Source of the DNA: Planctomycetota bacterium | GTDB lineage: Bacteria > Planctomycetota > MHYJ01 > JACQXL01 > JACQZI01 | DNA length: 64,000 bases | Reading direction: 5' to 3' | Assembly: GCA_016207825.1 (NCBI GenBank) | Contig: JACQZI010000014.1 | Location: 3,183-67,182 of the forward strand | Part shown: positions 1 to 64,000 of the stretch, piece by piece | Numbering within the stretch: the first letter of the stretch is position 1 | Layout of the letters: each line of letters begins with the position of its first letter | Translations under genes and position numbers: made by a program | Notes under the pieces: generated by a model | Seen by the model: the letters and a program-made list of their open reading frames with translations, nothing else | The model's database searches: none | What the model was told of the DNA's origin: nothing

Positions 1-1
1 G

Positions 2-1093
2 ACTACCATTACTTACTTACAGGATACATGGGAACACACCAGTGGTGCGTCTCAAACCTGGACCAATAAGAATCCGGCAAATAAGCCAAGCGCGCGCGTT
101 GACCTTTGCATGGTTTATGATTCTGACCGCCAGAAAGTAGTTCTTTTAGGAGGAGAGGATGAAACTTATACCACAAAAAATGATACCTGGGAATGGAACG
201 GGACAAACTGGTCTCAACTTACACCTGCGACCAACCCTCCGACTCGGATGAGGCATAGTATGGCATATGATTCCGTTCGCAAAAGAATTGTATTATTTGG
301 AGGGGAAACGAGTCAGTCCGGCAGTAAACTTAATGATACTTGGGAATACTTTACCCCATATTTAGCGTCAGGTAATTATACATCAATTGCTATTCAACCA
401 AGTGAGGTTTCTTACTGGGGAATTTTGACATATACGATTGCTTCTTCCACGAATACTACCGTAACCATAGATGTTTTGAAATCATCTGATGACTCTCTTT
501 TAGCTGTTAATATCCAGCCGGGAACCGACCTTTCATCCGCTTATCCAGCCATATTTAACGGAATTACAGGAATCAAACTCAGGGCAAATTTTTCCACATC
601 AAATCCTTCTCAAACCCCGACCTTATACGAATGGGGAGTAACTTATTATAAGGGTCCCGTAGTCACTACCACAAACTGGGTTGATTTAGTTAACGGCAAT
701 GCCGTCAAGATGGGCCAATCTGTTGCCTATGTCAAGTTTGACATGAAAACTAACTCCGGCATAGCTAAATGGAAACGATTCAGGATTGATAAAGGAGTAA
801 AAACATATTCTAATATCGCTTGCCCGGATAATAAAATAGAAATTCAAGTCTGGATGGAAAATAATAACAATGGGTTATGGGATATAGGAGATGCATTTAT
901 CAGCAAAGGCATCTTCGGCAACGGCATCTGCTGGCTTAACATGAAACGATGGCAGGTAACAACCACATCCCGGACATATTATATTGTATATAAGTTATCA
1001 GGAGATATCGGCGGTGGGCAGCGGGCGGGAGTAAAGATAGTGGATTCAAGCTATTTAGAGTTTGAAGACGCAACTTGCATCGGAGTCCCATAG
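2..1093 (+). CDS. Kelch-repeat secreted protein, 5' end missing
   Basis: The reading frame is already open at the window edge, so the N-terminus lies outside. The visible part begins with kelch-type repeats: 'DTWEW' and 'LFGGE' motifs recur with about 60-residue spacing, as in galactose-oxidase/kelch propellers. A middle beta-rich segment follows, then a C-terminal domain of about 138 residues beginning at 'NWVDLVNGNAV' and ending 'EDATCIGVP'. The last domain is clearly homologous to the C-terminus of the glycine-rich protein at 1822-3696. A propeller plus a shared tail suggests an exported or surface protein, but export cannot be checked without the N-terminus. Function is unknown beyond likely protein or glycan binding. 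Confidence 0.8.
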   Translation, partial: TTITYLQDTWEHTSGASQTWTNKNPANKPSARVDLCMVYDSDRQKVVLLGGEDETYTTKNDTWEWNGTNWSQLTPATNPPTRMRHSMAYDSVRKRIVLFGGETSQSGSKLNDTWEYFTPYLASGNYTSIAIQPSEVSYWGILTYTIASSTNTTVTIDVLKSSDDSLLAVNIQPGTDLSSAYPAIFNGITGIKLRANFSTSNPSQTPTLYEWGVTYYKGPVVTTTNWVDLVNGNAVKMGQSVAYVKFDMKTNSGIAKWKRFRIDKGVKTYSNIACPDNKIEIQVWMENNNNGLWDIGDAFISKGIFGNGICWLNMKRWQVTTTSRTYYIVYKLSGDIGGGQRAGVKIVDSSYLEFEDATCIGVP

Positions 1094-1137
1094 ATGGGTA
1101 ACCCATCCCCACTCTGCATACCCCTTAATAAGGGGTA
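1093..1137. repeat. Two short perfect hairpins after the kelch gene
   Basis: GATGGG-TAA-CCCATC (1093-1107) overlaps the stop codon, and TACCCCTT-AAT-AAGGGGTA (1119-1137) follows. Neither is followed by a T run, so they are poor intrinsic terminators. They resemble the small GC-rich palindromes scattered between genes elsewhere in the window. Confidence 0.5.
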
Positions 1138-1227
1138 AATAAGGGGGGGGCAGCGAGGTAGATATAATTTAGGAGGATGTCCTTTTAACCCGAATAATGC
1201 AATATAAAATGAGAGGAGAAATGTTTT

Positions 1228-1638
1228 ATGCCAAAAAGAGCGGATTGGATACCAACCCATAGCGACGATTTCTTCAACAAACAAAGGGCTTATTTAGACT
1301 TGGTCATAGCCAATAAAGTCGTTTGGGGCATACTGGATACGGCCATTAATCCCCTGCTTGCTCTCCAGGCTAAGTACGAGCCGTTATACTGGAAGTTTCG
1401 GAATAAAAAGAGCCGGACCGGAGGCGACGTCGCGGCCCATCGCGATTGCCGCAACCGTTATCAAACTTCATGGCGCGCTTTCCACAATGAATGGGTCATC
1501 GCGAATCCCCGTGTTTCTAAGCAAGACTTGGTCATTCTGGTCGGCCCGGAACGTGACACCAAACCTAACCCGAATCCGGTTGATTATGAATATCCCGGTT
1601 GTGGTTTTAAGGGCAATCGGTGTGCCGCCGTAAGGTAA
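1228..1638 (+). CDS. Small hypothetical protein, probably C-terminally truncated
   Basis: A 136-residue protein preceded by a good ribosome site (GAGAGGAG, about 10 bases before the ATG). It opens with 'MPKRADWIP' and has an all-helical-looking body. The opening resembles small uncharacterised proteins of planctomycetes and related phyla, which normally carry a further beta domain after a Pro/Thr-rich linker (recollection, not a search). Here the chain stops shortly after 'KPNPNPVDY', so the second domain appears to be missing and is not visible in the other frames before 1734. It sits between two secreted-protein genes in the same orientation. Function unknown. Confidence 0.6.
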   Translation: MPKRADWIPTHSDDFFNKQRAYLDLVIANKVVWGILDTAINPLLALQAKYEPLYWKFRNKKSRTGGDVAAHRDCRNRYQTSWRAFHNEWVIANPRVSKQDLVILVGPERDTKPNPNPVDYEYPGCGFKGNRCAAVR

Positions 1639-1733
1639 TATCAGACTATCAAAGAAAGCCTGCCGGCTAAACCGGCTACGTTAGATAATAAAATGGCAAA
1701 ATATATTAAATTAAAGATTTCGAAAAAACGCTA

Positions 1734-1762
1734 TTGACAAACTTCGTTTTAGATGTTATATA
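1734..1762 (+). promoter_or_regulatory. Sigma70-type promoter of the glycine-rich protein gene
   Basis: TTGACA (1734-1739), a 17-base spacer and TATATA (1757-1762). The start codon lies 59 bases further on with its own AGAAGGG ribosome site at 1808-1814, so this transcript has a conventional leader. Confidence 0.6.
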
Positions 1763-1821
1763 ACATGCTTCCATTTTATCCCTATAAGTATCTGAAAATA
1801 AAAAAGTAGAAGGGATTTCTC

Positions 1822-3696
1822 ATGAAAAAGTGGCTATTAGTGATTTATTTCCCATGCCTTTTGATTATTTTGTTTTTTAGTTCTTCCTTCGTTTTTGCAA
1901 TAGACGTTGGTAACGGCGCGGATGGGCCGGGAACGGTTATAACAAGCAAAGATATCAATACCCAATCAATTTGCGGGCGTGGCTCGCCTGATGCTGTTAC
2001 CTGGCAGGTTGATGGAAATATCGCTTCCGGGCAAAACACTATATCATCAAGCATTGCCGTTCCTGCCGGGCTAGCTGTTAATGATGAAATTATCATTATT
2101 AACCTGAAAGGGACAGCCGGTGATTACAATAATGTCGGCTTATATGAGTTCAGGAGGATTTCCGTGAAAGGTGCTAATTCAATCACGGTTGATTCTAATT
2201 TAACCAATAATTATAATGGGACTACTCAAAAGGTAATGGTTCAACGCGTCCCTAATTACACGAATGTCACCGTCGATTCCGGCGGCTCACTTTCCATCAG
2301 CGCTTGGAATGGTGTTACTGGTGGAGTCCTGGCTTTCAGGGCTAATGGCACCGTGACGGTCGGTTCCGCGGCAACCAATGGTTATATCACGGTTAACGGC
2401 AAAGGATATCGCGGAGGTGCTGGCGCTGTTTATACGGCCAATTCTCAATCTGGCGAGAGTTATTTTGGGGGATTATATTCTTCAGGTGGCCCTTATAATG
2501 GAGTAGCCCCAGCGACACCAAATCCAGGCGGCGGCGGTGGCGGCGGTGGTGATAACATTAGTACGGGGTATGGTGGTAGTAGTGGCACCACTGGACCATC
2601 TGGGGGAGGAAGTGGAGGCGCTTATACAAATAATATACGTGCCTATAGTGGCGGTGGAGGAGGCGGTGGATATGGCTCAGTCGGAACAGGCGGATCCGGT
2701 CATAACAGCGGCTCTAATGCTACAGGTAATGTAGGTGGAGCAGGAGGTTCCGTTTCTACAAGTGAAGTTTATGCCTACTCAGGTGGCGGAGGAGGTGGTG
2801 GAACCTATGGTAACTCTAGCCAATTAAATATAAGGGCATATCTTGGAACAGGTGGTGGAGGCTCAGGGGGTGCTTCAAGTTGGGCAACCCTTATAGGTGT
2901 TTCTGGGGGTGGCGGAGGAGGTTTCCTATTTATTGGAGCAAATAGCATAACTATCTTTGCTAATTATGGTTATATTACGGCTAACGGGAATCAGGGAACA
3001 ACTGGAACATTTGGAGGTGGTGGTGCTCCTCAAGTTACTGCAACAGGTGGAGGCGGAGGAGGAGCCGGTGGTTCAATTGTCCTTATAGCTACTACAATTT
3101 CTAATGGCTGGGCAAACGGAATTACAGCAAATGGCGGGGCTGGTGGTACTTGTGCTGATCCTTCTTATTATATCGGTGGTGCAGGAGGTGGTGGGCGAAC
3201 TTTTGCAATGTATGAAACTTTAAATGGAAATTTGCCCTCGCCTAATTTTGCAAGATGGGGAAGGGTTGCTACGATAAACTGGGTGGATTTGGTCAACGGC
3301 AATACCGTAAGAGAGGGTCAATCAACAGCACACGTCAAATTTGATATGAAAACCGACTCCGGCACGGCAAACTGGAAAAAATTTCGTATTGATAAAGGGG
3401 TAAAATTATTCTCTGATATCGCATGCCCTGATTGCAAAATAGAAGTGCAAGTATGGTGTGAAAGCAGCGGCAATGGATTCTGGGATGCCAGCGATACTTA
3501 CATCAGCAAAGGCACCTTCAGCAACGGTACCTGCTGGCTAAACATGAATCGTTGGCAGGTTACAACAACACAACGAACGTATTATATCGTATATAAATTG
3601 GCAAAAGATATAGGCGGCGGCCTATGCGCTGGGGTTAAGGTTCTTGATTCTACCTATCTTGAATTTGAGGACGCAAATTGCATGGGAGTGCCGTAG
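1822..3696 (+). CDS. Secreted glycine-rich protein with shared C-terminal domain
   Basis: 624 residues. A signal peptide is evident (Met-Lys-Lys, then a hydrophobic stretch to about residue 26 ending 'VFA'). Residues 30-210 are beta-rich. Residues 215-460 are extremely glycine-rich, with repeated 'GGGGGGG' blocks separated by Ser/Asn/Tyr-containing stretches. Residues 485-624 form the same tail as the kelch protein upstream, ending 'FEDANCMGVP'. The Gly-rich part resembles low-complexity cell-surface or structural proteins. The tail is probably an assembly, adhesion or sorting module, because it is attached to unrelated N-termini in neighbouring genes. Own promoter and ribosome site. Molecular function unknown. 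Confidence 0.8.
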   Translation: MKKWLLVIYFPCLLIILFFSSSFVFAIDVGNGADGPGTVITSKDINTQSICGRGSPDAVTWQVDGNIASGQNTISSSIAVPAGLAVNDEIIIINLKGTAGDYNNVGLYEFRRISVKGANSITVDSNLTNNYNGTTQKVMVQRVPNYTNVTVDSGGSLSISAWNGVTGGVLAFRANGTVTVGSAATNGYITVNGKGYRGGAGAVYTANSQSGESYFGGLYSSGGPYNGVAPATPNPGGGGGGGGDNISTGYGGSSGTTGPSGGGSGGAYTNNIRAYSGGGGGGGYGSVGTGGSGHNSGSNATGNVGGAGGSVSTSEVYAYSGGGGGGGTYGNSSQLNIRAYLGTGGGGSGGASSWATLIGVSGGGGGGFLFIGANSITIFANYGYITANGNQGTTGTFGGGGAPQVTATGGGGGGAGGSIVLIATTISNGWANGITANGGAGGTCADPSYYIGGAGGGGRTFAMYETLNGNLPSPNFARWGRVATINWVDLVNGNTVREGQSTAHVKFDMKTDSGTANWKKFRIDKGVKLFSDIACPDCKIEVQVWCESSGNGFWDASDTYISKGTFSNGTCWLNMNRWQVTTTQRTYYIVYKLAKDIGGGLCAGVKVLDSTYLEFEDANCMGVP

Positions 3697-3963
3697 TAAT
3701 GAAACGCCTCATGTATTGGCTCAAGCAAAAAAGAATACGGTTGATTATATTCACTATGAATCGCGTTATATTGGTTTTAAACCCCGAAAATCCTTAAAGA
3801 TTATTACTCTCACTCCAAAGTTCATAGCATAGCCCTTTACTTTCCGTAAAGAAACTTCACTCTCCACTACCGCCTGAAATATAATTACTACCGAACATGC
3901 AGTCTGCCCATGAAACACCTAATTTATTTTCTTACATTCCTTCCAGTTTAATACACCTTTTTA
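3697..3963. other. Intergenic stretch without a convincing gene
   Basis: Between the glycine-rich protein and the sigma factor promoter I see no open frame with a ribosome site and no clear terminator. A short frame continuing from inside the upstream gene (to 3832) is a shadow. Confidence 0.5.
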
Positions 3964-3992
3964 TTGACTGTCAAATATCAAGTTAGTATTTT
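3964..3992 (+). promoter_or_regulatory. Possible sigma70 promoter of the ECF sigma gene
   Basis: TTGACT (3964-3969), 17 bases, TATTTT (3987-3992), 57 bases before the GTG start of the sigma factor. I could not define an ECF-type autoregulatory promoter. Confidence 0.4.
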
Positions 3993-4049
3993 CATCTTTG
4001 CGGGAATAATTTCCACAGTTCGGTTGTTTATATATAGTGAGATGCGGTT

Positions 4050-4571
4050 GTGCAACAAATAAATTTTGACGAAGCCCTTACTCATTTAGAAAGTATTTAC
4101 CGTATGGCTTTTTACCTGACTTATAACCAGACAGAAGCCGAAGATCTCGCCCAGGAAACTTACCTTAAGGCTTATAGCAACTGGGATAAATACGAGCCCG
4201 GGACTAATTGCCGGGCGTGGCTTGCCGCCATACTGCGTAATACTCATATTAACCGCGTGAAAAAGGAAGCCCACGAACCAATAACTATCCCGGCAGAGAA
4301 ACTGGAATCCATGCCCGTAGAGCTGAAAGAATCGCCGACCGACCTTAAAAAAATTATTAACGAACTGGTCAGTGATGAAATAAAAAAAGCTATCCAAAAA
4401 CTGCCCGAGGAATACATCCAAACCCTGACCCTGGCATGGCTGAGCGAACTTTCTTATGAGGAAATAGCCAAAGTGATGGAGTGCCCCATCGGAACGGTGA
4501 TGTCACGCCTTGCACGTGCGCGCTTGTTCCTCAGGAAAAATCTGGAAGAATATTGCAATAAGAAACAATAA
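4050..4571 (+). CDS. RNA polymerase sigma factor, ECF family
   Basis: 173 residues, the usual ECF length. Region 2 contains 'YNQTEAEDLAQETYLKAY' (about 24-42) and 'NCRAWLAAILRNTHIN' (about 55-70). Region 4 carries 'LPEEYIQTLTLAWLSELSY' followed by the helix-turn-helix 'EIAKVMECPIGTVMSRLAR'. The start is GTG; no strong Shine-Dalgarno site is visible. The next gene encodes a membrane protein with an anti-sigma zinc-finger N-terminus, so the pair is very probably a sigma/anti-sigma module sensing an envelope signal. The target regulon is not visible here. Confidence 0.92.
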   Translation: MQQINFDEALTHLESIYRMAFYLTYNQTEAEDLAQETYLKAYSNWDKYEPGTNCRAWLAAILRNTHINRVKKEAHEPITIPAEKLESMPVELKESPTDLKKIINELVSDEIKKAIQKLPEEYIQTLTLAWLSELSYEEIAKVMECPIGTVMSRLARARLFLRKNLEEYCNKKQ

Positions 4572-4640
4572 ATCCTGGTAAATTGATTAAGCTGATAAAA
4601 CGGAGCGGGCTTGAATCCGCTTACCATATGAGGTAAAATT

Positions 4641-7600
4641 ATGAATTGCGAAGAAATCACCAAACACATCTTCGATTTTCTCAGCAAATCGCTCCCGGCG
4701 CTGGAGGAAGCTGAATTCAAAACTCATATCCAAACCTGTCTGAAATGCGCGGAAAGAGTAATTGCGGAAAAGGAACTGGAAGAATCCATTAAAGAAAAAA
4801 TTACCGCCGACATCACTCTCCCATCTCGTCTTAAAGAACAAATCGTTGAAAAGATAAGCTCCGGATCATCCTTAAAAATCATCCGTAAAGACGGTAAGGA
4901 GGAAGCAATTAAGATAAAAGAGGATATCATCACTTTCGGGAGGAAATCAAAATGCACGGTCTGCCTGCAGGAAGACAGCAAGATTTCGCGCAATCATTGC
5001 CGGATTGAGCGTAAAGGGAATACATTCGAAATAACCGATCTCGATAGCAGGAACGGCATGTATATCAACGGGGAAAAAACAATCCACAAAACCCTTTCAC
5101 CCGGTGATGAAATTAAAATAGGCGACACCATAGTTATCTTTACCCCTCCTGTAACTGTCCCTGAAACAAACGCCGGGCAAAAACCGGCCGAATCAGCGCC
5201 TGCTGTCATGACGACTGCGAAAGTTGAACCCTCGCAACCTGCACCGGTTGGACCGGCAATATCGCCGGAACATGAAATCCACCATAAACATAAAAAACAC
5301 CGGGTAATTAATCCACGTGAGGAATCATTAACGCCTTACCTGGCTGCCGCAGCCGGCATATTAATAGCCATCGGAATCATTGCATTCATAAACTCCGGTG
5401 GTGGCGGTAAAGCCTATAATACCGGAACTCCCAATGAAAGAAAATCATCCCCTTCCGCCAAAACAGATGCACAGATAACGGAAACGCAATCCAGACTGGA
5501 CAAGGCATATTACGAAGTAAACAACCTAGCCAAAGATTACCTTTATAAAGAGGCTTTAAGTAAAGCTGAAGGATTTTTACAGGAGTACGGACGAGAGCTA
5601 ACCGATTCGCAAAAGGAATATTTAAAGATAAAAATAGAGTATCTGGAACAGTGCCTGGCAAGGGAAAAGGAAACGAAAGAATCATTGGAAATGCTGGAAA
5701 AGGAAATCGTTTGGGTAACCGATCCTGCATTAATCAAGGGAAAATATGAGGAGCTTTCCAGAATCGCCTGGAGCACGGTTTTTACCGCCCGGATAAACGC
5801 CAAAATCGCCGAGCTCAACCAAACCATCCTGGAAAAAGAGGAATCGGAAAAATCCTTTGCGGGCTTTAAATCCGATATCACCGAAGATCTTGCCAAAGGA
5901 AATTATTCCGATGCGGTTAAACGCTGTGAGTTTTTCAAGACCCTGAACGACAACGATTATGCCGAAACACTGATAAAACAGGAAATGGAAACCATCAACG
6001 CCGAGGCTAAAAAAGGCTTTGAGCCGGTCGCCCTGGAAGGCAACGAAATTCTGGCAAGAAACGACCTGGAAAAAGCCAGGGGGTTTTACCAGAACCAGGC
6101 AGCCCGTTTCCGCGGAACTAATTACGCCGGGCAGCTGGAAGCACGACTCGAAGAGATTAACAAACTGATTGCCAAAGAAGATAACCAAAAATCACTGGCA
6201 AGAAAATCGTCCTTAAAATTGCTGGATGAGGGAGACATTCTGGCAAAGAAATATGATTATAAAAATGCCTCCGCCAAATATTCCGAAGCGCTCAAAACTA
6301 TAGCCACAGAATACCCCTCATTAAAAGAGCGGGCTTCAACGATGCATGACTGCCTTAAAAAAGAAAGCGCCCTTTTTGAAAGCTTAATCCAGAAGATAAA
6401 AGATAAAACGGTCTCCTTACCCAGGCTTTCCGGCAACGGAACCGTCATCCAAGCAAATCACGAAGGATTTTCCCTTTCGAACAACTCCACAATTAAATGG
6501 GCTTCAATCAACCCGACTGAAATGTATTCCTTATTCAAGAAAACAGGCTTGGTTTCAGCCGACCCTGAACCAATAGCAATATTCTGCCTGGAAAATAAAT
6601 TGCTGAACGAGGCATTTGACGCTTTTAATAGCATCGTAAAAAGGGATAAGGCGTTGAAGCCCAACTTGGAAGAACTGCTGGAGTTATATACCGGGAAAAA
6701 AACGCCCGAAGGCGGCTACCTGATTTACAAAAATAAGTGGCTGACCCCGGCAGAGAAAAACGATATGGTTGCACAGGAAACCTTAACTGCCCTGGCTTCA
6801 TCCCTTAAATCCACCCGGACCGCGGCTGACATGGGAAAAATATGCCTGGATATTACGAAATTAATAGAGGCCAACCCCTCCCAGAAAACCGAACTTAACA
6901 GGATTATCCTTAAAGACTTGCAGGAAACCTACAACGCCCTCAAGAAAACGACCGAAAAAAGTTTCGGTAAACTCGACATAGAAAAACTGAGGAAAATAAA
7001 AGGTGAGCTTAACCAAAAAAGGCAGGAAGCGCTAAAGGAAATCAGGGAAGGACCGACTGATCCTCCGGCATCTCACCCTAAAACGTCCCAGAAAATGAAT
7101 GAGAAAGTCGAAGCGGTCCGCGCGATATGGGAAAAGCCGACAGACCGGGTAATCCAACTGGATAAATCGCTTACTGGTACGGTAGATAAGCTGAAAATCC
7201 TGGCAAACGAGATAAAAAAATACTCTCCGCCTTCCGTTGAAAATATGGAAGAGCTTGATATTTTATCCGCCCTGACATTAAACTCCAAAGTGGATATTAA
7301 AAATTTCCCCTTAAATGCCGTTGAAGCCAAACTTATCCAATACAACAAAAAGGTAATGGAAGAAAACGAGAAAAACATGGAAGCGACCACCCCTGAAACA
7401 GAAACAGTCAGACTGATAAATGAATACCGCATCATGATGGGATTGCAGGCGCTTAAAATCCATGATCTATTAACAAAAGCCGCCCGCAAGCACAGTAACC
7501 ACATGCAAAGCGTCAGGCAGCTTGCACACGAGGGAATCGGCGACGGAACCCCGGCAAGCCGTACAAAGACGGAAGGATTTAACGGCAGCGGGGTAGGCGA

Positions 7601-7751
7601 AAATTGCTATATGAGCACATCAGCCAGCCCGAAGGAAAGCGTTGACGGCTGGTACTGGAGCCATGGGCATCACATTAATATGATAGGCAACTGGATATTT
7701 ATCGGTCCAGGCTGCGCATCGAATTATTACACCACTAATTTCGGCAGATAA
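4641..7751 (+). CDS. Anti-sigma zinc finger-FHA-TM-CAP domain fusion protein
   Basis: 1036 residues. Order: zf-HC2 anti-sigma motif (Cys3, His29, Cys33, Cys36); FHA domain about 78-168 with Gly100-Arg101, Ser116, His119 and Asn138-Gly139; a Pro/Ala-rich linker; one transmembrane helix about 231-252; a long Lys/Glu-rich helical or coiled-coil region about 270-900; and a C-terminal CAP/SCP-like domain about 915-1036 ('TVRLINEYRIMMG', 'AARKHSNHM', 'GVGENCYMS', 'DGWYWSHGHHINMI'). FHA domains bind phosphothreonine, and ZAS zinc fingers hold ECF sigma factors. The layout predicts a cytoplasmic sigma-binding and phospho-reading face with an extracytoplasmic CAP sensor. It lies 69 bases after the sigma gene with a GAGGT ribosome site. 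The complete fusion is unusual. Confidence 0.85.
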   Translation: MNCEEITKHIFDFLSKSLPALEEAEFKTHIQTCLKCAERVIAEKELEESIKEKITADITLPSRLKEQIVEKISSGSSLKIIRKDGKEEAIKIKEDIITFGRKSKCTVCLQEDSKISRNHCRIERKGNTFEITDLDSRNGMYINGEKTIHKTLSPGDEIKIGDTIVIFTPPVTVPETNAGQKPAESAPAVMTTAKVEPSQPAPVGPAISPEHEIHHKHKKHRVINPREESLTPYLAAAAGILIAIGIIAFINSGGGGKAYNTGTPNERKSSPSAKTDAQITETQSRLDKAYYEVNNLAKDYLYKEALSKAEGFLQEYGRELTDSQKEYLKIKIEYLEQCLAREKETKESLEMLEKEIVWVTDPALIKGKYEELSRIAWSTVFTARINAKIAELNQTILEKEESEKSFAGFKSDITEDLAKGNYSDAVKRCEFFKTLNDNDYAETLIKQEMETINAEAKKGFEPVALEGNEILARNDLEKARGFYQNQAARFRGTNYAGQLEARLEEINKLIAKEDNQKSLARKSSLKLLDEGDILAKKYDYKNASAKYSEALKTIATEYPSLKERASTMHDCLKKESALFESLIQKIKDKTVSLPRLSGNGTVIQANHEGFSLSNNSTIKWASINPTEMYSLFKKTGLVSADPEPIAIFCLENKLLNEAFDAFNSIVKRDKALKPNLEELLELYTGKKTPEGGYLIYKNKWLTPAEKNDMVAQETLTALASSLKSTRTAADMGKICLDITKLIEANPSQKTELNRIILKDLQETYNALKKTTEKSFGKLDIEKLRKIKGELNQKRQEALKEIREGPTDPPASHPKTSQKMNEKVEAVRAIWEKPTDRVIQLDKSLTGTVDKLKILANEIKKYSPPSVENMEELDILSALTLNSKVDIKNFPLNAVEAKLIQYNKKVMEENEKNMEATTPETETVRLINEYRIMMGLQALKIHDLLTKAARKHSNHMQSVRQLAHEGIGDGTPASRTKTEGFNGSGVGENCYMSTSASPKESVDGWYWSHGHHINMIGNWIFIGPGCASNYYTTNFGR

Positions 7752-7827
7752 TCGCACTTAAGCATACCTTATCCCCAATCTCTCATATGATACGCGGGAA
7801 ATATCCCAAAAAAGCCCGGTATTTTTC

Positions 7828-7856
7828 TTGATAGGAACAGTTTTTTTCTCTATAGT
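7828..7856 (+). promoter_or_regulatory. Sigma70-type promoter of the MHS transporter
   Basis: TTGATA (7828-7833), 17 bases, TATAGT (7851-7856), followed by a leader of roughly 55 bases to the ATG at 7919. Confidence 0.55.
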
Positions 7857-7918
7857 AACTGTTTGAAAATAATAAAGACAGGGCCTATCAGAGTTGCCTC
7901 TTGAGAGAGCCTTTCCAA

Positions 7919-9337
7919 ATGAATAATGAACCTGACGAGCTTCAAGAAAATCCAGGCGGCGAAACGGATAATCCCAGCTATCTATCTTATGCCATGCGGG
8001 CCCGCCTGAAAATCAGAGACCGCTATCGAGAGGTAAAATCTTATTATTCAAGGAAAAATGTTATTGCCGGGGTAATCGGAAACGTCCTGGAGTGGTATGA
8101 CTTTGCCGTTTTTGGATATTTTGCCCCGATTATCGGAGCTCATTTTTTTCCGTCAAATAATCGGTTAACTTCGCTATTAAGCGCGTTCGGCGTTTTTGCC
8201 ATAGGCTACTTCGCCAGGCCCATCGGCGGCATAATCTTCGGCCGCATGGGCGATAAAGCCGGCCGTAAAGTCGCTCTCCAGATTTCCGTGATGCTGATGG
8301 CAATCCCGACGTTCCTGATAAGCGTCCTGCCGACTTATGCCCAAATCGGCATGCTCGCTCCGATTTTACTCATAATATTGCGCCTATTGCAGGGAATATC
8401 TGTTGGCGGAGAGTTTATCGGCTCAATATGTTTTACCACCGAGACCGCCCCCGCAAATGAACGCGGTTTTTGGGGAAGCTGGACGCAAGGCAGCCTTATC
8501 GGAGGAATCCTATTAGGGTCTCTGGTCGCAGCAATAATCCAGGCAGTTATGCCGCCAGAGTCATTAGCCAGTTGGGGCTGGAGATTGCCGTTTTTAGCCG
8601 GCTTGGGAATAGGAATATTCGGCTTATGGATGAGGACCGGATTATCCGAATCTTCAGATTTTACCAATACAAAAGAAACCACTGATGCCAGCCGAAATCC
8701 TATTATGGACGCTATCAGGGAATTTCCATTGCGTATTTTTCATATTGCTATGTTGGTAATACTCTCCGGCGGCGGTTTTTATTTATTGTTTGTCTGGTGG
8801 CCGACTTTTTTGGAGGATGAGATGTCCCCGCCGATTAATTATGCCTTTGCGACTAATGTCATTTCCATGCTTATATTAATGCTCATGCTTCCCGTAACCG
8901 GATGGCTTTCCGATAAATGCGGGCGTAAAGCATTGCTCATACTCGGCTCACTCAGCATGATTATTGCCGCTTATCCGCTTTTTATGCTGATAAAACAACC
9001 GACCTTTGGTTCGGTCTTAGCTGCTCAATTAACATTCGCCGTATTGCTCAGCCTTTTTATGGGTCCGGTATCGACGACATTAGCGGAAATGTTTCCTTCC
9101 CGGGTGCGTTATAGCGGCATTGCCTTAGGCTACAATATATCTTTATCTTTGTTTGGAGGAACGGCACCGCTTATTGCCACCTGGCTCGTATTCCATTTTA
9201 ATGATATGACTGTCGCCGCTTATTACCTGATGGTGATGGCGTTTATCAGCCTAATGGCCGCATTAACCCTGAATAAAGGAAACAGCTCTGAAATGGACAA
9301 AACCATTGCGGATAAAGAAGAAATAACCTTTAAATAA
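7919..9337 (+). CDS. MFS transporter, metabolite:H+ symporter (ProP-like) family
   Basis: About 472 residues from the ATG at 7919; an in-frame TTG at 7901 is an alternative start. Twelve hydrophobic segments are apparent. Family marks are 'GNVLEWYDFAVFGYFAP' in the first helix, the motif-A loop 'GRMGDKAGRKVAL', 'RLLQGISVGGEFIGS' in helix 5 and a repeat of the loop as 'GWLSDKCGRKALL' in the second half. This is the MHS branch of MFS, which imports osmolytes or carboxylates with protons (proline/betaine, citrate, ketoglutarate). The substrate cannot be told from sequence. It stands alone with its own promoter; the hydrophilic N-terminal extension of about 45 residues is somewhat long for the family. 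Confidence 0.88.
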   Translation: MNNEPDELQENPGGETDNPSYLSYAMRARLKIRDRYREVKSYYSRKNVIAGVIGNVLEWYDFAVFGYFAPIIGAHFFPSNNRLTSLLSAFGVFAIGYFARPIGGIIFGRMGDKAGRKVALQISVMLMAIPTFLISVLPTYAQIGMLAPILLIILRLLQGISVGGEFIGSICFTTETAPANERGFWGSWTQGSLIGGILLGSLVAAIIQAVMPPESLASWGWRLPFLAGLGIGIFGLWMRTGLSESSDFTNTKETTDASRNPIMDAIREFPLRIFHIAMLVILSGGGFYLLFVWWPTFLEDEMSPPINYAFATNVISMLILMLMLPVTGWLSDKCGRKALLILGSLSMIIAAYPLFMLIKQPTFGSVLAAQLTFAVLLSLFMGPVSTTLAEMFPSRVRYSGIALGYNISLSLFGGTAPLIATWLVFHFNDMTVAAYYLMVMAFISLMAALTLNKGNSSEMDKTIADKEEITFK

Positions 9338-9394
9338 TACTTTATGCCCCAACCCGCATATTAATCCGTATCCAGAGCGCATTATCGGTTTATA

Positions 9395-9422
9395 TTGACG
9401 GAGCGCCTTTTATTATTATAAT
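9395..9422 (+). promoter_or_regulatory. Sigma70-type promoter of ileS
   Basis: TTGACG (9395-9400), 16 bases, TATAAT (9417-9422), about 39 bases before the ileS ATG. No T-box-like leader fits in the remaining space. Confidence 0.55.
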
Positions 9423-9461
9423 ATGTTAATTTTACTAATCCTACTCTAAATAAATATCCTT

Positions 9462-12293
9462 ATGAAAGAAAACATCATGAACTACAAAGATACCATCAAC
9501 CTCCCCAAAACCAATTTCTCCATGAAAGCCGACCTGGTAAAGAAGGAGCCGCTTATCAGGGAAAAATGGGTGCAGTCAAAACTCTATGAAAAAATCCGCG
9601 AACTGCGCAAAGGCAAGCCCAAATACATCCTGCACGACGGGCCGCCCTATGCCAACGGAGATGTCCATGTCGGCACGGCTTTGAATAAAATACTCAAGGA
9701 TATCGTGGTCAAATTCAAGACCATGCAGGGCTTCGATTCCCCCTATGTCCCGGGCTGGGATTGCCACGGGCTTCCTATCGAGCACCGTGTCATGACCAAA
9801 CTCGGCGAGAAAGCCAAAACCATGCCCAAAGCCGATATCCGCAAAGAATGCGAGAAATACGCCCGCGGCTTTATCGATATCCAAAGGAAACAATTCCTCA
9901 CCCTCGGCGTCCTGGGCGAATGGGATAATCCTTACCTCACCCTCAACCCTTCATATGAAGCGGCTATTATAGAAGTCTTCGGCGACCTGGTCCAAAAAGG
10001 ATTCGTCTACCGTAAGCTTAAACCCATCCACTGGTGCATGAGCTGCGAAACCGCCCTGGCCGAAGCGGAACTGGAATACGCCGATGAAAAAAGCCCCTCT
10101 ATCTACGTTAAGTTTTTAATGAACACTGAACAATTAAAAAGTAAAATCCCTGAATGTTCATTGTCCACCGTTCCCTGCTCATTCTTTATTTGGACGACCA
10201 CACCCTGGACGCTCCCGGCAAACGTGGCAGTGGCGTTAAATCCGGCATTTGAATATGCAATCGTTGAATACACGGACAAAAAATCCGATAAGGCGGAAAT
10301 ATTAATCTTTGCCGAGTCGCTAGTTAGTAAGGTAATGGAAACAATCGGCATCAAGGATTATAAGATAAAAGGCAAATTCAAGGGAAGCTCTTTCGAAGGG
10401 CTCACTTACCAGCACCCGTTTATCAAAAGGGAATGCCGGGCGATATTGGCGGATTACGTCACACTGGAAGACGGCACCGGAATCGTCCACATCGCCCCGG
10501 GCCACGGGCAGGAAGACTATGAAAGCGGCTTAAGCTACAAACTCCCCGTTTTAAGCCCGGTTGATAAAAGCGGGCGGCTGACCGAAGAGGCCGGCATCTT
10601 CCCGGGAGAAAAGGTCTTTGACGCCGACCCGAAAATCTGCGCCATGCTGGAAGAAAAGGGCAATCTCCTCATGAAAAAGGACGTCGTCCATTCATACCCG
10701 CACTGCTGGCGCTGCAAGAAACCGGTCATCTTCCGCGCCACCGAACAGTGGTTTATTTCCGTTGACCATAATGATACGCGCCAAAAAGCGCTTGACCAAA
10801 CCCGGAAAGTCAAGTGGGTGCCTGCCTGGGGAGAAACGCGCATCTCCAGCATGCTTGAACAGCGGCCGGATTGGTGCATCTCCCGCCAGCGCAACTGGGG
10901 CGTCCCCATCCCGGTTTTCTACTGCGCCAAGTGCCATGAGCCGCTTCTGGATAAAAAGATAATCGATATCGTCCGGGAAACATTCCGCAAGGAAGGCGCG
11001 ATGAGCTGGTTTGTGAAACAGCCGGTTGATTTCCTCCCTAAAGAAACTAAATGCGCCAAGTGCGGCCATACTGAATTCATTAAAGAAAACGATATTTTCG
11101 ATGTCTGGTTTGAATCCGGCTCCAGTTTCCGCGGAGCAGTGATAGAAAATAAACAGCTCCACTTCCCGGCGGATTTATATTTGGAAGGCACAGACCAGCA
11201 CAGGGGCTGGTTCCAGCTTTCGCTCCTGCCTTCTGTCATGACGCGCGGCGTGGCGCCGTTTAAAACCGTCCTGACGCACGGATTTGTCATCACGCCCGAA
11301 GGCGAGAAAGTCTCCAAATCCAAGGGCGGGCTTTTGCTGGCGGACGAAATGGTCGGGAAAGTCGGTGCGGATATCATCCGCTTGTGGATTTCTTCCATCA
11401 ACTTCACGGAAGATATCCCGGTTTCCATGAATATCCTGCAGGAAAAAGGCGACCCATACAGGAAGATTCGCAATACCTTCCGCTACCTCTTAGGCAATAT
11501 CAATGACTTTAACCCCAAAGCCAACATGGTGAAATACGAATCCATGACAGAAATCGATAAATGGGCATTGAGCAAGCTCCATAACCTTATCAAAGTCATC
11601 ACCGCGGCTTATGATTCTTTCGAATTCCACAAGGCATACCGCGAGATTTACGAATTCTGCGTGGTGGAGATGAGCTCGTTTTATATAGATGTCCTTAAAG
11701 ACCGGCTCTATACATTTGCCGTGGATAGCGTTGAGCGGCGTTCGGCACAGACCGTGATGCACGAAATTGCCACGGGCCTGACCAAGCTGGTCGCGCCGAT
11801 TCTCGCCCACACGGCCGAGGAAATCTGGACGGAAATCAACCTGGATGGAAAACAGGAAAGCGTCCATCTGGCCGACTGGCCCAAGGCGAATGACAAATAC
11901 ATCAATGCGGAGCTGGAAGCCAACTGGGCGAAGCTCTTAAAGATTAAGACCGAGGTAAGCAGGAAGCTCGACACACTAAGAAAAGACGGGACGCTGGGGA
12001 GCTCGCTTGAAGCCGAGGTAACGCTTTACACGGAAAACGCGGAGTGGTCAAAGCTCCTGAAACAGTATGAGAAATCCCTGCCTGCAATATTGATAATTTC
12101 CCAGGCGCACCTTGCGGAGAAAAAGCCGGAAAACGCCGGCGCTGGAACCGATATCCCGGAAATCTTTATCGCGGCAAAGAAATGCAGTTACCAGAAATGC
12201 GAGCGGTGCTGGAACTATCGGGAAGCTGTGGGCAAGGATAATAACTATCCGACCCTCTGCGACCGTTGCATCCCGGTAATCAGCGGGAAATAG
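9462..12293 (+). CDS. ileS: Isoleucyl-tRNA synthetase
   Basis: 943 residues, full length for bacterial IleRS. The class I signature is 'PYANGDVHVGTALNKILKD' near residue 65, with HVGT in place of the usual HxGH (the last His is Thr, a variant I recall in a subset of IleRS). The KMSKS loop reads 'EKVSKSKGG' near residue 615. The CP1 editing domain is present ('FIWTTTPWTLPANVA'). The C-terminus carries the zinc knuckle 'CSYQKCERCWNYR' ... 'TLCDRC'. It charges tRNA-Ile with isoleucine in the cytoplasm and hydrolyses Val-tRNA-Ile. An internal Met at residue 6 is an alternative start. Its last codons form the first copy of a 16-bp direct repeat that flanks the next gene. Confidence 0.98.
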   Translation: MKENIMNYKDTINLPKTNFSMKADLVKKEPLIREKWVQSKLYEKIRELRKGKPKYILHDGPPYANGDVHVGTALNKILKDIVVKFKTMQGFDSPYVPGWDCHGLPIEHRVMTKLGEKAKTMPKADIRKECEKYARGFIDIQRKQFLTLGVLGEWDNPYLTLNPSYEAAIIEVFGDLVQKGFVYRKLKPIHWCMSCETALAEAELEYADEKSPSIYVKFLMNTEQLKSKIPECSLSTVPCSFFIWTTTPWTLPANVAVALNPAFEYAIVEYTDKKSDKAEILIFAESLVSKVMETIGIKDYKIKGKFKGSSFEGLTYQHPFIKRECRAILADYVTLEDGTGIVHIAPGHGQEDYESGLSYKLPVLSPVDKSGRLTEEAGIFPGEKVFDADPKICAMLEEKGNLLMKKDVVHSYPHCWRCKKPVIFRATEQWFISVDHNDTRQKALDQTRKVKWVPAWGETRISSMLEQRPDWCISRQRNWGVPIPVFYCAKCHEPLLDKKIIDIVRETFRKEGAMSWFVKQPVDFLPKETKCAKCGHTEFIKENDIFDVWFESGSSFRGAVIENKQLHFPADLYLEGTDQHRGWFQLSLLPSVMTRGVAPFKTVLTHGFVITPEGEKVSKSKGGLLLADEMVGKVGADIIRLWISSINFTEDIPVSMNILQEKGDPYRKIRNTFRYLLGNINDFNPKANMVKYESMTEIDKWALSKLHNLIKVITAAYDSFEFHKAYREIYEFCVVEMSSFYIDVLKDRLYTFAVDSVERRSAQTVMHEIATGLTKLVAPILAHTAEEIWTEINLDGKQESVHLADWPKANDKYINAELEANWAKLLKIKTEVSRKLDTLRKDGTLGSSLEAEVTLYTENAEWSKLLKQYEKSLPAILIISQAHLAEKKPENAGAGTDIPEIFIAAKKCSYQKCERCWNYREAVGKDNNYPTLCDRCIPVISGK
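12277..12292 (+). repeat. 16-bp direct repeat, copy 1 (3' end of ileS)
   Basis: TAATCAGCGGGAAATA overlaps the last ileS codons and the first two bases of its stop codon. The identical 16 bases recur at 13666-13681, bracketing the ATPase gene. Confidence 0.85.
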
Positions 12294-12371
12294 CTTAGCA
12301 GGCGTTTTGGAAAAAGGCGGGGCTTCGCCCGATGGCATTCCCGGAACAGAAAATATAAAAACATTAATCAT

Positions 12372-12398
12372 TTGACAGAAACTTTCCTTTGATATAAT
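12372..12398 (+). promoter_or_regulatory. Sigma70-type promoter of the DUF4143 ATPase
   Basis: TTGACA (12372-12377) and TATAAT (12393-12398) with a 15-base spacer, a little short; TAATAT at 12395-12400 would give 17. A palindromic operator candidate begins four bases downstream. Confidence 0.6.
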
Positions 12399-12401
12399 AT
12401 A

Positions 12402-12430
12402 GTTCACGTTGTGAACGTTTTACGTTCACG
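12402..12430. promoter_or_regulatory. Palindromic operator candidate at the transcription start
   Basis: GTTCAC-GTT-GTGAAC (12402-12416) is a perfect 6-bp inverted repeat, and a third half-site ACGTTCACG follows at 12422-12430. It lies over the expected start of transcription, a classic position for a repressor. No dedicated repressor gene is adjacent, so autoregulation by the ATPase, or control in trans, is possible (inference). Confidence 0.55.
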
Positions 12431-12441
12431 GCAATGCAAAT

Positions 12442-13668
12442 ATGAAAACCGCGTCCTACAGGAAAAGATGGCTGACCGGCCTGATATCAGATTCGATTAA
12501 AACATTTAAAGTGGTTGTCTTAACCGGCGCCCGCCAGACCGGTAAAACCACTCTGCTGCGCGAGGAATCGCTCTTTAACGTCTGGCATTATATTTCACTT
12601 GATGATTTTGAGTTATTAGCGCGCGCCCAGAAAGACCCTTCTAACCTCTGGTTTGGCCGGAAACGGGTGATTATTGACGAAGCGCAGAAATCAACTAGGC
12701 TTCTTTCCGCCATAAAACACGCGGTGGATTCCGACCCCAAACAGCGGTTTGTCCTTTCCGGGTCGGCTAACCTGCTTTTAATGAAAAGGATCTCTGAAAG
12801 TTTAGCCGGCCGGGCGGTATATTTCGTGTTATATCCGATGAGCCTGGGCGAGATACATAAAAAGGCGGCGGATAACCCGCTTATCCCGCTTTTCGCGGGG
12901 AAATCACCCAAAGCATCAGTAAAAAGCAATACGGATATTATCGATTGCCTCTTAAAAGGATTAATGCCTCCGCTTTTGGCCATTAAAGGGCGTAAGCCGG
13001 TTTTGGAATGGTGGGAAGGCTATATTGCCACATACTTAGAGCGTGATTTAAGGGATTTATCGCAAATAGATTCCCTGCCGGATTTCCGGCGCCTGATGGG
13101 CGTCTTAGCCGCGCGGACTGGAAATATATTGAACCGGGCGGATGCCGCGCGTGATGCCGGATTATCCCGCCCGACCGCTACCCGTTATATCAACCTACTG
13201 GAAGTCTCCCATATTATTGAATTAGTGTCCGGCTATTTTAAGAACCGGACCAAGCGGGTGGTAAAAGCCCCCAAAATATACTGGCTTGACCCGGCATTGG
13301 CAGTTTTCCTGATGGGCATTTATGATGCCAAAGCATTAAAGCAGGCGCGGGAGCTCGGCGCGCTTTTTGAAGGGCTGGTTTATCACCACCTCAGGATATG
13401 GAATAATCTTTTGACCCCCCGCGGAAGGATATACTATTGGCGCACCGAAAACGGGACCGAAGTGGATTTTATCCTGGAATACGGCAGGAAACTCCTAGCA
13501 TTGGAAATAAAGAAAAGCGATAAAATCAGCTATGCGGATACGGCTAACCTGAGGGCGTTTATCGAACAACATCCGCAAACGGAACAGGGTATAGTAATTT
13601 ACACAGGGAAAGAGGTAAAACGGATTACTGAAAAAATAACCGCAATCCCGTGGACTTATTTTACCTAA
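12442..13668 (+). CDS. AAA ATPase with C-terminal DUF4143 domain
   Basis: 408 residues. Walker A 'LTGARQTGKTTLL' near residue 30, Walker B 'RVIIDEAQKS' near 76, sensor-like 'FVLSGSANLLLMKRISESL', then 'LAGRAVYFVLYPMSLGEI', typical of the AAA_14/DUF4143 family. The C-terminal part contains a winged-helix-like segment ('DAARDAGLSRPTATRYINLL') and a nuclease-fold-like block 'IYYWRTENGTEVDFILEY' ... 'LALEIKKS', resembling the PD-(D/E)XK core (D, E-x-K). The family is common on mobile or accessory loci and its role is poorly known. The gene has its own promoter and operator and is bracketed by a 16-bp direct repeat, suggesting insertion behind ileS. Confidence 0.9.
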   Translation: MKTASYRKRWLTGLISDSIKTFKVVVLTGARQTGKTTLLREESLFNVWHYISLDDFELLARAQKDPSNLWFGRKRVIIDEAQKSTRLLSAIKHAVDSDPKQRFVLSGSANLLLMKRISESLAGRAVYFVLYPMSLGEIHKKAADNPLIPLFAGKSPKASVKSNTDIIDCLLKGLMPPLLAIKGRKPVLEWWEGYIATYLERDLRDLSQIDSLPDFRRLMGVLAARTGNILNRADAARDAGLSRPTATRYINLLEVSHIIELVSGYFKNRTKRVVKAPKIYWLDPALAVFLMGIYDAKALKQARELGALFEGLVYHHLRIWNNLLTPRGRIYYWRTENGTEVDFILEYGRKLLALEIKKSDKISYADTANLRAFIEQHPQTEQGIVIYTGKEVKRITEKITAIPWTYFT

Positions 13669-13681
13669 TCAGCGGGAAATA
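13666..13681 (+). repeat. 16-bp direct repeat, copy 2 (end of ATPase gene)
   Basis: Exact second copy of TAATCAGCGGGAAATA; its first three bases are the ATPase stop codon. Read in the ileS phase it would again encode the IleS C-terminal residues ISGK and a stop. Confidence 0.85.
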
Positions 13682-13836
13682 ACTAATTAGACGGGGATTT
13701 AGAATGTAGTTGTCCCGCTTCATCCCGCCCTAAAGGACTTCCCCCTAAAGGGGACTATAGCCTTTGGTCGCAAGGCGGGACTACGGGGACGTCGCTGGGC
13801 TCCGTTAGTTATATTATATAAATAAGGAGATGAAAT

Positions 13837-14895
13837 ATGACGCTACAAAACACTAAGAAATGGATGATTGCACTGATGCTTATCGCCGCGGCGGCGCTTA
13901 TAATGCAGTGCTCAAATACCGGAAGCACCGTTGAAGCCAAGAAACCTGTCTTCCTAAAAGCAACCCCGGAAAACCTGAAAGCCATCCCGATAGACCAACT
14001 CTATAAAACATTCGTCGATGTGGAAAAGAATGAAATCATAGATTTCCCGGAGTTCATCAATCGGATGAAAGGCGTCCAGGTGCTCTTATTCGGGGAAAGC
14101 CATAACAACGAACCCCAGCACGCCCTCCAGCTGGAGGTCTTAAAGGCTTTTAATGAAGACAAAGGCCATAAAACAGTCCTGGCAATGGAATTCCTTTACC
14201 GCCCCATCCAAAAAGAGCTTGATGCCTATACCGCCGGGAAGATGACCGAGGCGGAATTAGTCCCTCTTATCCTGCAGGGATTGAATAAAGACTGGTATGA
14301 TAAATATTATCGGAGGTTCATCCTTTACGCCGGGGAAAACAAACTGCCCCTGCTCGGGCTTAATGTCTATAACCCGCTCAAGGCAAAATATTCACAGGTC
14401 GGCTGGGACGGACTGACCGACGAGGAAAAGCAATACGTCGCCAAAGATATAGATTTGACCAACAAGGCGCACAAGGAATACATACATAAGCAATCCGAGG
14501 CGATGATTCAAATGGGCGTCTTTACCGAGGAGCAATTCGACCGGATGTATTGGGGGCAATGCGTCTGGGATGAAACCATGGGGGAAACCATTGCCAATTA
14601 TTTTAAGGCGTATTTTCATTATGCAGATGCGCCTAGGATACCGGTCCGGATAATGGCGATTGAGGGGCGGGCGCATATTGAATACAAGTTTAACACACCC
14701 AGCCGGGCGGCCAAGCGGTATCAGATGAACTATAAGACCCTGATTCCGGTGGAGACAAACGCGCAGGGCAAGGTGGATTACGGGCAATTATTGAGTTCCG
14801 GGATAGCGGATTTTATCACCTTTTCCCCAGAATCGCCGGAAGCGGACATGTCTAAATTCCCCAAGAAGATGTTCCAGAAAATCGTTCCACGATAA
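13837..14895 (+). CDS. ChaN-like haem-binding lipoprotein family protein
   Basis: 352 residues with an AAGGAG-type ribosome site before the ATG. A hydrophobic signal segment ends at Cys25 ('LIMQC'), a plausible but imperfect lipobox. The body matches the ChaN/PF04187 family: 'VQVLLFGESHNNEPQH' (about 82-97), 'VLAMEFLYRPIQ', 'LGLNVYN', 'QCVWDETMGETIANYF' and 'IMAIEGRAHIEY'. Family members are outer-membrane-anchored proteins implicated in iron or haem handling in some bacteria. No haem or iron transport genes are adjacent, so the substrate is open. The tail 'SPESPEADMSKFPKKM' is hydrophilic. Confidence 0.8.
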   Translation: MTLQNTKKWMIALMLIAAAALIMQCSNTGSTVEAKKPVFLKATPENLKAIPIDQLYKTFVDVEKNEIIDFPEFINRMKGVQVLLFGESHNNEPQHALQLEVLKAFNEDKGHKTVLAMEFLYRPIQKELDAYTAGKMTEAELVPLILQGLNKDWYDKYYRRFILYAGENKLPLLGLNVYNPLKAKYSQVGWDGLTDEEKQYVAKDIDLTNKAHKEYIHKQSEAMIQMGVFTEEQFDRMYWGQCVWDETMGETIANYFKAYFHYADAPRIPVRIMAIEGRAHIEYKFNTPSRAAKRYQMNYKTLIPVETNAQGKVDYGQLLSSGIADFITFSPESPEADMSKFPKKMFQKIVPR

Positions 14896-14977
14896 CTTTA
14901 ATCAGATTTTCAGTGGTTAGGACTATAGTCCTACACCATAAGGAAGAGGGGAAATAGGGTTCGGGGTTAGATACAAT

Positions 14978-15006
14978 AAAAAAAGGGGCGTTCCGAAGAA
15001 TGCCCC
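14978..15006 (-). terminator. Intrinsic terminator (minus strand)
   Basis: On the minus strand GGGGCATTC-TTCG-GAACGCCCC forms a 9-bp stem with one mismatch and a UUCG tetraloop, followed by seven T. It lies directly behind the minus-strand gene remnant at 15032-15133, whose intact ancestor it would have terminated. Confidence 0.65.
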
Positions 15007-15031
15007 CGATTTATCATTGGTTTGACAAAAG

Positions 15032-15133
15032 TTAGACCTGGGAAACTTTCACCTCCAAGAACAGTTGCCCGTTCTCTTTGATGAAATTAAGGTGGCTTGC
15101 GCCGTCCGGAGTAAAGCGATTTAGCTCTAACCC
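15032..15133 (-). pseudogene. C-terminal remnant of a homologue of the 49103 gene
   Basis: The minus strand encodes a short frame ending 'GQLFLEVKVSQV' and a stop. It aligns with the last 34 residues of the protein at 49103-49900 (ending 'GQLFLSVKVSQV'), including 'GASHLNFIKENG' against 'GASHLDFVKDNG'. Upstream of about 15133 the similarity is lost and I see no start. This is the 3' scar of a deleted gene, still followed by its terminator. It shows that this orphan family once had a second member on this chromosome. Confidence 0.75.
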
Positions 15134-15237
15134 CTTATTTATTAATACCAATCATTCTAATTATCCGAAGTATTTACTGCGGAAAGAACCATATCAATCT
15201 GAGCCCTATAAACTTTGGAACAGCTAAAGATTTCGCA

Positions 15238-15470
15238 CCCCACCGGACAGATAAACACACCCCCCTCTACCCATCCCCCCTATACCCCCTCCCCACCCCC
15301 TTTATATCTTCTACCCTACCCCTATCTGGAGTATGCCGAGATTCTATTTAAGGGGAACAAAATAGCCTATTCATCCCGAAGCCGGGATGGCTACCCCCTC
15401 TACCCACCTCCCCTATACTCCCCTCCCTACCCCCATTCGGGGGGAGTAGAAAAACTGGAATAGGGGGTGC
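15238..15470. repeat. C/T-rich low-complexity tract
   Basis: Long runs of C interrupted by T, A and 'TAC', for example CCCCCCTATACCCCCTCCCC. The strand asymmetry is strong (homopyrimidine on +). A proline-rich 82-codon frame (15215-15463) exists only because CCC and CCT codons abound and has no ribosome site, so I do not call it a gene. Confidence 0.6.
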
Positions 15471-15841
15471 GACGGGAAAACGGATTTAAAGTTAGAATCT
15501 GCTAATCTGTGAAATTTATAGATTAGACTTTTCCCAATGTTTCAGAGTGTTTCATCCCCCATGCCCGCCCTATCTGACTATTATTAATGGGCTTAGGGAA
15601 GGCGGGGAAACGGTTTTAGGCGTTTTGGAAATCCGAATTACCGCTCACCTCGTTAGCCAGGATGCGGGCTAAAAACCGACTCCTTAAACCACCGATCATG
15701 GATAGATGACTCCGGCAAGATACTTTTATGAAGTCTGTTCTCCAGTCTTATGTATCCCCTTGTTCCCGTTTATGAGAAGTGTGATATGGACTTGTGTAGA
15801 ATGTTAACAGGTAGTTTAAACCACTCCATTCAAACTTAAAC
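15471..15841. other. Gene-free stretch
   Basis: No open frame with a credible start, no tRNA-like fold recognised. The 14-base string AGGCGTTTTGGAAA at about 15618 also occurs after ileS (about 12300). Together with the gene remnant and the C-rich tract this makes almost 1 kb of apparently decayed DNA. Confidence 0.5.
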
Positions 15842-15870
15842 TTGACTTTTCGGGAAATGGCTGATATTAT
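15842..15870 (+). promoter_or_regulatory. Promoter giving a nearly leaderless transcript (PP-loop gene)
   Basis: TTGACT (15842-15847), 17 bases, TATTAT (15865-15870). Transcription would begin near 15877, about three bases before the ATG at 15880. Confidence 0.6.
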
Positions 15871-15879
15871 TTCATCCTT

Positions 15880-16890
15880 ATGGTAAAAGCAATCGGGCTT
15901 CTTTCAGGCGGGCTGGACAGCCTCCTTGCCGTGGAACTCATCCATAAACAGGGAATCGATATCACCGCGCTCCACTTCACCACCCCATTCTGCCAGTGCG
16001 ACAACCATAAAGACGGATGCAAGTCGAGCATCACGGTAATCTCCGAGAAACTCGGCATAAAGGTCAAGACCGTCAATAACACCGCGGAATTCCTTAAAAT
16101 AATCCAGCGCCCCAGGCACGGTTACGGCAAGAATATGAATCCGTGCATAGATTGCCGCATCCTCATGCTCAAAACCGCCGGTGAATATATGAAAGAAAAC
16201 GGCGCCTCCTTCCTTTTTACGGGAGAAGTCCTGGGACAGCGCCCGATGTCCCAGCATAAGCAGTCGCTCGACCTAATCGAAAAGAAAAGCGGCTTGACCG
16301 GGCTTATCCTGCGCCCGCTTTCCGCGAAGTTCCTGGAGCCGACCATCCCGGAAAAGGAAGGCTGGGTAGACCGCGCCAAGCTCATGGGACTCTCCGGACG
16401 CGGCAGGCGCGACCAGATGAACCTGGCGAAACTCTTCGAGATAAAAGATTATCCATGCCCGGCAGGCGGATGCTTACTCACCGACCCGGAATTCTGCGCG
16501 CGGTTAAAAGACCTGATTAAATACGGCTCGTTAGCCGTAAGCGAAATAATAATCTTGAGGCTCGGCCGCCATTTCCGGATAGATAAAAAGACCAAACTAA
16601 TCGTCGGGCGGAACGAGCAGGAAAACGACCGATTGGTTGCCATGGAAAAGGAAGGCGACACCGTGATTGACATGACCGATTGCCCCGGCCCGGCGGGAAT
16701 CCTGCGCGGGGAAACAAACGAGGCGAATATCATGCTGGCGGCACAAATCACCGCGCGCTACGCGGACCATTCGGAAACGGCCGATACCATTCTTACGGCT
16801 GTTTTAAAGGCTAAGGGGCAGGTGTTAAGGGAGATGGCAGTACAACCGCTATCACAGGACAAGATTAAAAATTATATTATAACTAAATAA
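15880..16890 (+). CDS. PP-loop ATPase, ThiI/MnmA-like tRNA-thiolation family
   Basis: 336 residues. The N-terminus has the PP-loop 'LLSGGLDSLLAVEL' that binds ATP in adenylating sulfur transferases and N-type synthetases. Cysteines occur in 'FCQCDNHKDGC', 'NPCIDCRILML' (about 86-96) and 'YPCPAGGCLLT', suggesting metal or persulfide chemistry. The middle matches the conserved 'FLFTGEVLGQRPMSQHKQSL' of this uncharacterised branch, which is often annotated as tRNA 2- or 4-thiouridine related. The precise substrate is unproven. No ribosome site is visible and the promoter suggests a leaderless mRNA. It is followed 49 bases later by the glucosidase-like gene. Confidence 0.8.
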   Translation: MVKAIGLLSGGLDSLLAVELIHKQGIDITALHFTTPFCQCDNHKDGCKSSITVISEKLGIKVKTVNNTAEFLKIIQRPRHGYGKNMNPCIDCRILMLKTAGEYMKENGASFLFTGEVLGQRPMSQHKQSLDLIEKKSGLTGLILRPLSAKFLEPTIPEKEGWVDRAKLMGLSGRGRRDQMNLAKLFEIKDYPCPAGGCLLTDPEFCARLKDLIKYGSLAVSEIIILRLGRHFRIDKKTKLIVGRNEQENDRLVAMEKEGDTVIDMTDCPGPAGILRGETNEANIMLAAQITARYADHSETADTILTAVLKAKGQVLREMAVQPLSQDKIKNYIITK

Positions 16891-16939
16891 ATCTCTGTCC
16901 CTAAAGGGAGGCAGTAGCTCTGTCCTCTGTGGTGAATAA

Positions 16940-18010
16940 ATGAAACGTCTGAAAATAAACGGGGAGACCTGTAATATCTACCAGGCGGGATTGCCGGGAT
17001 TCCCGCGCAACTTCACCCGGGACGGAATCATTTCCGCCATCCTTGCCGGCAATGCCGAGATGCTCAAGGGACAAATCGAGTTTTCCTCCATACACCAAGG
17101 CGTAAAGAAGGATTCCAAGACAGGAGAGGAATCCGGTAAAATCTTCCACGAATATCCAGGCATCATGATAAGAGAACTTTCAACCGAATTCAATGCCTGC
17201 GATACGACCGCCCTTTATATAATCGGACACTGGCATTACCGCAAGCTCACCGATGATGACGCGCTCTTAAACCGCTACCGGAACAACCTCACCAGGGGAG
17301 TTAATTATATCCTAAACCACTTGGACAAGCGTGATTTATTCATAGAAGACCCGTTATTCTGTAACGCGAACAGGTTTTCGCTTAAAGTGACTTACTGGAA
17401 AGATTCCTCGATTATCGGGAGATCTGAAGGCGAGCCGGCGTATCCGGTGGTTTATCCATTGGCGCATATCCAGAACATGAACGCGTTAAGATGCGCTTCC
17501 GATATGCTGGAGATGGGGAAGCTAAAGGCCATTGCCGAAAAGATGCGCCGCGTGTTGGATATGCTTTATGATGAAAAGTCGGGCGCGTTTTATTTGGCGC
17601 TGGATAAAAAAGGGGCAATCAGCGGCGTAAGCTCGGATTCGCTCCATGCCCTCTTTTACCTGGAGCCGGGGGATTTATCGCCTGATAAAATCAAGGCGAT
17701 TGCGGAATCCGCGAAAGCGCTGGAAACCCCCATCGGCTACCGCACCTTAAGCCCTGAATTGGCCGGGGAATTAAAGAGCTCGTATCACACCAGGACGGTC
17801 TGGCCTTTTGAGCAGGCGATAATCCACGCCGGGGCAAAGAAGTTCGGCTTGAAGCATGTCATGGAAGTGAGTGAGCGGATTCTCCCTGTTTTAGATACTG
17901 ACCCGGAGATATTCGTGCTTGAAGACAATGAATGTAAAAAAGGCGGATGCGACCCGCAACTGTGGACGCTTGCCGCGAAGGAATACTTCAAATCCAAAAA
18001 AGCGCTTTAA
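16940..18010 (+). CDS. Six-hairpin glycosidase-like protein (amylo-1,6-glucosidase type)
   Basis: 356 residues. 'GFPRNFTRDGIISAIL' (about 20-35) resembles the catalytic-barrel opening of glycogen-debranching and related (alpha/alpha)6 glycosidases; 'LSTEFNACDTTALYII', 'HTRTVWPFEQAII' and 'CDPQLWTLAAKEYF' continue the pattern of the toroid. It is shorter than full debranching enzymes (single domain, no signal peptide), so it is probably a cytoplasmic hydrolase of alpha-glucans or of a small glycoside. The substrate is unknown. The stop is immediately followed by the convergent end of the radical SAM gene, two bases away. Confidence 0.72.
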   Translation: MKRLKINGETCNIYQAGLPGFPRNFTRDGIISAILAGNAEMLKGQIEFSSIHQGVKKDSKTGEESGKIFHEYPGIMIRELSTEFNACDTTALYIIGHWHYRKLTDDDALLNRYRNNLTRGVNYILNHLDKRDLFIEDPLFCNANRFSLKVTYWKDSSIIGRSEGEPAYPVVYPLAHIQNMNALRCASDMLEMGKLKAIAEKMRRVLDMLYDEKSGAFYLALDKKGAISGVSSDSLHALFYLEPGDLSPDKIKAIAESAKALETPIGYRTLSPELAGELKSSYHTRTVWPFEQAIIHAGAKKFGLKHVMEVSERILPVLDTDPEIFVLEDNECKKGGCDPQLWTLAAKEYFKSKKAL

Positions 18011-18012
18011 CC

Positions 18013-19107
18013 TTAACGGTGCAAATGACGGGAACGCGGTTTCCGGCCGGCCTTCGTGATTATGCTTTTCAGCTTTTGCGGCGACATCTCGGTTCCGCTC
18101 CTGGTATTTATATTTTTGCAGACGCTTTCGTCAAAGACCGTTTCGCCGATATCATTGGCGCCGGTATGCAGGCACTTGACGGCATTATCCATGCCCAGCC
18201 TAAACCAGCTTGCCTGGATATTCGGGAGCGACGAGCCGAAGAACAGGCGGCTGACCGCAAGAAGCCGGAAGGTGGCATCGGTCTCATTTAAATATCCGAC
18301 CCGCTCGCGCCATTTGGAAGCCAGCTTTTTCAGGTTCGTAAACTCGGTAGTATGGTACGAGAAAGGAATGGGTATGAATTCGATAAACCCGTTGGTTTCC
18401 CTCTGAATGTTTCTTATAATTTCCATATGTTCGGCGATATGGATTTCATCCTCCAGATGGCCGAAGAGGATAGTCGCGGTTGTTTTAATACCTATCCTGT
18501 GGGCGTTTTTAATGATGTCAACCCAATCATGAGTCCTGATTTTATCAGGGCAGATTTTTTTTCTCAATTTATCGTTGAGTATCTCCGCGTCAAAGCCACC
18601 CATAGAGTCCAGGCCGGATTCCTTAAACTTTTTTAATACTTCTATGGTCGGGTTTTTGGAGCGCTTGGCGATAAAAGATATCTCTAAAGGAGAAAATCCC
18701 TGGATATGAGTCGAAGGAAAAACCTTCTTTATCTCCTTCAACAGGTTACAATAGTAATTAAAATTCAGCTCGGGATTACATGCCCCGTAAATACAAAGCT
18801 GTTCGACATCCTTGTCTTCCTTCAGCTTATTAATGACATTGCTTATTTTCAGGGTAAAACTGCCTTTCTCGTTTTTCCTTTTGAAATAGGAGCAGAAGCG
18901 GCAGCGGTAACGGCAGACATTCGTATAAGCAATGTGTTTGCTGTGGAGATAAGTAACCACTCCACGATGAAGCCGTTTGTTGAGCATATCCGCGGTGCGG
19001 TTTATTTCCTCGGTCATGACTGGATAGCTCTGCATCAGGACGATTGCCTCGGTCGCGGTGACCTCTCCCCCGCCTAAAGCTGTTTTAAGAATAATTCTCG
19101 GATCCAT
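18013..19107 (-). CDS. Radical SAM enzyme, CofH/MqnC/MqnE-like
   Basis: 364 residues. The cluster motif is CxxxCxxC in 'TNVCRYRCRFCSYF' near residue 63-76. Flanking blocks match the aminofutalosine-synthase / dehypoxanthine-futalosine-cyclase / FO-synthase-2 superfamily: 'DKLRKKICPDKIRTHDWVDI', 'HRIGIKTTATILFGHLEDE' and 'IPIPFSYHTTEF'. Members act in futalosine-dependent menaquinone synthesis or in coenzyme F420 synthesis; no other gene of either pathway is in the window, so I do not choose. A Shine-Dalgarno AGGAG precedes the start and the PHP gene lies 13 bases upstream, so the two are co-transcribed. Confidence 0.82.
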   Translation of the reverse strand: MDPRIILKTALGGGEVTATEAIVLMQSYPVMTEEINRTADMLNKRLHRGVVTYLHSKHIAYTNVCRYRCRFCSYFKRKNEKGSFTLKISNVINKLKEDKDVEQLCIYGACNPELNFNYYCNLLKEIKKVFPSTHIQGFSPLEISFIAKRSKNPTIEVLKKFKESGLDSMGGFDAEILNDKLRKKICPDKIRTHDWVDIIKNAHRIGIKTTATILFGHLEDEIHIAEHMEIIRNIQRETNGFIEFIPIPFSYHTTEFTNLKKLASKWRERVGYLNETDATFRLLAVSRLFFGSSLPNIQASWFRLGMDNAVKCLHTGANDIGETVFDESVCKNINTRSGTEMSPQKLKSIITKAGRKPRSRHLHR

Positions 19108-19120
19108 TATTTTTCTCCTT

Positions 19121-19927
19121 TTATAATATTTTTTCCATGAATTTATCGAGCGTCTGAGCGGGATAAATCTTCTCGCTCATGAATTCCTCTTCAGGAAAGC
19201 CGTGCCAATCCGACCCGGCGGTTATCAACAAATCGAGTTTTTCAGCAACCGTATGGTAATAAAACGAATTATTATTCGATTTCCTGCGGTTATAGGCTTC
19301 TACGCCGTCCATTCCCATGGAAACAAAAACCGCAATATATTTATCAAAAAACTTCATCGGGGGATGCGCCCAGATGCACACGCCTCCGGAGTTTTTAACC
19401 AGCCCGATGACATCGGCAATTTTAGTGGTCGTTTGGGGAACGATATTAAGGTCGTATTTAAGATAACTCTGGAACGCGTCGACGGGAGAATCCGCATAGC
19501 CCTTTTCCACCAGCAACTGCGCCAGGTGGTTACGCCCAATGCTTTCCCCGTGATAAAAACGACCCAGTTCCACCCGGGTGAGATTTATTCCTTTCTTTTC
19601 AAGATTAGCCAAACCCTTGGAAATCCTGGATTCTCTATCAGCCTGCGCAGTGGCAACAAAGCTCTTCAATTCTTCAGAAAGGCCATCCCGGAAATAACCG
19701 AGAACGTGGATTTCCGTACCTTCATAAGAAGAGCTTATCTCTATACCCTGGATTACCTTAATACCGTCATTTGCATTCTGCTGCTTTAACCTTTCACCTC
19801 CGGAATAGCTATCATGATCGGTCAATGCGATTATCTTTAGACCGGCGTTTCTTACTTTGTTAAAAACCTCATCAGGCGGGTATAATCCGTCTGATATATT
19901 GCTGTGCAAATGCAAATCAACAGACAT
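19121..19927 (-). CDS. PHP-domain phosphoesterase (RNase AM/YciV type)
   Basis: 268 residues. PHP signatures: 'DLHLHSNISDG' (metal ligands His, His, Asp), 'IIALTDHDSYSGG', 'GIEISSSYEGTEIHVLGY', 'GGVCIWAHPP' and 'LLITAGSDWHG'. Relatives hydrolyse 3',5'-nucleoside bisphosphates or trim 5' ends of RNA with a trinuclear metal centre. It heads a two-gene unit with the radical SAM gene and diverges from polA. The promoter (19934-19961) puts the transcription start on the initiating ATG, so the mRNA is probably leaderless. Confidence 0.88.
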   Translation of the reverse strand: MSVDLHLHSNISDGLYPPDEVFNKVRNAGLKIIALTDHDSYSGGERLKQQNANDGIKVIQGIEISSSYEGTEIHVLGYFRDGLSEELKSFVATAQADRESRISKGLANLEKKGINLTRVELGRFYHGESIGRNHLAQLLVEKGYADSPVDAFQSYLKYDLNIVPQTTTKIADVIGLVKNSGGVCIWAHPPMKFFDKYIAVFVSMGMDGVEAYNRRKSNNNSFYYHTVAEKLDLLITAGSDWHGFPEEEFMSEKIYPAQTLDKFMEKIL

Positions 19928-19933
19928 TTTTTT

Positions 19934-19961
19934 ATTATAGCATTTTCCTAATAAAATGCAA
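19934..19961 (-). promoter_or_regulatory. Extended -10 promoter of the PHP gene (leaderless)
   Basis: Minus strand: TTGCAT, 16 bases, TATAAT (19934-19939 on +), preceded by TGC as an extended -10. Only six A residues separate the -10 box from the ATG, so transcription would start at the start codon. Confidence 0.65.
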
Positions 19962-19998
19962 GAGTAATTTTTTTGACACCTTGGTTTAATATCTGCTA

Positions 19999-20007
19999 TG
20001 CTATAAT
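19999..20007 (+). promoter_or_regulatory. Extended -10 promoter of polA
   Basis: TGCTATAAT with a TTGACA upstream at 19973-19978; the distance to this -10 is too long, but TATGCT at 19997 would be 18 bases from it. About 70 bases of leader remain to the polA ATG. Confidence 0.5.
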
Positions 20008-20079
20008 CCAGCGGGCTAGAAGTCGCGAAAAAACTACGATACAGGGCGTCATCTTTTGCCTTATTTCCAGTAAAAAAAT

Positions 20080-22764
20080 ATGAGTAAATTAGAAAAATTA
20101 TTTTTAATAGACGGTAATTCTTACATTTACCGGGCTTTTTATGCCATCAGGCATTTATCAAACTCAAGCGGCCTTCCCACCAACGCGATATACGGATTCA
20201 CCACCATGATACTGAAAGTAATCAACGATTATAAACCAGCTTACCTGGCAATCGCCTTTGACGCTAAAGGACCGACTTTCCGCACTAAAATATACAGCGA
20301 TTATAAAGCCAACCGGCCGAAAATGGCGGATGAACTGGTAATGCAAATACCCTATATAAAAAATATCGTGGAAGCTTTTAACATACCACAGCTGGAAAAG
20401 CCCGGATTTGAGGCGGACGACATCATCGGGACCATCTCCCGCCTTGCCGAACAGCAGGGAATCGCCACGGTTATCATCACGGGCGACAAGGATATGACCC
20501 AGCTCGTCTCGGAAAAGATTACCCTGCTGGACACCATGAAAGATAAAACAACCGGTGTGGAGGAAATCAAAGAAAGATTCGGGGTTGCACCGGATAAAGT
20601 GGTCGATATCTTCGCATTGGCAGGGGATAAAACCGATAATATCCCCGGTATTTCCGGAATCGGCGAAAAAACCGCTATAGAACTGATTAAAGAGTTTGGG
20701 GACATAGAAACTCTTATAAAAGAAGCGGATAAAATTAAAAAGGAAAAACTCAGGGAAAAAATTATCGCCAATCCGGATGACGCCAGATTAAGCAAGGAAT
20801 TATTCACCATCAAAACCGATGTCCCATTGCCGGTGAAAATAAACGAGCTTAAACAAGGGACACCGGATATCGAACGATTAAGGAATATTTTTACCGAATT
20901 GGAATTCAGCAAATTCCTTAAGGAATTAACCCCGGCAAAGAATATCTCCTATGACGAATACCGGCTTGTTCTTGATGAGAATAGCTTTAATAATTTAATC
21001 AATGACCTGCAAAAAGCGGACAGTTTTGCCGTGGACCTGGAAACCACCTCTAAAGACCCGGTCCAGGCGGAGATTGTCGGCATTTCTTTATGCCATCATC
21101 CCAAGAAATCTTTTTATATACCGGTCGGGCACACTTATCCGGATGTCCCAAAGCAACTGAATAAGGGGAAAGTATTGAAAGCGCTTAAAGGGCTCCTGGA
21201 AAAGCCGGATAGCAGAAAAATCGGGCAAAATATCAAGTTCGATATGATTATACTCAAGCGGCACGGCCTCGAAATAAAAGGAGAAATCAGCGACACCATG
21301 ATTGCCTCCTACCTATTGAATCCTGCCAAGCATAACCACAATCTGGAAGAAATCAGCCGTGAATATCTCCAGCACCAGATTATTACTTATAAAGACGTGG
21401 CCGGAACAGGCAAAAAGGAAATAACCTTTGACAAGGTCCCGCTGGAGATTGCCAAGGACTATTCAGCGGAGGACGCCAACGCCGCGTATCTTTTGGACCG
21501 GATTCTTATCCCTAAGCTGGAAGAGGCCAATCTCTACAAACTTTATAATGAGATAGAACTGCCGCTGGTAAAAGTGCTTGCGCAGATGGAACTGGACGGA
21601 ATTAAGGTAAACAAAAAATTCCTTTCCGCATTAGCCGATGATTTTAATAAACGCCTTGATAAGCTGAAGAAAGAAATATACCGGATGGCCGAGGAAGAAT
21701 TCAACATTGATTCGCCCAAGCAACTCCAGCATATCCTTTATGAAAAGCTCGGACTGCAGAGGGGTAAAAAGATAAAGACCGGCTTTTCCACGGACAGCGA
21801 TACCCTATCGCGACTGGCAAACGAGCATCCCCTGCCTGCCCAGATACTGGAATACAGAACTATTGCCAAGCTGAAAAGCACTTATATCGAAGGGATGGAT
21901 GCCATGATTAACCCCCAAACCGGGCGTTTGCACACATCCTATAACCAGACCGTAACGGCGACGGGACGGCTTTCCAGCAGCGAACCGAACCTGCAAAATA
22001 TTCCGGTCCGGACCGAGGAAGGCAGGAAAATCCGGCAGGCTTTTGTCCCGGAAAAAGGCTGTATCTTCATCTCCGCCGATTATTCGCAGATTGAATTGCG
22101 CCTATTGGCCCATTTCTCAAAGGATGAAAAACTAATCAAGGCTTTTGAGAATGACGAGGATATCCATACATTCACCGCCACGGAAATATTTAATGTCACA
22201 AGCGACATGGTAAACAACGAAATGCGCCGGGCAGCCAAAACCATAAATTTCGGAATCATCTACGGGATGAGCGCTTACGGGCTGGCGCAGCAGCTTTCCA
22301 TCAGCAATGAAATGGCACAGCAATATATCGAAAGTTACTTCGCCCGTTACCCGGAAATAAAAGATTACCTGGAAGAAACCGTAATTTCAGCACGGGAAAA
22401 AGGTTATGTGGAAACACTTTTCGGAAGGAAGCGATACCTGCCGGAAATAGCCAGTTATAACACAACCGTCCGCAATTTCGCCGAGAGAGCCGCGGTTAAT
22501 GCCCCGCTCCAGGGAACAGCCGCGGATATCATGAAAAAAGCCATGATTAACCTCTATAACCGCCTCTCCGGGACAAAGCTTAAAACAAAAATGGTACTGC
22601 AGGTCCATGATGAATTAATATTCGAAGTTCCGACCGATGAGGAAAAGAAAATCGTTCCTATAATCCAAGCCGAAATGCAAAACACCTGCAAGCTTTCCGT
22701 TTTCCTCAAAGTGGATTTAAAAAAAGGCGATAACTGGTCGGAAATGGAACCGGTTAAGTCATGA
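20080..22764 (+). CDS. polA: DNA polymerase I
   Basis: 894 residues, full three-domain length. The 5'-3' nuclease (1 to about 290) shows 'FLIDGNSYIYRAFYA', 'DFDAKGPTFR'-like 'AFDAKGPTFRTKIYSDYKA', 'GFEADDIIGT', 'VIITGDKDMTQLV' and the HhH 'GISGIGEKTAIELI'. The 3'-5' exonuclease keeps its catalytic acids ('AVDLETTSKDP', 'IGQNIKFDMIIL', 'YSAEDANAAYLL'), so proofreading looks active. The polymerase has motif A 'SADYSQIELRLLAHFS', motif B 'RRAAKTINFGIIYGMSAYG' and motif C 'LQVHDELIFEV'. It repairs DNA and removes RNA primers. The last six bases overlap the end of the convergent membrane-protein gene. Confidence 0.98.
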   Translation: MSKLEKLFLIDGNSYIYRAFYAIRHLSNSSGLPTNAIYGFTTMILKVINDYKPAYLAIAFDAKGPTFRTKIYSDYKANRPKMADELVMQIPYIKNIVEAFNIPQLEKPGFEADDIIGTISRLAEQQGIATVIITGDKDMTQLVSEKITLLDTMKDKTTGVEEIKERFGVAPDKVVDIFALAGDKTDNIPGISGIGEKTAIELIKEFGDIETLIKEADKIKKEKLREKIIANPDDARLSKELFTIKTDVPLPVKINELKQGTPDIERLRNIFTELEFSKFLKELTPAKNISYDEYRLVLDENSFNNLINDLQKADSFAVDLETTSKDPVQAEIVGISLCHHPKKSFYIPVGHTYPDVPKQLNKGKVLKALKGLLEKPDSRKIGQNIKFDMIILKRHGLEIKGEISDTMIASYLLNPAKHNHNLEEISREYLQHQIITYKDVAGTGKKEITFDKVPLEIAKDYSAEDANAAYLLDRILIPKLEEANLYKLYNEIELPLVKVLAQMELDGIKVNKKFLSALADDFNKRLDKLKKEIYRMAEEEFNIDSPKQLQHILYEKLGLQRGKKIKTGFSTDSDTLSRLANEHPLPAQILEYRTIAKLKSTYIEGMDAMINPQTGRLHTSYNQTVTATGRLSSSEPNLQNIPVRTEEGRKIRQAFVPEKGCIFISADYSQIELRLLAHFSKDEKLIKAFENDEDIHTFTATEIFNVTSDMVNNEMRRAAKTINFGIIYGMSAYGLAQQLSISNEMAQQYIESYFARYPEIKDYLEETVISAREKGYVETLFGRKRYLPEIASYNTTVRNFAERAAVNAPLQGTAADIMKKAMINLYNRLSGTKLKTKMVLQVHDELIFEVPTDEEKKIVPIIQAEMQNTCKLSVFLKVDLKKGDNWSEMEPVKS

Positions 22765-23706
22765 TGTTATCAAAGTACTGCTATCAATAAGATAAAACGT
22801 GGAAAGGATGAAAACCAGCATCATCACGGCGGTTAAAACACGAACCGGCATAGTCGGTTTCGAATAATCAGAGGGAGAAGATTCCCAATCCATTCCATAC
22901 CCGCTAATGACGATAAATTTATACATCAAATAACACTCCAAGGCAAACGGCAGGAAGCCGAGATATCCCACAACCGGCATTGCAAATATCTTACAGCAAT
23001 TTAAATAAGGCAGGCTATAAACCCAGCTTGCCTGCGCCTTCCCGTTCCAGGCCTCCCATAAAAAACCGCAGATAAACCCGGCAAGCGCCAACCTGACAAT
23101 CCTTGGGTATTCCTTTTGCAAGAATAAAGAAGCTTTAGCTAACCGGTAATTTACAGGTTCCAACAAGAATATAAAAGCTATCCAGATAAGCGGGAAAAAG
23201 TATTGCGGGAAAAAGAGCGGCAACAGAATAAAAATTATCCCTAATCCTGATACCGGGTTAAAATATTTCCTGTCGATAAGCGTTGGTTCGCCTTCATTCT
23301 TCCCTTTAAGGTAAAACATCCCTAATGCTCCAAGAAGCTCATCGGTTTCAAATATGGCCGGTAAAACCGTGGCAAATGATATAAAATACCCCAGCCATCT
23401 CTGCCAGATGACAGAAGGAAGGTATTCATAAAACCAGTTTTGCAGGCGTAGATTGAAAAGCTCAAAAACCAGCCAGATAATCACCGACCAGGGTAACATT
23501 AGAAAGAATGATTTGGTCCGGCTAACTATCAAAGAATTGCCTTTAAGGCGGTAAATCACGCCGTCAATAATAAACAAATAACTCCACCAAATAATCGGGT
23601 AAAACCAGCGCAGGATAAACTCACAATCAAAAAACCATATTACGCCATAACATAATAACTGCCCGATAATCCCAAGCCAGATTAAATTACGCTTTAAGGA
23701 ATCCAT
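22759..23706 (-). CDS. Polytopic membrane protein, unknown
   Basis: About 315 residues from the ATG at 23706; a longer in-frame start at 23742 has no ribosome site. At least eight hydrophobic, Trp/Phe-rich helices with few charged loops. No recognised motif beyond 'GFLWEAWNGKAQASWVYSLP' in the second half, which may be a re-entrant or periplasmic loop. Convergent with polA with a 6-base overlap. Function unknown. Confidence 0.7.
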   Translation of the reverse strand: MDSLKRNLIWLGIIGQLLCYGVIWFFDCEFILRWFYPIIWWSYLFIIDGVIYRLKGNSLIVSRTKSFFLMLPWSVIIWLVFELFNLRLQNWFYEYLPSVIWQRWLGYFISFATVLPAIFETDELLGALGMFYLKGKNEGEPTLIDRKYFNPVSGLGIIFILLPLFFPQYFFPLIWIAFIFLLEPVNYRLAKASLFLQKEYPRIVRLALAGFICGFLWEAWNGKAQASWVYSLPYLNCCKIFAMPVVGYLGFLPFALECYLMYKFIVISGYGMDWESSPSDYSKPTMPVRVLTAVMMLVFILSTFYLIDSSTLITS

Positions 23707-23749
23707 ATTATTGATTTTAACACGCCGCCAGAAATGAATCAAACATTAT

Positions 23750-23796
23750 GAAAGCAAAATAAAAAGGGCGTCCCGACGTTACATCGGGGCGCCCTT
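23750..23796 (-). terminator. Intrinsic terminator of the EF-hand gene
   Basis: On the minus strand a 13-bp stem (AAGGGCGCCCCGA / TCGGGACGCCCTT, one mismatch) with a 7-base loop, followed by TTTATTTTGC. It lies 23 bases behind the EF-hand stop codon. Confidence 0.8.
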
Positions 23797-23818
23797 GATG
23801 TATCCAAGAGTGTATTAT

Positions 23819-24856
23819 TTATTTGCCTTTTTCTTTGGGTGGCCTTTGAGGCTTCGGGCCCGGACCTTTTCCCTGTCCTTTACCTTGTCCCTTGCCGTCT
23901 CTTCCTTCTCCCTGGCCGTGATCACGGACGCCGTTATTTTCCTTGTGTTCTTTCCTCTTCTGCTGTAATTTTTCCCCGGCTTTGCCGCGTTCATCATCGC
24001 TGATTTTGCCATCGCCGTCCGTATCTATCTTTTTCCTCAACTCCTGCCTTCTGGCCTTGAACTCATTACGGGCATGAGCTTTTTCATCATTACTCAACTG
24101 GCCGTCGCCATCTTTATCAAACCTTTTAACTAATTCCGCCCGGCGGCTTTGGATATCCTGCTTAGCGGTGGCTCTTTCATCATCGCTCAGCTTGCCGTCG
24201 CCGTCCTTGTCAAATCTCTTGACAAATACCGTCTGAAAACGTTCCCTGACAAAATGGAATTCTTTAAGTTCATTACCTTCAAGTTTGCCGTTACCGTTTT
24301 TGTCAAACCTTTTCAGGACTCCGGCTTTGAATGTTTCACGGTCTTTTTCAAACTTTGCTTTTTCCTCATCGCTTAATTGGCCGTCGTTATCAGAATCGTA
24401 TTTCTTAAGAATCTTCTTTTCGTTATTTCCCTTCCGCTGTTGTTCGACAAACTTCCTGGCTTCTTTCTTTTCATCTTCACTAAGCTTGCCATCACCATCC
24501 GCATCAAATTTCTTAACGAATTCGCCCCTGCGATTTTCGAGCTCCTGCTTAGCGGCGGCTTTTTCGTCATCGTTCAATTTGCCATCGCCATCCTTATCAA
24601 ATGCTTTTTTAATCTTTTCCCTTTGGGCAGGAGGAATCGGCCTGCGCTTCGGCTTGGGGCCGTTAGGGTTTTTCTCCCCCGGCGCAAACTCTTCGTCATT
24701 TCCCTGGCCGCTATCACCATCGCCTATCTGGTCAACCTTACCGCTTTTTTCATCATCTTTGTTATCGCCTTTGCCATTATCCTTTGCCATTACCTGCGTG
24801 GAGACTAATCCGAGAACAAGGATTAGCGCTATTGCTATCAATATGTTCTTTTTCAT
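23819..24856 (-). CDS. Secreted protein with seven EF-hand calcium loops
   Basis: About 345 residues from the ATG at 24856, which has AAGGAG eight bases upstream; an upstream in-frame start at 24889 lacks one. A signal peptide ('MKKNILIAIALILVLGLVS' to 'VMA') is followed by an acidic linker, then seven calcium-loop motifs of the DxDGDGxLxxDE type, such as 'DKDGDGKLNDDE', 'DSDNDGQLSDEE', 'DKNGNGKLEGNE' and 'DTDGDGKISDDE', spaced about 30 residues apart. The C-tail is Gly/Lys/Pro-rich. It presumably binds calcium outside the cytoplasm. Single EF loops without full helix pairs resemble dockerin/calerythrin-like repeats common in planctomycetes. Role unknown. Confidence 0.88.
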   Translation of the reverse strand: MKKNILIAIALILVLGLVSTQVMAKDNGKGDNKDDEKSGKVDQIGDGDSGQGNDEEFAPGEKNPNGPKPKRRPIPPAQREKIKKAFDKDGDGKLNDDEKAAAKQELENRRGEFVKKFDADGDGKLSEDEKKEARKFVEQQRKGNNEKKILKKYDSDNDGQLSDEEKAKFEKDRETFKAGVLKRFDKNGNGKLEGNELKEFHFVRERFQTVFVKRFDKDGDGKLSDDERATAKQDIQSRRAELVKRFDKDGDGQLSNDEKAHARNEFKARRQELRKKIDTDGDGKISDDERGKAGEKLQQKRKEHKENNGVRDHGQGEGRDGKGQGKGQGKGPGPKPQRPPKEKGK

Positions 24857-24944
24857 ATTTCTTTTCTCCTTTCTGTAATATATAAACACCGCTCTTGTTA
24901 AAAAGTTTCGCTAAAAAGCGATAAATTATAAAAAATACTATATA

Positions 24945-24973
24945 TTGACTTCTCTCCGGTAACTTAATAAAAT
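24945..24973 (+). promoter_or_regulatory. Promoter giving a leaderless pilT transcript
   Basis: TTGACT (24945-24950), 17 bases, TAAAAT (24968-24973); the ATG begins eight bases after the -10 box, so +1 should coincide with it. No ribosome site is present. Confidence 0.65.
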
Positions 24974-24980
24974 CAACCAT

Positions 24981-26123
24981 ATGCCAGCTGAAAAAGAAGC
25001 CGTTGAACAAGGAACGCCTCAAAACCTCAAGGATATAGAAAAGCTTTTTATCGCCTTGAGCAAGAACAAGGGCTCGGATTTGCATCTCAAGGCTAATTTA
25101 AAGCCGATTTTCCGTATTGCCACGGTGCCGCACGAAGCGGGACCTCGCGTTCTGGGCGATGCGGACGTCCAGCGCCTGATTTACGAAATTCTCTCGGAAA
25201 AGCAGAAAAAAGAATACGAACAGGAAGGCGATATCGACTTCGCTTATAATATCGAAGGCTGGGGCAGGTACAGGATAAACGTCTTCCGCGACAGGGGAAG
25301 CGTGGCGGTGGCGGTGCGCCGGGTGAATACGGAAATCCCCTCTTTCGAACAATTACACCTGCCACCGATACTAAAAAAAATAGCCCTGTTACAGGATGGG
25401 CTGATTATCGTTGCAGGCCCGACCGGTTCGGGCAAATCAACAACCCTTGCGTCTATTCTTCAATACATCAATAACAACCGCCGATGCCATATCATCACTA
25501 TCGAAGACCCGATAGAATACCTGTTTAAGGATGTAAAATCATTCATTAACCAGCGCGAGGTCGGGCTGGATGTAAAAACATTCGCCTCGGCTTTAAAATA
25601 CGTGGTCAGGCAAGACCCGGATGTAATAATGCTGGGAGAGATGCGCGACCCGGAAAGCCTGGAAGCAGGACTCATGGCCGCGGAAACCGGACACCTCGTT
25701 TTGGGAACGGTCCACGCCTCAAGCGCTTACCAGACTATTTCACGCATTCTGGACTTATTCCCGACTGAACGGCAGGAACAAATCCGCCAGGCACTTTCTT
25801 TTAACCTTAAATCAATCATCTGCCAGAAATTGCTGCCCGGAGCAAAACCGGATGTCGCTCGGATGGTGCCCACGGTTGAAATATTGCTCAATAACCCCTC
25901 GACACAAAAACTCATCCAAGAAAAAGAGGACAAAAAGATACAGGAAGTCATCCGCGGCGCAGAAGAAGAAGGTATGCAGGATTTCAACCGTTCGCTCTTT
26001 AATCTTATCAACGAAGGGCTGATAAACAAGGAAGTGGCTTTCAAATATTCACCCAATGCCGAACAGTTAAAAATGTATCTGCAAGGCATCTTCCTTGATG
26101 ACGAGCGTAAGATAATCGGCTAA
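24981..26123 (+). CDS. pilT: Twitching-motility / pilus retraction ATPase, PilT family
   Basis: 380 residues. An N-terminal PAS-like 2-layer domain is followed by the secretion-ATPase core: Walker A 'GPTGSGKSTTLASILQYIN' near residue 145, Asp box 'HIITIEDPIEYLF', Walker B 'QDPDVIMLGEMRDPES', His box 'TGHLVLGTVHASSAYQTISR'. The AIRNLIRE motif typical of PilT is not obvious: the corresponding region has an unusual Lys/Glu-rich 'KLIQEKEDKKIQEVIRGAEE'. Assignment to PilT versus PilU is therefore open. It hydrolyses ATP to depolymerise type IV pili at the inner membrane. No pilin genes are adjacent; prepilin peptidase lies at 58198-59106. Confidence 0.88.
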   Translation: MPAEKEAVEQGTPQNLKDIEKLFIALSKNKGSDLHLKANLKPIFRIATVPHEAGPRVLGDADVQRLIYEILSEKQKKEYEQEGDIDFAYNIEGWGRYRINVFRDRGSVAVAVRRVNTEIPSFEQLHLPPILKKIALLQDGLIIVAGPTGSGKSTTLASILQYINNNRRCHIITIEDPIEYLFKDVKSFINQREVGLDVKTFASALKYVVRQDPDVIMLGEMRDPESLEAGLMAAETGHLVLGTVHASSAYQTISRILDLFPTERQEQIRQALSFNLKSIICQKLLPGAKPDVARMVPTVEILLNNPSTQKLIQEKEDKKIQEVIRGAEEEGMQDFNRSLFNLINEGLINKEVAFKYSPNAEQLKMYLQGIFLDDERKIIG

Positions 26124-26155
26124 ATAAATTACTTTCCGCTGGATTGCAATAATTC

Positions 26156-26184
26156 TTGAGCAAAGCGTTAAAATAGATTATCCT
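26156..26184 (+). promoter_or_regulatory. Promoter of the lpxH-like gene
   Basis: TTGAGC (26156-26161), 17 bases, TATCCT (26179-26184); expected start near 26191, ten bases before the ATG, with no ribosome site between. Confidence 0.5.
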
Positions 26185-26200
26185 ACCATACATACAATAT

Positions 26201-26917
26201 ATGGATAAACATATTATCTTTTTGAGCGACGCGCATCTTTCCGTCGGCTATCCGCAGCGGACGGCAAAGATGCTGGATTTCATGCTTTCCCCGGAATTCC
26301 GCTCGGCTGCAAGAATCTATATCCTGGGCGACCTTTTCGATTTCTGGATAGGGCCCAAACATATAGAACTGGTTGATTATCAGGATATACTTTCCGCCTT
26401 ACGAAAACGCACCAAAGATGGGCAACAGATTAATTTCATCTACGGCAACCGCGATTTCCTGGTAGATAAGTCTTTTGCCAAGGCTACCGGGGTAAAGATA
26501 TTAGGCGACAGCGCTGATTCACAACTGGATGGCAAAAAAGCATGGCTAACGCACGGAGACCTGTTATGCACCCTTGATAAAGGTTATAAGAGTTATCGCC
26601 GGCTGGCGAGGAGCAAACTCATTAAAGCCGCTTATAAAAGTATCCCTCAAAAAGCAAGTTACGGAATAGGCAAATCCTTGCGCGGGCTTTCCACCCATCT
26701 GGTAAAACAAAAGCCCGACCCGGAAAGAAATATCACGCCAAAAGCAGTCGAGGCAACTTTTAAAAAAGGATATGATATTATCATCTGCGGACACGTCCAC
26801 CGCAACGGCGAGGAAAGCTATCCGGGCGGCAAAACGCTTTATACATTAGGTTCATTCGGTGAAGGCGGGCATTACCTGGTTTACAAAAACGGCTTTTTAA
26901 AGCCATCGGTATTCTGA
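26201..26917 (+). CDS. lpxH: UDP-2,3-diacylglucosamine hydrolase-like metallophosphoesterase
   Basis: 238 residues. Calcineurin-type metal motifs in order: 'FLSDAHLSVG', 'YILGDLFDFWIG', 'FIYGNRDFLVD', 'LTHGDLLCTLDKGYKSYRRL' and 'IICGHVHRNGEE'. The 'GDLFDFWIG' and 'THGDLLCT' blocks are those of LpxH, which cleaves UDP-2,3-diacylglucosamine to lipid X in lipid A synthesis at the inner membrane. LpxH or a close relative is a good call, and it supports a Gram-negative-type envelope. Other lpx genes are absent from the window. It precedes rimO by about 65 bases, each with its own promoter. Confidence 0.82.
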   Translation: MDKHIIFLSDAHLSVGYPQRTAKMLDFMLSPEFRSAARIYILGDLFDFWIGPKHIELVDYQDILSALRKRTKDGQQINFIYGNRDFLVDKSFAKATGVKILGDSADSQLDGKKAWLTHGDLLCTLDKGYKSYRRLARSKLIKAAYKSIPQKASYGIGKSLRGLSTHLVKQKPDPERNITPKAVEATFKKGYDIIICGHVHRNGEESYPGGKTLYTLGSFGEGGHYLVYKNGFLKPSVF

Positions 26918-26946
26918 AGCTTCCATCCCGAAAAGCCAAGAGAATA

Positions 26947-26975
26947 TTTACAAAGCATATCTAAAATGATATGAT
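26947..26975 (+). promoter_or_regulatory. Promoter giving a leaderless rimO transcript
   Basis: TTTACA (26947-26952), 17 bases, TATGAT (26970-26975). The expected start coincides with the ATG at 26983 and lies downstream of the in-frame ATG at 26971, which overlaps the -10 box. This decides the start codon in favour of 26983. Confidence 0.6.
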
Positions 26976-26982
26976 TCCCCCC

Positions 26983-28323
26983 ATGAAAACGGTCGGATTT
27001 ATCAGCCTGGGATGCCCCAAAAACCTGGTGGATTCAGAAGTAATGTTGGGTGCTTTAGAAAAAGCCGATTACAAAATAGTATCTGATGGCCAACCGGCTG
27101 ATATTTTCATCATTAATACATGCTGTTTTATCAAGGATGCCACCGAAGAATCGGAAAGCATTATAAGGCAGGCGCTAGCGCTCAAAAATGAAGGCAAATA
27201 TAAAAAGGTGGTAGTTGCCGGATGTTTGCCACAACGCGTGGGCGATACGCTTAAGGATAAATATAAAGCAGATGCATGGCTGGGCTCTTTCGGAAGAGAC
27301 GAAATTGTTAACCTTTTACGCAAACTTTCCGTTGCGGAAAAACCGGTCAATGCCGTTCCTCACGTTCCTGAAGCGGCTAGGATTGATAACCAGCGATGGC
27401 GTTTCACCCCAAAACATTTCGCTTATTTAAGGATTGCTGAGGGATGCGATAACCGATGCACTTATTGCGTGATTCCGCGCTTCCACGGGCGTTACCGCAG
27501 CAAACCCATGCCGGAAATAATCAAGGAAGCCGAAAAGCTGGCAAAAGACGGCGTTAAAGAAATCAATCTTATCGCCCAGGATACCACTTATTACGGAAAG
27601 GATTTATATGGAAAATCCAAATTAGCCGAATTACTGAGGAAACTAGCGGGTGTTAAAGGGGTAGAATGGATACGGGTTCTTTATACCAATCCGCGCTATT
27701 TTACAGATGATTTAATAAACGAAATAGCCGTGAATAAGAAGGTGGTTAAATATATTGATATTCCGATACAGCATATCAGCGATAACATACTTCGTAAAAT
27801 GGGCAGGGGGATAAAAGGCAAAGATATAATCGAACTCATAACCAAATTGCGTAAAAAGATAAAAGGACTGTTCTTAAGAACGTCAATAATCGTCGGATTC
27901 CCCGGCGAGACAGAAAAAGATTTTAACGAACTTATGGATTTCCTGAACAAAGCCAAATTCGAGCGTCTGGGGGCTTTTATATATTCTCCGGAAGAAGGCA
28001 CGCCGGCTTTCGGCTTTGAGAAACAAATCACGGAACAGCTTAAGGCAAAACGACTTGACACTCTCATGCGCACCCAGCAAAAAATCGCCTTTGGTTTTAA
28101 CTGGAAACTAAAAGGAAAGATTATCCCCGCCATTATCGACAGCCGGGAAGGCGGATATTTTATCGGGCGGATTTACGGAGACGCCCCGGAAGTGGACGGG
28201 AATATCTTTATAAAGCCGGCAAAACAAGGCGGGAAAAGCTTGAGGACAGGCGCCATATATAATATACTGGTCACGGGTTCCAAGGGATATGATTTGACAG
28301 GAGCACTTTATGAATCTTGCTAA
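26983..28323 (+). CDS. rimO: Ribosomal protein S12 methylthiotransferase
   Basis: 446 residues from 26983. Three domains: UPF0004 with 'VGFISLGCPKNLVDSEVMLG', 'FIINTCCFI' and 'VVAGCLPQR' (three Cys for one cluster); the radical SAM core with 'AEGCDNRCTYCVIPRFHGRY' near residue 150; and a C-terminal TRAM domain. The long 'SLGCPKNLVDSE' opening and the spacing are RimO-like rather than MiaB. It adds a methylthio group to the conserved Asp of S12. It overlaps pgsA by 14 bases. Confidence 0.95.
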   Translation: MKTVGFISLGCPKNLVDSEVMLGALEKADYKIVSDGQPADIFIINTCCFIKDATEESESIIRQALALKNEGKYKKVVVAGCLPQRVGDTLKDKYKADAWLGSFGRDEIVNLLRKLSVAEKPVNAVPHVPEAARIDNQRWRFTPKHFAYLRIAEGCDNRCTYCVIPRFHGRYRSKPMPEIIKEAEKLAKDGVKEINLIAQDTTYYGKDLYGKSKLAELLRKLAGVKGVEWIRVLYTNPRYFTDDLINEIAVNKKVVKYIDIPIQHISDNILRKMGRGIKGKDIIELITKLRKKIKGLFLRTSIIVGFPGETEKDFNELMDFLNKAKFERLGAFIYSPEEGTPAFGFEKQITEQLKAKRLDTLMRTQQKIAFGFNWKLKGKIIPAIIDSREGGYFIGRIYGDAPEVDGNIFIKPAKQGGKSLRTGAIYNILVTGSKGYDLTGALYESC

Positions 28324-28906
28324 CCGTTTGACACTAAGCCGCTTGTTTATTTCAATCATTTATTTTGTGATAATATTCTTTGCTTATAAAGACGGCGTTT
28401 TCCATACGGCATTGATAAATTGCGCCCTGGGCCTTTTTGCTATAGCGCTCCTGACCGATGTATTAGACGGCTATATTGCCCGGCGGTATAAAATGGTAAC
28501 CAATTTCGGCAGGATTGCCGACCCGTTCATAGATAAAGTACTGGTCTGCGGGACTTTCGTATTTTTTGTCAGCTGGGCTCCCATGCAATATTTCATGCCG
28601 GCCTGGATGTTGGTAATAATTTTAGGGCGTGAATTCCTGGTCAGCGCGTTAAGGGCTTTTGCCGAGTCAAAAGGCATCGCTTTCGGCAGCTCTTTGTGGG
28701 GCCAGCATAAAATGACAACTCAAAGCCTGACGATAATCTGGGCCCTGATTTATTGGGGACACCTGGCAAGAAGACCCGACCTGCTTCCGGCATCGGCGGT
28801 CATATTAAAAGCTTTCATCTGGCTTACCCTAATCACAACCATTATTTCCGGCCTTTCATATATACTAGCTTTCTATAAATTATCACGTCAGGTTAAACAG
28901 GATTAA
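28310..28906 (+). CDS. pgsA: CDP-diacylglycerol-glycerol-3-phosphate 3-phosphatidyltransferase
   Basis: 198 residues with about five membrane helices. The CDP-alcohol phosphotransferase signature reads 'DVLDGYIARRYKMVTNFGR' continuing 'IADPFIDKV' near residues 46-73, with all Asp, Gly, Ala and Arg positions present. It makes phosphatidylglycerophosphate at the inner membrane. The start lies inside rimO (14-base overlap) and pgpA follows by eight bases, so the two lipid genes form one transcription unit with sequential reactions. Confidence 0.93.
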   Translation: MNLANRLTLSRLFISIIYFVIIFFAYKDGVFHTALINCALGLFAIALLTDVLDGYIARRYKMVTNFGRIADPFIDKVLVCGTFVFFVSWAPMQYFMPAWMLVIILGREFLVSALRAFAESKGIAFGSSLWGQHKMTTQSLTIIWALIYWGHLARRPDLLPASAVILKAFIWLTLITTIISGLSYILAFYKLSRQVKQD

Positions 28907-28914
28907 CCGAATCA

Positions 28915-29427
28915 ATGAAGAATTTCATTTTAAAAGGACTGGTCAGCGCCGCTTACACAGGTTATTTCCCATGGATCGGCGGGACAATCGGAACGATTTT
29001 TGCGGTCGATATTTACCTTATCTGTTACGGATTCATAAATATGCCTTATAAAGAATATCTTATAAGCGGCGCCGGCGTATTGTTTTTTTCCATCATCTGC
29101 CTTTTAACCGGGAAATGGGCGGAAAAATATTACGGCAAAAAGGATCCCAAGCCATTCGTGCTGGATGAATTTGCCGGTTATTTCCTATCGGTATTCATGA
29201 TAAACCTTTCGGATATGCCGGCTTTGTCAGTTATCACCTCCTTTATACTTTTCAGGTTTTTTGATGTGCTTAAGCCTTTCCCGGCAAAACAAGCGGAAAG
29301 ACTAAACGGCGGAATAGGTATTGTCACGGATGATTTAATCGCGGGTTTTTATGCCAATATTTTAACCAGAATACTGCTGTCTATGCCGTGGTTTATAAAA
29401 CTTGACCCCTCTTCATATATTTTGTAA
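28915..29427 (+). CDS. pgpA: Phosphatidylglycerophosphatase A
   Basis: 170 residues with several membrane segments. Marks of PgpA: 'YFPWIGGTIGT' near the N-terminus, 'PKPFVLDEFAGYFLSVF' with the conserved DE-GY core, 'FRFFDVLKPFPAKQAERL' and 'GIVTDDLIAGFYANI'. It dephosphorylates phosphatidylglycerophosphate, the product of the adjacent pgsA, to phosphatidylglycerol. Its stop codon overlaps a candidate promoter for the next gene. Confidence 0.93.
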   Translation: MKNFILKGLVSAAYTGYFPWIGGTIGTIFAVDIYLICYGFINMPYKEYLISGAGVLFFSIICLLTGKWAEKYYGKKDPKPFVLDEFAGYFLSVFMINLSDMPALSVITSFILFRFFDVLKPFPAKQAERLNGGIGIVTDDLIAGFYANILTRILLSMPWFIKLDPSSYIL

Positions 29428-29430
29428 TGT
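29402..29430 (+). promoter_or_regulatory. Possible promoter of the RsbU-like operon
   Basis: TTGACC (29402-29407), 17 bases, TAATGT (29425-29430); start expected about three bases before the ATG at 29440. The -10 box is weak and overlaps the pgpA stop codon, so readthrough from pgsA-pgpA is an alternative. Confidence 0.4.
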
Positions 29431-29439
29431 TTAAATATT

Positions 29440-31083
29440 ATGCCAACAGGTGAATCGCGTAAATTTAAAAGCGGTATTTATAAAAATCCTGCAAAATCAA
29501 CCATACGCCGCACTAAAACAGTGGTTTTACCGCGGGCAAGCGAAGACGGGACCGAACAACCAAAGTATGTTTCATTAAAACCTAGAGGTTTGCCGTTAGG
29601 CTTAAAATACGCCCTCTTAACCGCGTTGGCAATCACCATCGCCATAATCATCGTGGTAATTATTTCCTATGTCTCAATCCGGAACGAAGTGGAAGACCAG
29701 ATAAACGAATCAGGTATCATGCTAACCAATGTATTATCAGGTTTTGATGTGGAATTCTGGAAAGATGCCCAAAAGAACAATAAAATGGAGCAGATTAAAG
29801 CAGCTAATGTCATCAATTTTCTTGTCACGGAAGAAAAAGGGGCAGACGTATTTTTAGTCGCCTCATTAAAACCACCGCAACAATATAAACTTGAAAACGA
29901 CCGGTCATTAAAAATCACACCGGATGATATAGAAATCAGGGAACTGGATTATTCGGAGCAAACCGGTGAAACCGACCGTATAAGAACCCGAGCTTACCGC
30001 AAAGAGCTTTTGGACAAAAGCGGAAAAGGAACAGACCATTATATCACATTGTTCATTTCAGCTCGTAAAATCGACGAGGTTTTAAACAGCCTGTTTATAA
30101 TATTTTTATTGCCGGCATTCCTGGCAATCGCCATCGGCGCCGGACTCGGATTATGGATGGCATCCCAGGTAACCAAACCTATCAAAAACCTCATTGATGA
30201 CATGGAAGAAGTCAGCGGCGGCAACCTGGAACACCAGTCGACCGTATCTTCACAGGATGAAATCGGCGTATTAACCAAGGTTTTTAACCGGATGACCAAC
30301 AGCCTGAAAGCGGCGCATGACAAGGAATTGGAGGCAAAAGCACTTGAACATGAACTAAACATTGCCCATGAAATACAGGCAAATCTTTTGCCTAAGAAAA
30401 TACCGGAAATACCGGGTTATGATATCGCGACATATTACAGAGCAAGCAAGGAAGTGGGCGGCGATTATTACGATATCATCAATATCGACGAATCCAACAT
30501 CGGAATCATCGTAGCTGATGTTTCCGGCAAAGGGATTCCCGGCTCGATGGTCATGACCATGGCACGCAGCCTGGTGCGCATGGAAGCCGGGCGTAATCCT
30601 TCCGCCGCGGATACCCTGATAAAAGTAAACCGTATCATGGCGACCGATATACGGCGCGGGATGTTCGTCACAGCCCTTTACATCGTGTTAAATATCAAAA
30701 ACCATACCGCCCTGGTAAGCAGCGCCGGCCATAACCCGCTTGTCATCTGGCGCAAAAAATTAAATAAACATGAATTGGTTAACCCTAACGGGATAGCTCT
30801 GGGCTTTGACCGCGGCCCTGTTTTTGAGCGAACTATTAAAGAAGTCACGATTAACCTGAGCTGGGGCGACCGCCTGGTCGGCTATACCGACGGCGTGGTG
30901 GAATCAATGAACCAGCATGATGAGGAATTCGGCTCAGAACGATTCTACAACCTGGTTAACCGGCTGGGCGAAATAGAATCCCGGTTGTTCATAAACAAAG
31001 TAATGGAAGAAATTGATGCGCATCAGGGCAATGCGCCCCAACATGACGATATAACACTTATCTCTTGTAAATTCAGCGGATGA
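29440..31083 (+). CDS. Membrane PP2C-type serine phosphatase, RsbU/SpoIIE family
   Basis: 547 residues. A cytoplasmic N-terminus, TM1 about 55-77, a periplasmic sensor region, TM2 about 222-247, a HAMP domain ('ASQVTKPIKNLIDDM'), a short coiled coil and the SpoIIE/PP2C phosphatase: 'GGDYYDIINIDES', 'VADVSGKGIPGSMVMTMA', 'SSAGHNPLVIWR', 'GDRLVGYTDGVVES' and 'QHDDITLISCKF'. The Asp metal ligands are in place. By analogy with RsbU it dephosphorylates the STAS protein encoded two genes downstream in response to an external signal. The order phosphatase, kinase, antagonist is a complete partner-switching module. Confidence 0.92.
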   Translation: MPTGESRKFKSGIYKNPAKSTIRRTKTVVLPRASEDGTEQPKYVSLKPRGLPLGLKYALLTALAITIAIIIVVIISYVSIRNEVEDQINESGIMLTNVLSGFDVEFWKDAQKNNKMEQIKAANVINFLVTEEKGADVFLVASLKPPQQYKLENDRSLKITPDDIEIRELDYSEQTGETDRIRTRAYRKELLDKSGKGTDHYITLFISARKIDEVLNSLFIIFLLPAFLAIAIGAGLGLWMASQVTKPIKNLIDDMEEVSGGNLEHQSTVSSQDEIGVLTKVFNRMTNSLKAAHDKELEAKALEHELNIAHEIQANLLPKKIPEIPGYDIATYYRASKEVGGDYYDIINIDESNIGIIVADVSGKGIPGSMVMTMARSLVRMEAGRNPSAADTLIKVNRIMATDIRRGMFVTALYIVLNIKNHTALVSSAGHNPLVIWRKKLNKHELVNPNGIALGFDRGPVFERTIKEVTINLSWGDRLVGYTDGVVESMNQHDEEFGSERFYNLVNRLGEIESRLFINKVMEEIDAHQGNAPQHDDITLISCKFSG

Positions 31084-31106
31084 ACTTAAAAAGGAGAACT
31101 TGAATT

Positions 31107-31589
31107 ATGAGCGATGAAGCAAGAGGAAATACGTTAAGGAAACAGTTACCGGATAAGGATAAATACCAAGACAGGCTGATAATCACCAGCGATTTGAAGC
31201 TGCTTTACCTGGTCAGGCAGTTTGTCGTCAATTTTATGCGCCAGATTCCCCTGCCAGCCGATTATGAAAACCGGCTCGTCTTGGCGGTTGATGAAGCCGT
31301 CAGCAATATCATAGAACACGCTTACGAATCAAAAACCGATGGTTATATCGACATACAAATAGCCAGGAACGAAAAAGAAATTTCTTTCAGTATTACGGAC
31401 TGGGGGAAGCCTTTTAACCCCAATAGAGTCAAAAAACCTGATATAGCAAAATCTATCAAAGCCGGAGCCAAAGGCGGCTTGGGCATCTTCCTGATGAAGC
31501 AAATAATGGATGAAGTAAAATATACTTTTAAAAGTGGACAAAATCATTTGTATTTAGTAAAGTATCTGGCTTTGCAAAAGGAGGCATAA
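31107..31589 (+). CDS. Anti-sigma serine kinase, RsbW/SpoIIAB-like
   Basis: 160 residues. A GHKL ATPase: N box 'LAVDEAVSNIIEHAYES' (about 61-77), G1 'SITDWGKPFNP', G2 'GAKGGLGIFLMKQIMDEV'. Such proteins phosphorylate the antagonist STAS protein and bind a sigma factor or another target when the antagonist is phosphorylated. Preceded by an AAGGAG site. No sigma factor gene is adjacent, so the output partner is elsewhere; the ECF factor at 4050 has its own partner. Confidence 0.9.
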   Translation: MSDEARGNTLRKQLPDKDKYQDRLIITSDLKLLYLVRQFVVNFMRQIPLPADYENRLVLAVDEAVSNIIEHAYESKTDGYIDIQIARNEKEISFSITDWGKPFNPNRVKKPDIAKSIKAGAKGGLGIFLMKQIMDEVKYTFKSGQNHLYLVKYLALQKEA

Positions 31590-31590
31590 T

Positions 31591-31944
31591 ATGGGCGACT
31601 TTCAAATCAATACGCAAAAATTATCAGATGGAATAACATCTATTTCGGTAAAAGGATTCCTGGATGCCTATACCTACAGCGAATTCGAGCAAACTATTAA
31701 TAATCTTTTTAACCAGAAACAGTATAAATTAGTCGTTGACCTGTCAAACGTGGATTATATCTCGAGCGCCGGAGCGGGTGTTTTTATCGGCGCCATCGGC
31801 CTGGCGCAGGAAAACAACGGTAATATTATCATCATCCGCCCCAAACCGGGCGTAAAGGAAGTCTTCGACCTTCTGGGCCTTTCCCAGATTTTTACCATTA
31901 CCAATAACCTGGAAGCCGCCATAAAGACTTTAACGGGAAAATAA
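31591..31944 (+). CDS. STAS-domain anti-sigma factor antagonist
   Basis: 117 residues, a single STAS domain. The phosphorylatable serine lies in 'VVDLSNVDYISSAGAGVFIG' near residue 58, and the fold continues to 'FDLLGLSQIFTITNNLEAA'. It begins two bases after the kinase stop with AAGGAGG as ribosome site, so the two are translationally linked. It is expected to cycle between phosphorylated (by 31107) and free (by 29440) forms. Confidence 0.92.
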   Translation: MGDFQINTQKLSDGITSISVKGFLDAYTYSEFEQTINNLFNQKQYKLVVDLSNVDYISSAGAGVFIGAIGLAQENNGNIIIIRPKPGVKEVFDLLGLSQIFTITNNLEAAIKTLTGK

Positions 31945-31954
31945 ACTCAGCATA

Positions 31955-32428
31955 ATGCGCCCTCGTTATTACTTGGTAAGCGCCTGCCTGGCAGGAATAA
32001 ATTCCCGCTATGATGGTTCTTCCGTATTAAATCGATTCCTTTATCGCCGACTTAAAGACAAGCCCTTGCTGATTGTCTGCCCCGAATTATCCGGAGGGTT
32101 ACCCGTTCCCAGGCCGCCGGTTCAGATTACCGGCAAAAACAGCGCCAACACTTACAGCGGAAAATCTGTCTGGGAAAACAAAGCGCGATTAACCTCCGTA
32201 AAAGGAAAAGATTTTACCAAAGCTTTCCTTAAAGGCTGTAAAAGAATCAATAAGCTGTTGAAAGTGGTCAAAATAAAATCGGCTTTCATTAAAGCGCGCA
32301 GCCCATCCTGCGGAAACGGATTTGTCTATAACCGAAACCTAAAAACAGGCAAAGTAGAATTAGTCAAAGGGGACGGTGTTTTTACCCATATGCTAAAAAA
32401 GCGGAAAATTCCGGTTAAGGCTTTTTAG
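31955..32428 (+). CDS. DUF523 family protein
   Basis: 157 residues. Family blocks are clear: 'YYLVSACLAGINSRYDGSS' at the N-terminus, 'LLIVCPELSGGLPVPRPPVQ', 'FIKARSPSCGNGFVYN' and 'GDGVFTHMLKK'. The conserved cysteines (SACL, CPE, SCG) hint at metal or redox chemistry; the family has no established function known to me. It follows the STAS gene by ten bases. The last 14 bases overlap the convergent ThyA-like gene. Confidence 0.88.
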   Translation: MRPRYYLVSACLAGINSRYDGSSVLNRFLYRRLKDKPLLIVCPELSGGLPVPRPPVQITGKNSANTYSGKSVWENKARLTSVKGKDFTKAFLKGCKRINKLLKVVKIKSAFIKARSPSCGNGFVYNRNLKTGKVELVKGDGVFTHMLKKRKIPVKAF

Positions 32429-33248
32429 CCGGCTGGGATTGGATGCTTTTGCCTTCCTTCTTGGTCCTTTGCTTCGCGTATTCCCAGGTATATTCATAAA
32501 GGTGCAGGCCCTTGCTGGCGGCGAATATCTCTCCGTCTTCCACGCCGATTTCGGAAGCCATGTATTCTTTCAGAAGCTGCAATCCGGCCAGGTTGGAAGG
32601 CGTTCCCGCCCATAAATCCCATGAGCGGAAATACAGCATGAAATGCAGCTTGCCGTAGCGAATCCTTGTATCAATAATGCGCAGGCACGGCGGGTCAACC
32701 AGTTTGATATCAGAAGGCATGCCTATTTCCATGGTCGCCTGGTTCGTCCCGTAGCCGTGTGTCTTGTAGATTTTTATCACCTCTTCTATCTGGTTGACGT
32801 TAAGCGGCATCTCTTTGAACATCTTACCCCGCTCCACTTCCCCGAAAGCTTTCGGGGGGACGATAGGGAGTCCCTGCCTTTCAGGCAGGGCGCCTGCCTC
32901 CGGCACCTTGACGCGCGGGTCGACCAGCCGCTCCCCGTAGGTATAATCCTCACCCTCTTGCTTCACTCCGGTCAAGAGGTAATTCATGTATTGCTCGACA
33001 TATTCCATGGAACTGGGCGCGGGAATGGATGAGCCTTCCGGCATTAAAGGTATTATCGGGCGGTGACCGGGCTTTTTGACCTGTATAACCACATAATCAA
33101 ATTCAAGCCTTCTCTGGCCGGTAAAACTGCCCCGATCAATGGTGTAAACATGGCCGTAATCGAGTATTTTATCCACGCACTGGAACCAGGCATCATCAAG
33201 GTTAAAAGCTTCGATAAAAACAGGCTTCATCTGGCTTGACGGCGTCAT
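32415..33248 (-). CDS. Thymidylate synthase-like protein (archaeal-type ThyA family)
   Basis: 277 residues. The C-terminal half keeps the synthase pattern: a Cys in 'LVDPPCLRIIDTRI' at the nucleophile position, 'YFRSWDLWAGTPSNLAGLQL' corresponding to the RSxD...N nucleotide-binding region, and 'GLHLYEYTWEY' matching the His-x-Tyr site. The N-terminal half is divergent from ThyA. It could make dTMP from dUMP or act on a related pyrimidine nucleotide. Two perfect palindromes inside the gene (32840-32890) encode an extra segment around 'KVPEAGALPERQGL', apparently an insertion. Last gene of the minus-strand cluster. Confidence 0.75.
   Translation of the reverse strand: MTPSSQMKPVFIEAFNLDDAWFQCVDKILDYGHVYTIDRGSFTGQRRLEFDYVVIQVKKPGHRPIIPLMPEGSSIPAPSSMEYVEQYMNYLLTGVKQEGEDYTYGERLVDPRVKVPEAGALPERQGLPIVPPKAFGEVERGKMFKEMPLNVNQIEEVIKIYKTHGYGTNQATMEIGMPSDIKLVDPPCLRIIDTRIRYGKLHFMLYFRSWDLWAGTPSNLAGLQLLKEYMASEIGVEDGEIFAASKGLHLYEYTWEYAKQRTKKEGKSIQSQPAKKP
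32840..32890. repeat. Two perfect palindromes inside the ThyA-like gene
   Basis: CCCCGAAAGCTTTCGGGG (32840-32857) is an 18-bp palindrome, and CCCTGCCT-TTC-AGGCAGGG (32872-32890) an 8-bp stem. They keep the reading frame open and code for a Pro/Gly-rich insert. Confidence 0.8.
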
Positions 33249-33266
33249 AAATATTCTCCGTATTAA

Positions 33267-33662
33267 TCAGCGCAGTTCTTCGTTTAAGTACGCTTTCAAT
33301 TCTTCCCCGTGCTTCAAGATTTCATCGACATCAATCTCTTTTTTAGGGGAAAGTATATACGAAAAAACATAATGATTCTCAATTGGATAAGGGATAAGGA
33401 ACATAAAAAGGTCAAAAGGGAAAATATGGATGAAGGGCGGGCTTACCGGCGCCAGGTTTGTCTGCGTTTCGTAGCCGTCTTTTTGCAGGATTACCTGCCT
33501 GGTCCCGTAATAGGTAAAAGGGAACGTATGGGGCGTCACACCTATTTCCTGCGAATCGACAATCAACTTCGCCCCCTCGGGCTGCGAACGGATGGTTATC
33601 TGGCGGTTCGCGCACCCGGCAAAGATAACCAGCACACTTAAGATTATAATAATACGCTTCAT
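33267..33662 (-). CDS. PEGA-domain lipoprotein
   Basis: About 131 residues from the ATG at 33662, which directly precedes 'KRIIIILSVLVIFAGC', a signal peptide with lipobox ending at the Cys; an upstream in-frame start at 33707 is unlikely. The PEGA motif follows: 'ITIRSQPEGAKLIVDSQEIG' and 'GTRQVILQKDGYETQ'. PEGA domains are small extracytoplasmic beta domains of unclear ligand. A central hydrophobic stretch ('FPFDLFMFLIPYP') is notable. It begins one base after the pseudouridine synthase stop. Confidence 0.82.
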   Translation of the reverse strand: MKRIIIILSVLVIFAGCANRQITIRSQPEGAKLIVDSQEIGVTPHTFPFTYYGTRQVILQKDGYETQTNLAPVSPPFIHIFPFDLFMFLIPYPIENHYVFSYILSPKKEIDVDEILKHGEELKAYLNEELR

Positions 33663-33663
33663 A

Positions 33664-34401
33664 TTATTTCTGTTTATTATTATACAATCCTTCCGGTTTA
33701 ATTCCACTAATTATAAACTCTTTGCTGACCGGTTTTACCGCGCCTGAATGCAGCCCCCTCAATTGCAGTTTGCCGATGCTTATCCTCGTGAGCGATTTTA
33801 CCGGATAGCCGAACTTGGCAAAAACCCTGCGTATCTCCCGTTTCTTGCCTTCCGTTATGGTCATTTCCAAAACCGTCAAGTTGGGCATCTTCTTTATTAT
33901 TTTCATCTTGGCCGGAGCGGTTTTGCCTTCGGAAAGCCAGACGCCTTTCTGTATCTTTTCCGCCACATCAAGCGGTAACGCTCCCCTGACCACGATGTGA
34001 TAGGTCTTGGGGACCTCGTAGCGCGGATGTATCATCATGTTGCAGAGGTCCCCGTCATTGGTCACTATTACGAGGCCTTCGGAATCAGAATCCAATCTCC
34101 CGACCGTGTAAAGGCGGTAAGGGATATTCTTAAAAAGATTCATAATCGTCCGCCGTCCGCGTTCGTCTTTATTGGAACAGATATAGCCCTTGGGCTTGTG
34201 GACCAGGAAATAGCACTTCGACTCGGTCTTTATGGGACGGCCTTGGTAGTAAATAGTGTCCCGGCTTGGGTCGACCTTGACGCCCACTTCCCGGACGATG
34301 GTGTTATTGACCTTGACCAGCCCCTGCCTGATTAAATCCTCGCACTTGCGCCGGGAGGCGATTCCGGCATGCGCCATCACTTTATGAAGCCGCTCTTCCA
34401 T
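33664..34401 (-). CDS. rluB: Ribosomal large-subunit pseudouridine synthase (RluB/RsuA family)
   Basis: 245 residues from the ATG at 34401, which shares one base with the ruvB stop (TGATG), so translation is coupled. N-terminal S4 RNA-binding domain 'LHKVMAHAGIASRRKCEDLI'. Catalytic block 'YTVGRLDSDSEGLVIVTNDG' with the essential Asp after Arg-Leu. Then 'HPRYEVPKTYHIVV' and the C-terminal 'EGKKREIRRVFAKFGYPVKS'. It isomerises uridine in rRNA; RluB (23S) is likelier than RsuA, but not certain. An open frame upstream of the ATG overlaps ruvB and is not the start. Confidence 0.9.
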   Translation of the reverse strand: MEERLHKVMAHAGIASRRKCEDLIRQGLVKVNNTIVREVGVKVDPSRDTIYYQGRPIKTESKCYFLVHKPKGYICSNKDERGRRTIMNLFKNIPYRLYTVGRLDSDSEGLVIVTNDGDLCNMMIHPRYEVPKTYHIVVRGALPLDVAEKIQKGVWLSEGKTAPAKMKIIKKMPNLTVLEMTITEGKKREIRRVFAKFGYPVKSLTRISIGKLQLRGLHSGAVKPVSKEFIISGIKPEGLYNNKQK

Positions 34402-35444
34402 CAGAAAATATCCTTCTGGATGAGGTTGATCGGTATTTTCTCCTTGAGGTGTTCGCAGGCGGATTTGGTGATTTTCCTCCCGCGCGGGGTTTTTTCCAGG
34501 AAACAGCACTGTATCAAAAACGGTTCGTAAACCTCTTCTATCGTATCCTCTTCCTCGCCCACGGAAACGGCGATGGTCTTTAATCCTATCGGCCCCCCGC
34601 CGTGGTTGATGAGCGTTTTTAGAATCTTTCTATCCGTTTCTTCCAGCCCCGCGTTATCTATCCCGAGCATCTCCAGCCCTTCGAGCGCGATTTTCAGGGT
34701 GATGACGTTATTGGATTTCACCTGCGCTAAATCCCGGATTCTCTTAAGGAGCCGGTTGGCAACGCGCGGAGTGCCCCGGGCGCGCTGGCTGATGAGCTTT
34801 CCGGCGTCATCCTCCAGTTTAACGTTCAGGAGTTTGGCAGAGCGTTCGGTAATCTTTAATAAATCCTCTACCGGGTATAATTCCAGCTTTTCGAGTATCC
34901 CAAAGCGCGCGCGGAACGGGTCGCTCAAGAGCCCCTCGCGCGTGGTCGCGCCGATAAGTGTGAATTTCGGGACATCGATATTGACGCTCCGGGCGTGCGG
35001 GCCCTGGTCTATCATGATATTGATGGTGTAATCCTCCATCGCGGAATAAAGGTATTCTTCAACCGTCTTGGGCAGCCGGTGGATTTCGTCTATAAAGAGG
35101 ATATCCTTGGGCTGGAGATTGGTGAGTATCCCGACCAGGTCCGCGGGACGCTCCATGGCCGGGCCGGAGGTCACTTTGATTTCCGCCTGGCAGCGCTTGG
35201 CAACCAGGTGCGCAAGCGTGGTCTTGCCTAATCCGGGCAGGCCGGTAAAAAGGATGTGGTCGAGCGCCTCTGACCGCTTCTGCGCGGCGGTGATGTATAT
35301 CTTGACGTTGTTGACTATCTTGGATTGGCCGACGAACTCGTCGAAACTCTGGGGACGTAATGTTTGGTCAAGGCTTAAATCGTCAGCGCTCTTGACGCTG
35401 GAAATTATCTTGGGCTTAAAACTCTGGGGTTTATTAATAGCCAT
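34401..35444 (-). CDS. ruvB: Holliday junction branch-migration helicase
   Basis: 347 residues. Walker A 'LFTGLPGLGKTTLAHLVAKR' near residue 65, Walker B 'ILFIDEIHRLPKTVEEYLY', sensor 1 'FTLIGATTREGLLSDPFRAR', arginine finger region, and the C-terminal winged helix 'VSVGEEEDTIEEVYEPFLIQ'. An ATP-driven hexameric motor that works with RuvA and RuvC, neither of which is in the window. Second in the apparent order trmD, rplS, ruvB, rluB, PEGA, thyA-like. Confidence 0.97.
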   Translation of the reverse strand: MAINKPQSFKPKIISSVKSADDLSLDQTLRPQSFDEFVGQSKIVNNVKIYITAAQKRSEALDHILFTGLPGLGKTTLAHLVAKRCQAEIKVTSGPAMERPADLVGILTNLQPKDILFIDEIHRLPKTVEEYLYSAMEDYTINIMIDQGPHARSVNIDVPKFTLIGATTREGLLSDPFRARFGILEKLELYPVEDLLKITERSAKLLNVKLEDDAGKLISQRARGTPRVANRLLKRIRDLAQVKSNNVITLKIALEGLEMLGIDNAGLEETDRKILKTLINHGGGPIGLKTIAVSVGEEEDTIEEVYEPFLIQCCFLEKTPRGRKITKSACEHLKEKIPINLIQKDIF

Positions 35445-35718
35445 ATATTAACAACAGGATTAAACGCCCCATTCTGGGTTCCCAATAATCGGGAGTCCCG
35501 TGGAACGGGAGGATTAGCCAGATTATATGGAGAGTTTAATATATAATGCTTTCCCGCTCAAGTATTTTGCTAAAGAAATTAAAGATGAGCAGTTTATAGC
35601 CAATGACCCGTGAATAACTCCATCCTGTGTAATCCGCCCCGCTCCACAATATAATATGAATCAGCTGCTCTACCAAAGTTATTGATATGAGCGTCCCTTA
35701 CGATAGTTAAGGGATGGC
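35445..35718. other. Spacer between rplS and ruvB
   Basis: No gene seen. A 7-bp hairpin TCCCTTA/TAAGGGA (35694-35714) follows the rplS stop on the minus strand but has no T tract, so it is at best a weak terminator or an mRNA-stabilising stem. Confidence 0.4.
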
Positions 35719-36228
35719 CTATTTTTTAGCTTCAGCAGGAGTTTCTTTCTTGGCTTCTTTGGCTTCCGCTTTCGGCTCGTGCTTTGCTTCCGGCTTAGCC
35801 TCTGCCTTACTCTCCGCTTTCGCTTCGGCCTTCTCCTCCGGCTTCTCCTTCATTTCTTCCGGCACTTCCTCTTCGGCTCCGGGCACGATGGTGTCCTTGA
35901 GCTTGGCGGCCTTGCCGACCCTATCCCTCAGATAATAGAGCTTGGCGCGGCGGGTGCTTTCTCCGCTTCTCTTAATTGCGATTTTAGTGACATTGGGTGA
36001 ATGGACCGGGAAAATACGCTCCACGCCTTCGCCCTGGACGATGCGCCGGACGATGAAGGTCTCGTTCACGCCGCCGCCTTTACGGGCGATGACGATTCCG
36101 TTAAATATCTGGATTCTTTCCTTGTCGCCTTCCATTACCTTGACGTGGACATCGACCGTATCGCCGATATCGAACTTGAATTCCTTTTTCCTGAGATAAT
36201 CTTTTGAAATCTCTTCCATGATGTTCAT
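35719..36228 (-). CDS. rplS: 50S ribosomal protein L19 with long Lys/Glu/Ala tail
   Basis: 169 residues. The first 115 are a normal L19: 'FDIGDTVDVHVKVMEGDKER', 'IQIFNGIVIARKGGG', 'FPVHSPNVTKIAIKRSGES' and 'RAKLYYLRDRVGKAAKL'. The remaining 50 or so are a low-complexity extension of Lys, Glu and Ala ('KAEAKAESKAEAKPEAK'). L19 lies at the 30S-50S interface. The tail is probably disordered; such tails occur sporadically in L19 of some phyla. AAGGAT before the first ATG supports the start. Downstream of trmD, as in many bacteria. Confidence 0.96.
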   Translation of the reverse strand: MNIMEEISKDYLRKKEFKFDIGDTVDVHVKVMEGDKERIQIFNGIVIARKGGGVNETFIVRRIVQGEGVERIFPVHSPNVTKIAIKRSGESTRRAKLYYLRDRVGKAAKLKDTIVPGAEEEVPEEMKEKPEEKAEAKAESKAEAKPEAKHEPKAEAKEAKKETPAEAKK

Positions 36229-36309
36229 ACTTATATCCTTTCTCTATTTCTATTGCCTAAAGCAGTCAAGGCCTTTTCCCGATTAATCGGGATCCGCCTC
36301 TGGCGGACT

Positions 36310-36981
36310 CTACCTATTAGCCCTCAAACTGCGCCATTTATTAATCTCATCGTGATTGCCGGAAAGAAGCACCTCCGGAACCGCGATTCCCTTATAAACC
36401 CGGGGCCGGGTATAATTGGGGAAATCCAGCTTATCGCCCTTGCTGAACGATTCCTCCACGGCCGAGTTCGGATTACCCAGGACATTCGGAACCAGCCGGA
36501 TTACGGAATCTATCACCACTGCCGCCGGTATTTCTCCACCTGAAAGAACGTATTTGCCGATAGAGAGCTCTTCGAACTCGATGAGCTCTTTTATCCGCTC
36601 GTCAAACCCTTCATAATGCCCGCAGAGCAGAATCAGGTTTTCCCTTTTGGCAAGGGCTTTCGCCCGTGCCTGGGAAAAAACCCTGCCGGCAGGCGAGAAC
36701 AAAATCTTATGCGCCCTGCCCCCGCCTGCGCTACGGCGGGCAGGCTTGATGGTTTTCTCTATCGCCTCGATAGCGCGCACTATTGGTTCAACCATCAGGA
36801 CCATTCCGGGCCCGCCGCCGAAGGGGCGGTCATCGACCTTGCGATGCTTATCCAGGGTATAATCCCGGAGGTTATGCAGTTTAATCGTTACCAGCCGTTT
36901 GGTTTGCGCCCGTTTAACGATGCTTTCCTTAAGAAAGCCCTTGAACATATTCGGGAACAAAGTAACGACATCTATCCGCAT
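36310..36981 (-). CDS. trmD: tRNA (guanine-N1)-methyltransferase
   Basis: 223 residues from the ATG at 36981 ('MRIDVVTLFPNMFKGFL'). SPOUT signatures: 'DDRPFGGGPGMVLMVEPIVR', 'LILLCGHYEGFDERI', 'EELSIGKYVLSGGEIPA' and 'RLVPNVLGNPNSAVEES'. It methylates G37 of tRNAs using SAM. After 'EAIEKTIKP' an extra 'ARRSAGGGRAHK' is encoded by an imperfect palindromic element. It is followed 81 bases on by rplS and preceded by a strong promoter embedded in an inverted repeat. Confidence 0.96.
   Translation of the reverse strand: MRIDVVTLFPNMFKGFLKESIVKRAQTKRLVTIKLHNLRDYTLDKHRKVDDRPFGGGPGMVLMVEPIVRAIEAIEKTIKPARRSAGGGRAHKILFSPAGRVFSQARAKALAKRENLILLCGHYEGFDERIKELIEFEELSIGKYVLSGGEIPAAVVIDSVIRLVPNVLGNPNSAVEESFSKGDKLDFPNYTRPRVYKGIAVPEVLLSGNHDEINKWRSLRANR
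36713..36745. repeat. Palindromic element inside trmD
   Basis: Arms GCCCTGCCCCCGCC and GGCGGGCAGGC around a core CTGCGCTAC. The core and right arm resemble the intergenic element at 53317-53343 (CCTGTGCTACGGCAGACAGG), so this is a dispersed repeat that has been accommodated in frame. Confidence 0.65.
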
Positions 36982-36995
36982 AAGGCAGTCCAAAC

Positions 36996-37034
36996 AAACG
37001 GCCTATTATAATAAAAGACAGGCCGTTTTGTCAA
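36996..37034 (-). promoter_or_regulatory. trmD-rplS promoter within an inverted repeat
   Basis: Minus strand: TTGACA (37029-37034), 18 bases, TATAAT (37005-37010). A 9-bp inverted repeat AAACGGCCT/AGGCCGTTT (36996-37004 and 37020-37028) brackets the -10 box, one arm just behind the -35 and the other over the transcription start. This looks like an operator. Confidence 0.65.
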
Positions 37035-37109
37035 TAAAAACCTGATAGCCCGGAGCGGCAGCGAGTGCGTCCCCGGAATTACACGAACTAATGAACTTAC
37101 ATTAATTTA

Positions 37110-37138
37110 TTGCCAAACTTCCCATTAAAACGTAAAAT
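37110..37138 (+). promoter_or_regulatory. Promoter of the SIR2-like gene (duplicated promoter, copy 1)
   Basis: TTGCCA (37110-37115), 17 bases beginning AACTTCCC, TAAAAT (37133-37138). Nearly identical in boxes and in the first eight spacer bases to 39492-39520. About 200 bases of leader, including GC-rich hairpins, separate it from the start codon. Confidence 0.6.
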
Positions 37139-37337
37139 CCGAATAATTAAGAAAGCGACCAAAGAGAGCCCCGACCCAACATGGCCCTCGTATCCCGAAG
37201 GGAGAAGGGGGTGGCTTCGGGGGCGTCCCCCGAAATGTAAGAGTAGAATCGGGAATTGAGTAAGATTCATCCTGCCGCCTTTAGCGAGCCTCGCCTATGG
37301 CGGGAGCGGAGTCGAAGGGGTGTCACCGGAATTAAGA
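37139..37337. other. Long GC-rich leader of the SIR2-like gene
   Basis: No gene. It contains GC-rich inverted repeats (around GGGGGCGTCCCCC at 37219-37231, and GCCTCGCC...GGCGGGAGC near 37285). Such elements recur in other spacers of the window; here one appears inserted between a promoter and its gene. Confidence 0.45.
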
Positions 37338-39275
37338 ATGAATTCATCATTTCATACAATCTGTATAGGTGAAGATATACAATCATATGATAGTTTGGTT
37401 AAGGAAACTTCCGCTGAGTTTCAAAAACGTAATGTGCTTCTTTTTACCGGTGCTGGCATTTCCACAGGAGAACCTTCGTCTCTTCCACTAGCAGTTGAAC
37501 TTATTAAACCATTGGTTTCAGAATTTAAGAAAGCAACTCAATTATTTCCCGAATTAAATAAAATCGACTCAAAAGATAAAAATCTGGCGTTCGCCACGCT
37601 TGAAGAAGCCAGATTGGAACGTCTTCTTGACGCACTCTACCGTGTTTATAAAGAACCGGCTTTAGATTACATTTCTGTTCTAAATGGCGACGAATGCAAT
37701 ACCAATCATAATGCAATTGCCGCATTGGCAAAAAATAATTTCCTACCCGTTTGCATAACCCTTAATTTTGATTTGCTAATTGAAAAAGCAGTGGGGTCTT
37801 GTGAAATTGAATGTCCATTATCGACCCCCTCAAAAATTCCTTTTGGCACATCGAACCCTATTCTTAGAGTAATAAAACCGCATGGCACTTTTACTGAAGG
37901 CGATGACCCATATAAATATCTTGCGGCAACATTGTCGGATATCGGTTCCGAACCGGCATATAATACCATTAGGGTAATTTCGGATGCAATCGATAAATCC
38001 AGTGTCTTGCTGGTAGCCGGTTATAGCGATGATGATTGGGATATTTTCCCTATTCTCGTAAAAAAAACTAGTTCTGCTAAGAGACTAAAGAAAATAATAT
38101 GGGTTCAATATATCAGTCCTAAAACTATTGAACGACGAAAAGCAGGACTAGATGAAATTTCAGAGAGAGTTTATAATTGGCTTAGTAATTCAAATATAGA
38201 AGCTGTTATTCTTATTGGAGACATTAGGCAATTTCTTATTGATACACTTGAATCTTTATCTATTACGATATCACAGCCTAAGGGTGGAGTGAAAAAACAC
38301 CCAGATATCGCACCATTCAAAGCCGATAATGATCCGAATAATGCTCAATCAATAAAAACCGCATTAGCACTGGCTTATATTATTCATCAAACAGGAGAAT
38401 ATAGTGAAAAACTTCTTTGGTTGTTGCATAATAACTCAATAATAAAAAACACACCTCATTTATTATGGCAGGTTGAAGATTTGCTTGGGCATATGTACCA
38501 TACTTATGGCAAGTTAGAGAGAGCTATTCGTCATACAAAACAAACTATATCAGCCAAACAACACCCAGAAGTTGAATTATCTGTTGCTAAAGATATTGTT
38601 TGGCTTGGGTATGAATATTTATGCCTTTCGAAAAGGCCCAATCCGCTCCGACCGCTTCGACTTATTAAAATCCCATATTGTATTTTCAAGGGTATGTATT
38701 TACTTAAGAAAGGAATTTCCTTAGCCAAAACAAATGAAGAAAGGAAAAGCCTTAAGGGACTGGCCGCATATTATCGAGTGGATCTATTGCATAGCTGGGG
38801 AAATATTTTAATGCTTTTTGGGTGTTATACCGTACGTATTTTTGCTTTTTATTTCCGTTGGATTGAATCGTTATATAGCGATATCGATAAGAATTTTGAT
38901 GTAATGAAAACGGCCTACTATTGGTTGCGTCATTTAGAGACAAAATTGCTTGGTAGAAAATTTATTGATAAAAAAGAGCTTAAAGAAATAAAGGATAGGC
39001 TTGATGAATTACAAATTCAGAACGACTTAGTGCAAAACAATCCTCAATCCGGGAATACGCGTGCTTATCGAGCTTTGCTTTATTATCTGATTGATCATAA
39101 TATGGGTAAGGCTAAAGAGGAAATAAACGGGTCTGACAAAGAATGGAGAAAAAAGTGTAAAGGAATAGCATCTGGTTGGAGACGCACTGTGCTTTTTAAA
39201 CGATTTATTGGTTTGAAAAAACCGACTTTTCTTGATGCATTATGGTTGTTCCTAAAAGAAGCTGATGCTACCTGA
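37338..39275 (+). CDS. SIR2-like NADase-type domain protein, probable defence protein
   Basis: About 645 residues from the ATG at 37338 (GTG at 37320 is an in-frame alternative). The N-terminal 300 residues are a SIR2_2-like fold: 'VLLFTGAGISTGEPSSLP' near residue 33, 'PVCITLNFDLLIEKA' near 140, 'RVIKPHGTFTE' with the conserved His, and 'SVLLVAGYSDDDWDIFPIL'. The C-terminal half is helical and TPR-like ('LLGHMYHTYGKLERAIRHTK'). SIR2 domains joined to helical sensors act in several anti-phage systems by depleting NAD. AT-rich and in the accessory island; the same promoter type drives the next gene. A specific system could not be assigned. Confidence 0.8.
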   Translation: MNSSFHTICIGEDIQSYDSLVKETSAEFQKRNVLLFTGAGISTGEPSSLPLAVELIKPLVSEFKKATQLFPELNKIDSKDKNLAFATLEEARLERLLDALYRVYKEPALDYISVLNGDECNTNHNAIAALAKNNFLPVCITLNFDLLIEKAVGSCEIECPLSTPSKIPFGTSNPILRVIKPHGTFTEGDDPYKYLAATLSDIGSEPAYNTIRVISDAIDKSSVLLVAGYSDDDWDIFPILVKKTSSAKRLKKIIWVQYISPKTIERRKAGLDEISERVYNWLSNSNIEAVILIGDIRQFLIDTLESLSITISQPKGGVKKHPDIAPFKADNDPNNAQSIKTALALAYIIHQTGEYSEKLLWLLHNNSIIKNTPHLLWQVEDLLGHMYHTYGKLERAIRHTKQTISAKQHPEVELSVAKDIVWLGYEYLCLSKRPNPLRPLRLIKIPYCIFKGMYLLKKGISLAKTNEERKSLKGLAAYYRVDLLHSWGNILMLFGCYTVRIFAFYFRWIESLYSDIDKNFDVMKTAYYWLRHLETKLLGRKFIDKKELKEIKDRLDELQIQNDLVQNNPQSGNTRAYRALLYYLIDHNMGKAKEEINGSDKEWRKKCKGIASGWRRTVLFKRFIGLKKPTFLDALWLFLKEADAT

Positions 39276-39491
39276 ATGTTGATAGTCACCACGCTTTGGA
39301 GCACACTTTTCCAAAAACAGCCTTGTTCTCTTGAAACAGGCACCTATCCCTGAAATCCTTGATTTTCTCTATCCACAAAGCTCTTTTTCTCAATTCCGGA
39401 GCGAAGCGACTTCCCCGCGGAACATAGTGACGTCCCTTTAGGGAAAGCGTAGCCAGGTGGGATTAATCAATCAACTAATTAACTAATATTA
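39276..39491. other. Spacer between SIR2-like and HhH-like genes
   Basis: No gene seen. Contains a GC-richer patch (about 39401-39460) of the dispersed intergenic type, flanked by AT-rich DNA. Confidence 0.4.
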
Positions 39492-39520
39492 TTGCCAAAC
39501 TTCCCTTCGAATAGTAAAAT
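39492..39520 (+). promoter_or_regulatory. Duplicated promoter, copy 2 (before 39570)
   Basis: TTGCCA (39492-39497), 17 bases beginning AACTTCCC, TAAAAT (39515-39520), then GGTAATTAAG. Matches the promoter of the SIR2-like gene and suggests duplication and joint control. Confidence 0.6.
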
Positions 39521-39569
39521 TCTTGGTAATTAAGTAAAACGTCCCCCAAAAGCACGGAATTATAACGAA

Positions 39570-40148
39570 ATGTCTAACAAATTAAAGAATTTAGCCAGGA
39601 TTGTTGAGTGGTATAAGAAGAGAGCTCGTTTCAATCCTGACGATTATTCTAACGGTTCACTTGAAGAACGTATTAGAAAGATTTATACATTTCCCCACCA
39701 GCGGAGGGTTAAAAAATCAGTTAAAGACAGAGTAAAGAAAAAGCTATTGCGCAATGCAAAAGCAATCAATAAATGTAAAGACTTTAATTCTCTTTATAAC
39801 ATAGTTGAGGAAAACAGTGTAAAGGGGTTTGGGGACTTATCTATTTACGATACCACTATGATGATTGGCTTCCGCAAAGGAATCCTTCCTGATAAAGTCT
39901 ACTTACATCGTGGGACGCGTAGGGGGGCGGAAATATTACTAGGAAGGCAGCTAAGTAAAACTTCCTGTCTTTTAACAGATGAATTAGATATCTTATTACG
40001 GAAACTAAAACCATACCAAATAGAAGACCTTTTGTGTATCTGTAAAGACGATTTTAAACTCAGGAAAGTTACAAGCGCTATATTGAACAAACGCCACGGC
40101 GAAAGAACATGTGTTGTAAAAAAGAAAACTAAGCGAAACTCTTGCTAA
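39570..40148 (+). CDS. Hypothetical protein, possible helix-hairpin-helix domain
   Basis: 192 residues, very basic at both ends ('HQRRVKKSVKDRVKKK' and a Lys/Arg-rich tail). The middle 'GFGDLSIYDTTMMIGFRKGI' continuing 'LPDKVYLHRGTRRGAEILLG' resembles an HhH-containing glycosylase-like domain seen in small uncharacterised proteins (recollection, not a search). I infer nucleic-acid binding from this and the charge. No signal peptide or membrane segment. It lies in the AT-rich island between the SIR2-like gene and the GHKL operon, with its own promoter. Confidence 0.65.
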   Translation: MSNKLKNLARIVEWYKKRARFNPDDYSNGSLEERIRKIYTFPHQRRVKKSVKDRVKKKLLRNAKAINKCKDFNSLYNIVEENSVKGFGDLSIYDTTMMIGFRKGILPDKVYLHRGTRRGAEILLGRQLSKTSCLLTDELDILLRKLKPYQIEDLLCICKDDFKLRKVTSAILNKRHGERTCVVKKKTKRNSC

Positions 40149-40170
40149 AAACATAAAATCAAAGTAGAAT
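40142..40170 (+). promoter_or_regulatory. Promoter of the GHKL/receiver operon
   Basis: TTGCTA (40142-40147), 17 bases, TAGAAT (40165-40170), about 55 bases before the ATG at 40226. The boxes resemble those of the two promoters upstream in the island (TTGCCA/TAAAAT). Confidence 0.5.
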
Positions 40171-40225
40171 TTAGGCGTTGATGAAAATCCGAGATTTGTT
40201 AGAATAACCGATTTAAAATACGCAT

Positions 40226-42505
40226 ATGGAGAAATTTAAGTTTACAGTTGATAGTGCTTTGCTCAGTGAATTGGGGGAAAAATTAGTCGAATTTCCTCAC
40301 ATTGCTTTGGTTGAATTAGTTAAAAATGCTTATGACGCCGATGCAACACGGGTAGATATAAAGTTTATTGAGCAAAAAACAGGTGCCCCAGAAATCCATA
40401 TTATCGATAATGGACATGGCATGACATTAGATGATGTTAAAAATTATTGGATGAGGATTGCCACAACAAATAAAATCAAGAATAATTATTCTCCATTATA
40501 TGGTCGTCCTAAGACAGGAGAGAAAGGTATTGGACGATTTGCTTGTCGACGGTTAGGATTGCATTTAAAGCTTATTACAATTGCAAAATCAACTGGGAAT
40601 AACTATGAAAGGACAGAGGTTGAATTTCTGTGGGACCATTTTAAAGCCGGGAAAGAAGTTACAGAGATAGAATGCCCGGGGAAAAATGAAAAAATAAAAG
40701 ATGCGCAAACAGGAACCACTTTAATTATCAGTAAGGGGCAAAAAAATGAGTGGCAAAAAAGAGGTTATGACTTTGCAAAAAGACAATTCTGTTTGCTTGC
40801 TATTAATAGAGGCGAAAAAAGGAAAGGGTTTGCAGAAGACCCAGGCTTTAATATTTTTATGACTTTTCCACAAATGGAAGGTACAACAGAAGCGATTGAT
40901 ATGCGTCAACAAGTTATTTCAGGTGGTTGGGGGGTGCTTAAAGGACATGTTGATAGTAAAGGTAACGCAACTTATACCCTAGATGCATTAGATATTGGGG
41001 AAAGAACTTTTAAGAGCTCTGAGGAATACACAAACCTAAAAGACGTCACAATGGAAATAGGAATAATTCCCGGTAGTAGAAAAGACCAATATAAAGACCC
41101 AAAACTATTAAAAGAAGAATACAAAAATTCAAATTTGCTAAAAGATTGGGTAGTTAAAAACTTCTTAGATGATTGGGGTGGTGTTCAGGTTCGTTTCAAA
41201 GGATTTAGGGTTTATCCCTATGGAGATGATGATTGGCTGGATATTGATAGGGATAGAGCACTAAGCAAAGGAGCGTCAGAATCCAAGGAGCTTGAAAAGG
41301 TTGTATACACCTTCAATAATGTAGTACTTCCTAGCCGTTATTTACTTAGTTTGCTTTCGATGCGTAGTTATGTTGGTTCGGTTAATATTGGTGAAGGTGC
41401 GACCGGATTTGAGATGAAAGCCAGCCGAGAAAAATTTGTAGATTCAAAAGCAACTGAAGAATTAAAGAATTTCGTACGGTATGGTATTGATTGGGCAACT
41501 ATTCTCAGGGATTATTACAAAAGATTAAAAGAAACGAGTAGTTCAGAAAAAGCTGCTGAAAAACTAGGTGAAGTAATCGGCAAAAAAGTAGGCCCGGAAA
41601 AAGTTGTTGAGGCCGCTACCGCCTATCTAAAACAACAAGTTGATAGCATATCCAATCTATTACCAAAGAATAAGAGAGAAGAATTAGAAAAATCCATTCC
41701 AGCGATAACGAATTCTATTTTAAAATATGACAAATTGAAAACTGGTGAATTACATCACTTAAGATTAGTGGCCTCAACTTCTACACTGCTAAATATTTTT
41801 GCTCATGATGTAAAATTATTCACTGGTTCATTAAGTTCCAGTCGCGTAAAATTAAAAGATCTCGAAGATAGAGTTTCTGCCAAGGACAAAGAATTCATTA
41901 AAGAAATACGTAATGGTTTAAATGATTCTAAAAAAAGATTTAATGATCTTTTAGAAATGACAGCTCTTATTGGCACGGAAAATATATCCACACCGCCTCA
42001 GCAATTAGCACTGTTTGATAGAATCGAATCAGCCGAAAGATGCTTTAAACCAATATTAGATGAATATCATATTAAAATTAATTATGATCAAGTCCCCAAA
42101 AATTTATTGGTCGGTCCAATGTTGGAAGGGGAATTATATGCGATTCTTCTTAATACTCTTTCTAATTCAATTAAGGCTGTGATAGCTGAGGGACAAAACA
42201 AAATAATTGAAATTGCGGCTACAATGGTCGAGAAAAAAGCTAAACTAAATATTCGTGACAGTGGAATTGGATTAGATGAAAATCATTTTGATGATGTTTT
42301 TATTCCTTTTATTGCTGATCCTACAAATAAGCTATACAAGGAATTAGAGAAAAAAATTAATCCCAGGGATAAATATATTGTGGGGATGGGAAGTGGTTTA
42401 GGATTAAGTATCGTTAAAGATATCGTAAAATTACGTAAGGGGGAAATCAGATTTGTGAAACCAACAGGTAACTGGAAAACCGATTTGGAGGTTATTTTAC
42501 CATGA
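40226..42505 (+). CDS. Double GHKL protein: Hsp90/MORC-like ATPase fused to histidine kinase core
   Basis: 759 residues. N-terminal GHKL ATPase: 'ALVELVKNAYDADATRVDI' (about 28-46), 'HIIDNGHGMTLDDV', 'TGEKGIGRFACRRLG' (about 97-111), as in MORC/Hsp90/MutL-like proteins. A long middle region follows. From about 510 there is a kinase-like helical pair with 'LNIFAHDVKLFTGSLS' (candidate phospho-His near 526) and a second GHKL domain: 'ILLNTLSNSIKAVI', 'NIRDSGIGLDENHFDDVFIP', 'GMGSGLGLSIVKDIVKL'. No membrane segment, so it senses an intracellular cue. Its stop overlaps the start of the receiver gene (ATGA). Likely a sensor kinase of an unusual cytoplasmic signalling or defence unit. Confidence 0.85.
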   Translation: MEKFKFTVDSALLSELGEKLVEFPHIALVELVKNAYDADATRVDIKFIEQKTGAPEIHIIDNGHGMTLDDVKNYWMRIATTNKIKNNYSPLYGRPKTGEKGIGRFACRRLGLHLKLITIAKSTGNNYERTEVEFLWDHFKAGKEVTEIECPGKNEKIKDAQTGTTLIISKGQKNEWQKRGYDFAKRQFCLLAINRGEKRKGFAEDPGFNIFMTFPQMEGTTEAIDMRQQVISGGWGVLKGHVDSKGNATYTLDALDIGERTFKSSEEYTNLKDVTMEIGIIPGSRKDQYKDPKLLKEEYKNSNLLKDWVVKNFLDDWGGVQVRFKGFRVYPYGDDDWLDIDRDRALSKGASESKELEKVVYTFNNVVLPSRYLLSLLSMRSYVGSVNIGEGATGFEMKASREKFVDSKATEELKNFVRYGIDWATILRDYYKRLKETSSSEKAAEKLGEVIGKKVGPEKVVEAATAYLKQQVDSISNLLPKNKREELEKSIPAITNSILKYDKLKTGELHHLRLVASTSTLLNIFAHDVKLFTGSLSSSRVKLKDLEDRVSAKDKEFIKEIRNGLNDSKKRFNDLLEMTALIGTENISTPPQQLALFDRIESAERCFKPILDEYHIKINYDQVPKNLLVGPMLEGELYAILLNTLSNSIKAVIAEGQNKIIEIAATMVEKKAKLNIRDSGIGLDENHFDDVFIPFIADPTNKLYKELEKKINPRDKYIVGMGSGLGLSIVKDIVKLRKGEIRFVKPTGNWKTDLEVILP

Positions 42506-43014
42506 AGAAAAAAATGATATTTTTATGGATAGAAGACAATCAAAAACGTCAAGCTGATTATGCAAGGACTTTGGAAAATAAATCTTTTAGAGGTATCCCA
42601 AAGGCCGAAATTGATTTTAAATTAGTTAGAGGGATGGATATAAAAGAAGTATTAGATGGAATAACCAAAGCATATAGAAGAATACCCCCCAATCTTATTA
42701 TTATAGACCATTTTTTGGATAATATTAAAGGCGGTTTTATAGAAGACAACAAGACTAATGGTACCTCTATAGCTTTGCTTCTAAGAGAAAAAGGATTAAA
42801 TTGCCCCATTGTTGGAATAACAACCGCTGCAAATATACGCAGGATCCCTATTTCTAATAATACTAAAGATATATATGATGATTTTATAGATGCCGATGAC
42901 TTTGAGGAATATTTCGAGGATATTTTTGTTCTGGCAAATGCATTTAGAGTTTCGAAAAAAGTCCCCTCCGATAAGTCTAGGTTTTTAGGCTTATTAAAAA
43001 CCCAAAACAATTAA
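42502..43014 (+). CDS. Atypical response-regulator receiver protein (5' part of a frameshifted gene)
   Basis: 170 residues before a stop. Receiver features: acidic pair Glu11-Asp12 ('FLWIEDNQK'), phosphoacceptor Asp69 in 'LIIIDHFLDN' and Thr in 'VGITTAAN'. The usual C-terminal Lys is not visible ('YDDFIDADDFEEYF'). The gene starts inside the kinase stop (ATGA overlap). The frame ends at 43014, but a -1 frame continues without a stop from 42981 to 43517. One extra A in the five-A run at 42996-43000 would join them into a 338-residue protein. I regard this as one gene with a frameshift, natural or from sequencing. Confidence 0.8.
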   Translation: MKKKMIFLWIEDNQKRQADYARTLENKSFRGIPKAEIDFKLVRGMDIKEVLDGITKAYRRIPPNLIIIDHFLDNIKGGFIEDNKTNGTSIALLLREKGLNCPIVGITTAANIRRIPISNNTKDIYDDFIDADDFEEYFEDIFVLANAFRVSKKVPSDKSRFLGLLKTQNN

Positions 43015-43517
43015 GAGAACAATTAATACAAGTACTGCCTACTGATTTAAGTTCAAGCTGGCTATCAACTCTATACAAATGGGTCAGAAATAGTTTTTTT
43101 GGTAAACCAGGATTCCTATATAATAAATTGTGGGCTGCAACCTATCTCGGTTTAAATGAAAAAGGTTTTGAGAAAGTAGAAAATATTTTTAAGGATGCAA
43201 AATATGAAGGGATCTTTGCAAACACGTCAAAACCTCGTTGGTGGCCAATGAAAATCAAGGATTTATTGTATCAAAAGATTCACGAAAAGCATAGCGGTCT
43301 AACATGGGAACTTGGGCATTTTTTAACCCCGCCAATCACTAAGAATGATTTTTCTAAATGTTATGTTTGTGAAAAAGATTATCCAGAAATCGTGGGATAT
43401 ACAGATGAATCATTAAAAAAACAATATCCCATGCATATTAGATGCTCAGAACCGATTGTTAATCTCGAAAAAGATATGTTCTTTGAAGAGAAACGAAAGC
43501 AAAAAAGGAAAAAATGA
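42981..43517 (+). CDS. C-terminal zinc-ribbon-like part of the frameshifted receiver gene
   Basis: An open frame directly continuing the receiver gene after a one-base shift; the first ATG-independent residues read 'NPKQLREQLIQVLPTDLSSS'. The first usable ATG of its own would be an internal TTG/ATG near 43128-43247 without a ribosome site, so separate translation is unlikely. It contains 'RWWPMKIKDLLYQ', 'LTWELGHFLTPPI' and a Cys/His set 'CYVCEKDYPE' ... 'MHIRC' that could bind zinc. The tail is Lys-rich. Its stop overlaps the next start by ATGA, which again argues that the three genes were one translationally coupled operon. Confidence 0.7.
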   Translation, partial: VFRLIKNPKQLREQLIQVLPTDLSSSWLSTLYKWVRNSFFGKPGFLYNKLWAATYLGLNEKGFEKVENIFKDAKYEGIFANTSKPRWWPMKIKDLLYQKIHEKHSGLTWELGHFLTPPITKNDFSKCYVCEKDYPEIVGYTDESLKKQYPMHIRCSEPIVNLEKDMFFEEKRKQKRKK

Positions 43518-44227
43518 GCATAAATACCACATTTCCTACGCCGGTTAAATTAATCCAAGAAGAAATAAAAACACTGAAGTTCTTGATGAATCAAACAAGA
43601 ATATCACAGTTTTGTGGCGATGCCGGAAGGGCATACAGTGTATACAATAAATACCCTCAATTGATCCGAAAAAATCAACTAAAAAACTTTAACTTTTATT
43701 TTAATACATTTTTCGATGTTCCTTGCGCTGATATTGGTTTAACTCTACGAATATTTGTAAATGCAGATGTTAAAATACAAAATAACAGTTATGAAAAAGT
43801 GTGTTATCATTTAATAGTTACGAAAAAAGCCAGAAGGAGCCAGGAAGAACTACGTTACACATTATTTAGAAATTTTCATTTTGACTATAATCCTAAAGCT
43901 AATGAAAGTGGACATCCATTTTTTCATTTACAGTACGGAGGAGGAACGGGTCGCTCGTTCGGGGCCGAATATGCAATTAACATCACTTTTCCAAGTATAG
44001 ATTTGCCTCGTATCTCTTATAAGCCCATGTCATTAGCATTATTAATGCAAATAGTTTTTATGCATTTTTATGATGAAAATGTTGTAAAACTACGTGAAGA
44101 CAATGATTGGAAAAGCATTCTATGGAATAATGAACAGCTATGCTGGAAAGACTACTATGCTGAATGTTCTGCTTATTTAAATTCAGAGGAAAAACATATA
44201 CTTTGTAATCATTTCTGCGGGAAATAA
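43514..44227 (+). CDS. Hypothetical protein, third gene of the GHKL operon
   Basis: 237 residues, no signal peptide, no membrane segment. The start overlaps the previous stop (ATGA). The most distinctive stretch is 'FRNFHFDYNPKANESGHPFF' followed by 'HLQYGGGTG', a His/Asp/Gly-rich pattern in a predicted beta region that might be a binding or active site. I do not recognise the family with confidence. Being last in an operon with sensor-kinase-like and receiver-like proteins, it is a candidate effector. The convergent methyltransferase gene ends 21 bases away. Confidence 0.7.
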   Translation: MSINTTFPTPVKLIQEEIKTLKFLMNQTRISQFCGDAGRAYSVYNKYPQLIRKNQLKNFNFYFNTFFDVPCADIGLTLRIFVNADVKIQNNSYEKVCYHLIVTKKARRSQEELRYTLFRNFHFDYNPKANESGHPFFHLQYGGGTGRSFGAEYAINITFPSIDLPRISYKPMSLALLMQIVFMHFYDENVVKLREDNDWKSILWNNEQLCWKDYYAECSAYLNSEEKHILCNHFCGK

Positions 44228-44248
44228 ACTTACTTTAACTAAAACTGC

Positions 44249-45565
44249 TTAGTATTTATAATAACCATTCCAAAGCGGTAATTCTTTCAATGCAGTAACT
44301 GTAAGATGTCGACACCTTATTCTTTTATCTAACCATTTTGTGGTTTTATCGCATTTTAGACTGTTAGTTAACTTCTTACACTCACTAAGTAATTTATTAT
44401 ATGGAGTCAGTACTATTAAATGATTCTCAGCCGCAACCTTCTTTTTACCGGCAATTATTGTTGATATAATGCGCTTTTTTTCGTCCGGTCTAGATGTTCT
44501 GCGAATAACAACAAATGGAGGAGAGAAAAGTTTTCCGGAGAATTTACGATAGTTTTTAAATCTTTTAACAATTCCGTCTTTAGGTAATTCGCGAGCAAAA
44601 ATATATCTGCATTTTAAACCCTTTTTAATGTCTCTATGTGGGACAACAGCTCCGACATTAACATCAAATAAATCCTTAACCCGTTTTTTAGATTTAATTC
44701 TCGGCAAAGCCCAAAAACCTTTTCTTTTATTTCCTTTATCTTTCTTCACAGTTAAATGCAATATAAAGACATCAATATCGGTCAATTTATCGAATTGCCC
44801 CACAACTTCTATCTTAGTTATTTTTGCCAGCGAAGAAATTAGTTTTCTCCATTTTTCATATCGTGAGCCAGTCCTTAAAACATCTGGTAATATTGCAGAA
44901 ATATGACTTCCTGAAGGGTTAGAAGTGAGACATTTTTCAATAAAAACCGCTGCAGTTGAAACCTTTCCGCATGCCCAAGTACATCCATTTGGTGCCTTCA
45001 TCATTGTAAAGGGAGGATTAATTAAGATATGCTTCTTTTCTTTGGGTTCATTAGTTATTGAAAGAAAATTACCAGTTTGAATAAAAGGAAATGTATTAGA
45101 TAACAAACAAGGATTTTCTTTATTTACAGGAAGCCCGCGCAAAATTGCCAATAATGCAAGTCGAATCTTTGTTAGATGGACAAGTTCAGGGTAAATATCA
45201 TAGCCTCTAATCTGTTTCCCCCAATTTGTTAAAGTAGTTTTAAGGTCGTTGCCCAAGGGTAATCTTGCCGCATATGCTACAAGTAAATCTCCGGCACCGC
45301 ATGCGGGGTCAAGTATCGTCAATTTATTAGAATAATTATTGAAAGGGATTTTACATGTTTGTTTTGCTAGTTCCTTACCGGTAAAAAATATGCCTGATGA
45401 TTTTTGAGTATTTAAATTAACTAAACGACGTAACTCTCTACTGGGTTCCCCATTTAGAGCGGCAAAAACTTGTTTGTTATGTGTTTTATTTAGATTACGA
45501 AAGGAATCAAGAAGTAATGTTTCTGTGTTTCTAACATAACTTTTAAATTGATTAAGGTGATTCAT
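44249..45565 (-). CDS. N6-adenine DNA methyltransferase (HsdM-like)
   Basis: About 438 residues from the ATG at 45565 (an in-frame start at 45586 is less likely). SAM-binding motif I 'LTILDPACGAGDLLVAYAA' near residue 90, catalytic motif IV 'HILINPPFTMM', and a C-terminal part resembling a target-recognition region ending 'HLTVTALKELPLW'. 'QKSSGIFFTGKELAKQTC' before motif I is typical of type I/IIG methylases. No restriction subunit or specificity subunit is recognisable beside it, so it may be an orphan or work with the convergent operon. AT-rich like the island. Confidence 0.87.
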   Translation of the reverse strand: MNHLNQFKSYVRNTETLLLDSFRNLNKTHNKQVFAALNGEPSRELRRLVNLNTQKSSGIFFTGKELAKQTCKIPFNNYSNKLTILDPACGAGDLLVAYAARLPLGNDLKTTLTNWGKQIRGYDIYPELVHLTKIRLALLAILRGLPVNKENPCLLSNTFPFIQTGNFLSITNEPKEKKHILINPPFTMMKAPNGCTWACGKVSTAAVFIEKCLTSNPSGSHISAILPDVLRTGSRYEKWRKLISSLAKITKIEVVGQFDKLTDIDVFILHLTVKKDKGNKRKGFWALPRIKSKKRVKDLFDVNVGAVVPHRDIKKGLKCRYIFARELPKDGIVKRFKNYRKFSGKLFSPPFVVIRRTSRPDEKKRIISTIIAGKKKVAAENHLIVLTPYNKLLSECKKLTNSLKCDKTTKWLDKRIRCRHLTVTALKELPLWNGYYKY

Positions 45566-45624
45566 AACAGACCGCCTGACAAACACATGGTCTTTCTAAG
45601 AATAAGGAATAAATGTTTATCGGA

Positions 45625-45653
45625 ATTATACGATGGTTAGAATATAAAAACAA
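45625..45653 (-). promoter_or_regulatory. Promoter of the methyltransferase gene
   Basis: Minus strand: TTGTTT (45648-45653), 17 bases, TATAAT (45625-45630), with about 52 bases of leader to the ATG at 45565. Confidence 0.5.
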
Positions 45654-45798
45654 TATAATCACTATATAAACCATCTAGATATTTAGCTAATCCGGGGACA
45701 GCTAATCCGGGGACACGTACTAATTTCCGTTTAATTCGTTGCTTGAATTTCCCCGTCTTCTACTTCCCGTTTTTCCGCAAAGGTAGTATCAATACGCC

Positions 45799-46128
45799 AA
45801 AGAGGTAGTACTCCACTCGTCTAGGGCTAATACTCCATTCGTCTAGTGTCAGTATAGCATTCGTCAAGGGGCGGTATACGATTCGTATATAACCGGTACT
45901 GCATTCGTCTAGTGTCAGTAGACCATTCGTCAAGGGTTAGTAGACGATTCGTCAAGGGTCGGTACAACATTCGTATATGACCGGTACCCGATTCGTCAAG
46001 GGTTGGTACACGATTCGTCTAGGGTCACTATAGCATTCGTATATGACCGGTACCCGATTCGTCAAGGACCGGTACGGCATTCGTCTAGGGCCGGTATTCG
46101 ATTCGTATATAACCGGTACACCATTCGT
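45799..46128. repeat. 22-bp tandem repeat array 1, fifteen units
   Basis: ATTCGT recurs at exactly 22-base intervals fifteen times (ends at 45820, 45842, 45864 and so on to 46128; the first unit has ACTCGT and no unit gains or loses a base). The 5' four bases of each unit are one of three types (CTAG, CAAG, ATAT), followed usually by GGTCGGTAC or ACCGGTAC and two or three variable bases. The unit starting ATATGACCGGTACCC occurs twice unchanged. A degenerate unit may precede at 45777. 22 bp is not a multiple of three, so this is not coding, and there are no spacers, so it is not CRISPR. Confidence 0.95.
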
Positions 46129-46499
46129 TTAGGGGGTGAGATACCGATTCAGGCGTGATATATATAAACCAGAGGGGGGGAGTAGATACCCCCTCCATCC
46201 CGCCTTGCGACTAGAGGAAGGGCGGGATTCCGGGGACTGTAGCCCCCTCCGTCCCTTGAGGGACTTCGGGGACGCCAAATCAATTGTATTATAGCAGGGA
46301 CAGCCCCCTCTCTATTCCTTCGGGGACTATAGACAGCAGTCATCCCGTGAGGGATAGCCCCCTATGCTATCCCCCATAATTTTTAAAATGTAAAATTTCT
46401 TTATAATTTTGTAAACTATTTTTACACTAATTTGGCTAAAAAACAAGCTATAAAGGCAAACAGTCGGATAAAAACGTTTTAAACGGCCTTTCGGGCGGG
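46129..46499. other. Spacer with GC-rich dispersed motifs then an AT-rich block
   Basis: 46140-46370 holds several copies of a short motif of the type GGGGACTRTAG next to CCCCCT runs, also seen at about 13755 and 14920. 46376-46450 is AT-rich with GTAAA/TTTAC repeats. No gene is credible; minus-strand open frames here are repeats. Confidence 0.5.
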
Positions 46500-46516
46500 T
46501 TGGCATGGAAATTGCT
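46500..46516 (+). promoter_or_regulatory. Sigma-54-type -24/-12 promoter
   Basis: TTGGCATGGAAATTGCT fits the consensus YTGGCACG-N4-TTGCW with one mismatch (T for C), and GG and GC are separated by the required ten bases (46502-46503 and 46514-46515). It points at the frameshifted gene beginning at 46676. The 22-bp array lies 370-700 bases upstream, where enhancer-binding sites for sigma-54 activators are usually found. Confidence 0.6.
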
Positions 46517-46540
46517 ATATAAGTAGTATGCAGTGCCACC

Positions 46541-46620
46541 TTTACGGCTAATAGGCCGTAAAATGGAAAGTACCCGTATCCCGTACGGCGAGAATGGGAA
46601 TTGCCCCGGCATTCGCCGGG
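46541..46620 (+). repeat. Hairpins in the leader of the frameshifted gene
   Basis: TTTACGGC-TAATAG-GCCGTAAA (46541-46562) and CCCGGC-ATTC-GCCGGG (46605-46620) are perfect stems in the presumed 5' untranslated region. They could regulate translation or simply be dispersed palindromes. Confidence 0.55.
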
Positions 46621-46675
46621 ACGCCCGATTGATACTACGTCGAATGGGCGGGACGGAAAGAAGGTGATTTTACGT

Positions 46676-47201
46676 ATGGTGTACGCACCGCTTTTATGAC
46701 TCTAACGACTACGATGGGGACGACGAATACTCCTATCAGGACGAACTTGATAACAAGTTCTTCCACGGGAAACCTTCAAACCAAAAACACCGCTTTACAT
46801 TAAAAGACATCGTATTTTTAATCGCCCGCCTTTCCAACCCTCGTGATGATAAACTGCCCCTTATCCAGGATTATTACATAATAGATTGCAAAGGAAGCAC
46901 CCTTTGCCGAAAATACCGCATAAGGCGCAAACGACTCGCCGGATTCCTTAGAAAAGTAAAACGGGAGTATAACTGGCTGGTCCACCGCCATGAAGGCGAA
47001 TTAATCCCCTTTTCCTTTAAGGAAATCATCTGCCTGGTCGGGCGCATCACCATTTCGTTATCCCCATGTGAAATACGCTGGTCTCAGGGTTATTATGATA
47101 CGGACGGCGACTGGCGAAAGACCTGCGAGAAGTGCAGCATACCCAAAACCACCCTTTTCCGCTTTTTAAGGTGTAAAATACGCCAGGCATTCCTTAATTA
47201 G
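46676..47201 (+). pseudogene. Frameshifted gene for a protein with two repeated HTH-like domains
   Basis: The ATG at 46676 has a good ribosome site (AGAAGGTG) but reads only seven codons to TGA. One base less in the TTTT run at 46692-46695 would join it to a long stop-free frame to the TAG at 47201, about 175 residues in all. The protein is basic and internally duplicated: 'FTLKDIVFLIARL' ... 'LAGFLRKVKREYN' is echoed by 'FSFKEIICLVGRI' ... 'LFRFLRCKIRQAF', each about 60 residues and resembling DNA-binding helical domains. It follows a sigma-54-type promoter and the 22-bp array, so it may once have bound that array (inference). No ATG-started long frame exists here. Confidence 0.65.
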
Positions 47202-47540
47202 CGGCTTTTTCTCTCTCCCCGCTACGTTGCCCCCTACCCCATGCTTCGGGGACTCCCCCCACCTACGCCATGGCTACGGGGGGACGACCAATATATCCTT
47301 GGGTAGGGTCAGCCTATTAATATTACGCAGAATGGGGCACTTAGGGGACGCTCATATTATATTTATTATTGTAGGAGCAGTCATTCCCACTTTGTCCCCA
47401 CGCTAAAAACACCCTCTTTCCAACTCCTTTTATTTTAAGCCATTGGAAACAGGCTCTTTTTCTCCATTCCCAAATGCGGGAATAATTCCATAAGGATGGA
47501 GGGACAAACGAATGGCGAATAGCGAATTCGGAATGTTGAA
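47202..47540. other. Gene-free stretch
   Basis: GC-rich motifs of the dispersed type at 47215-47300 (runs of CCCC, GGGGACTCCCCCC) and then mixed sequence. No convincing gene on either strand; a minus-strand open frame at 47341-47652 has no ribosome site or protein-like composition. Confidence 0.45.
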
Positions 47541-47563
47541 GTCCTCCAAAGGAGGGTAGAAAG

Positions 47564-47959
47564 ATAAGAAAAATTGAAGCCATCCCGTTAGAACGGGACG
47601 TCACTGACGTTCCGAAACACCCTGATGAACTGACCACCTTTGAGTTCATCAACAGGCACCTTTACCAGAGGGCGCTAAAAGGCGCTTACCGGAATGAATT
47701 AGAGCTGGTTAAGGAACGGCTATCGCCTTCGCTGGATTCGTTCAAGGACGCGGAGGAGTTTATGAAGGCAATGCGGAAAGATCATGACCTTAAGGAAAAA
47801 ACCGTCCGGGAACTGAAACAACTCTGGAAAAAGGACTATGACCTCAGGCCCGCGACAGGCGTAATCCTGATGCTGGCATTGTGGATTAATGCCCCAGCTG
47901 CCAGTGAGAATTACTGGTATAAATTGTTTGTCGGGCTGGAAGAAGGAGGTGAAGCATGA
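47564..47959 (+). CDS. Hypothetical helical protein, apparent ATA start
   Basis: An open frame begins at an in-frame stop near 47540 and runs to 47959. AGGAGGG lies eight bases before an ATA codon at 47564, exactly where an ATG would be expected; the first ATG is not until 47762, with no ribosome site. From the ATA the product is 131 residues, highly charged and helical ('ELTTFEFINRHLYQRALKGA', 'EEFMKAMRKDHDLKEK'), with a hydrophobic 'GVILMLALWINA' near the end. Its stop overlaps the protease ATG (ATGA), so the two were coupled. Either ATA is used or the start has been lost. Function unknown. Confidence 0.55.
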   Translation: MRKIEAIPLERDVTDVPKHPDELTTFEFINRHLYQRALKGAYRNELELVKERLSPSLDSFKDAEEFMKAMRKDHDLKEKTVRELKQLWKKDYDLRPATGVILMLALWINAPAASENYWYKLFVGLEEGGEA

Positions 47960-48168
47960 AACGCGTAATGTTTATAATAATCTTAGGGATTTTGGGAATC
48001 GGGCTGACAGCATGGGCGACTAAGCCGCCCGAACTCCCGCCGGATGTGATAATCATCCGCCCCTTATCTACTAAGGACAACCCATATCAATGGGAATATG
48101 ATGAAATGCTTAGCCCGACAGTAAGAATCACAACTGCCAATGGAATAGGGTCTGGCGTTGTGATTCAG

Positions 48169-48239
48169 AGTTCAATAGTTTCAAAGTTTAATAGTTCAAA
48201 AGAAACTCTTGAACAGTTGAACAATTCAACGGTTGAACT
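48169..48239. repeat. Repetitive palindromic insert in the protease gene
   Basis: Short alternating copies of AGTTCAA and TTGAACT (AGTTCAA at 48169 pairs with TTGAACT at 48233; GTTCAA...TTGAAC forms an inner hairpin). The segment stays in frame and encodes an Asn/Ser/Glu/Leu-rich insert just before the catalytic His block. Confidence 0.6.
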
Positions 48240-48787
48240 TTACGTTTTGACTGCTGCTCATGTGGTTGGGAATTACGCCAAGGTAGATGTGACATTCTAC
48301 GATTATAGCCACGAAGGCACTAAGACACTAAGCGCTTCTGTAGTTATTACGGATACGCTTAAAGATTTGGCATAGCTTAGTCTGAAAGCTGACAACTATA
48401 ATCTAAAAACTGCTGCGTTAGCAGATAGGGATTATCAATATTATCTGTTTGCCCCTGTTTATGTCGTTGGTTGCTCGTTAGGTTTATCTCCAAGACCGTC
48501 TTCAGGAATCATCTCGGCTATTAACTTTGATTCGGTGGAAGTTTCCGCGCCTATCTTACCCGGTAATTCCGGTGGTCCGGTTTACACGGCAGATACGCAC
48601 GAGTTAATCGGTATCGCAGTATGGGTTCGGTTATGCGGTAATCAACTTGTTACTACCATGGCGGGTATCGTGCCCATCTCGGAAATATACGATTTCCTGG
48701 ATTCAGCCACCAAGACTCTAAGACACCAAGAAAAACTTAGTGACTTTGTGCCTTCGTGGCAAATAAACCACAGGAAGGAGTTAGACT

Positions 48788-48880
48788 ATGCTGAAAGTAA
48801 TGTCGAGTTTCTGGCTGGGTGTGGTCAGGGCGGTTATCAAAATCGTTTTGGCTCTCATCCGGAAGAAAATAGAAAAATAA
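48788..48880 (+). CDS. 30-residue hydrophobic peptide with strong ribosome site
   Basis: AGGAAGGAG (48772-48780) lies seven bases before an ATG opening 30 codons: 'MLKVMSSFWLGVVRAVIKIV' then 'LALIRKKIEK' and TAA. It is a single hydrophobic helix with a basic tail, typical of small membrane peptides or type I toxin-like peptides. It is in a different frame from the protease remnant. The ribosome site is among the best in the region, which suggests real translation. Function unknown. Confidence 0.5.
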   Translation: MLKVMSSFWLGVVRAVIKIVLALIRKKIEK

Positions 48881-49102
48881 TCGCCACTCATAGGCAGTTA
48901 CAGGCGTTAAGGGGTACTGTGAACTCTTTGGCGCAACTGCGTATAGAGAGCGTTAAAAATATAGCCACGCCCCTTACCTGTTGGAAGGGACTCCCTATTA
49001 TTCGGGTGTCCCTGAAGTGCAACGGAGCGGGGGAAAAGCACAGAAGTCCCCCGATGTCATCTCGGGGGGCTCTGTGTCTCTGTGGCAAAAGGAGAATGTA
49101 AG

Positions 49103-49900
49103 ATGAGTATCACAAGAATATGGATAAAACTGGCTATCAACCCGCTGACACAGGCAGTGCCTAAAATGGCAGAGCTCTGGTCAGAGGGCTTGACCGGTAA
49201 CGCGGATAAGCTGATTGAACGCCTTAAGGCGGTCATCCCTGACGAAATGTCCTATCTTTCCAAGATGGCGGAACCTGCCGAGCAGGCATACCAGAATGTG
49301 CTTGACCCGGCTTTTGTCAGCCGGAGAGGCAAGAACAAGTCCAAAATAAATGCCAGCCAGGCATATAAAATCAAACGGGCATGGGCAAAATACCTGCGGA
49401 ACCTGGACCATGCGTTTGAGACCGTTGACGGCGTCACCGCCAAGCGGTTCAAGGATAATGTTATTGCCGCCAAGGAAGATTATGCCGAAAGGTTGAGCGA
49501 AAGCACGCTTGCCCTGACAGGCATTAAGGCCCTGGAATCCGGTCCCGCAAGGATTGCGGTTTATTGGCTGTCCGGCGACTCCAAAGCCAAAGGGATGATG
49601 AGGGCGGCAGACCTCTACATGGCGCCGAGCGAACCCTTTAACGTCACCACGGCGGAAAAGAAGAATTCGCTCCGGGTGCTTTTGATTTCCCGGCTCATAC
49701 AGGGCGGTATATCAATCATCCAGGGTGGAATGGGCATGCCCCTAATAACGGAAGTCAATACCCTCTTGAACTCGCTGGTTCAGGGGATGGTTGACCCGGC
49801 ATTGGGGCTGGAAAGCTTTGCTCCGGGCGGTGCTTCTCACTTGGACTTCGTCAAGGATAACGGACAGTTGTTTTTGTCTGTTAAGGTTTCTCAGGTATGA
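49103..49900 (+). CDS. Hypothetical protein of an orphan family
   Basis: 265 residues from the ATG at 49103 with AAGGAG ten bases upstream (a GTG in frame at 49082 overlaps that site). The protein is helical and basic in the first 130 residues ('KINASQAYKIKRAWAKYLRN'), then has a Gly-rich amphipathic segment 'LIQGGISIIQGGMGMPLI' and a C-terminal 'GASHLDFVKDNGQLFLSVKV'. No known domain recognised and no signal peptide. The same C-terminus occurs as a remnant at 15032-15133 on the minus strand, proving a family. Neighbours are broken genes, so its context is accessory. Confidence 0.65.
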   Translation: MSITRIWIKLAINPLTQAVPKMAELWSEGLTGNADKLIERLKAVIPDEMSYLSKMAEPAEQAYQNVLDPAFVSRRGKNKSKINASQAYKIKRAWAKYLRNLDHAFETVDGVTAKRFKDNVIAAKEDYAERLSESTLALTGIKALESGPARIAVYWLSGDSKAKGMMRAADLYMAPSEPFNVTTAEKKNSLRVLLISRLIQGGISIIQGGMGMPLITEVNTLLNSLVQGMVDPALGLESFAPGGASHLDFVKDNGQLFLSVKVSQV

Positions 49901-50271
49901 ACTATACCCCTACGCTGCCCCTCACGGGATATCTGCTGATTACGCTACGGGTACGCCTGATTATGTAACTGTTGTAGAGCCGAGTGAGCCAGGTATAAGC
50001 TACCATGATGAGTTGGTCCCCGACCCTGCTTTGTGGGGTCGGGGAGGCTCATTCGCACGGACGTCTTTATATTATGTTGGGACACTCTCTTTCCTTATCG
50101 CGGAGGGATTTCCTTGCATTTCTCAATGATTATGATAGATTAAGCCGCTAAATGAGTGACCCACACACCTAAAAACCATAAGTATATACAATTGATTGAA
50201 TGGTTTTAGGTCTGGGGTTTCGCTCCATGAAATCTAATACTATAAAAAGGCACTAATGTAAATGGAGCTCA
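49901..50271. other. Spacer with hairpins
   Basis: CCCCGACCC/GGGTCGGGG forms a 9-bp stem at about 50019-50044. ACCTAAAAACCAT (50167-50179) and ATGGTTTTAGGT (50200-50211) form an imperfect inverted repeat around an AT-rich loop just before the zinc-ribbon gene. An overlapping open frame to 50129 starts inside the previous gene and is not credible. Confidence 0.45.
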
Positions 50272-50547
50272 ATGTCAACAAATGATACTGATTTTACCTG
50301 CCCGCACTGCGGGACTAATCTGCCCGCCAATGCCACCTCCTGCAAGGAATGCGGCTCGGATAAATCCACCGGCTGGGCTGAGGATGCCGCTGATTCCGGC
50401 ACGGATATCCCCTCCCAATTCACCGACGCGGATTACGACGACTTCGTCAAGAAAGAATTCGGACGGCCTTTCCTCCTCAACCCCTGGTTCATCATAACAA
50501 CCTTTATAATACTATTATTGATTTTCTTGATGATATTCTACCGATAA
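50272..50547 (+). CDS. Small zinc-ribbon protein with C-terminal membrane helix
   Basis: 91 residues. A rubredoxin-like zinc ribbon at the N-terminus ('CPHCGTNL' ... 'CKECGSDK'), an acidic linker, and a hydrophobic helix at about 70-89 ('WFIITTFIILLLIFLMIFYR'). Tail-anchored topology with the ribbon in the cytoplasm is likely. It precedes galT, whose promoter lies inside its last codons. Function unknown; such proteins are frequent in planctomycetes. Confidence 0.72.
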   Translation: MSTNDTDFTCPHCGTNLPANATSCKECGSDKSTGWAEDAADSGTDIPSQFTDADYDDFVKKEFGRPFLLNPWFIITTFIILLLIFLMIFYR

Positions 50548-50554
50548 CTATAAT
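50527..50554 (+). promoter_or_regulatory. Promoter giving a nearly leaderless galT transcript
   Basis: TTGATG (50527-50532), 16 bases, TATAAT (50549-50554); expected start about two bases before the ATG at 50563. No ribosome site. Confidence 0.6.
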
Positions 50555-50562
50555 ATACGCCT

Positions 50563-51558
50563 ATGTCAGAACTGAGAAAAGACCCGATTTTAGGACGGTG
50601 GGTAATCATCGCCGCGGAACGTGCGCAGAGGCCGGATGATTTCAAGCATCCGGAAGTGCAGGCTAATCCCACTAACTGCCCTTTGTGCGAAGGCAAGGAA
50701 TCAACCACCCCGCCTGAAATACTCGCTCTTCGTAATCCCAATTCCAAGCCCAACGGTCCGGGCTGGCACGTCCGGGTGGTCCCCAATAAATTTCCCGCAT
50801 TGCGAATCGAAGGCAATCCGGATAAACGCGGTAAAGGAATATATGACCGGATGAATGGCATCGGCGCACATGAAGTAATTGTGGAAACGCCCCAACATAT
50901 TACATCCATGGCGCCGCTTCCGGAAGAACATATCAGGGATATACTCCTGGTCTACAGGGAAAGATTACTCGATCTGAAAAAAGACCCTCGTTTTAATTAC
51001 GGATTGATATTCAAAAATGTCGGCAATGCGGCCGGGGCATCGCTGGAACACACGCATTCGCAATTGGTTGCCACTCCGATTGTCCCCATCAGGATTAACC
51101 AGGAAATGATCGGCAGCAAGAATTTCTATGATTACCGCGGCCGCTGCATTTTCTGTGACATCATCTCGCAGGAACTGGAAGAAAAAGAGCGGCTGGTCAT
51201 AAATGACGAACACTTTGTCGCCATCAATCCTTTTGCCTCACGTTTTCCTTTTGAAACATGGATTATGCCCAAACAACACATGACGCACTTTGAGAATATC
51301 TCGCAGAGCATGATTCCCGGACTGGCGCGGATTTTGAAGAATATCTTCGTGCGACTGGAAAAAGTGCTGCATAACCCGCCTTATAATATGCTGATACACA
51401 CCACGCCTTTTAACATGGATTCCTCCGAACATTACCACTGGCACATAGAAATAATACCGCGCATCACGCGCGTTGCCGGATTTGAATGGGGAACCGGCTT
51501 TTATATTAATCCGATGTCTCCGGAAAGCGCTTCGGTCTTTTTACGCGAGATAACTTAA
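50563..51558 (+). CDS. galT: Galactose-1-phosphate uridylyltransferase
   Basis: 331 residues, two HIT-like halves. The N-terminal zinc Cys pair 'CPLCEGKE' near residue 46, 'RVVPNKFPAL' and the nucleophile block 'GASLEHTHSQLVATPIVP' near 161-178 (His-x-His-x-Gln, the second His takes the UMP). The second half has 'CIFCDII' and 'HYHWHIEIIPR'. It exchanges UMP between UDP-glucose and galactose-1-phosphate in the Leloir pathway; related nucleotidyltransferases with other sugar phosphates remain possible. No galK or galE in the window. Confidence 0.9.
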   Translation: MSELRKDPILGRWVIIAAERAQRPDDFKHPEVQANPTNCPLCEGKESTTPPEILALRNPNSKPNGPGWHVRVVPNKFPALRIEGNPDKRGKGIYDRMNGIGAHEVIVETPQHITSMAPLPEEHIRDILLVYRERLLDLKKDPRFNYGLIFKNVGNAAGASLEHTHSQLVATPIVPIRINQEMIGSKNFYDYRGRCIFCDIISQELEEKERLVINDEHFVAINPFASRFPFETWIMPKQHMTHFENISQSMIPGLARILKNIFVRLEKVLHNPPYNMLIHTTPFNMDSSEHYHWHIEIIPRITRVAGFEWGTGFYINPMSPESASVFLREIT

Positions 51559-51576
51559 TATAATTAGAACCATAAT

Positions 51577-52371
51577 ATGAAAGCTCTGCAAAATATCATG
51601 GGTGGCTTCTACGCCCAGGGAGAGCTTGCCGTAATCGGACTTGGCTATAATATCATGCTTTTATGGCAAACCTTCTTCCAGCTGCAATATCTTCCGCGGC
51701 GCATTAAAGACCTGGTGCACCAGATAGAACTAAGCGCCTTCGGCGGATTCCCGGTGGCACTGATTGTAGGCACTTTTACCGGAATGGTGCTGGCACTGCA
51801 GGCGGGGATAGAACTCGCCCGATACGGGCAGGAAGAAAATATCGGGGCGCTGGTGGCTGCTTCCATGTGCCGTGAAATGGGACCGGTCATGACCGGATAC
51901 ATCCTGGCGGGCTTAATCGGCTCCACCATGGCGGCGGAACTGGGCACCATGAAGGTATCCGAAGAAATAGACGCCCTGGAAGTGATGTCCATTAACCCGG
52001 TAAATTTCCTGGTCCTGCCGCGCGTCGTGGCGATGGCTTTGGTTTGCCCCTTACTTACCATCTACACAAATTTAATCGGCATCCTGGGCGGCGCGGTAAT
52101 CGGCAATATGATTCTCAATGTCAACTTTAACCTGTATTTCCGCTACGCGCAGGAATCGTTGGATTTAAAAGATATTTACAGCGGGCTTTTCAAGTCGTTT
52201 GTATTCGGTATTACCATAGCTCTGGTCGGCTGTGCCCAAGGTTTGCGCGCCCAGAACGGGGCTGCCGGAGTCGGCCGGGCAACCATGCGTGCGGTCGTTA
52301 TCTCTTTTATCGCCATATTGATATTTGATTATTTGCTGACGTGGCTCTTCTACTGGACGTTGAGCAGTTAA
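51577..52371 (+). CDS. mlaE: MlaE-family lipid ABC transporter permease
   Basis: 264 residues, about five membrane segments. Characteristic blocks: 'GGFPVALIVGTFTGMVLALQ' near residue 60, 'VAASMCREMGPVMTGYILAG', 'GSTMAAELGTMKVSEEIDAL' with the conserved EID motif, and 'PRVVAMALVCPLLTIY'. The inner-membrane subunit of the Mla-type phospholipid transporter that works with the ATPase and MCE protein encoded next. Only 18 bases after galT, with TATAAT at 51559 before the ATG but no clear -35. Confidence 0.92.
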   Translation: MKALQNIMGGFYAQGELAVIGLGYNIMLLWQTFFQLQYLPRRIKDLVHQIELSAFGGFPVALIVGTFTGMVLALQAGIELARYGQEENIGALVAASMCREMGPVMTGYILAGLIGSTMAAELGTMKVSEEIDALEVMSINPVNFLVLPRVVAMALVCPLLTIYTNLIGILGGAVIGNMILNVNFNLYFRYAQESLDLKDIYSGLFKSFVFGITIALVGCAQGLRAQNGAAGVGRATMRAVVISFIAILIFDYLLTWLFYWTLSS

Positions 52372-52457
52372 ACTAATCGCCATTCCCGCAAAAGCGGGAA
52401 TCCAGATAAGGGTTGGATGCCACGGCGTTACGCCGGGACATGACAGTTTAAGAAGGT

Positions 52458-53234
52458 ATGATAGAATTCATTGACGTTCATAAATCATTCGGCAAACACG
52501 ACGTCCTTGCCGGGATAAATTTCCGCATCGAGCGGGGCGAGACCTTTGCCATTATCGGCCGGAGCGGTTGCGGCAAAAGCGTTACCTTAAAACACATGGT
52601 CGGCCTTTTGGCTCCGGATAAAGGCACCGTGATTGTAGACGGGATAGATGTGCCAAGCGCGGATCCGGAAACCATGGATAAAATACGCCTGAAATTCGGA
52701 TTTCTCTTCCAATCCGGGGCGCTTCTTAACTCTTTGAACGTGGCAGATAATATTGCCCTGCCTTTAAGGGAGCATAAGCTGATACCGGAGGCTGAGGTGC
52801 CGGCGAGGGTAAACGAGGCGCTCAGCATGCTGGGGCTGAAACAGCTGGAAAAGGTGATGCCGGCGGAGCTTTCCGGCGGTATGAAAAAAAGGGTCGCCCT
52901 GGCACGCGCCATTATCGCCAAACCGGAAATAATACTTTATGATGAGCCCACTACCGGGCTTGACCCGATTATGTCTAATATTATTAACGACCTGATTATC
53001 CAGATGAAAAAAGCCTTAAACGTCACCTCCATAGTGGTAACCCATGATATGAAAAGCACCTTTAAGGTTGCCGACCGGATAGCCCTTTTATACGAAGGCA
53101 AGATATTCCGTTCCGGCACGCCGAAGGAATTCCAGGCAAGCACCGACCCCTATATTAAGCAGTTTGTGGATGGGGCGAGCGAAGGCCCCTTTAAGGATGA
53201 GGACGAAGAAAAGCTCAAGAAAATCGTTACATGA
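52458..53234 (+). CDS. mlaF: MlaF-family lipid ABC transporter ATPase
   Basis: 258 residues. Walker A 'IIGRSGCGKSVTLKHMVGLL' near residue 34, Q loop 'GFLFQSGALLNSLNV', signature 'ELSGGMKKRVALARAI', Walker B 'IILYDEPTTGLDP', H loop 'VTHDMKS'. The 'SGGMKKRVALARAI' and 'QSGALLNSLNV' wording is specific to MlaF/TTG2A. It powers phospholipid movement with MlaE and MlaD. AGAAGG lies immediately before the ATG, too close for an ideal Shine-Dalgarno site. Confidence 0.93.
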   Translation: MIEFIDVHKSFGKHDVLAGINFRIERGETFAIIGRSGCGKSVTLKHMVGLLAPDKGTVIVDGIDVPSADPETMDKIRLKFGFLFQSGALLNSLNVADNIALPLREHKLIPEAEVPARVNEALSMLGLKQLEKVMPAELSGGMKKRVALARAIIAKPEIILYDEPTTGLDPIMSNIINDLIIQMKKALNVTSIVVTHDMKSTFKVADRIALLYEGKIFRSGTPKEFQASTDPYIKQFVDGASEGPFKDEDEEKLKKIVT

Positions 53235-53434
53235 CAATTTTAATGCGATTTTTTCCCTACTCCGCTTTGCGGGATATGGACTCACTATCCCCATACGAGG
53301 ACTCCCGATAATCGGGCCTGCCTGTGCTACGGCAGACAGGTGCCCCCGAGACAAAGGAGCGGGGTTATGCGGGGCACCCCCGAGATAAAACGGAGACGGG
53401 CAGCGGGACAGAAAAAAGCCGTGGATAAATTATC
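53235..53434. other. Spacer with a dispersed palindrome
   Basis: CCTGCCTG-TGCTACGG-CAGACAGG (53318-53340) is the element related to the one inside trmD. The rest is GC-rich repeat-like text (GGGCACCCCCGAGA). No gene. Confidence 0.5.
53317..53343. repeat. Dispersed palindromic element (intergenic copy)
   Basis: CCTGTGCTACGGCAGACAGG with arms CCTGCCTG and CAGACAGG; matches the core of the trmD-internal element at 36713-36745. Confidence 0.65.
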
Positions 53435-53463
53435 TTGATATATCAGGGCTTATAAATTAAGAT
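53435..53463 (+). promoter_or_regulatory. Promoter giving a leaderless mlaD transcript
   Basis: TTGATA (53435-53440), 17 bases, TAAGAT (53458-53463). Six bases separate the -10 box from the ATG at 53470, so transcription would begin on it. Confidence 0.6.
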
Positions 53464-53469
53464 ATATGT

Positions 53470-54744
53470 ATGCGTTATAAAAAAGAACTGCAAATCGGGT
53501 TCCTCTTTATTGTCGGATTGGTTTTGCTATTCGTCTTTAGCATTACCATATCCAAATTAAAAATATTTAATCATGTCTATAATTACATGGTATTTTTTAA
53601 ATCCATAGGCGGATTAAAAACAGGCGACCCGGTGCGCGTTTCCGGAATGGAAGTCGGGACGGTGGAATCCCTGAAACTTCTCCCCAATACCGAAATAAAG
53701 GTTGTCCTCAAGAGCAATATAGAAATACCCTTATACAAAGACTATAAAATAACCATCGAGGAGGCAAGCAGCCTGGGAGGCAATCTCGTGGCGATTAAAC
53801 AAGGGACCCCAAGCTTGGGCAAAATCACCACGGAAGAATACAAAGGCCTGAGGGGAACCATCGCCGCTTCCGGCATCAATAAACTGGGTGAATTTGTCGA
53901 AAACAACCAGGATGACGTCAAAGACGCCTTACAGAAATTAAAAACCCTGATAAACGACTTGAGTGCCGGTAAGGGAACCATTGGCAAGCTGATAACCGAT
54001 GACACGCTTTATAACAACCTTACCGAGGCCTCGGAATCCATAAAAAAGGTGGCCAAGCAACTTGAAGAAGGTAAAGGCACTCTTGGAAAGCTACTCTTTG
54101 ACGAAAAGCTTTCCGGACAGCTTTCCAGTGCGGGCGATGCCGCGGAAAAGGTGATCGCGCCCGTCATGAAAACGCAGGTGTTCCTTAATACCGAGACTAA
54201 ATATTTTGCCGAGTCCGAATCAATCGTTTCCAAAATAAACCTGACCATCCACCCGCATGAAAAGAGGTATTTCCTGGCCGGGGGCGCCTTCATGGCACTG
54301 GATAAAGACGGCGTGGTGGATTTCGAAAACAAGCTTACCAAGGATAAAGACCAGACCTTTGTCAAAGCGGAGGTGCAACTGGCATATAAATATTCGTGGG
54401 CAGACCACAAAATCACCTTCCGCCCTGGTTTCATCGAAGGCAAGGCCGGAGCAGGAATCGATTGGGATATCCCGAGAGAGGCGACCGGAATCGTGCCCTT
54501 GCACATCACCTTTGAAGGCAGGGATGCCTACAACAGCGTGGAAGACGAAGATATAGACGAAAACGTCCGGGGCGGGATGTTCCGTATTTATGCCACGGCC
54601 AATATTTGGAAACACTTCAAACTGTATGCCGGCGCCAACCGCCTGTTTAATGATGACGTTGAATTCATGGGCGGGGCGTGCTTCTCCTATAATGACGCCG
54701 ATATAAAGAATTTCATCGTCTTGATCGGCCTGTCCGCGCCATAG
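53470..54744 (+). CDS. mlaD: MlaD-like MCE-domain lipid-binding protein
   Basis: 424 residues. An N-terminal membrane anchor ('IGFLFIVGLVLLFVFSITIS') followed by the MCE domain ('VFFKSIGGLKTGDPVRVSGM', 'VGTVESLKL', 'EEASSLGGNLVAIKQGTPSL'). Then a helical region 'GKGTIGKLITDDTLYNNLTE' repeated as 'GKGTLGKLLFDEKLSGQLSS', and a C-terminal beta-rich domain of about 180 residues that is absent from short MlaD and may form a barrel-like or outer-membrane-facing part. It carries lipids across the periplasm with MlaE/MlaF. Separated from mlaF by a repeat-containing spacer and its own promoter. Confidence 0.85.
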   Translation: MRYKKELQIGFLFIVGLVLLFVFSITISKLKIFNHVYNYMVFFKSIGGLKTGDPVRVSGMEVGTVESLKLLPNTEIKVVLKSNIEIPLYKDYKITIEEASSLGGNLVAIKQGTPSLGKITTEEYKGLRGTIAASGINKLGEFVENNQDDVKDALQKLKTLINDLSAGKGTIGKLITDDTLYNNLTEASESIKKVAKQLEEGKGTLGKLLFDEKLSGQLSSAGDAAEKVIAPVMKTQVFLNTETKYFAESESIVSKINLTIHPHEKRYFLAGGAFMALDKDGVVDFENKLTKDKDQTFVKAEVQLAYKYSWADHKITFRPGFIEGKAGAGIDWDIPREATGIVPLHITFEGRDAYNSVEDEDIDENVRGGMFRIYATANIWKHFKLYAGANRLFNDDVEFMGGACFSYNDADIKNFIVLIGLSAP

Positions 54745-54766
54745 CCACAGATTACACGGATTTTAT

Positions 54767-55381
54767 ATGAAGATTTATCGCTTCCCAACTCTGTTTTTAT
54801 TGATTCTCATTCTTGTCTCCATCATTCTACTACGATTAGACATAGGAAACATAAACTTTCTTGTATCTTTATTTGTCTATTCAATCGTCTGTTTAGGCGT
54901 TATCCTGCTAAAAGTCATTATTTCTAAAATAACGCTTATCCCATGGCTAATAACTATGATTGCAGTAACAATATTTTACCTTTTCGTAAAGCATGAAATA
55001 TTTTATGATGATGACTATAAAATTATTGTATTAACATTTGCCTTTATTACGGGGACGGTTTTCCTCATAGTCATTAACGAGTATGTTATAGCATGGTTAC
55101 GCAAATCTTCTAAAGTATTTTTTAACGCTTTATATTTTATTCTTATTGTTATTTCTTTCTTTTTATTAGACCGCCTAATTCACCCTGATAAAGAGATAGA
55201 AAAAACGCATTATGAGTGTTCTGTTTGCCCCAGTGATTATACTGAAAAGAAAATATTATCTTATAGTTGGTTCAACTATTATGAAACGCATGATATTGAC
55301 AGCACCATAACAGACCCGAATTGCAAACATGAATGGACCTCTGACCCGCGTATAATTGAAGGCGGTTTTATTGATCTATAA
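54767..55381 (+). CDS. Membrane protein, unknown
   Basis: 204 residues. Four hydrophobic helices ('LFLLILILVSIILL', 'VSLFVYSIVCLGVILLKVII' and two more), then a hydrophilic tail with 'HYECSVCPSDYTEKKILSYS' and a Cys near the end, a possible extracytoplasmic zinc site. AT-rich compared with neighbours, suggesting recent acquisition. The start follows mlaD by 22 bases. Function unknown. Confidence 0.65.
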   Translation: MKIYRFPTLFLLILILVSIILLRLDIGNINFLVSLFVYSIVCLGVILLKVIISKITLIPWLITMIAVTIFYLFVKHEIFYDDDYKIIVLTFAFITGTVFLIVINEYVIAWLRKSSKVFFNALYFILIVISFFLLDRLIHPDKEIEKTHYECSVCPSDYTEKKILSYSWFNYYETHDIDSTITDPNCKHEWTSDPRIIEGGFIDL

Positions 55382-55434
55382 ATCGGCAAGAACCTAACCC
55401 AGAGACCTGGTTATTGTAACAGTCCGGAAATGGT

Positions 55435-57462
55435 TTACTCTTCTTCTTCCGCGGCAATTTTAGCGTTGGCAATAATCATTTCCTGCGTTTTGCCCGGCAC
55501 GATATCATAATGGGAGAATTCCATGGTGTAATGACCTTCGCCTCCGGTTATGGAACGCAGTTCGGTTGAATACTTTGAAACCTCTGCCAGGGGAACGGTT
55601 GCTTTAATCACCTGCTGACCGGCAATCGTATCCATTCCGGTAATCCTGCCCCGGCGCGAAGTGAGGTCGCCGGTAATATCGCCCATGAATTTGGAAGGTA
55701 TGGTTATTTCAATATTGACGACCGGTTCGATAAGGGTGGGTTTGGCGTTCTTAAAGGCAATCTGGAACGCCTTGGAACCGGCAATCTTAAAGGCGGCTTC
55801 GGATGAATCCACCACGTGGTAGGAGCCGTCATAAACCGTCACGCTGACATCGACGACCGGATAGCCGGCGATGACGCCCCGTTCCAATATCCCGCGCACG
55901 CCCTTTTCTATTGCCGGGACGAACTGGTTGGGAATGGAACCGCCAAATATCTCATTATTAAACTTAAAGCCTTCTCCGCGCGGCAACGGTTCTATCCTCA
56001 GGTACACCTCGCCGTATTGCCCGCGGCCGCCGGTCTGTTTCTTATGCTTATACTGGCCTTCGGCTTTCAGGTTAATTGTTTCTTTATAAGGGATTTTAGG
56101 CTGTTTGGTGTTAACCTGCACGTCATAACGCTGTTTTAACCTGCCCATGACGACATCCAAGTGCAAGGTGGAAATACCGCTTATCACCAGCTCATTGGTC
56201 TGGCGGTCGCGCAGGATTTTAAAGGTCGGGTCGGAATCCGTCATCTTTGCCAAGGAAACGCTCAAACGCTGTTCATCGCCCTTGCTTTTCGGCTCGATTG
56301 CCAGAGAGACCATCGGGCTGGGAAACTCGATAGCCGGATATTTAATCGGGTTGGCGGGCAATGAAAATGTATCCGATATGGACATGTCTTCTATTTTGGT
56401 AACCGCCACGATATCACCGGAAACGGTTTTATCAACCGGCTTTAAATCCTTGCCGAACGGTTTAAAGAGCTTGGGCAGTTTCTGGGTTTTCTGGGTACGG
56501 CTATTAAAGAGCACCAAATCCGGTGTCAATACTCCGGAAAAAATACGCATATAGACAATCTTCCCGACAAACGGGTCGCTGACGCATTTAAAGACAAAGG
56601 AACTAAAGGGCTCGTTGTCCCCAAACTTCCTTTCGAGCAACTCTTCCGGTTTCGCGGGATTAACGCCCGCCTTCGCCCCCAAATCATTGGGCGCGGGGAA
56701 ATACTTGGCGGCGAATCCCAGGAATTCGTCAATGCCGATGCCTTTCTTGGCGGAAACGCAGAAGACAGGAACGACCTTCCCTTTTAGGAAAGCTTTCCTG
56801 ACGGCGGAGGCCAATTCATCCTTGGTAATTTCCTTGCCGTCAAGGTATTTATTAAGAAGCTGGTCATCGACTTCGACCGAGGCTTCTATCATTTTATCCC
56901 TATACTGTTTAGAATCCGCGCTCAGTTTATCCGGTTCGGCATCCATGACATTAATCGTTTCCTTCAACGCGGAGCCGGTGGCATTGGGGAGTATGACCGG
57001 GATGCAATTTTCCCCGAACGTTTCCCTAACAGATGCAAACACATCCTGAAGTTTCAGGTTTTCCATGTCAATCTTGTTAATGACAATGGCGCAGGGAAGG
57101 TTATAGTGCTTTATTTTATCCCACATCTTGCGGGTATTAATCATGATGCCGGAAGAGGCGTTGATAAAAAGGACGGCGCTATCCGCCGCGCACAGAGCCG
57201 AGATTGCCTCTGCCACGAAATCAGGATAACCGGGTGCATCAAAGATATTGAACAAACAATCTTTTGCCGAGGCATGAACGATGGCGCAATCTATGGAGTT
57301 TTTGCGTTCTTTTTCATCCGGTTCGGCATCGCAAACCGATGACCCGCTTTCAACTTCGCCTAAGCGGTTGGTGGCTCCGGTCTTAAATAGAATCTGTTCG
57401 GTAAAAGATGTTTTACCCGAATCTCCATGCCCGACAAACGCAATATTCCTGAAGTTAGCCAT
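55435..57462 (-). CDS. Elongation factor G-like GTPase (FusA2 type)
   Basis: 675 residues, five EF-G domains. The G domain is divergent: P loop 'GHGDSGKTSFTEQIL' instead of AHVDAGKTT, switch I 'EKERKNSIDCAIVHA', G3 'DAPGYPDF' instead of DTPGHVDF, G4 'VINKIDMENL'. Domain II, III and IV blocks follow ('ISGISTLHLDVVMGRLKQRY', 'QTGGRGQYGEVYLRIEP', 'GSIPNQFVPAIEKGVR') and the C-terminal 'EVSKYSTELRSITGGEGHYT'. Such paralogues occur beside a canonical EF-G in several phyla, and their role (specialised translocation, recycling or a regulatory one) is not settled. Downstream of it lies the OmpA gene's promoterless side. Confidence 0.9.
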   Translation of the reverse strand: MANFRNIAFVGHGDSGKTSFTEQILFKTGATNRLGEVESGSSVCDAEPDEKERKNSIDCAIVHASAKDCLFNIFDAPGYPDFVAEAISALCAADSAVLFINASSGIMINTRKMWDKIKHYNLPCAIVINKIDMENLKLQDVFASVRETFGENCIPVILPNATGSALKETINVMDAEPDKLSADSKQYRDKMIEASVEVDDQLLNKYLDGKEITKDELASAVRKAFLKGKVVPVFCVSAKKGIGIDEFLGFAAKYFPAPNDLGAKAGVNPAKPEELLERKFGDNEPFSSFVFKCVSDPFVGKIVYMRIFSGVLTPDLVLFNSRTQKTQKLPKLFKPFGKDLKPVDKTVSGDIVAVTKIEDMSISDTFSLPANPIKYPAIEFPSPMVSLAIEPKSKGDEQRLSVSLAKMTDSDPTFKILRDRQTNELVISGISTLHLDVVMGRLKQRYDVQVNTKQPKIPYKETINLKAEGQYKHKKQTGGRGQYGEVYLRIEPLPRGEGFKFNNEIFGGSIPNQFVPAIEKGVRGILERGVIAGYPVVDVSVTVYDGSYHVVDSSEAAFKIAGSKAFQIAFKNAKPTLIEPVVNIEITIPSKFMGDITGDLTSRRGRITGMDTIAGQQVIKATVPLAEVSKYSTELRSITGGEGHYTMEFSHYDIVPGKTQEMIIANAKIAAEEEE

Positions 57463-57476
57463 CTCTCAAAGTTGCC

Positions 57477-58151
57477 TTACTTTATAAGAATTACCAATTC
57501 AACCCGGCGGTTTTTATCGCGACCGGCTGCGGTCTTGTTATCGGCAACCGGATTAGCCGCGCCCAGCCCGCGTGATTCGACGTTGTTCTTATCGAAACCG
57601 CATTCATTCACCAGGAAATTAGCCACGTATTTGGCGCGGGCGGTTGAAAGCTCCTCGTTATTTTTATATTTATCCTTGTGCTTGACTATCGGCTCGTTAT
57701 CGGTATATCCATCCACCCTTAAGGGGCAAATCGGAATTTCCGCGAGTATCGCCAGGGCGGTTTTCTTTACCAGGGCTTTGCCATCCTTGGAGAGCGTTTC
57801 CGCGCCCGGGTCAAACACGTTTGAAACCACCACGGCGGGAGAACCATCGCGGATAACCACTTCCAAACCCTTTTCCTTGAGCTTGTTTGTCAAAGGAGTC
57901 AAATCCTTCTGGCTTGGAATCAGGGATGAATAATCACTCTTGTCACGTATCTGCTGGTATAATTTCTCATTATGCTTGTGGAGAGTATCTACCTCTTGCA
58001 TAAGGCCGTCATTTTCCCTCTTCAAGCGGTTGACTTCCATCTTCAACATTTCGTTTTCCTTCCGATACTGCATACCGGAAACGCAGCCAACCATAACCAG
58101 GCCGCATACAAAAACCAGGGCCAAACCAATTATCCTCAATTGGCTTTTCAT
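57477..58151 (-). CDS. OmpA/Pal-type peptidoglycan-binding lipoprotein
   Basis: About 224 residues from the ATG at 58151, which has GGAGG upstream. A signal peptide ends at a lipobox ('VFVCGLVMVGC'), a Lys/Glu-rich coiled coil spans about 35-75 ('NRLKRENDGLMQEVDTLHKH'), and a C-terminal OmpA domain carries 'LRVDGYTDNEP' and 'ELSTARAKYVANFL' ... 'ESRGLGAANPVADNKTAAGR', the diaminopimelate-binding loop. It links the envelope to peptidoglycan. First of the minus-strand cluster with the EF-G-like gene, 15 bases away. Confidence 0.9.
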   Translation of the reverse strand: MKSQLRIIGLALVFVCGLVMVGCVSGMQYRKENEMLKMEVNRLKRENDGLMQEVDTLHKHNEKLYQQIRDKSDYSSLIPSQKDLTPLTNKLKEKGLEVVIRDGSPAVVVSNVFDPGAETLSKDGKALVKKTALAILAEIPICPLRVDGYTDNEPIVKHKDKYKNNEELSTARAKYVANFLVNECGFDKNNVESRGLGAANPVADNKTAAGRDKNRRVELVILIK

Positions 58152-58197
58152 ATTATTTCCTCCTTTTTTAAAAGTCATATTATTATATTATTAGTTT

Positions 58198-59106
58198 TTA
58201 ATGTGTCAAGAGGTTTCTGATAAATTCCGGATATGTTTGGGTGGCAAATATGATAATCTCGGATTTAAAGAAAATCATGGCCAAAGCGCCCAGGGCAAGA
58301 TATGGCCCAAAGGCAAGGTAATGGTCCTTGGTCACTATCCAGGAAATAACGCCGACCACCGCACCGAAAAGGCACCCCAGGAAGAAAACATACAATACCG
58401 CCTCCCACCCCATGAAACCACCCAGCATGGCCATCAGTTTTACGTCGCCCAAGCCCATGGCTTCCTTGCGGAATATTATCTTGCCGAATACCCCTACCAG
58501 ATAAACCACCAATCCGCCCGCAACCACGCCAAAAAGCGAAGCTGAAAGAGCCATTAGAACAGTGTTTCCCTGGCTGAGCACCAGCGAAGTCCCCGGAGTG
58601 GCAACGGAGGTGGGGCTGAAGAACCAGAGCGGAGCCATTGTCGAAGGAAATACGGCGCTTACTATCAGGGCAATAACAATACCGGAAATGCTTATTTCAT
58701 CCGGGATTATCCTGAACTCGAAATCTATGAAAGTAATGACAATCAAAGCGGCGACGAGGTAAATGCTTATCAGGAATCCGACTATCGTGTTGCGGGTTAT
58801 GGTATCGACCCCGCTAAAATGATGGGCAAAGGCAAAGGTGAAAAGGAGCGCCGTCAGAAGCTCAACCAGCGGGTAGCGCAAACTGATGGGGTTTTTGCAA
58901 TGGCGGCACTTGCCCAGTAAAAATATGTAGCTGAATAAGGGAATATTATCAAACCAGCGGATAGGACGTTCGCATTTCGGGCAATGTGAAGAAGGCTTTA
59001 TAAGCGACATGCCGGCGCGGGGCAAGCGGTAGATGCAAACATTGAGAAAACTGCCGAAGACCAGCCCGAAAACGAATACGACTGCCAGATAGAATTCACT
59101 TATCAC
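58198..59106 (-). CDS. pilD: Type IV prepilin peptidase / N-methyltransferase
   Basis: 302 residues, about seven membrane helices. 'VFGLVFGSFLNVCIYRLPR' at the N-terminus, the zinc loop 'CPKCERPIRWFDNIPLFSYI' ... 'CRHCKNPIS', the first catalytic Asp in 'FIDFEFRIIPDEISI' and the second in 'EAMGLGDVKLMAMLGGFMGW'. It cleaves and N-methylates type IV pilins and type II secretion pseudopilins. It complements the pilT gene 33 kb away. The next gene upstream, encoding TPR plus alpha-CTD, ends 39 bases before it. Confidence 0.95.
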   Translation of the reverse strand: MISEFYLAVVFVFGLVFGSFLNVCIYRLPRAGMSLIKPSSHCPKCERPIRWFDNIPLFSYIFLLGKCRHCKNPISLRYPLVELLTALLFTFAFAHHFSGVDTITRNTIVGFLISIYLVAALIVITFIDFEFRIIPDEISISGIVIALIVSAVFPSTMAPLWFFSPTSVATPGTSLVLSQGNTVLMALSASLFGVVAGGLVVYLVGVFGKIIFRKEAMGLGDVKLMAMLGGFMGWEAVLYVFFLGCLFGAVVGVISWIVTKDHYLAFGPYLALGALAMIFFKSEIIIFATQTYPEFIRNLLTH

Positions 59107-59145
59107 GGAGAAATCTCCGGTTGCAGGGACAAACAGGCATGAATA

Positions 59146-60480
59146 TTATAAGGCGCCCTGCGCCAGGGAAAGCCCGAGAGCCGCCAACCGTTGTTTTATT
59201 TCCTTAACGGAAATCTGCCCGAGATTTTTGGTGTCCAAGAGTTCGCGCTCGCTCTTGCTGACCAGATCACGCAGGGTATATATTTTAAGCCGTCCGAAAC
59301 ACGAGCGGATACGGGCAGACCATTCCATATCAAAGATTGATTTGTTGAGCATATCCGGCTTTTTATTGGGTTCTTCGATAATCGGCAATGCGACGGTGGC
59401 CGGCTGTCCGGGTACAACTCCGGGCTGGGCAAAGGTCAGTCCCTTACGCGCCATGATTTCTCTCAATTCATTAAGAGAGGTCATCCCGAAATTATCGCAT
59501 TTCAAAAGTTCATCTTCCGTCTTTACCGCCAGGTCGCCAAGTATCTTTATGCCGAGATCTTCCAGGCAGGCACGGCTACGGATAGACATCGGGAAATCGG
59601 TTATCGGAATAGACATGATATTTTTCAGGTGTTGTTCCCGGCGTTTCAGCTCGTCATTATAATACATATTCTGAGCAGCTTTGGCGTCTTTCAAATAAAG
59701 AGATGCCTTGGGATGGACCGGGCTATATTCCAAGACGCTTTCGTAACAAGAGATGGCTTTATCGAACTCGCTTTTATCCTCATACATTATCCCGAGGTTT
59801 ATAAGCGCGTTAAAATAGGTCGGGCGCTGGTCGCACAGTTTCTCATACAATTTAATCGCCTGTTCGTCTTTCCCCTGCAAGTCCGCCCGGTAAGCCATCC
59901 GGAAAAGGGTTTCTGAATGCTCCGGCTCCAGCCTTAAGGCATGCTGGTATTCAGCATCCGCCTTTTTATATTCGCCGAGATATTCGAAACACCATCCCGT
60001 ATAGCAGTAAATATCGGCTTCGGAGCGGTGGTCTTTCTTGGCGTTTTCGAGGATTTTGAACGCCTCCTCAATTTCGCCGCGCCTTATCAATGCCGAAACC
60101 ATGGGGCAAATAAAATAAAGTTTGTTCGGCTCGTCTTTGTATAACTTCTTCAAAAGCTCATAGGCTTTTTCCGGTTTATCCGTTTCCTGGTATGATAAAC
60201 CCAGGAAATAATTGGTCAGGTGGCTCGAACGCGCCGCTTCCAATAGCGGGACGGCTTTATCATGGCGGTTGAGCATCCAATAAACAATCCCTATCCTGGT
60301 ATTGTATGACTCGCTGTCTTTTTTATCCAGATATTCATTCAATACCTTTTCCATGTTGTGGCGTAATTTAATATGATGAACGATGTTTTCCTTAAGTTCC
60401 AGGATTTCCGGGATATCCAGTTCTGATTTGGAAAAAATGAACTTAACGTCGATATCCGGTTCTTTCACTGCTTTTGCCAT
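59146..60480 (-). CDS. TPR protein with two RNA-polymerase-alpha-CTD-like domains
   Basis: 444 residues. Residues 40-280 are tetratricopeptide repeats ('AYELLKKLYKDEPNKLYFIC', 'EYQHALRLEPEHSETLFRMA', 'CYESVLEYSPVHPKASLYL'). Two helix-hairpin-helix modules of the alpha-CTD type follow: 'IRSRACLEDLGIKILGDLAV' to 'MTSLNELREIMARKG', and 'ARIRSCFGRLKIYTLRDLVS' to 'ISVKEIKQRLAALGL'. Alpha CTDs bind UP-element DNA and activators, so this could link protein-protein scaffolding to promoters or act at RNA polymerase. Duplicated CTDs on a TPR protein are unusual. Minus-strand, cytoplasmic. Confidence 0.85.
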   Translation of the reverse strand: MAKAVKEPDIDVKFIFSKSELDIPEILELKENIVHHIKLRHNMEKVLNEYLDKKDSESYNTRIGIVYWMLNRHDKAVPLLEAARSSHLTNYFLGLSYQETDKPEKAYELLKKLYKDEPNKLYFICPMVSALIRRGEIEEAFKILENAKKDHRSEADIYCYTGWCFEYLGEYKKADAEYQHALRLEPEHSETLFRMAYRADLQGKDEQAIKLYEKLCDQRPTYFNALINLGIMYEDKSEFDKAISCYESVLEYSPVHPKASLYLKDAKAAQNMYYNDELKRREQHLKNIMSIPITDFPMSIRSRACLEDLGIKILGDLAVKTEDELLKCDNFGMTSLNELREIMARKGLTFAQPGVVPGQPATVALPIIEEPNKKPDMLNKSIFDMEWSARIRSCFGRLKIYTLRDLVSKSERELLDTKNLGQISVKEIKQRLAALGLSLAQGAL

Positions 60481-60532
60481 TTTAATATCTCCTATGAACT
60501 AATAATTTATAATAGCAGGTGTGGTGATAAAA

Positions 60533-61693
60533 CTAATCCACCTTCAAAGTAACCACCGTGCCGACCTGCATCAAATCCCCCCAAGCCTGTGCCACGGCGC
60601 GCTTGGGATTCCCCGGAACCTGGTGGCCGGTAGCTTCATGGCGCAACTGCCAGAAAAGGTCGCATATTTTCATGAGTCCCGCGGCGGCAATCGGGTTTCC
60701 CACACCAAGCAAACCGCCCGAAGGACAAACCGGCAAATCGCCGTTTATCTGGGTAACGCCGGAAGCGGTCATCTTGGCCGCCTCGCCTTTTTTGCATAAT
60801 TGAAGTCCTTCTAAATGATGCAATTCCTTATAGGCAAATGGGTCGTAAGGCTCGGCAATATTTATTTCCTTGCGCGGCTCGGTAATACCGGCCATTTTAT
60901 AAGCCATCCGCGCGGCCGCTTCCACGTAACGCGGATAATATAAGTCACGGTTGGTCCAGTAAGAGCTGTCCAAACTCCAGCCGACACCGTCTATCCAGAC
61001 CGGTTTTTTGGTAAGCTTCTTGGCTTTTTCCTCGGACATGAGAACCACCGCGGAGGCGCCGTCGGTAACCGGGCTGACCATTAACCGGTGAACAGGCCAG
61101 GCCAATACCTCCGAAGATAAAATATTCTTAACGGTCAAATCCTCGCCCAGCATGGCGTAAGGATTGCCAAGCGCGTTCTTTTTATTCTTTACGGCAACCG
61201 CAGCCACTTCTTCCAGTGAAATGCCGTGGGTGGTAATATAACGGTTCATCTCCAGCGCGAAAATCCAGATGAGGTTTGGTCCCAGTGGGCGCTCGGTAGT
61301 ATGGTCGAAAATGCTGATGAAGGCGCTTTGCGGATGCGGCCGGCAGGGAGACATCTTTTCCTCGCAGACAACCAGGCAGCTGTCGAACATTCCGGAAGCT
61401 ACGTGATACCAGCCGTGAATCGGCGCGAAGACGCCTGTCCCTCCGCCCACATAAGAACGCATATAGGGCTTACGGTAACCGCCGCTGGCATCGGAAAGAT
61501 ATTCGCCGTTCATATGGACGCCGTCGAAGGCATCCGGCGCGGTGCCGTGCACCACGCAATCTATATCATCAAGCGAGAGTTTGCAGGAATCCAGTGCCGC
61601 CTTGGCTGCCTGGTGCGCCAATTCCTTGGGCGTTTCCAAAGCGCGCCGGACGAACTTGGTCATTCCCGCTCCGACAATAGCAACTTTACGCAT
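60533..61693 (-). CDS. Thiolase-like protein without the catalytic cysteine
   Basis: 386 residues. It aligns with the SCP2/acetyl-CoA acetyltransferase superfamily ('RKVAIVGAGMTKFVRR', 'GTAPDAFDG', 'VSPVTDGASAVVLMSEEKAK', 'GDLPVCPSGGLLGVGNPIAA'). The nucleophile position, normally Cys-x-x-Gly, reads 'RSYVGGGTGV', and GHP near the end is GNP. The second cysteine ('VCPSGG') remains. It may be a scaffold or partner rather than an active Claisen enzyme. The second paralogue lies directly upstream with two bases between them. Confidence 0.88.
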   Translation of the reverse strand: MRKVAIVGAGMTKFVRRALETPKELAHQAAKAALDSCKLSLDDIDCVVHGTAPDAFDGVHMNGEYLSDASGGYRKPYMRSYVGGGTGVFAPIHGWYHVASGMFDSCLVVCEEKMSPCRPHPQSAFISIFDHTTERPLGPNLIWIFALEMNRYITTHGISLEEVAAVAVKNKKNALGNPYAMLGEDLTVKNILSSEVLAWPVHRLMVSPVTDGASAVVLMSEEKAKKLTKKPVWIDGVGWSLDSSYWTNRDLYYPRYVEAAARMAYKMAGITEPRKEINIAEPYDPFAYKELHHLEGLQLCKKGEAAKMTASGVTQINGDLPVCPSGGLLGVGNPIAAAGLMKICDLFWQLRHEATGHQVPGNPKRAVAQAWGDLMQVGTVVTLKVD

Positions 61694-61695
61694 AA

Positions 61696-62856
61696 TTATT
61701 TCTCTAAAACAACCGCGGCTCCGGTGGTCGTCGGCAATCCTCTCCAGGCAAAAGCCAATCCCTTTTTGGCATTCTTTACCTGGCGGCGTCCCGCCTCTCC
61801 CCGCAATTGCTTCACAATCTCCACTGCTTTATAAAGGCCGCTTGCTTCGAGCATATTACCGGTTCCAAGCGAGCCGCCCGAAGGATTCACCGGAATATCA
61901 CCCTCAAAAGAAGTAGCGCCGGCTGAAACCAATTTTCCGGCTTCGCCTCTTTTGCAAAGGCCGATTGACTCCATATGCTGAAGTTCCTTATAAGCAAAGG
62001 TATCATCTATCTCGAAAACATCTATTTCATCGGCAGGCTTTTTTATATTAGCCTGTTTATAAGCCCTCTGGCAGGCATCCCTGGCGTAAACCGCCTCGAC
62101 CCAGTCATGCGTTTCCAGCCATGATGTCTCGGTTATCCAGCCCAATCCTTTAATCCAGACTGGGGGAGCGGAAAGCTTGAGCGATTTTACTTTCTCTTCG
62201 GAAGCCAGGACCAGAACGATGGCGACATCCGAATACCCGCTTATCTGCAATCCGGTCAGCGGCTCCGCCACTTTGGGAGAATTCAGGACGTCCTGACGGG
62301 AAATCAGCGCGCCGTAAGCGCCGCCCGGATTATAAAGAGCGTTAGCCATATTTTTCACCACGACATCAGCACAGTTGTCAAGCGTATTACCGCTTTCGGA
62401 TAAATAACGTTTCATTTCCAATCCGGCTAAAGTGCAGGGCATGATATTAAGCGGGCGGTGGAATATCGGGTCCATAGCGAATTCCAGGACATTGTCGTGG
62501 TTAACGATATTGGATGCCTTGGAATGCGCCTCAACGACCGCGGTATCAAAAAGGCCGGTCATGATTTGCATATAAGCCGCGGCCAGCCCCTGGAGCCCGT
62601 CTCCGGAAATGGTGTGGACAGGTTTTAAAGGAGCGCCCAACTGGTCGGGCACGTATTCATCAAAGATGCTTACTCCCTCGTTAAAATCCTCGGAGCAGGC
62701 GGTAAAACATCCTATATCCTTAGGAGACATTCCCGCCTCGTTATAAGCCCTGACCGCTGCCGCAAATGTCATCTCGCGGTAAGAAGCCTCCGGGGTTGCG
62801 ATGCGGGGAATGGTATAACCAACGCCGATAATAGCAACACGTTTTTCGGTGGTCAT
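61696..62856 (-). CDS. Thiolase-like paralogue, second gene of the pair
   Basis: 386 residues from the ATG at 62856 (a longer in-frame start at 62886 lies upstream of the expected transcription start). Same superfamily: 'RVAIIGVGYTIPRIATPEA', 'FHRPLNIMPCTLAGLEMKRY', 'DIPVNPSGGSLGTGNMLEA'. The nucleophile region reads 'VHTISGDGLQGLAA', again without Cys, and the second Cys is Asn. The two proteins probably form a heteromeric complex, as thiolase-like pairs with DUF35 partners do in archaea and in anaerobic aromatic degradation; no DUF35 gene is adjacent. Confidence 0.88.
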   Translation of the reverse strand: MTTEKRVAIIGVGYTIPRIATPEASYREMTFAAAVRAYNEAGMSPKDIGCFTACSEDFNEGVSIFDEYVPDQLGAPLKPVHTISGDGLQGLAAAYMQIMTGLFDTAVVEAHSKASNIVNHDNVLEFAMDPIFHRPLNIMPCTLAGLEMKRYLSESGNTLDNCADVVVKNMANALYNPGGAYGALISRQDVLNSPKVAEPLTGLQISGYSDVAIVLVLASEEKVKSLKLSAPPVWIKGLGWITETSWLETHDWVEAVYARDACQRAYKQANIKKPADEIDVFEIDDTFAYKELQHMESIGLCKRGEAGKLVSAGATSFEGDIPVNPSGGSLGTGNMLEASGLYKAVEIVKQLRGEAGRRQVKNAKKGLAFAWRGLPTTTGAAVVLEK

Positions 62857-62867
62857 AGTAGCCTGAG

Positions 62868-62897
62868 AAGATACCAAAAAACACACCTTTTTGTCAA
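62868..62897 (-). promoter_or_regulatory. Promoter of the thiolase pair
   Basis: Minus strand: TTGACA (62892-62897), 18 bases, TATCTT (62868-62873); expected start about five bases before the ATG at 62856. Confidence 0.55.
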
Positions 62898-62997
62898 GAA
62901 ATATCTTTAATTTAAGATTTGTTTACATTAATATTATGAAAGTGGCATTTTATTTGACTTTATGCCGCCATTAATTAACTATACCTGTAAGAAATCA

Positions 62998-63057
62998 TAA
63001 AAACACGAAAGGCAACGAAAGCACCCCGAATGTTTTCGGGGTATCTTCGTGTTTTAC
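62998..63057. repeat. Nested hairpin spacer element
   Basis: Outer arms AAACACGAA and TTCGTGTTT enclose an inner ACCCCGAA-TGT-TTTCGGGGT stem. Similar GC-rich hairpins are frequent between genes in the window. It lies between divergent genes and has no gene on it. Confidence 0.6.
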
Positions 63058-63146
63058 TTTCGTAATTTCGCGCCCCGTTCCACGGGATTCCCTATTAATG
63101 GGGTGCCCCGAGACGAAGGAGCGGGGTAACAGAAAAGGAGAATATT

Positions 63147-63761
63147 ATGGAACCAGAAAAAAAAGGCGGGGCAATAATGTTCCACAAGATATTGGGAACA
63201 ATCATGCTTATCTGTTCCCTGGTTTTGGCTTTGCAGGCAACCGCAATGATAATGCTTTCTGATAATGACCGGATAGAAATACTCCGAGGCGCGGGCAAGA
63301 TGTACCGGGCAAGCCATGAATACGGCCCTCTTGAAAGAGCGCCTACAGATGAAGAAATAGAAGAAAGGCTCGTCTCGCAAAGAGAAAGCCTGCTGGCAGA
63401 AAGCAAGAAAGATAATTTCACACCGATTGCCATGAAGTTTCTTTTCTCCTTGATTCTTCTGGTAACCGCAGCGGGATTATTTATGAACAAACGAAATCCC
63501 ACTAAAGTATTGGCAACGATTATGGCTATCCTCTTAACAATAGCAATGTTAGCCAAGTTTAAGGAATTCATAAGCTATTCGGAACTTTACAAACACGTTT
63601 CTTTATCGTCCATTACGCTTAAGCTGTTGTTTTTTACGGATAAGGCAATGCTTTTGGCGATTCCGCTGGCGTTTCTTTCCTGTCTTATTACAGCGATAAA
63701 ACCTCCGGCTTTGCCGGAAGGGCAAAAGCCGATTTCCGCGGACGAAGCGCAGGTAAAATAA
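63147..63761 (+). CDS. Small membrane protein, unknown
   Basis: 204 residues with AGGAG before the ATG. Four hydrophobic helices (about 14-33, 95-112, 118-136 and 165-185) and a Lys/Glu-rich loop between the first two ('RLVSQRESLLAESKKDNFTP'). The C-terminus is cytoplasmic and acidic. No recognised family. Divergent from the thiolase pair; followed by a spacer and the second 22-bp array. Confidence 0.7.
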   Translation: MEPEKKGGAIMFHKILGTIMLICSLVLALQATAMIMLSDNDRIEILRGAGKMYRASHEYGPLERAPTDEEIEERLVSQRESLLAESKKDNFTPIAMKFLFSLILLVTAAGLFMNKRNPTKVLATIMAILLTIAMLAKFKEFISYSELYKHVSLSSITLKLLFFTDKAMLLAIPLAFLSCLITAIKPPALPEGQKPISADEAQVK

Positions 63762-63824
63762 AACGGCTTATAAAAAAGGATTAATCTATCCGTTTTTGGG
63801 TGGGGCTATACCACCGTTACTATC

Positions 63825-64000
63825 ATGGAGTCCCTCCGCATCTGAGATGGAGTCCCACCGCACTTAAGATGGGGTCTCTCCGCATTTGAGATGGAGTCTC
63901 TCTGCATTTGGAATGGAGTCCCTCCGCATTTGGGATGGGGTCTCTCCGCATTTAAGATGGAGCCTCTCTGCATTTGAGATGGGGTCTCACCGCATCTGAG
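63825..64000. repeat. 22-bp tandem repeat array 2, eight units to the window end
   Basis: ATGGRGTCYC followed by TCCGCATTTGAG (22 bases in all, minor substitutions) repeats eight times with no length change, the eighth unit ending on the last base of the window, so the array continues beyond. Variation is mostly transitions (A/G, C/T). No open frame is preserved because 22 is not a multiple of three. Same period as array 1 (45799-46128) but a different sequence. Confidence 0.95.

Follow-up and report, generated by a model that had tools for sequence, protein, structure and literature searches.

A conserved histidine kinase-receiver operon linked to DNA modification genes on a Planctomycetota genomic island: a probable phosphorelay-gated restriction module

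What might a microbial cell achieve with a histidine kinase and a receiver protein whose genes are packed together with that for a protein of an unrecognised family and lie next to a DNA methyltransferase gene? We addressed this question for a locus in a 64,000-nucleotide stretch of DNA from a Planctomycetota bacterium (GCA_016207825.1, JACQZI010000014.1:3183-67182; one strand), hereafter referred to as the window. Three tightly packed genes are present on its plus strand between positions 40226 and 44227 (Table 1). Judged from its sequence and those of its relatives, the unit is most likely an immune system that would destroy foreign DNA lacking the mark, and only once a phosphate has been relayed.

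Table 1. Position, strand and basis of assignment of the features of the locus (window coordinates).
Feature	Position	Strand	Basis or remark
Inserted genomic island with the unit	37045..50296		Absent at the same site in the congener G001
SIR2_2-domain protein	37320-39275	+	E 7e-7; same island
Small ADDT-like protein (amino acid:DNA transferase)	39570-40148	+	E 2e-5, sub-threshold; 78 bp 5' of kinase gene
Promoter-like site TTGCTA-17-TAGAAT	40142..40170	+	5' of kinase gene; consensus match 9/12
paraMORC-type histidine kinase, 759 aa	40226..42505	+	Pfam; conserved motifs of both ATPase sites; His527
Receiver (REC) part before the frameshift	42502..43014	+	E11, D12, D69; relatives; L010 fold
Receiver-gene C-terminal part, -1 frame	43012..43517	+	YxGxF..RWW motif, CxxC..HxxxC; one open frame in relatives
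Third protein, putative restriction effector, 237 aa	43514..44227	+	HMM family in 43 relatives; structure model
N6-type DNA methyltransferase (DPACGAGD, NPPF), convergent	44249..45586	-	Pfam N6_Mtase E 4.2e-6; PADLOC oMTase E 1.3e-12

An initial annotation of the window had noted ATGA overlaps between the three genes (42502-42505 and 43514-43517) and an AT-rich island around them; the overlaps are present, and the GC content of the island (32-38%) is indeed set apart from that of its surroundings (mostly 42-53%). In G001, the flanks that match window positions 37044 and 50297 are only about 160 bp apart, and the window therefore contains about 13.2 kb of extra DNA. Since promoter-like matches across the region are no commoner than in shuffled sequence, we regard the promoter-like site in front of the kinase gene as weak.

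The protein encoded by the first gene comprises, in this order, a HATPase_c_3 domain, an S5-like middle part with the motif GFRVxPYGxxDDDW, a DHp-like part with His527, and a HATPase_c domain. Both GHKL ATPase domains that the initial annotation had recognised were recovered with Pfam (residues 23-136, E 3.7e-25, and residues 636-747, E 2.5e-17), and the phospho-accepting histidine suspected there is found in an H-box-like 'FAHDVK' ahead of the second ATPase. The counterpart of His527 is invariant among 35 aligned relatives, and the residues of both ATPase sites vary little or not at all across the kinase group. With a predicted phospho-acceptor histidine near the residues of the N, G1 and G2 boxes (N643, N647, G680, G722-G726), the protein is a two-component kinase by its predicted features. 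The HEF_HK profile (PF19191) did not match the window kinase or three of its relatives at E values up to 1; it matched 3 of 35 kinases sampled across the wider group. A search of E. coli DNA and a single-protein scan of viral contigs with the window kinase alone gave no match.

Glu11, Asp12 and Asp69, the receiver residues reported for the second gene, are present. The position of Asp69 is identical in 44 of 44 aligned rows, and the acidic pair is conserved in 86-97% of them. For the structural work, from which plasmid-derived rows were excluded, we used the intact receiver of the relative L010 in place of the frameshifted window gene; its model adopts a CheY-like fold (VIA Z 13.5, rmsd 3.3, 129 aligned). 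This modelled receiver fold, its acidic pair and a predicted phospho-acceptor aspartate are those of a two-component receiver. Response_reg_2 (PF19192) did not match the receivers of 40 relatives at E values up to 0.1, and PF00072 matched six. The Cys/His zinc-like site pointed out earlier is real (CxxC...HxxxC) but confined to 7 of 44 receivers, and no DNA-binding family was consistently matched by the C-terminal domain.

The second gene had been treated as a single open frame from 42502 to 43517; this view had to be abandoned, since frame 1 ends at 43014 and the remainder is in the -1 frame. The frame change is located within about 30 nucleotides 5' of this stop. In every relative examined, gene 2 is a single uninterrupted frame of about 305-412 aa, and the L008 protein ('...DLLKSSEEDGEKIKKILP') aligns across the break with '...GLLK' followed by 'PKQLREQLIQVLP' of the window. 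Since the relatives align over the break, gene 2 of the window is a single gene whose frame is shifted by one base. The shift may be a mutation or an assembly error, and the sequence fits either. We rejected a programmed frameshift because the shift interval contains no in-frame X-XXY-YYZ slippery heptamer and the relatives are intact. The window copy may therefore be inactive or misassembled. That it represents a decayed or assembly-broken remnant, which would be compatible with any of the functional readings considered below, is a serious but somewhat doubtful prospect: the receiver gene is frameshifted, and an in-frame stop is present in a protease gene of this island some 4 kb distant, whereas the rest of the unit is intact, with its conserved residues retained, and a single-base assembly error would look identical.

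The third protein, which the initial annotation had left without a family, has no match in Pfam, NCBIfam or PADLOC, nor was a PDB match found for its family. We refer to it as family A. Its members share the motif HxD...HPxxHx[QHT]...PR, represented in the window protein by H122, D124, P135, H138, P165 and R166. An AlphaFold model of fair to good quality (pLDDT 81, pTM 0.80) begins its strand order with four long, consecutive strands of antiparallel type; H122 and D124 end the fourth of these (112-125), and H138 is within the fifth strand (137-141). Foldseek comparisons of this model with the PDB and with viral structures gave no match at an E value of 0.001, and the best VIA hit reached Z 4.1 with an rmsd of 4.2 over 78 residues; the missing structural match does not prove that the modelled fold is new. 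Motif, family and structure searches recognised no nuclease motif or fold, and a tblastn search of phages with one family member gave no match. From its place in the operon, we nevertheless regard this protein as most likely the effector, probably a nucleic-acid-cleaving enzyme of an unrecognised fold. Two more specific assignments were rejected. The HxQ element resembles a Rep motif, but an HUH-type nickase is speculation, with no Rep among the matches listed by Foldseek or VIA; and a TumE-like protein (PF20126) was matched by Pfam in 0 of 42 members, the family being absent from the 40 nearest genomes.

A search of plasmids by tblastn retrieved full-length relatives of the kinase with the same companion genes in Halomicrobium, Hymenobacter and Rhizobium; in the Halomicrobium plasmid, the third gene is missing from the annotation table. 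A profile of these plasmid-found kinases led to 80 genome loci and 29 viral loci. The gene 3 HMM detected family A in 43 of the kinase-found relatives (weakly in L044 and L069), each time directly 3' of the kinase and receiver genes. Because these first loci had been found via the kinase, we performed a reverse search with gene 3 alone in 1,577 genomes of four phyla. It yielded 12 new places, one of them the Halomicrobium plasmid already found, and thus 11 independent loci; receiver and kinase adjoin in 10 of these and a modification gene in all 11. The exception to the kinase-receiver linkage is L130 (G206; 4069-5930, minus strand), where a truncated family A protein of 130 aa is encoded next to an N6 methyltransferase gene, with neither kinase nor receiver. 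Per phylum, the family was present in 2 of 392, 3 of 395, 2 of 398 and 9 of 392 genomes, the highest count being that of the archaeal phylum to which the haloarchaea belong.

Kinase, receiver and third gene are strictly linked in 44 loci, and their order and overlapping ends recur in more than 50 loci over bacteria and archaea. Co-occurrence of the three genes in other genomes, named in the initial annotation as the finding on which its reading would stand or fall, was thus assessed, and the linkage holds. The operon is a real, conserved unit with a patchy distribution over bacteria, archaea and viral contigs; the gene set is rare yet widespread among microbes, and the window contains one copy of it. 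A chance clustering of unrelated genes within a defence island would account for the SIR2-like and ADDT-like genes that share this island, but it is already contradicted by the recurrence of order and overlaps, including in loci found through the third gene only, and we consider it scarcely credible. The SIR2 gene, formerly considered a member of the unit, does not recur (one distant match in any other locus). We discarded both the SIR2 and the ADDT-like genes as components, with no counterparts of either beside other copies; the ADDT-like protein also matches aGPT-Pplase3, again sub-threshold.

The examination of neighbourhoods proposed in the initial annotation gave a divided answer: while SIR2 fell away, the methyltransferase recurs. 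This gene, omitted from the unit at that time, is now counted in; in the window, it ends 22 bp beyond the third gene and has intact motifs, and the predicted N6-type enzyme would supply the DNA modification activity expected of a restriction-modification (R-M) system. An N6-type methyltransferase gene is located within 1.2 kb in 36 of the 44 loci, mostly overlapping or no more than 210 bp away, and is placed downstream in line (16 loci), upstream in line (11), convergently (5) or divergently (4). L044 possesses an N6_N4 methyltransferase fused to an Mrr-type domain, and three loci in this count (L021, L091, L092) are cut by contig ends. The one locus of the 44 that lacks a modification gene without being cut is L011 from Halolamina, where the kinase gene is split in two frames (6971-9441, plus strand) and no methyltransferase is found within 4 kb; this copy has possibly decayed.

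The sspBCD genes are present directly upstream, in the methyltransferase's stead, in L017 (Tannerella forsythia), L018 and L051, and the reverse search added a fourth case (L128/L149). All four loci are from Bacteroidota, with sspB-sspC-sspD followed by kinase, receiver and third gene. SspD of L017 was identified with PADLOC (E 2.7e-91), scores far higher to SspD than to BrxP, and is 58-60% identical to its counterparts in L018 and L051; SspB of L018 matches PDB entry 6juf (E 8.8e-23). For SspC, a large P-loop protein between SspB and SspD, the assignment comes only from its place, its P-loop and mutual homology. The kinase tree groups L017, L018, L051 and the truncated L021 in a single clade with strong support, nested among the methyltransferase-linked members, which suggests that methylation was swapped once for phosphorothioation while kinase, receiver and third protein were retained. 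As these neighbourhoods indicate, the modification gene is part of the unit, and this would make the unit R-M-like rather than Detocs-like.

Exchange is also seen at the third slot. In sister operons, this slot is filled by HNH proteins (7 loci, by Pfam), metallo-beta-lactamase-fold (MBL) proteins (5), Vsr (4) or HhH-GPD proteins (2), and in 12 further sister loci by a second unrecognised family, family B, with the motif RxE...HxxxHxQ. A fully supported branch of the kinase tree separates families A and B from HNH, MBL, Vsr and HhH. We did not accept family B as a relative of family A by direct comparison, since the motif order aligns but the hhalign probability is 5%; because B falls inside A in the kinase tree (support 88), the two are likely, though not proven, to be related. 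Modification and effector genes are thus swapped around a constant kinase-receiver core. Vsr and HhH-GPD proteins are typically mismatch-repair rather than restriction enzymes, and the third slot need therefore not mean restriction. The MBL-fold proteins are found in L050, L052, L059, L062 and L072, which have the same kinase type. In L065 and L077, the slot holds an HhH-GPD/endonuclease III-like protein, a possible counterpart of Vsr acting in repair at deaminated methylcytosine. The long receiver C-terminal domain of the family A loci was not detected in HNH or MBL operons, whose receivers comprise about 210-240 aa; a function in dealing with the third protein would be consistent with this.

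We infer the defence role, the signal, the phosphotransfer and the effector activity from these comparisons, and judge it probable that the locus is an R-M-like defence module whose restriction activity is gated by a His-Asp phosphorelay, the effector being the third protein. The modification part, an N6-type methyltransferase or, in some relatives, SspBCD, would mark host DNA, and the MORC/MutL-like ATPase of the first protein would probably engage DNA or another sign of foreign DNA. When unmodified DNA is sensed, the kinase would autophosphorylate His527, the phosphate would move to Asp69 of the receiver protein, and the C-terminal domain of the latter would license, release or recruit the third protein, the putative restriction effector, which would then damage nucleic acid. 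The cytoplasmic phosphorelay, the fusion of a MORC-like ATPase to a kinase core and the effector role of the third protein are carried over here from the initial annotation, whereas its SIR2 and Detocs-like elements are not. Several observations speak against gated restriction: the third protein is devoid of a recognisable nuclease motif or fold, Vsr and HhH-GPD proteins occur in the third slot of sister operons, the receiver gene of the window is frameshifted, and the Halolamina locus combines a split kinase gene with the lack of a methyltransferase within 4 kb.

Receivers usually control transcription, and kinase and receiver might instead control expression of the methyltransferase and the third gene, as an epigenetic or establishment switch with a third protein that neither cleaves nor kills. 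The third protein's want of a known nuclease motif would agree with such a regulatory role, as would the proposal, in passages of PMC8011034, that the sister pair is a possible controller of R-M systems. We consider it unlikely: the C-terminal domain of the receiver matches no DNA-binding family consistently, the varying position of the methyltransferase (upstream, downstream, convergent, divergent) argues against one shared promoter, and the operons contain no other constant restriction gene, while nucleases occupy the third slot of sister operons.

Detocs follows the logic of kinase, receiver and effector, and the same logic would suit abortive infection, in which a phage-sensing phosphorelay would cause the third protein to kill or arrest the cell through a non-DNA activity (e.g., as an RNase or nucleotide hydrolase), the modification gene being merely an accessory or a self-mark. 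The H, D, H, R constellation of the third protein would suit many hydrolases, and the MBL-fold proteins of sister operons could act on nucleotides; yet modification genes are nearly always present and can be swapped for sspBCD, which suggests that DNA is told apart by its marks, and we hold abortive infection to be improbable. In Detocs, which is a phosphorelay defence system, sensor and effector differ from those of the unit, the effector being of the phosphorylase type, and the system is not known to include a DNA-modification gene; kinase, receiver and third protein gave no match to the Detocs models in PADLOC at the thresholds used.

The closest described counterpart of the gated restriction module that we favour is the HEF_HK/Response_reg_2 pair (Bellieny-Rabelo et al., 2021; PMC8011034), which likewise has a kinase with HATPase_c_3, DHp-like and HATPase_c parts beside a receiver, near methylases and nucleases, and which passages of that paper link to R-M systems, mostly C5-cytosine methylases with Vsr or HNH. 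Since the window proteins match neither PF19191 nor PF19192, their lineage is a sister of this pair and no member of it by definition; the third family, sspBCD and archaeal members are likewise not found in these passages. The linkage of an N-terminal GHKL and S5-like module to methylases and nucleases is shared with the paraMORC/MORC ATPases of R-M operons (Iyer et al., 2008; PMC2292703); these paraMORCs were described without kinase core or receiver, often with helicases or fused nucleases instead. The sspBCD genes of the SspABCD-SspE and SspABCD-SspFGH systems are also those found directly upstream of the unit in four relatives; where one would expect a restriction partner, these loci possess the kinase-receiver-third gene module in place of SspE or SspFGH. 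Among 2,678 sspBCD sets, sspFGH occurs in 7.3% and sspE in 7.4%, together about 15% (PMC8092258). Type-4 BREX offers a precedent for replacement of a methyltransferase by SspB/C/D-like phosphorothioation genes (PMC12839542); it is defined by PglZ and BrxL, and its likeness to the unit is this phosphorothioation swap. Passages of a prediction paper from 2026 (PMC13092281) name HATPase and REC among the domains of its highlighted predicted defence systems, and the unit may in part have been predicted there. We found no paper in the open-access literature that ties sspBCD to a kinase/receiver pair. While the sister group has been known since 2021, the lineage, the effector family and the sspBCD version appear new to the open-access literature searched.

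More tentatively, with a likelihood that we place a little short of even, the unit would represent a separate class of immunity dependent on DNA modification. A single phosphorelay restriction module, whose effector is from a new protein family, would operate equally with base methylation or with DNA phosphorothioation, and SspBCD would have a third restriction partner in addition to SspE and SspFGH. A classical restriction enzyme cleaves unmarked DNA as soon as it meets it; the gated module would add a checkpoint to the restriction barrier, in which phosphate first has to pass through kinase and receiver. Restriction would be switched by His-Asp phosphotransfer, and MORC/MutL-like DNA clamps would be linked to signalling. 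Many sspBCD clusters are without a known restriction partner (PMC8092258), and for some of them the module, present beside four sspBCD sets, is a candidate. With no entry in Pfam, NCBIfam or PADLOC, the third family is a concrete place to look for a new enzyme.

Several minor features were noted in the course of this analysis. A near-identical promoter-like stretch (TTGCCA-17-TAAAAT, 'TTGCCAAACTTCCC') is found 5' of the SIR2 gene (37110) and of the ADDT-like gene (39492). The copy of the unit on the Hymenobacter plasmid (L003, 1216-6871) adjoins genes for a Piwi-domain protein and a large DNA methyltransferase. The window possesses a trypsin-like protease frame at 47956-49101 (plus strand) with its in-frame stop after 'TLKDLA', which is either a second broken gene of the island or a sequence error. 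Between the methyltransferase gene and the far end of the island, positions 45808-46134 are occupied by a degenerate tandem array with about 15 copies of a 22-bp unit (GTACACCATTCGTCTAGGGTCG) and a higher-order period of 66 bp.

Follow-up and report, generated by a model that had tools for sequence, protein, structure and literature searches.

The window, by which we mean the whole 64,000-nucleotide stretch of DNA analysed, belongs to a Planctomycetota/Brocadiia MAG of 42 contigs (G000). Its central feature is a tandem array of 15 head-to-tail 22-bp units, which directly adjoin each other with no indels and are framed by a leader and a cap hairpin (Table 1). As the first-pass annotation had described, the hexamer ATTCGT recurs in exact 22-bp steps without slippage. 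It occurs 14 times between 45837 and 46123, and unit 1 carries ACTCGT instead. Reading out the units also confirmed the three classes named there, which are defined by variable positions (CTAG, CAAG and ATAT), and the unchanged repetition of one ATAT unit, ATATGACCGGTACCCGATTCGT, as units 9 and 12. The identity of the array with itself at lag 22 is 0.68; 2000 shuffled versions average 0.25 (sd 0.025, maximum 0.34), and no other lag from 15 to 30 exceeds 0.32. An independent TRF run placed the array at 45808-46134 with period 22, 14.9 copies and 0% indels. A leader of the type TTTTCC(C)GC(A/G)..GGG also precedes the arrays at C22, C23, C7-247k and C69 of G001; four of the six occurrences of this motif lie near arrays against 0.1 expected, a weak association given the few cases. 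The cap hairpin starts 43 bp past the array and consists of a G7 arm, the loop AGTAGATA and a C5 arm. A nearly identical cap sequence follows the array at C22.

Table 1. Features of the window and their coordinates.
Feature	Coordinates	Strand	Remarks
Short degenerate 22-bp array	15238..15347	+	adjoins an F0 remnant (15035-15154, minus strand)
Variable island, 13.2 kb	37045..50296	+	holds the A array
Leader (T-run + CCGCA + AAGG)	45770..45798	+	from the sequence listing; TTTTTCCGCA at 45770-45779, ahead of the array
22-bp tandem array, 15 units	45799..46128	+	A family; TRF consensus unit GTACACCATTCGTCTAGGGTCG
Cap hairpin	46172..46195	+	GAGGGGGGG-AGTAGATA-CCCCCTC
Conserved box	46386..46441	+	TGTAAAA...TTTTGTAAAC...TTTTTACAC; shared, by direct comparison, by three HTH copies (L037, L038, L041) upstream of their sigma-54-type promoter
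Sigma-54-type promoter-like site	46500..46517	+	TTGGCATGGAAATTGCTA, a sequence match; also at L038 and L041, not at L039/L040
P0001, 174 aa	46676..47201	+	two four-helix HTH-like domains (residues ~40-104 and 114-173); structure model with pLDDT mainly 85-93 beyond the first ~40 residues
Small ORF of the island module	47762..47959	+	related ORFs in the C7, C12 and C2 copies
Trypsin-like protease gene	47956..49101	+	split into two reading frames; intact copies in other modules
F0 family protein, ~265 aa	49088..49900	+	multi-copy, function unassigned; found only in this order
B-family 22-bp array	63825..64000	+	second in the window, unrelated to A; truncated at the contig end; complete copies at C7, C17 and C36

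The gene downstream of the array, P0001, has four paralogues within G000, and G007 contributes two further homologues; these two were the only genomes with matches among the 392 of the phylum that were searched. The paralogues receive weak Pfam support (HTH_23/Sigma70_r4), and the fold search with the P0001 model returned only insignificant matches (best E about 1), among them the DNA-binding domains of sigma factors, NtrC4, DeoR and KorA. The gene has no in-frame start codon. A Shine-Dalgarno sequence with an ATG opens an ORF of 7 or 8 codons that ends in TGA or TAA, and the main ORF lies in the +1 frame. This start-less layout recurs in all seven copies from two bacterial families, with the motif GCACCGCTTTTATGAC in the G000 copies (window 46660-46720; L038-L043), and makes the gene start a candidate for an RF2-like programmed +1 frameshift. 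The module that follows the HTH gene is conserved and comprises the trypsin-like protease, the small ORF and the F0 protein. F0 occurs in 6 of the 392 genomes, all in this order, and its AlphaFold model (pLDDT 65) was too poor for a fold search. Downstream of F0 there is often a fibre-like protein with ~10-aa GAVT-x-KI repeats and a 30-bp period (L087, L088, L090, L096, L100, L101), and ECF-type sigma factors are encoded divergently from some F0 genes.

Judged by GalT (93% identity), the closest sequenced relative is the MAG DeMMO3_52 (Candidatus Brocadiia, Planctomycetota), which matching coordinates identify as the G001 assembly. The A array sits on a 13.2-kb island, since positions 37,045-50,296 are missing in this congener, where the flanks lie 162 bp apart. 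Besides the HTH module, the island encodes a SIR2-domain protein and an N6 DNA methyltransferase, and sequence inspection points to a GHKL ATPase paired with a response-regulator-like ORF; this gene content is consistent with a possible defence island. The GHKL ATPase weakly matches restriction-enzyme models.

The array is one of many in its genome and not a one-off control region of the adjoining gene. G000 holds a second A-family array at C22 and 22-bp arrays of other sequence at C7, C17, C36 and C10. As a guard against search bias, 40 random stretches from five genomes of the order were sampled (~610 kb after masked bases). Period 22, a few cases of period 21 and their multiples dominate these stretches, and the remaining periods are rare. 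The counts are 8 arrays of period 22 and 3 of period 21 in 320 kb of G000, 5 and 1 in 200 kb of G003, one of period 22 in 40 kb of G001 and one of period 21 in 32 kb of G007. A noncoding 22-bp array occurs every ~30-45 kb in the random stretches of these four genomes, which leads to an estimate of 65-100 arrays per genome by extrapolation from ~11% of G000 and 7% of G003. Ten period-22 segments were present in a larger G001 sample of 412 kb, some of which had been chosen for its F0 genes. Outside the order, 213 kb (133 kb from other families of the class and 80 kb from other classes of the phylum) contained no noncoding 22-bp array, and neither did small samples of G002, G004 and G006.

TRF was also run on 1.4 Mb with the period not preset. 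Among ~49 arrays, 41 have period 22 or its double (39 and 2, respectively) and 7 have period 21 or its double (6 and 1). Beyond these periods, the run yielded three repeats of period 30 and one of 60, which are fibre-like coding repeats, and two of low quality. No 20-, 23- or 24-bp array appeared in this survey; another detector found one weak period-24 stretch. The period does not vary among unrelated arrays as it would in minisatellites. The period-21 arrays are mostly open in one frame and may be coding, and for this reason they were set aside and the class statistics were restricted to period 22. The period-22 arrays are all intergenic and usually have 8-20 units. Most of those sampled at random are flanked by housekeeping genes, with neighbours such as aminotransferase, HAD, DapB, DAHP synthase, Sua5, FeoB, protein kinase, ParB and other ordinary genes; no partner gene common to the arrays was found among the sampled neighbours. 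At L308 of G001, a 22-bp array (79-312) lies 30 bp from a parB gene (342-1181), a position in which it might serve as a partition site. The arrays show no consistent direction relative to genes, and their orientation is the same between the A copies and likewise between the B copies.

These surveys bear on the idea that the array is the target of P0001. Under this explanation, two HTH domains would match a 22-bp unit of two turns, the array would act as an iteron or operator controlling transcription, replication or transfer of the island, and the other arrays would be remnants of similar islands. The first-pass annotation had likewise considered this gene product as a possible ligand of the units, and the P0001 family is linked to arrays in all seven copies. 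All seven HTH genes have a 22-bp array nearby (degenerate 22-phased stretches at C12 and C2), six of them within ~1 kb, and by our own estimate from array density the chance is ~5% per gene. The seven arrays each differ in sequence and lie upstream of the gene in G000 and between the HTH and protease genes in G007. The absence of the island from the congener also fits, as does the excess of F0 genes near arrays (7 of 17 unbiased loci within 2 kb versus ~2 expected, again our own estimate and for array-rich genomes). However, G003 has abundant arrays and no HTH gene, the A-type array at C22 also lacks one, and randomly sampled arrays lie between housekeeping genes. Neither P0001 nor the neighbouring ORFs tested gave a replication initiator in Pfam or PHROGs, and GTDB220, IMG/VR, phages and plasmids contained no relatives by F0 or HTH protein or by array DNA. 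We consider this explanation quite improbable, and the HTH protein is at most a partner of the island arrays. The array as a private target of the HTH gene was rejected on the arrays without such a gene at paralogue loci and in random samples. F0 as a universal array partner was rejected as well, being enriched near arrays but missing from many.

The two known systems proposed in the first-pass annotation, iterons of plasmid origins and enhancer (UAS) arrays, do not hold for the class. The R6K plasmid, with its 22-bp iterons, exemplifies the former. Like plasmid iterons, the arrays described here are direct repeats of about two helical turns in exact helical phase, and they can lie near an HTH gene. 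In contrast to iterons, they occupy dozens of chromosomal loci with locus-specific units, up to 20 of them and divergent, next to housekeeping genes and without a Rep gene. The outcome that the first-pass annotation had named as refuting its proposal was obtained, since arrays occur at many unrelated loci between housekeeping genes with no common partner. The locus belongs to a chromosomal island, not to an episomal replicon; the congener has the empty site, and no phage or plasmid match was found. Regarding the UAS, the array does lie 370 bp upstream of the sigma-54-type promoter, a site found at three of the five G000 HTH copies at which promoters were read. However, its units lack dyads and other conserved boxes fit a UAS better. 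The TGTAAA/TTTTTACA boxes are the likelier activator or enhancer candidates because L038 keeps them though its array is ~2.5 kb away. A UAS role for the adjoining promoter is also at odds with the A-type array at C22 and the G003 arrays, which have no HTH gene beside them.

The spacing of the units is far more constant than their sequence. Across 40 arrays, 474 of 475 scorable units keep offset 0 and the remaining one is displaced by -1, without a permanent change of register, a count that is somewhat favourable because the array coordinates came from a period-22 search. In the same arrays, 27.7% of bases differ from the array consensus (~3,300 differences among the 475 units). Unit consensuses have a mean best-rotation identity of 10.5/22 compared with 10.2/22 for shuffles, and are unrelated beyond the A family (the window array and C22) and the B family (the window end, C36, C7, C17 and C10). 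From one intergenic gap to the next the unit sequence changes but the 22-base step does not, so spacing rather than sequence seems to be the conserved property. The proposal that constant helical phasing reflects a constraint thus gains support from units held in register and from period 22 dominating in unrelated arrays, and finds no support in the iteron or UAS form originally given to it.

Apart from spacing, two short elements recur. A cap hairpin of the type GGGG..GTA..CCCC or GGGG..TACCCC stands at one array end, and its strict pattern is found on 23 of 49 arrays versus 0.6% of random places, with the rest lacking a strict cap. A GGRTA/TAYCC core, which uses the same letters as the cap loop, appears in the unit consensus of 18 of 36 arrays, against a mean of 3.7 and a maximum of 9 in mononucleotide shuffles. 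Dinucleotide-preserving shuffles gave a mean of 9.9 and a maximum of 18, and because the observed number only equals this maximum, a shared core is suggestive. No dyad symmetry was detected in the units (z 1.8 over 41 consensus units), and neither 11-bp sub-periodicity nor half-site structure was found. It is established that these intergenic arrays form a class that is locked in phase, private in sequence to each locus, often capped by a hairpin and subject to turnover between species. Its members consist of a short leader, ~8-20 head-to-tail 22-bp units private to the locus and often a G-run/C-run hairpin with a GTA/TAC loop.

Leader and terminal hairpin resemble a transcription unit, which raises the possibility that the arrays act as RNA. 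Transcripts would start at the leader and have the G/C hairpin at their 3' end, and they would be processed into 22-nt pieces or bound one unit at a time. The constant orientation within the A and B copies would agree with this. However, the arrays fold no better than shuffles on either strand (z about 0 to -1.2) and have no Rfam match, results on which a structured RNA was rejected. The cap lacks a U-tract in the copies read, and array direction relative to genes is inconsistent. An action through RNA is therefore very doubtful.

Comparison between loci and between species, with one genome per species, shows how the arrays spread and turn over. Three B copies at unrelated loci (C7, C17 and C14/C36) have in common a ~345-bp unit bounded by the T-run leader and, shortly after the cap, by TGCCTT, with nothing shared outside, so the element was copied whole at least in this family, the one compared. 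Because their flanks adjoin in the congener, the C14 and C36 copies probably represent a single locus that the assembly has divided. Neither a target-site duplication nor terminal inverted repeats were visible by eye around the B copies. Within arrays, higher-order blocks of 44 and 66 bp and recurring blocks of units indicate duplication of whole units. The B array of the window, beside the gene at 63147-63761, is also absent from DeMMO3_52, with no clean or exact empty site, and conversely G000 lacks array L142 of G001 at the corresponding site. One locus carries an array in each of the two species, but the units differ: ATTAGTCCATACACCCACCCCA in G001, and degenerate ones resembling TTACGGTATATTCCCCAAAAGA in G000.

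Such turnover is what neutral or nearly neutral minisatellites would produce. A few ancestral hairpin-capped elements would have spread, diverged and been re-homogenised by slippage and unequal exchange in whole units, and the 22-bp length would be inherited rather than selected. Common descent with unit-wise homogenisation could keep the period constant without selection for helical phase. The dispersal of the B family as a unit, the repeated blocks typical of slippage and the gain and loss of arrays between sister species are in line with this account. In lake Planctomycetota MAGs, moreover, intergenic tandem repeats are a known source of structural variation, attributed to slippage (PMC9426551). 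Nevertheless, the near-absence of off-length units argues against homogenisation without function: one indel-like unit was found in 475 despite ~3,300 base differences, and apart from the weak period-24 stretch of the other detector the neighbouring periods are missing from the TRF survey. Units also share almost no sequence except the short GGRTA-like core. This main rival is, in our judgement, rather unlikely.

The arrays are probably protein-binding or DNA-shaping platforms, a function that we infer. The fuller statement, that the array in the window is a member of a lineage-specific class of dispersed intergenic elements acting as a phased DNA platform, is our leading and still tentative explanation, with a chance approaching even. 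A protein or protein filament would contact every unit on one helical face and would tolerate most sequence changes but no change in spacing. Because binding would have these tolerances, units would drift and be re-copied in register, and those of the wrong length would be lost. Such a platform would naturally serve to organise the chromosome, or act between genes as an insulator or control site. The island with the A copy would bring its own array and a two-HTH protein that may bind it; as a binding protein for the whole class this candidate fails, given its narrow distribution in the phylum and the G003 arrays. The lack of dyads and of an 11-bp sub-period counts against the platform, since a simple dimer site might show them. 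An extended version, in which a genome-wide system conserves the repeat length of 22 bp, or two helical turns, rather than sequence, and one machinery recognises or writes the arrays through phase, a minimal GGRTA-like core and the hairpin cap, appears unlikely.

Tandem repeats in bacteria are commonly regarded as products of slippage with an arbitrary period. Many arrays per genome with unrelated units, a locked period and a recurrent cap offer a natural experiment on selection for spacing alone, and a common binding factor, if one exists, would be a sequence-lenient, phase-reading DNA-binding protein. The presence of a lone array of this kind next to an HTH gene is no reason to take it for the operator of that gene. 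In the open-access literature searched, no fixed-period array class closer than the lake Planctomycetota repeats was found (PMC9426551). Those repeats are likewise noncoding, lie between genes and are rapidly gained and lost, but the available part of that source gives no fixed period, cap or locus-private units, whereas here the 22-bp period and a hairpin cap recur across several genera. Similar to CRISPR arrays, the elements combine a leader, a phased array and a single orientation; unlike them, they have no spacers and their units directly adjoin. With MITE, REP and BIME-type repeats they share a short intergenic element with a hairpin, copied whole to three loci in the B family. They differ from these in that the body is a 22-bp tandem array, no target-site duplication is apparent by eye and the units are mostly not conserved between copies. 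G000 also contains a REP-like dispersed 56-bp palindromic repeat, CCCCGCTCCACTTCGTGTCGGGGACACCCGATAATAGGGAGTCCCTGAATGGGGC, which is separate from the 22-bp arrays and occurs at ~30 places (L304:1077-1132; e.g. L314-L321).
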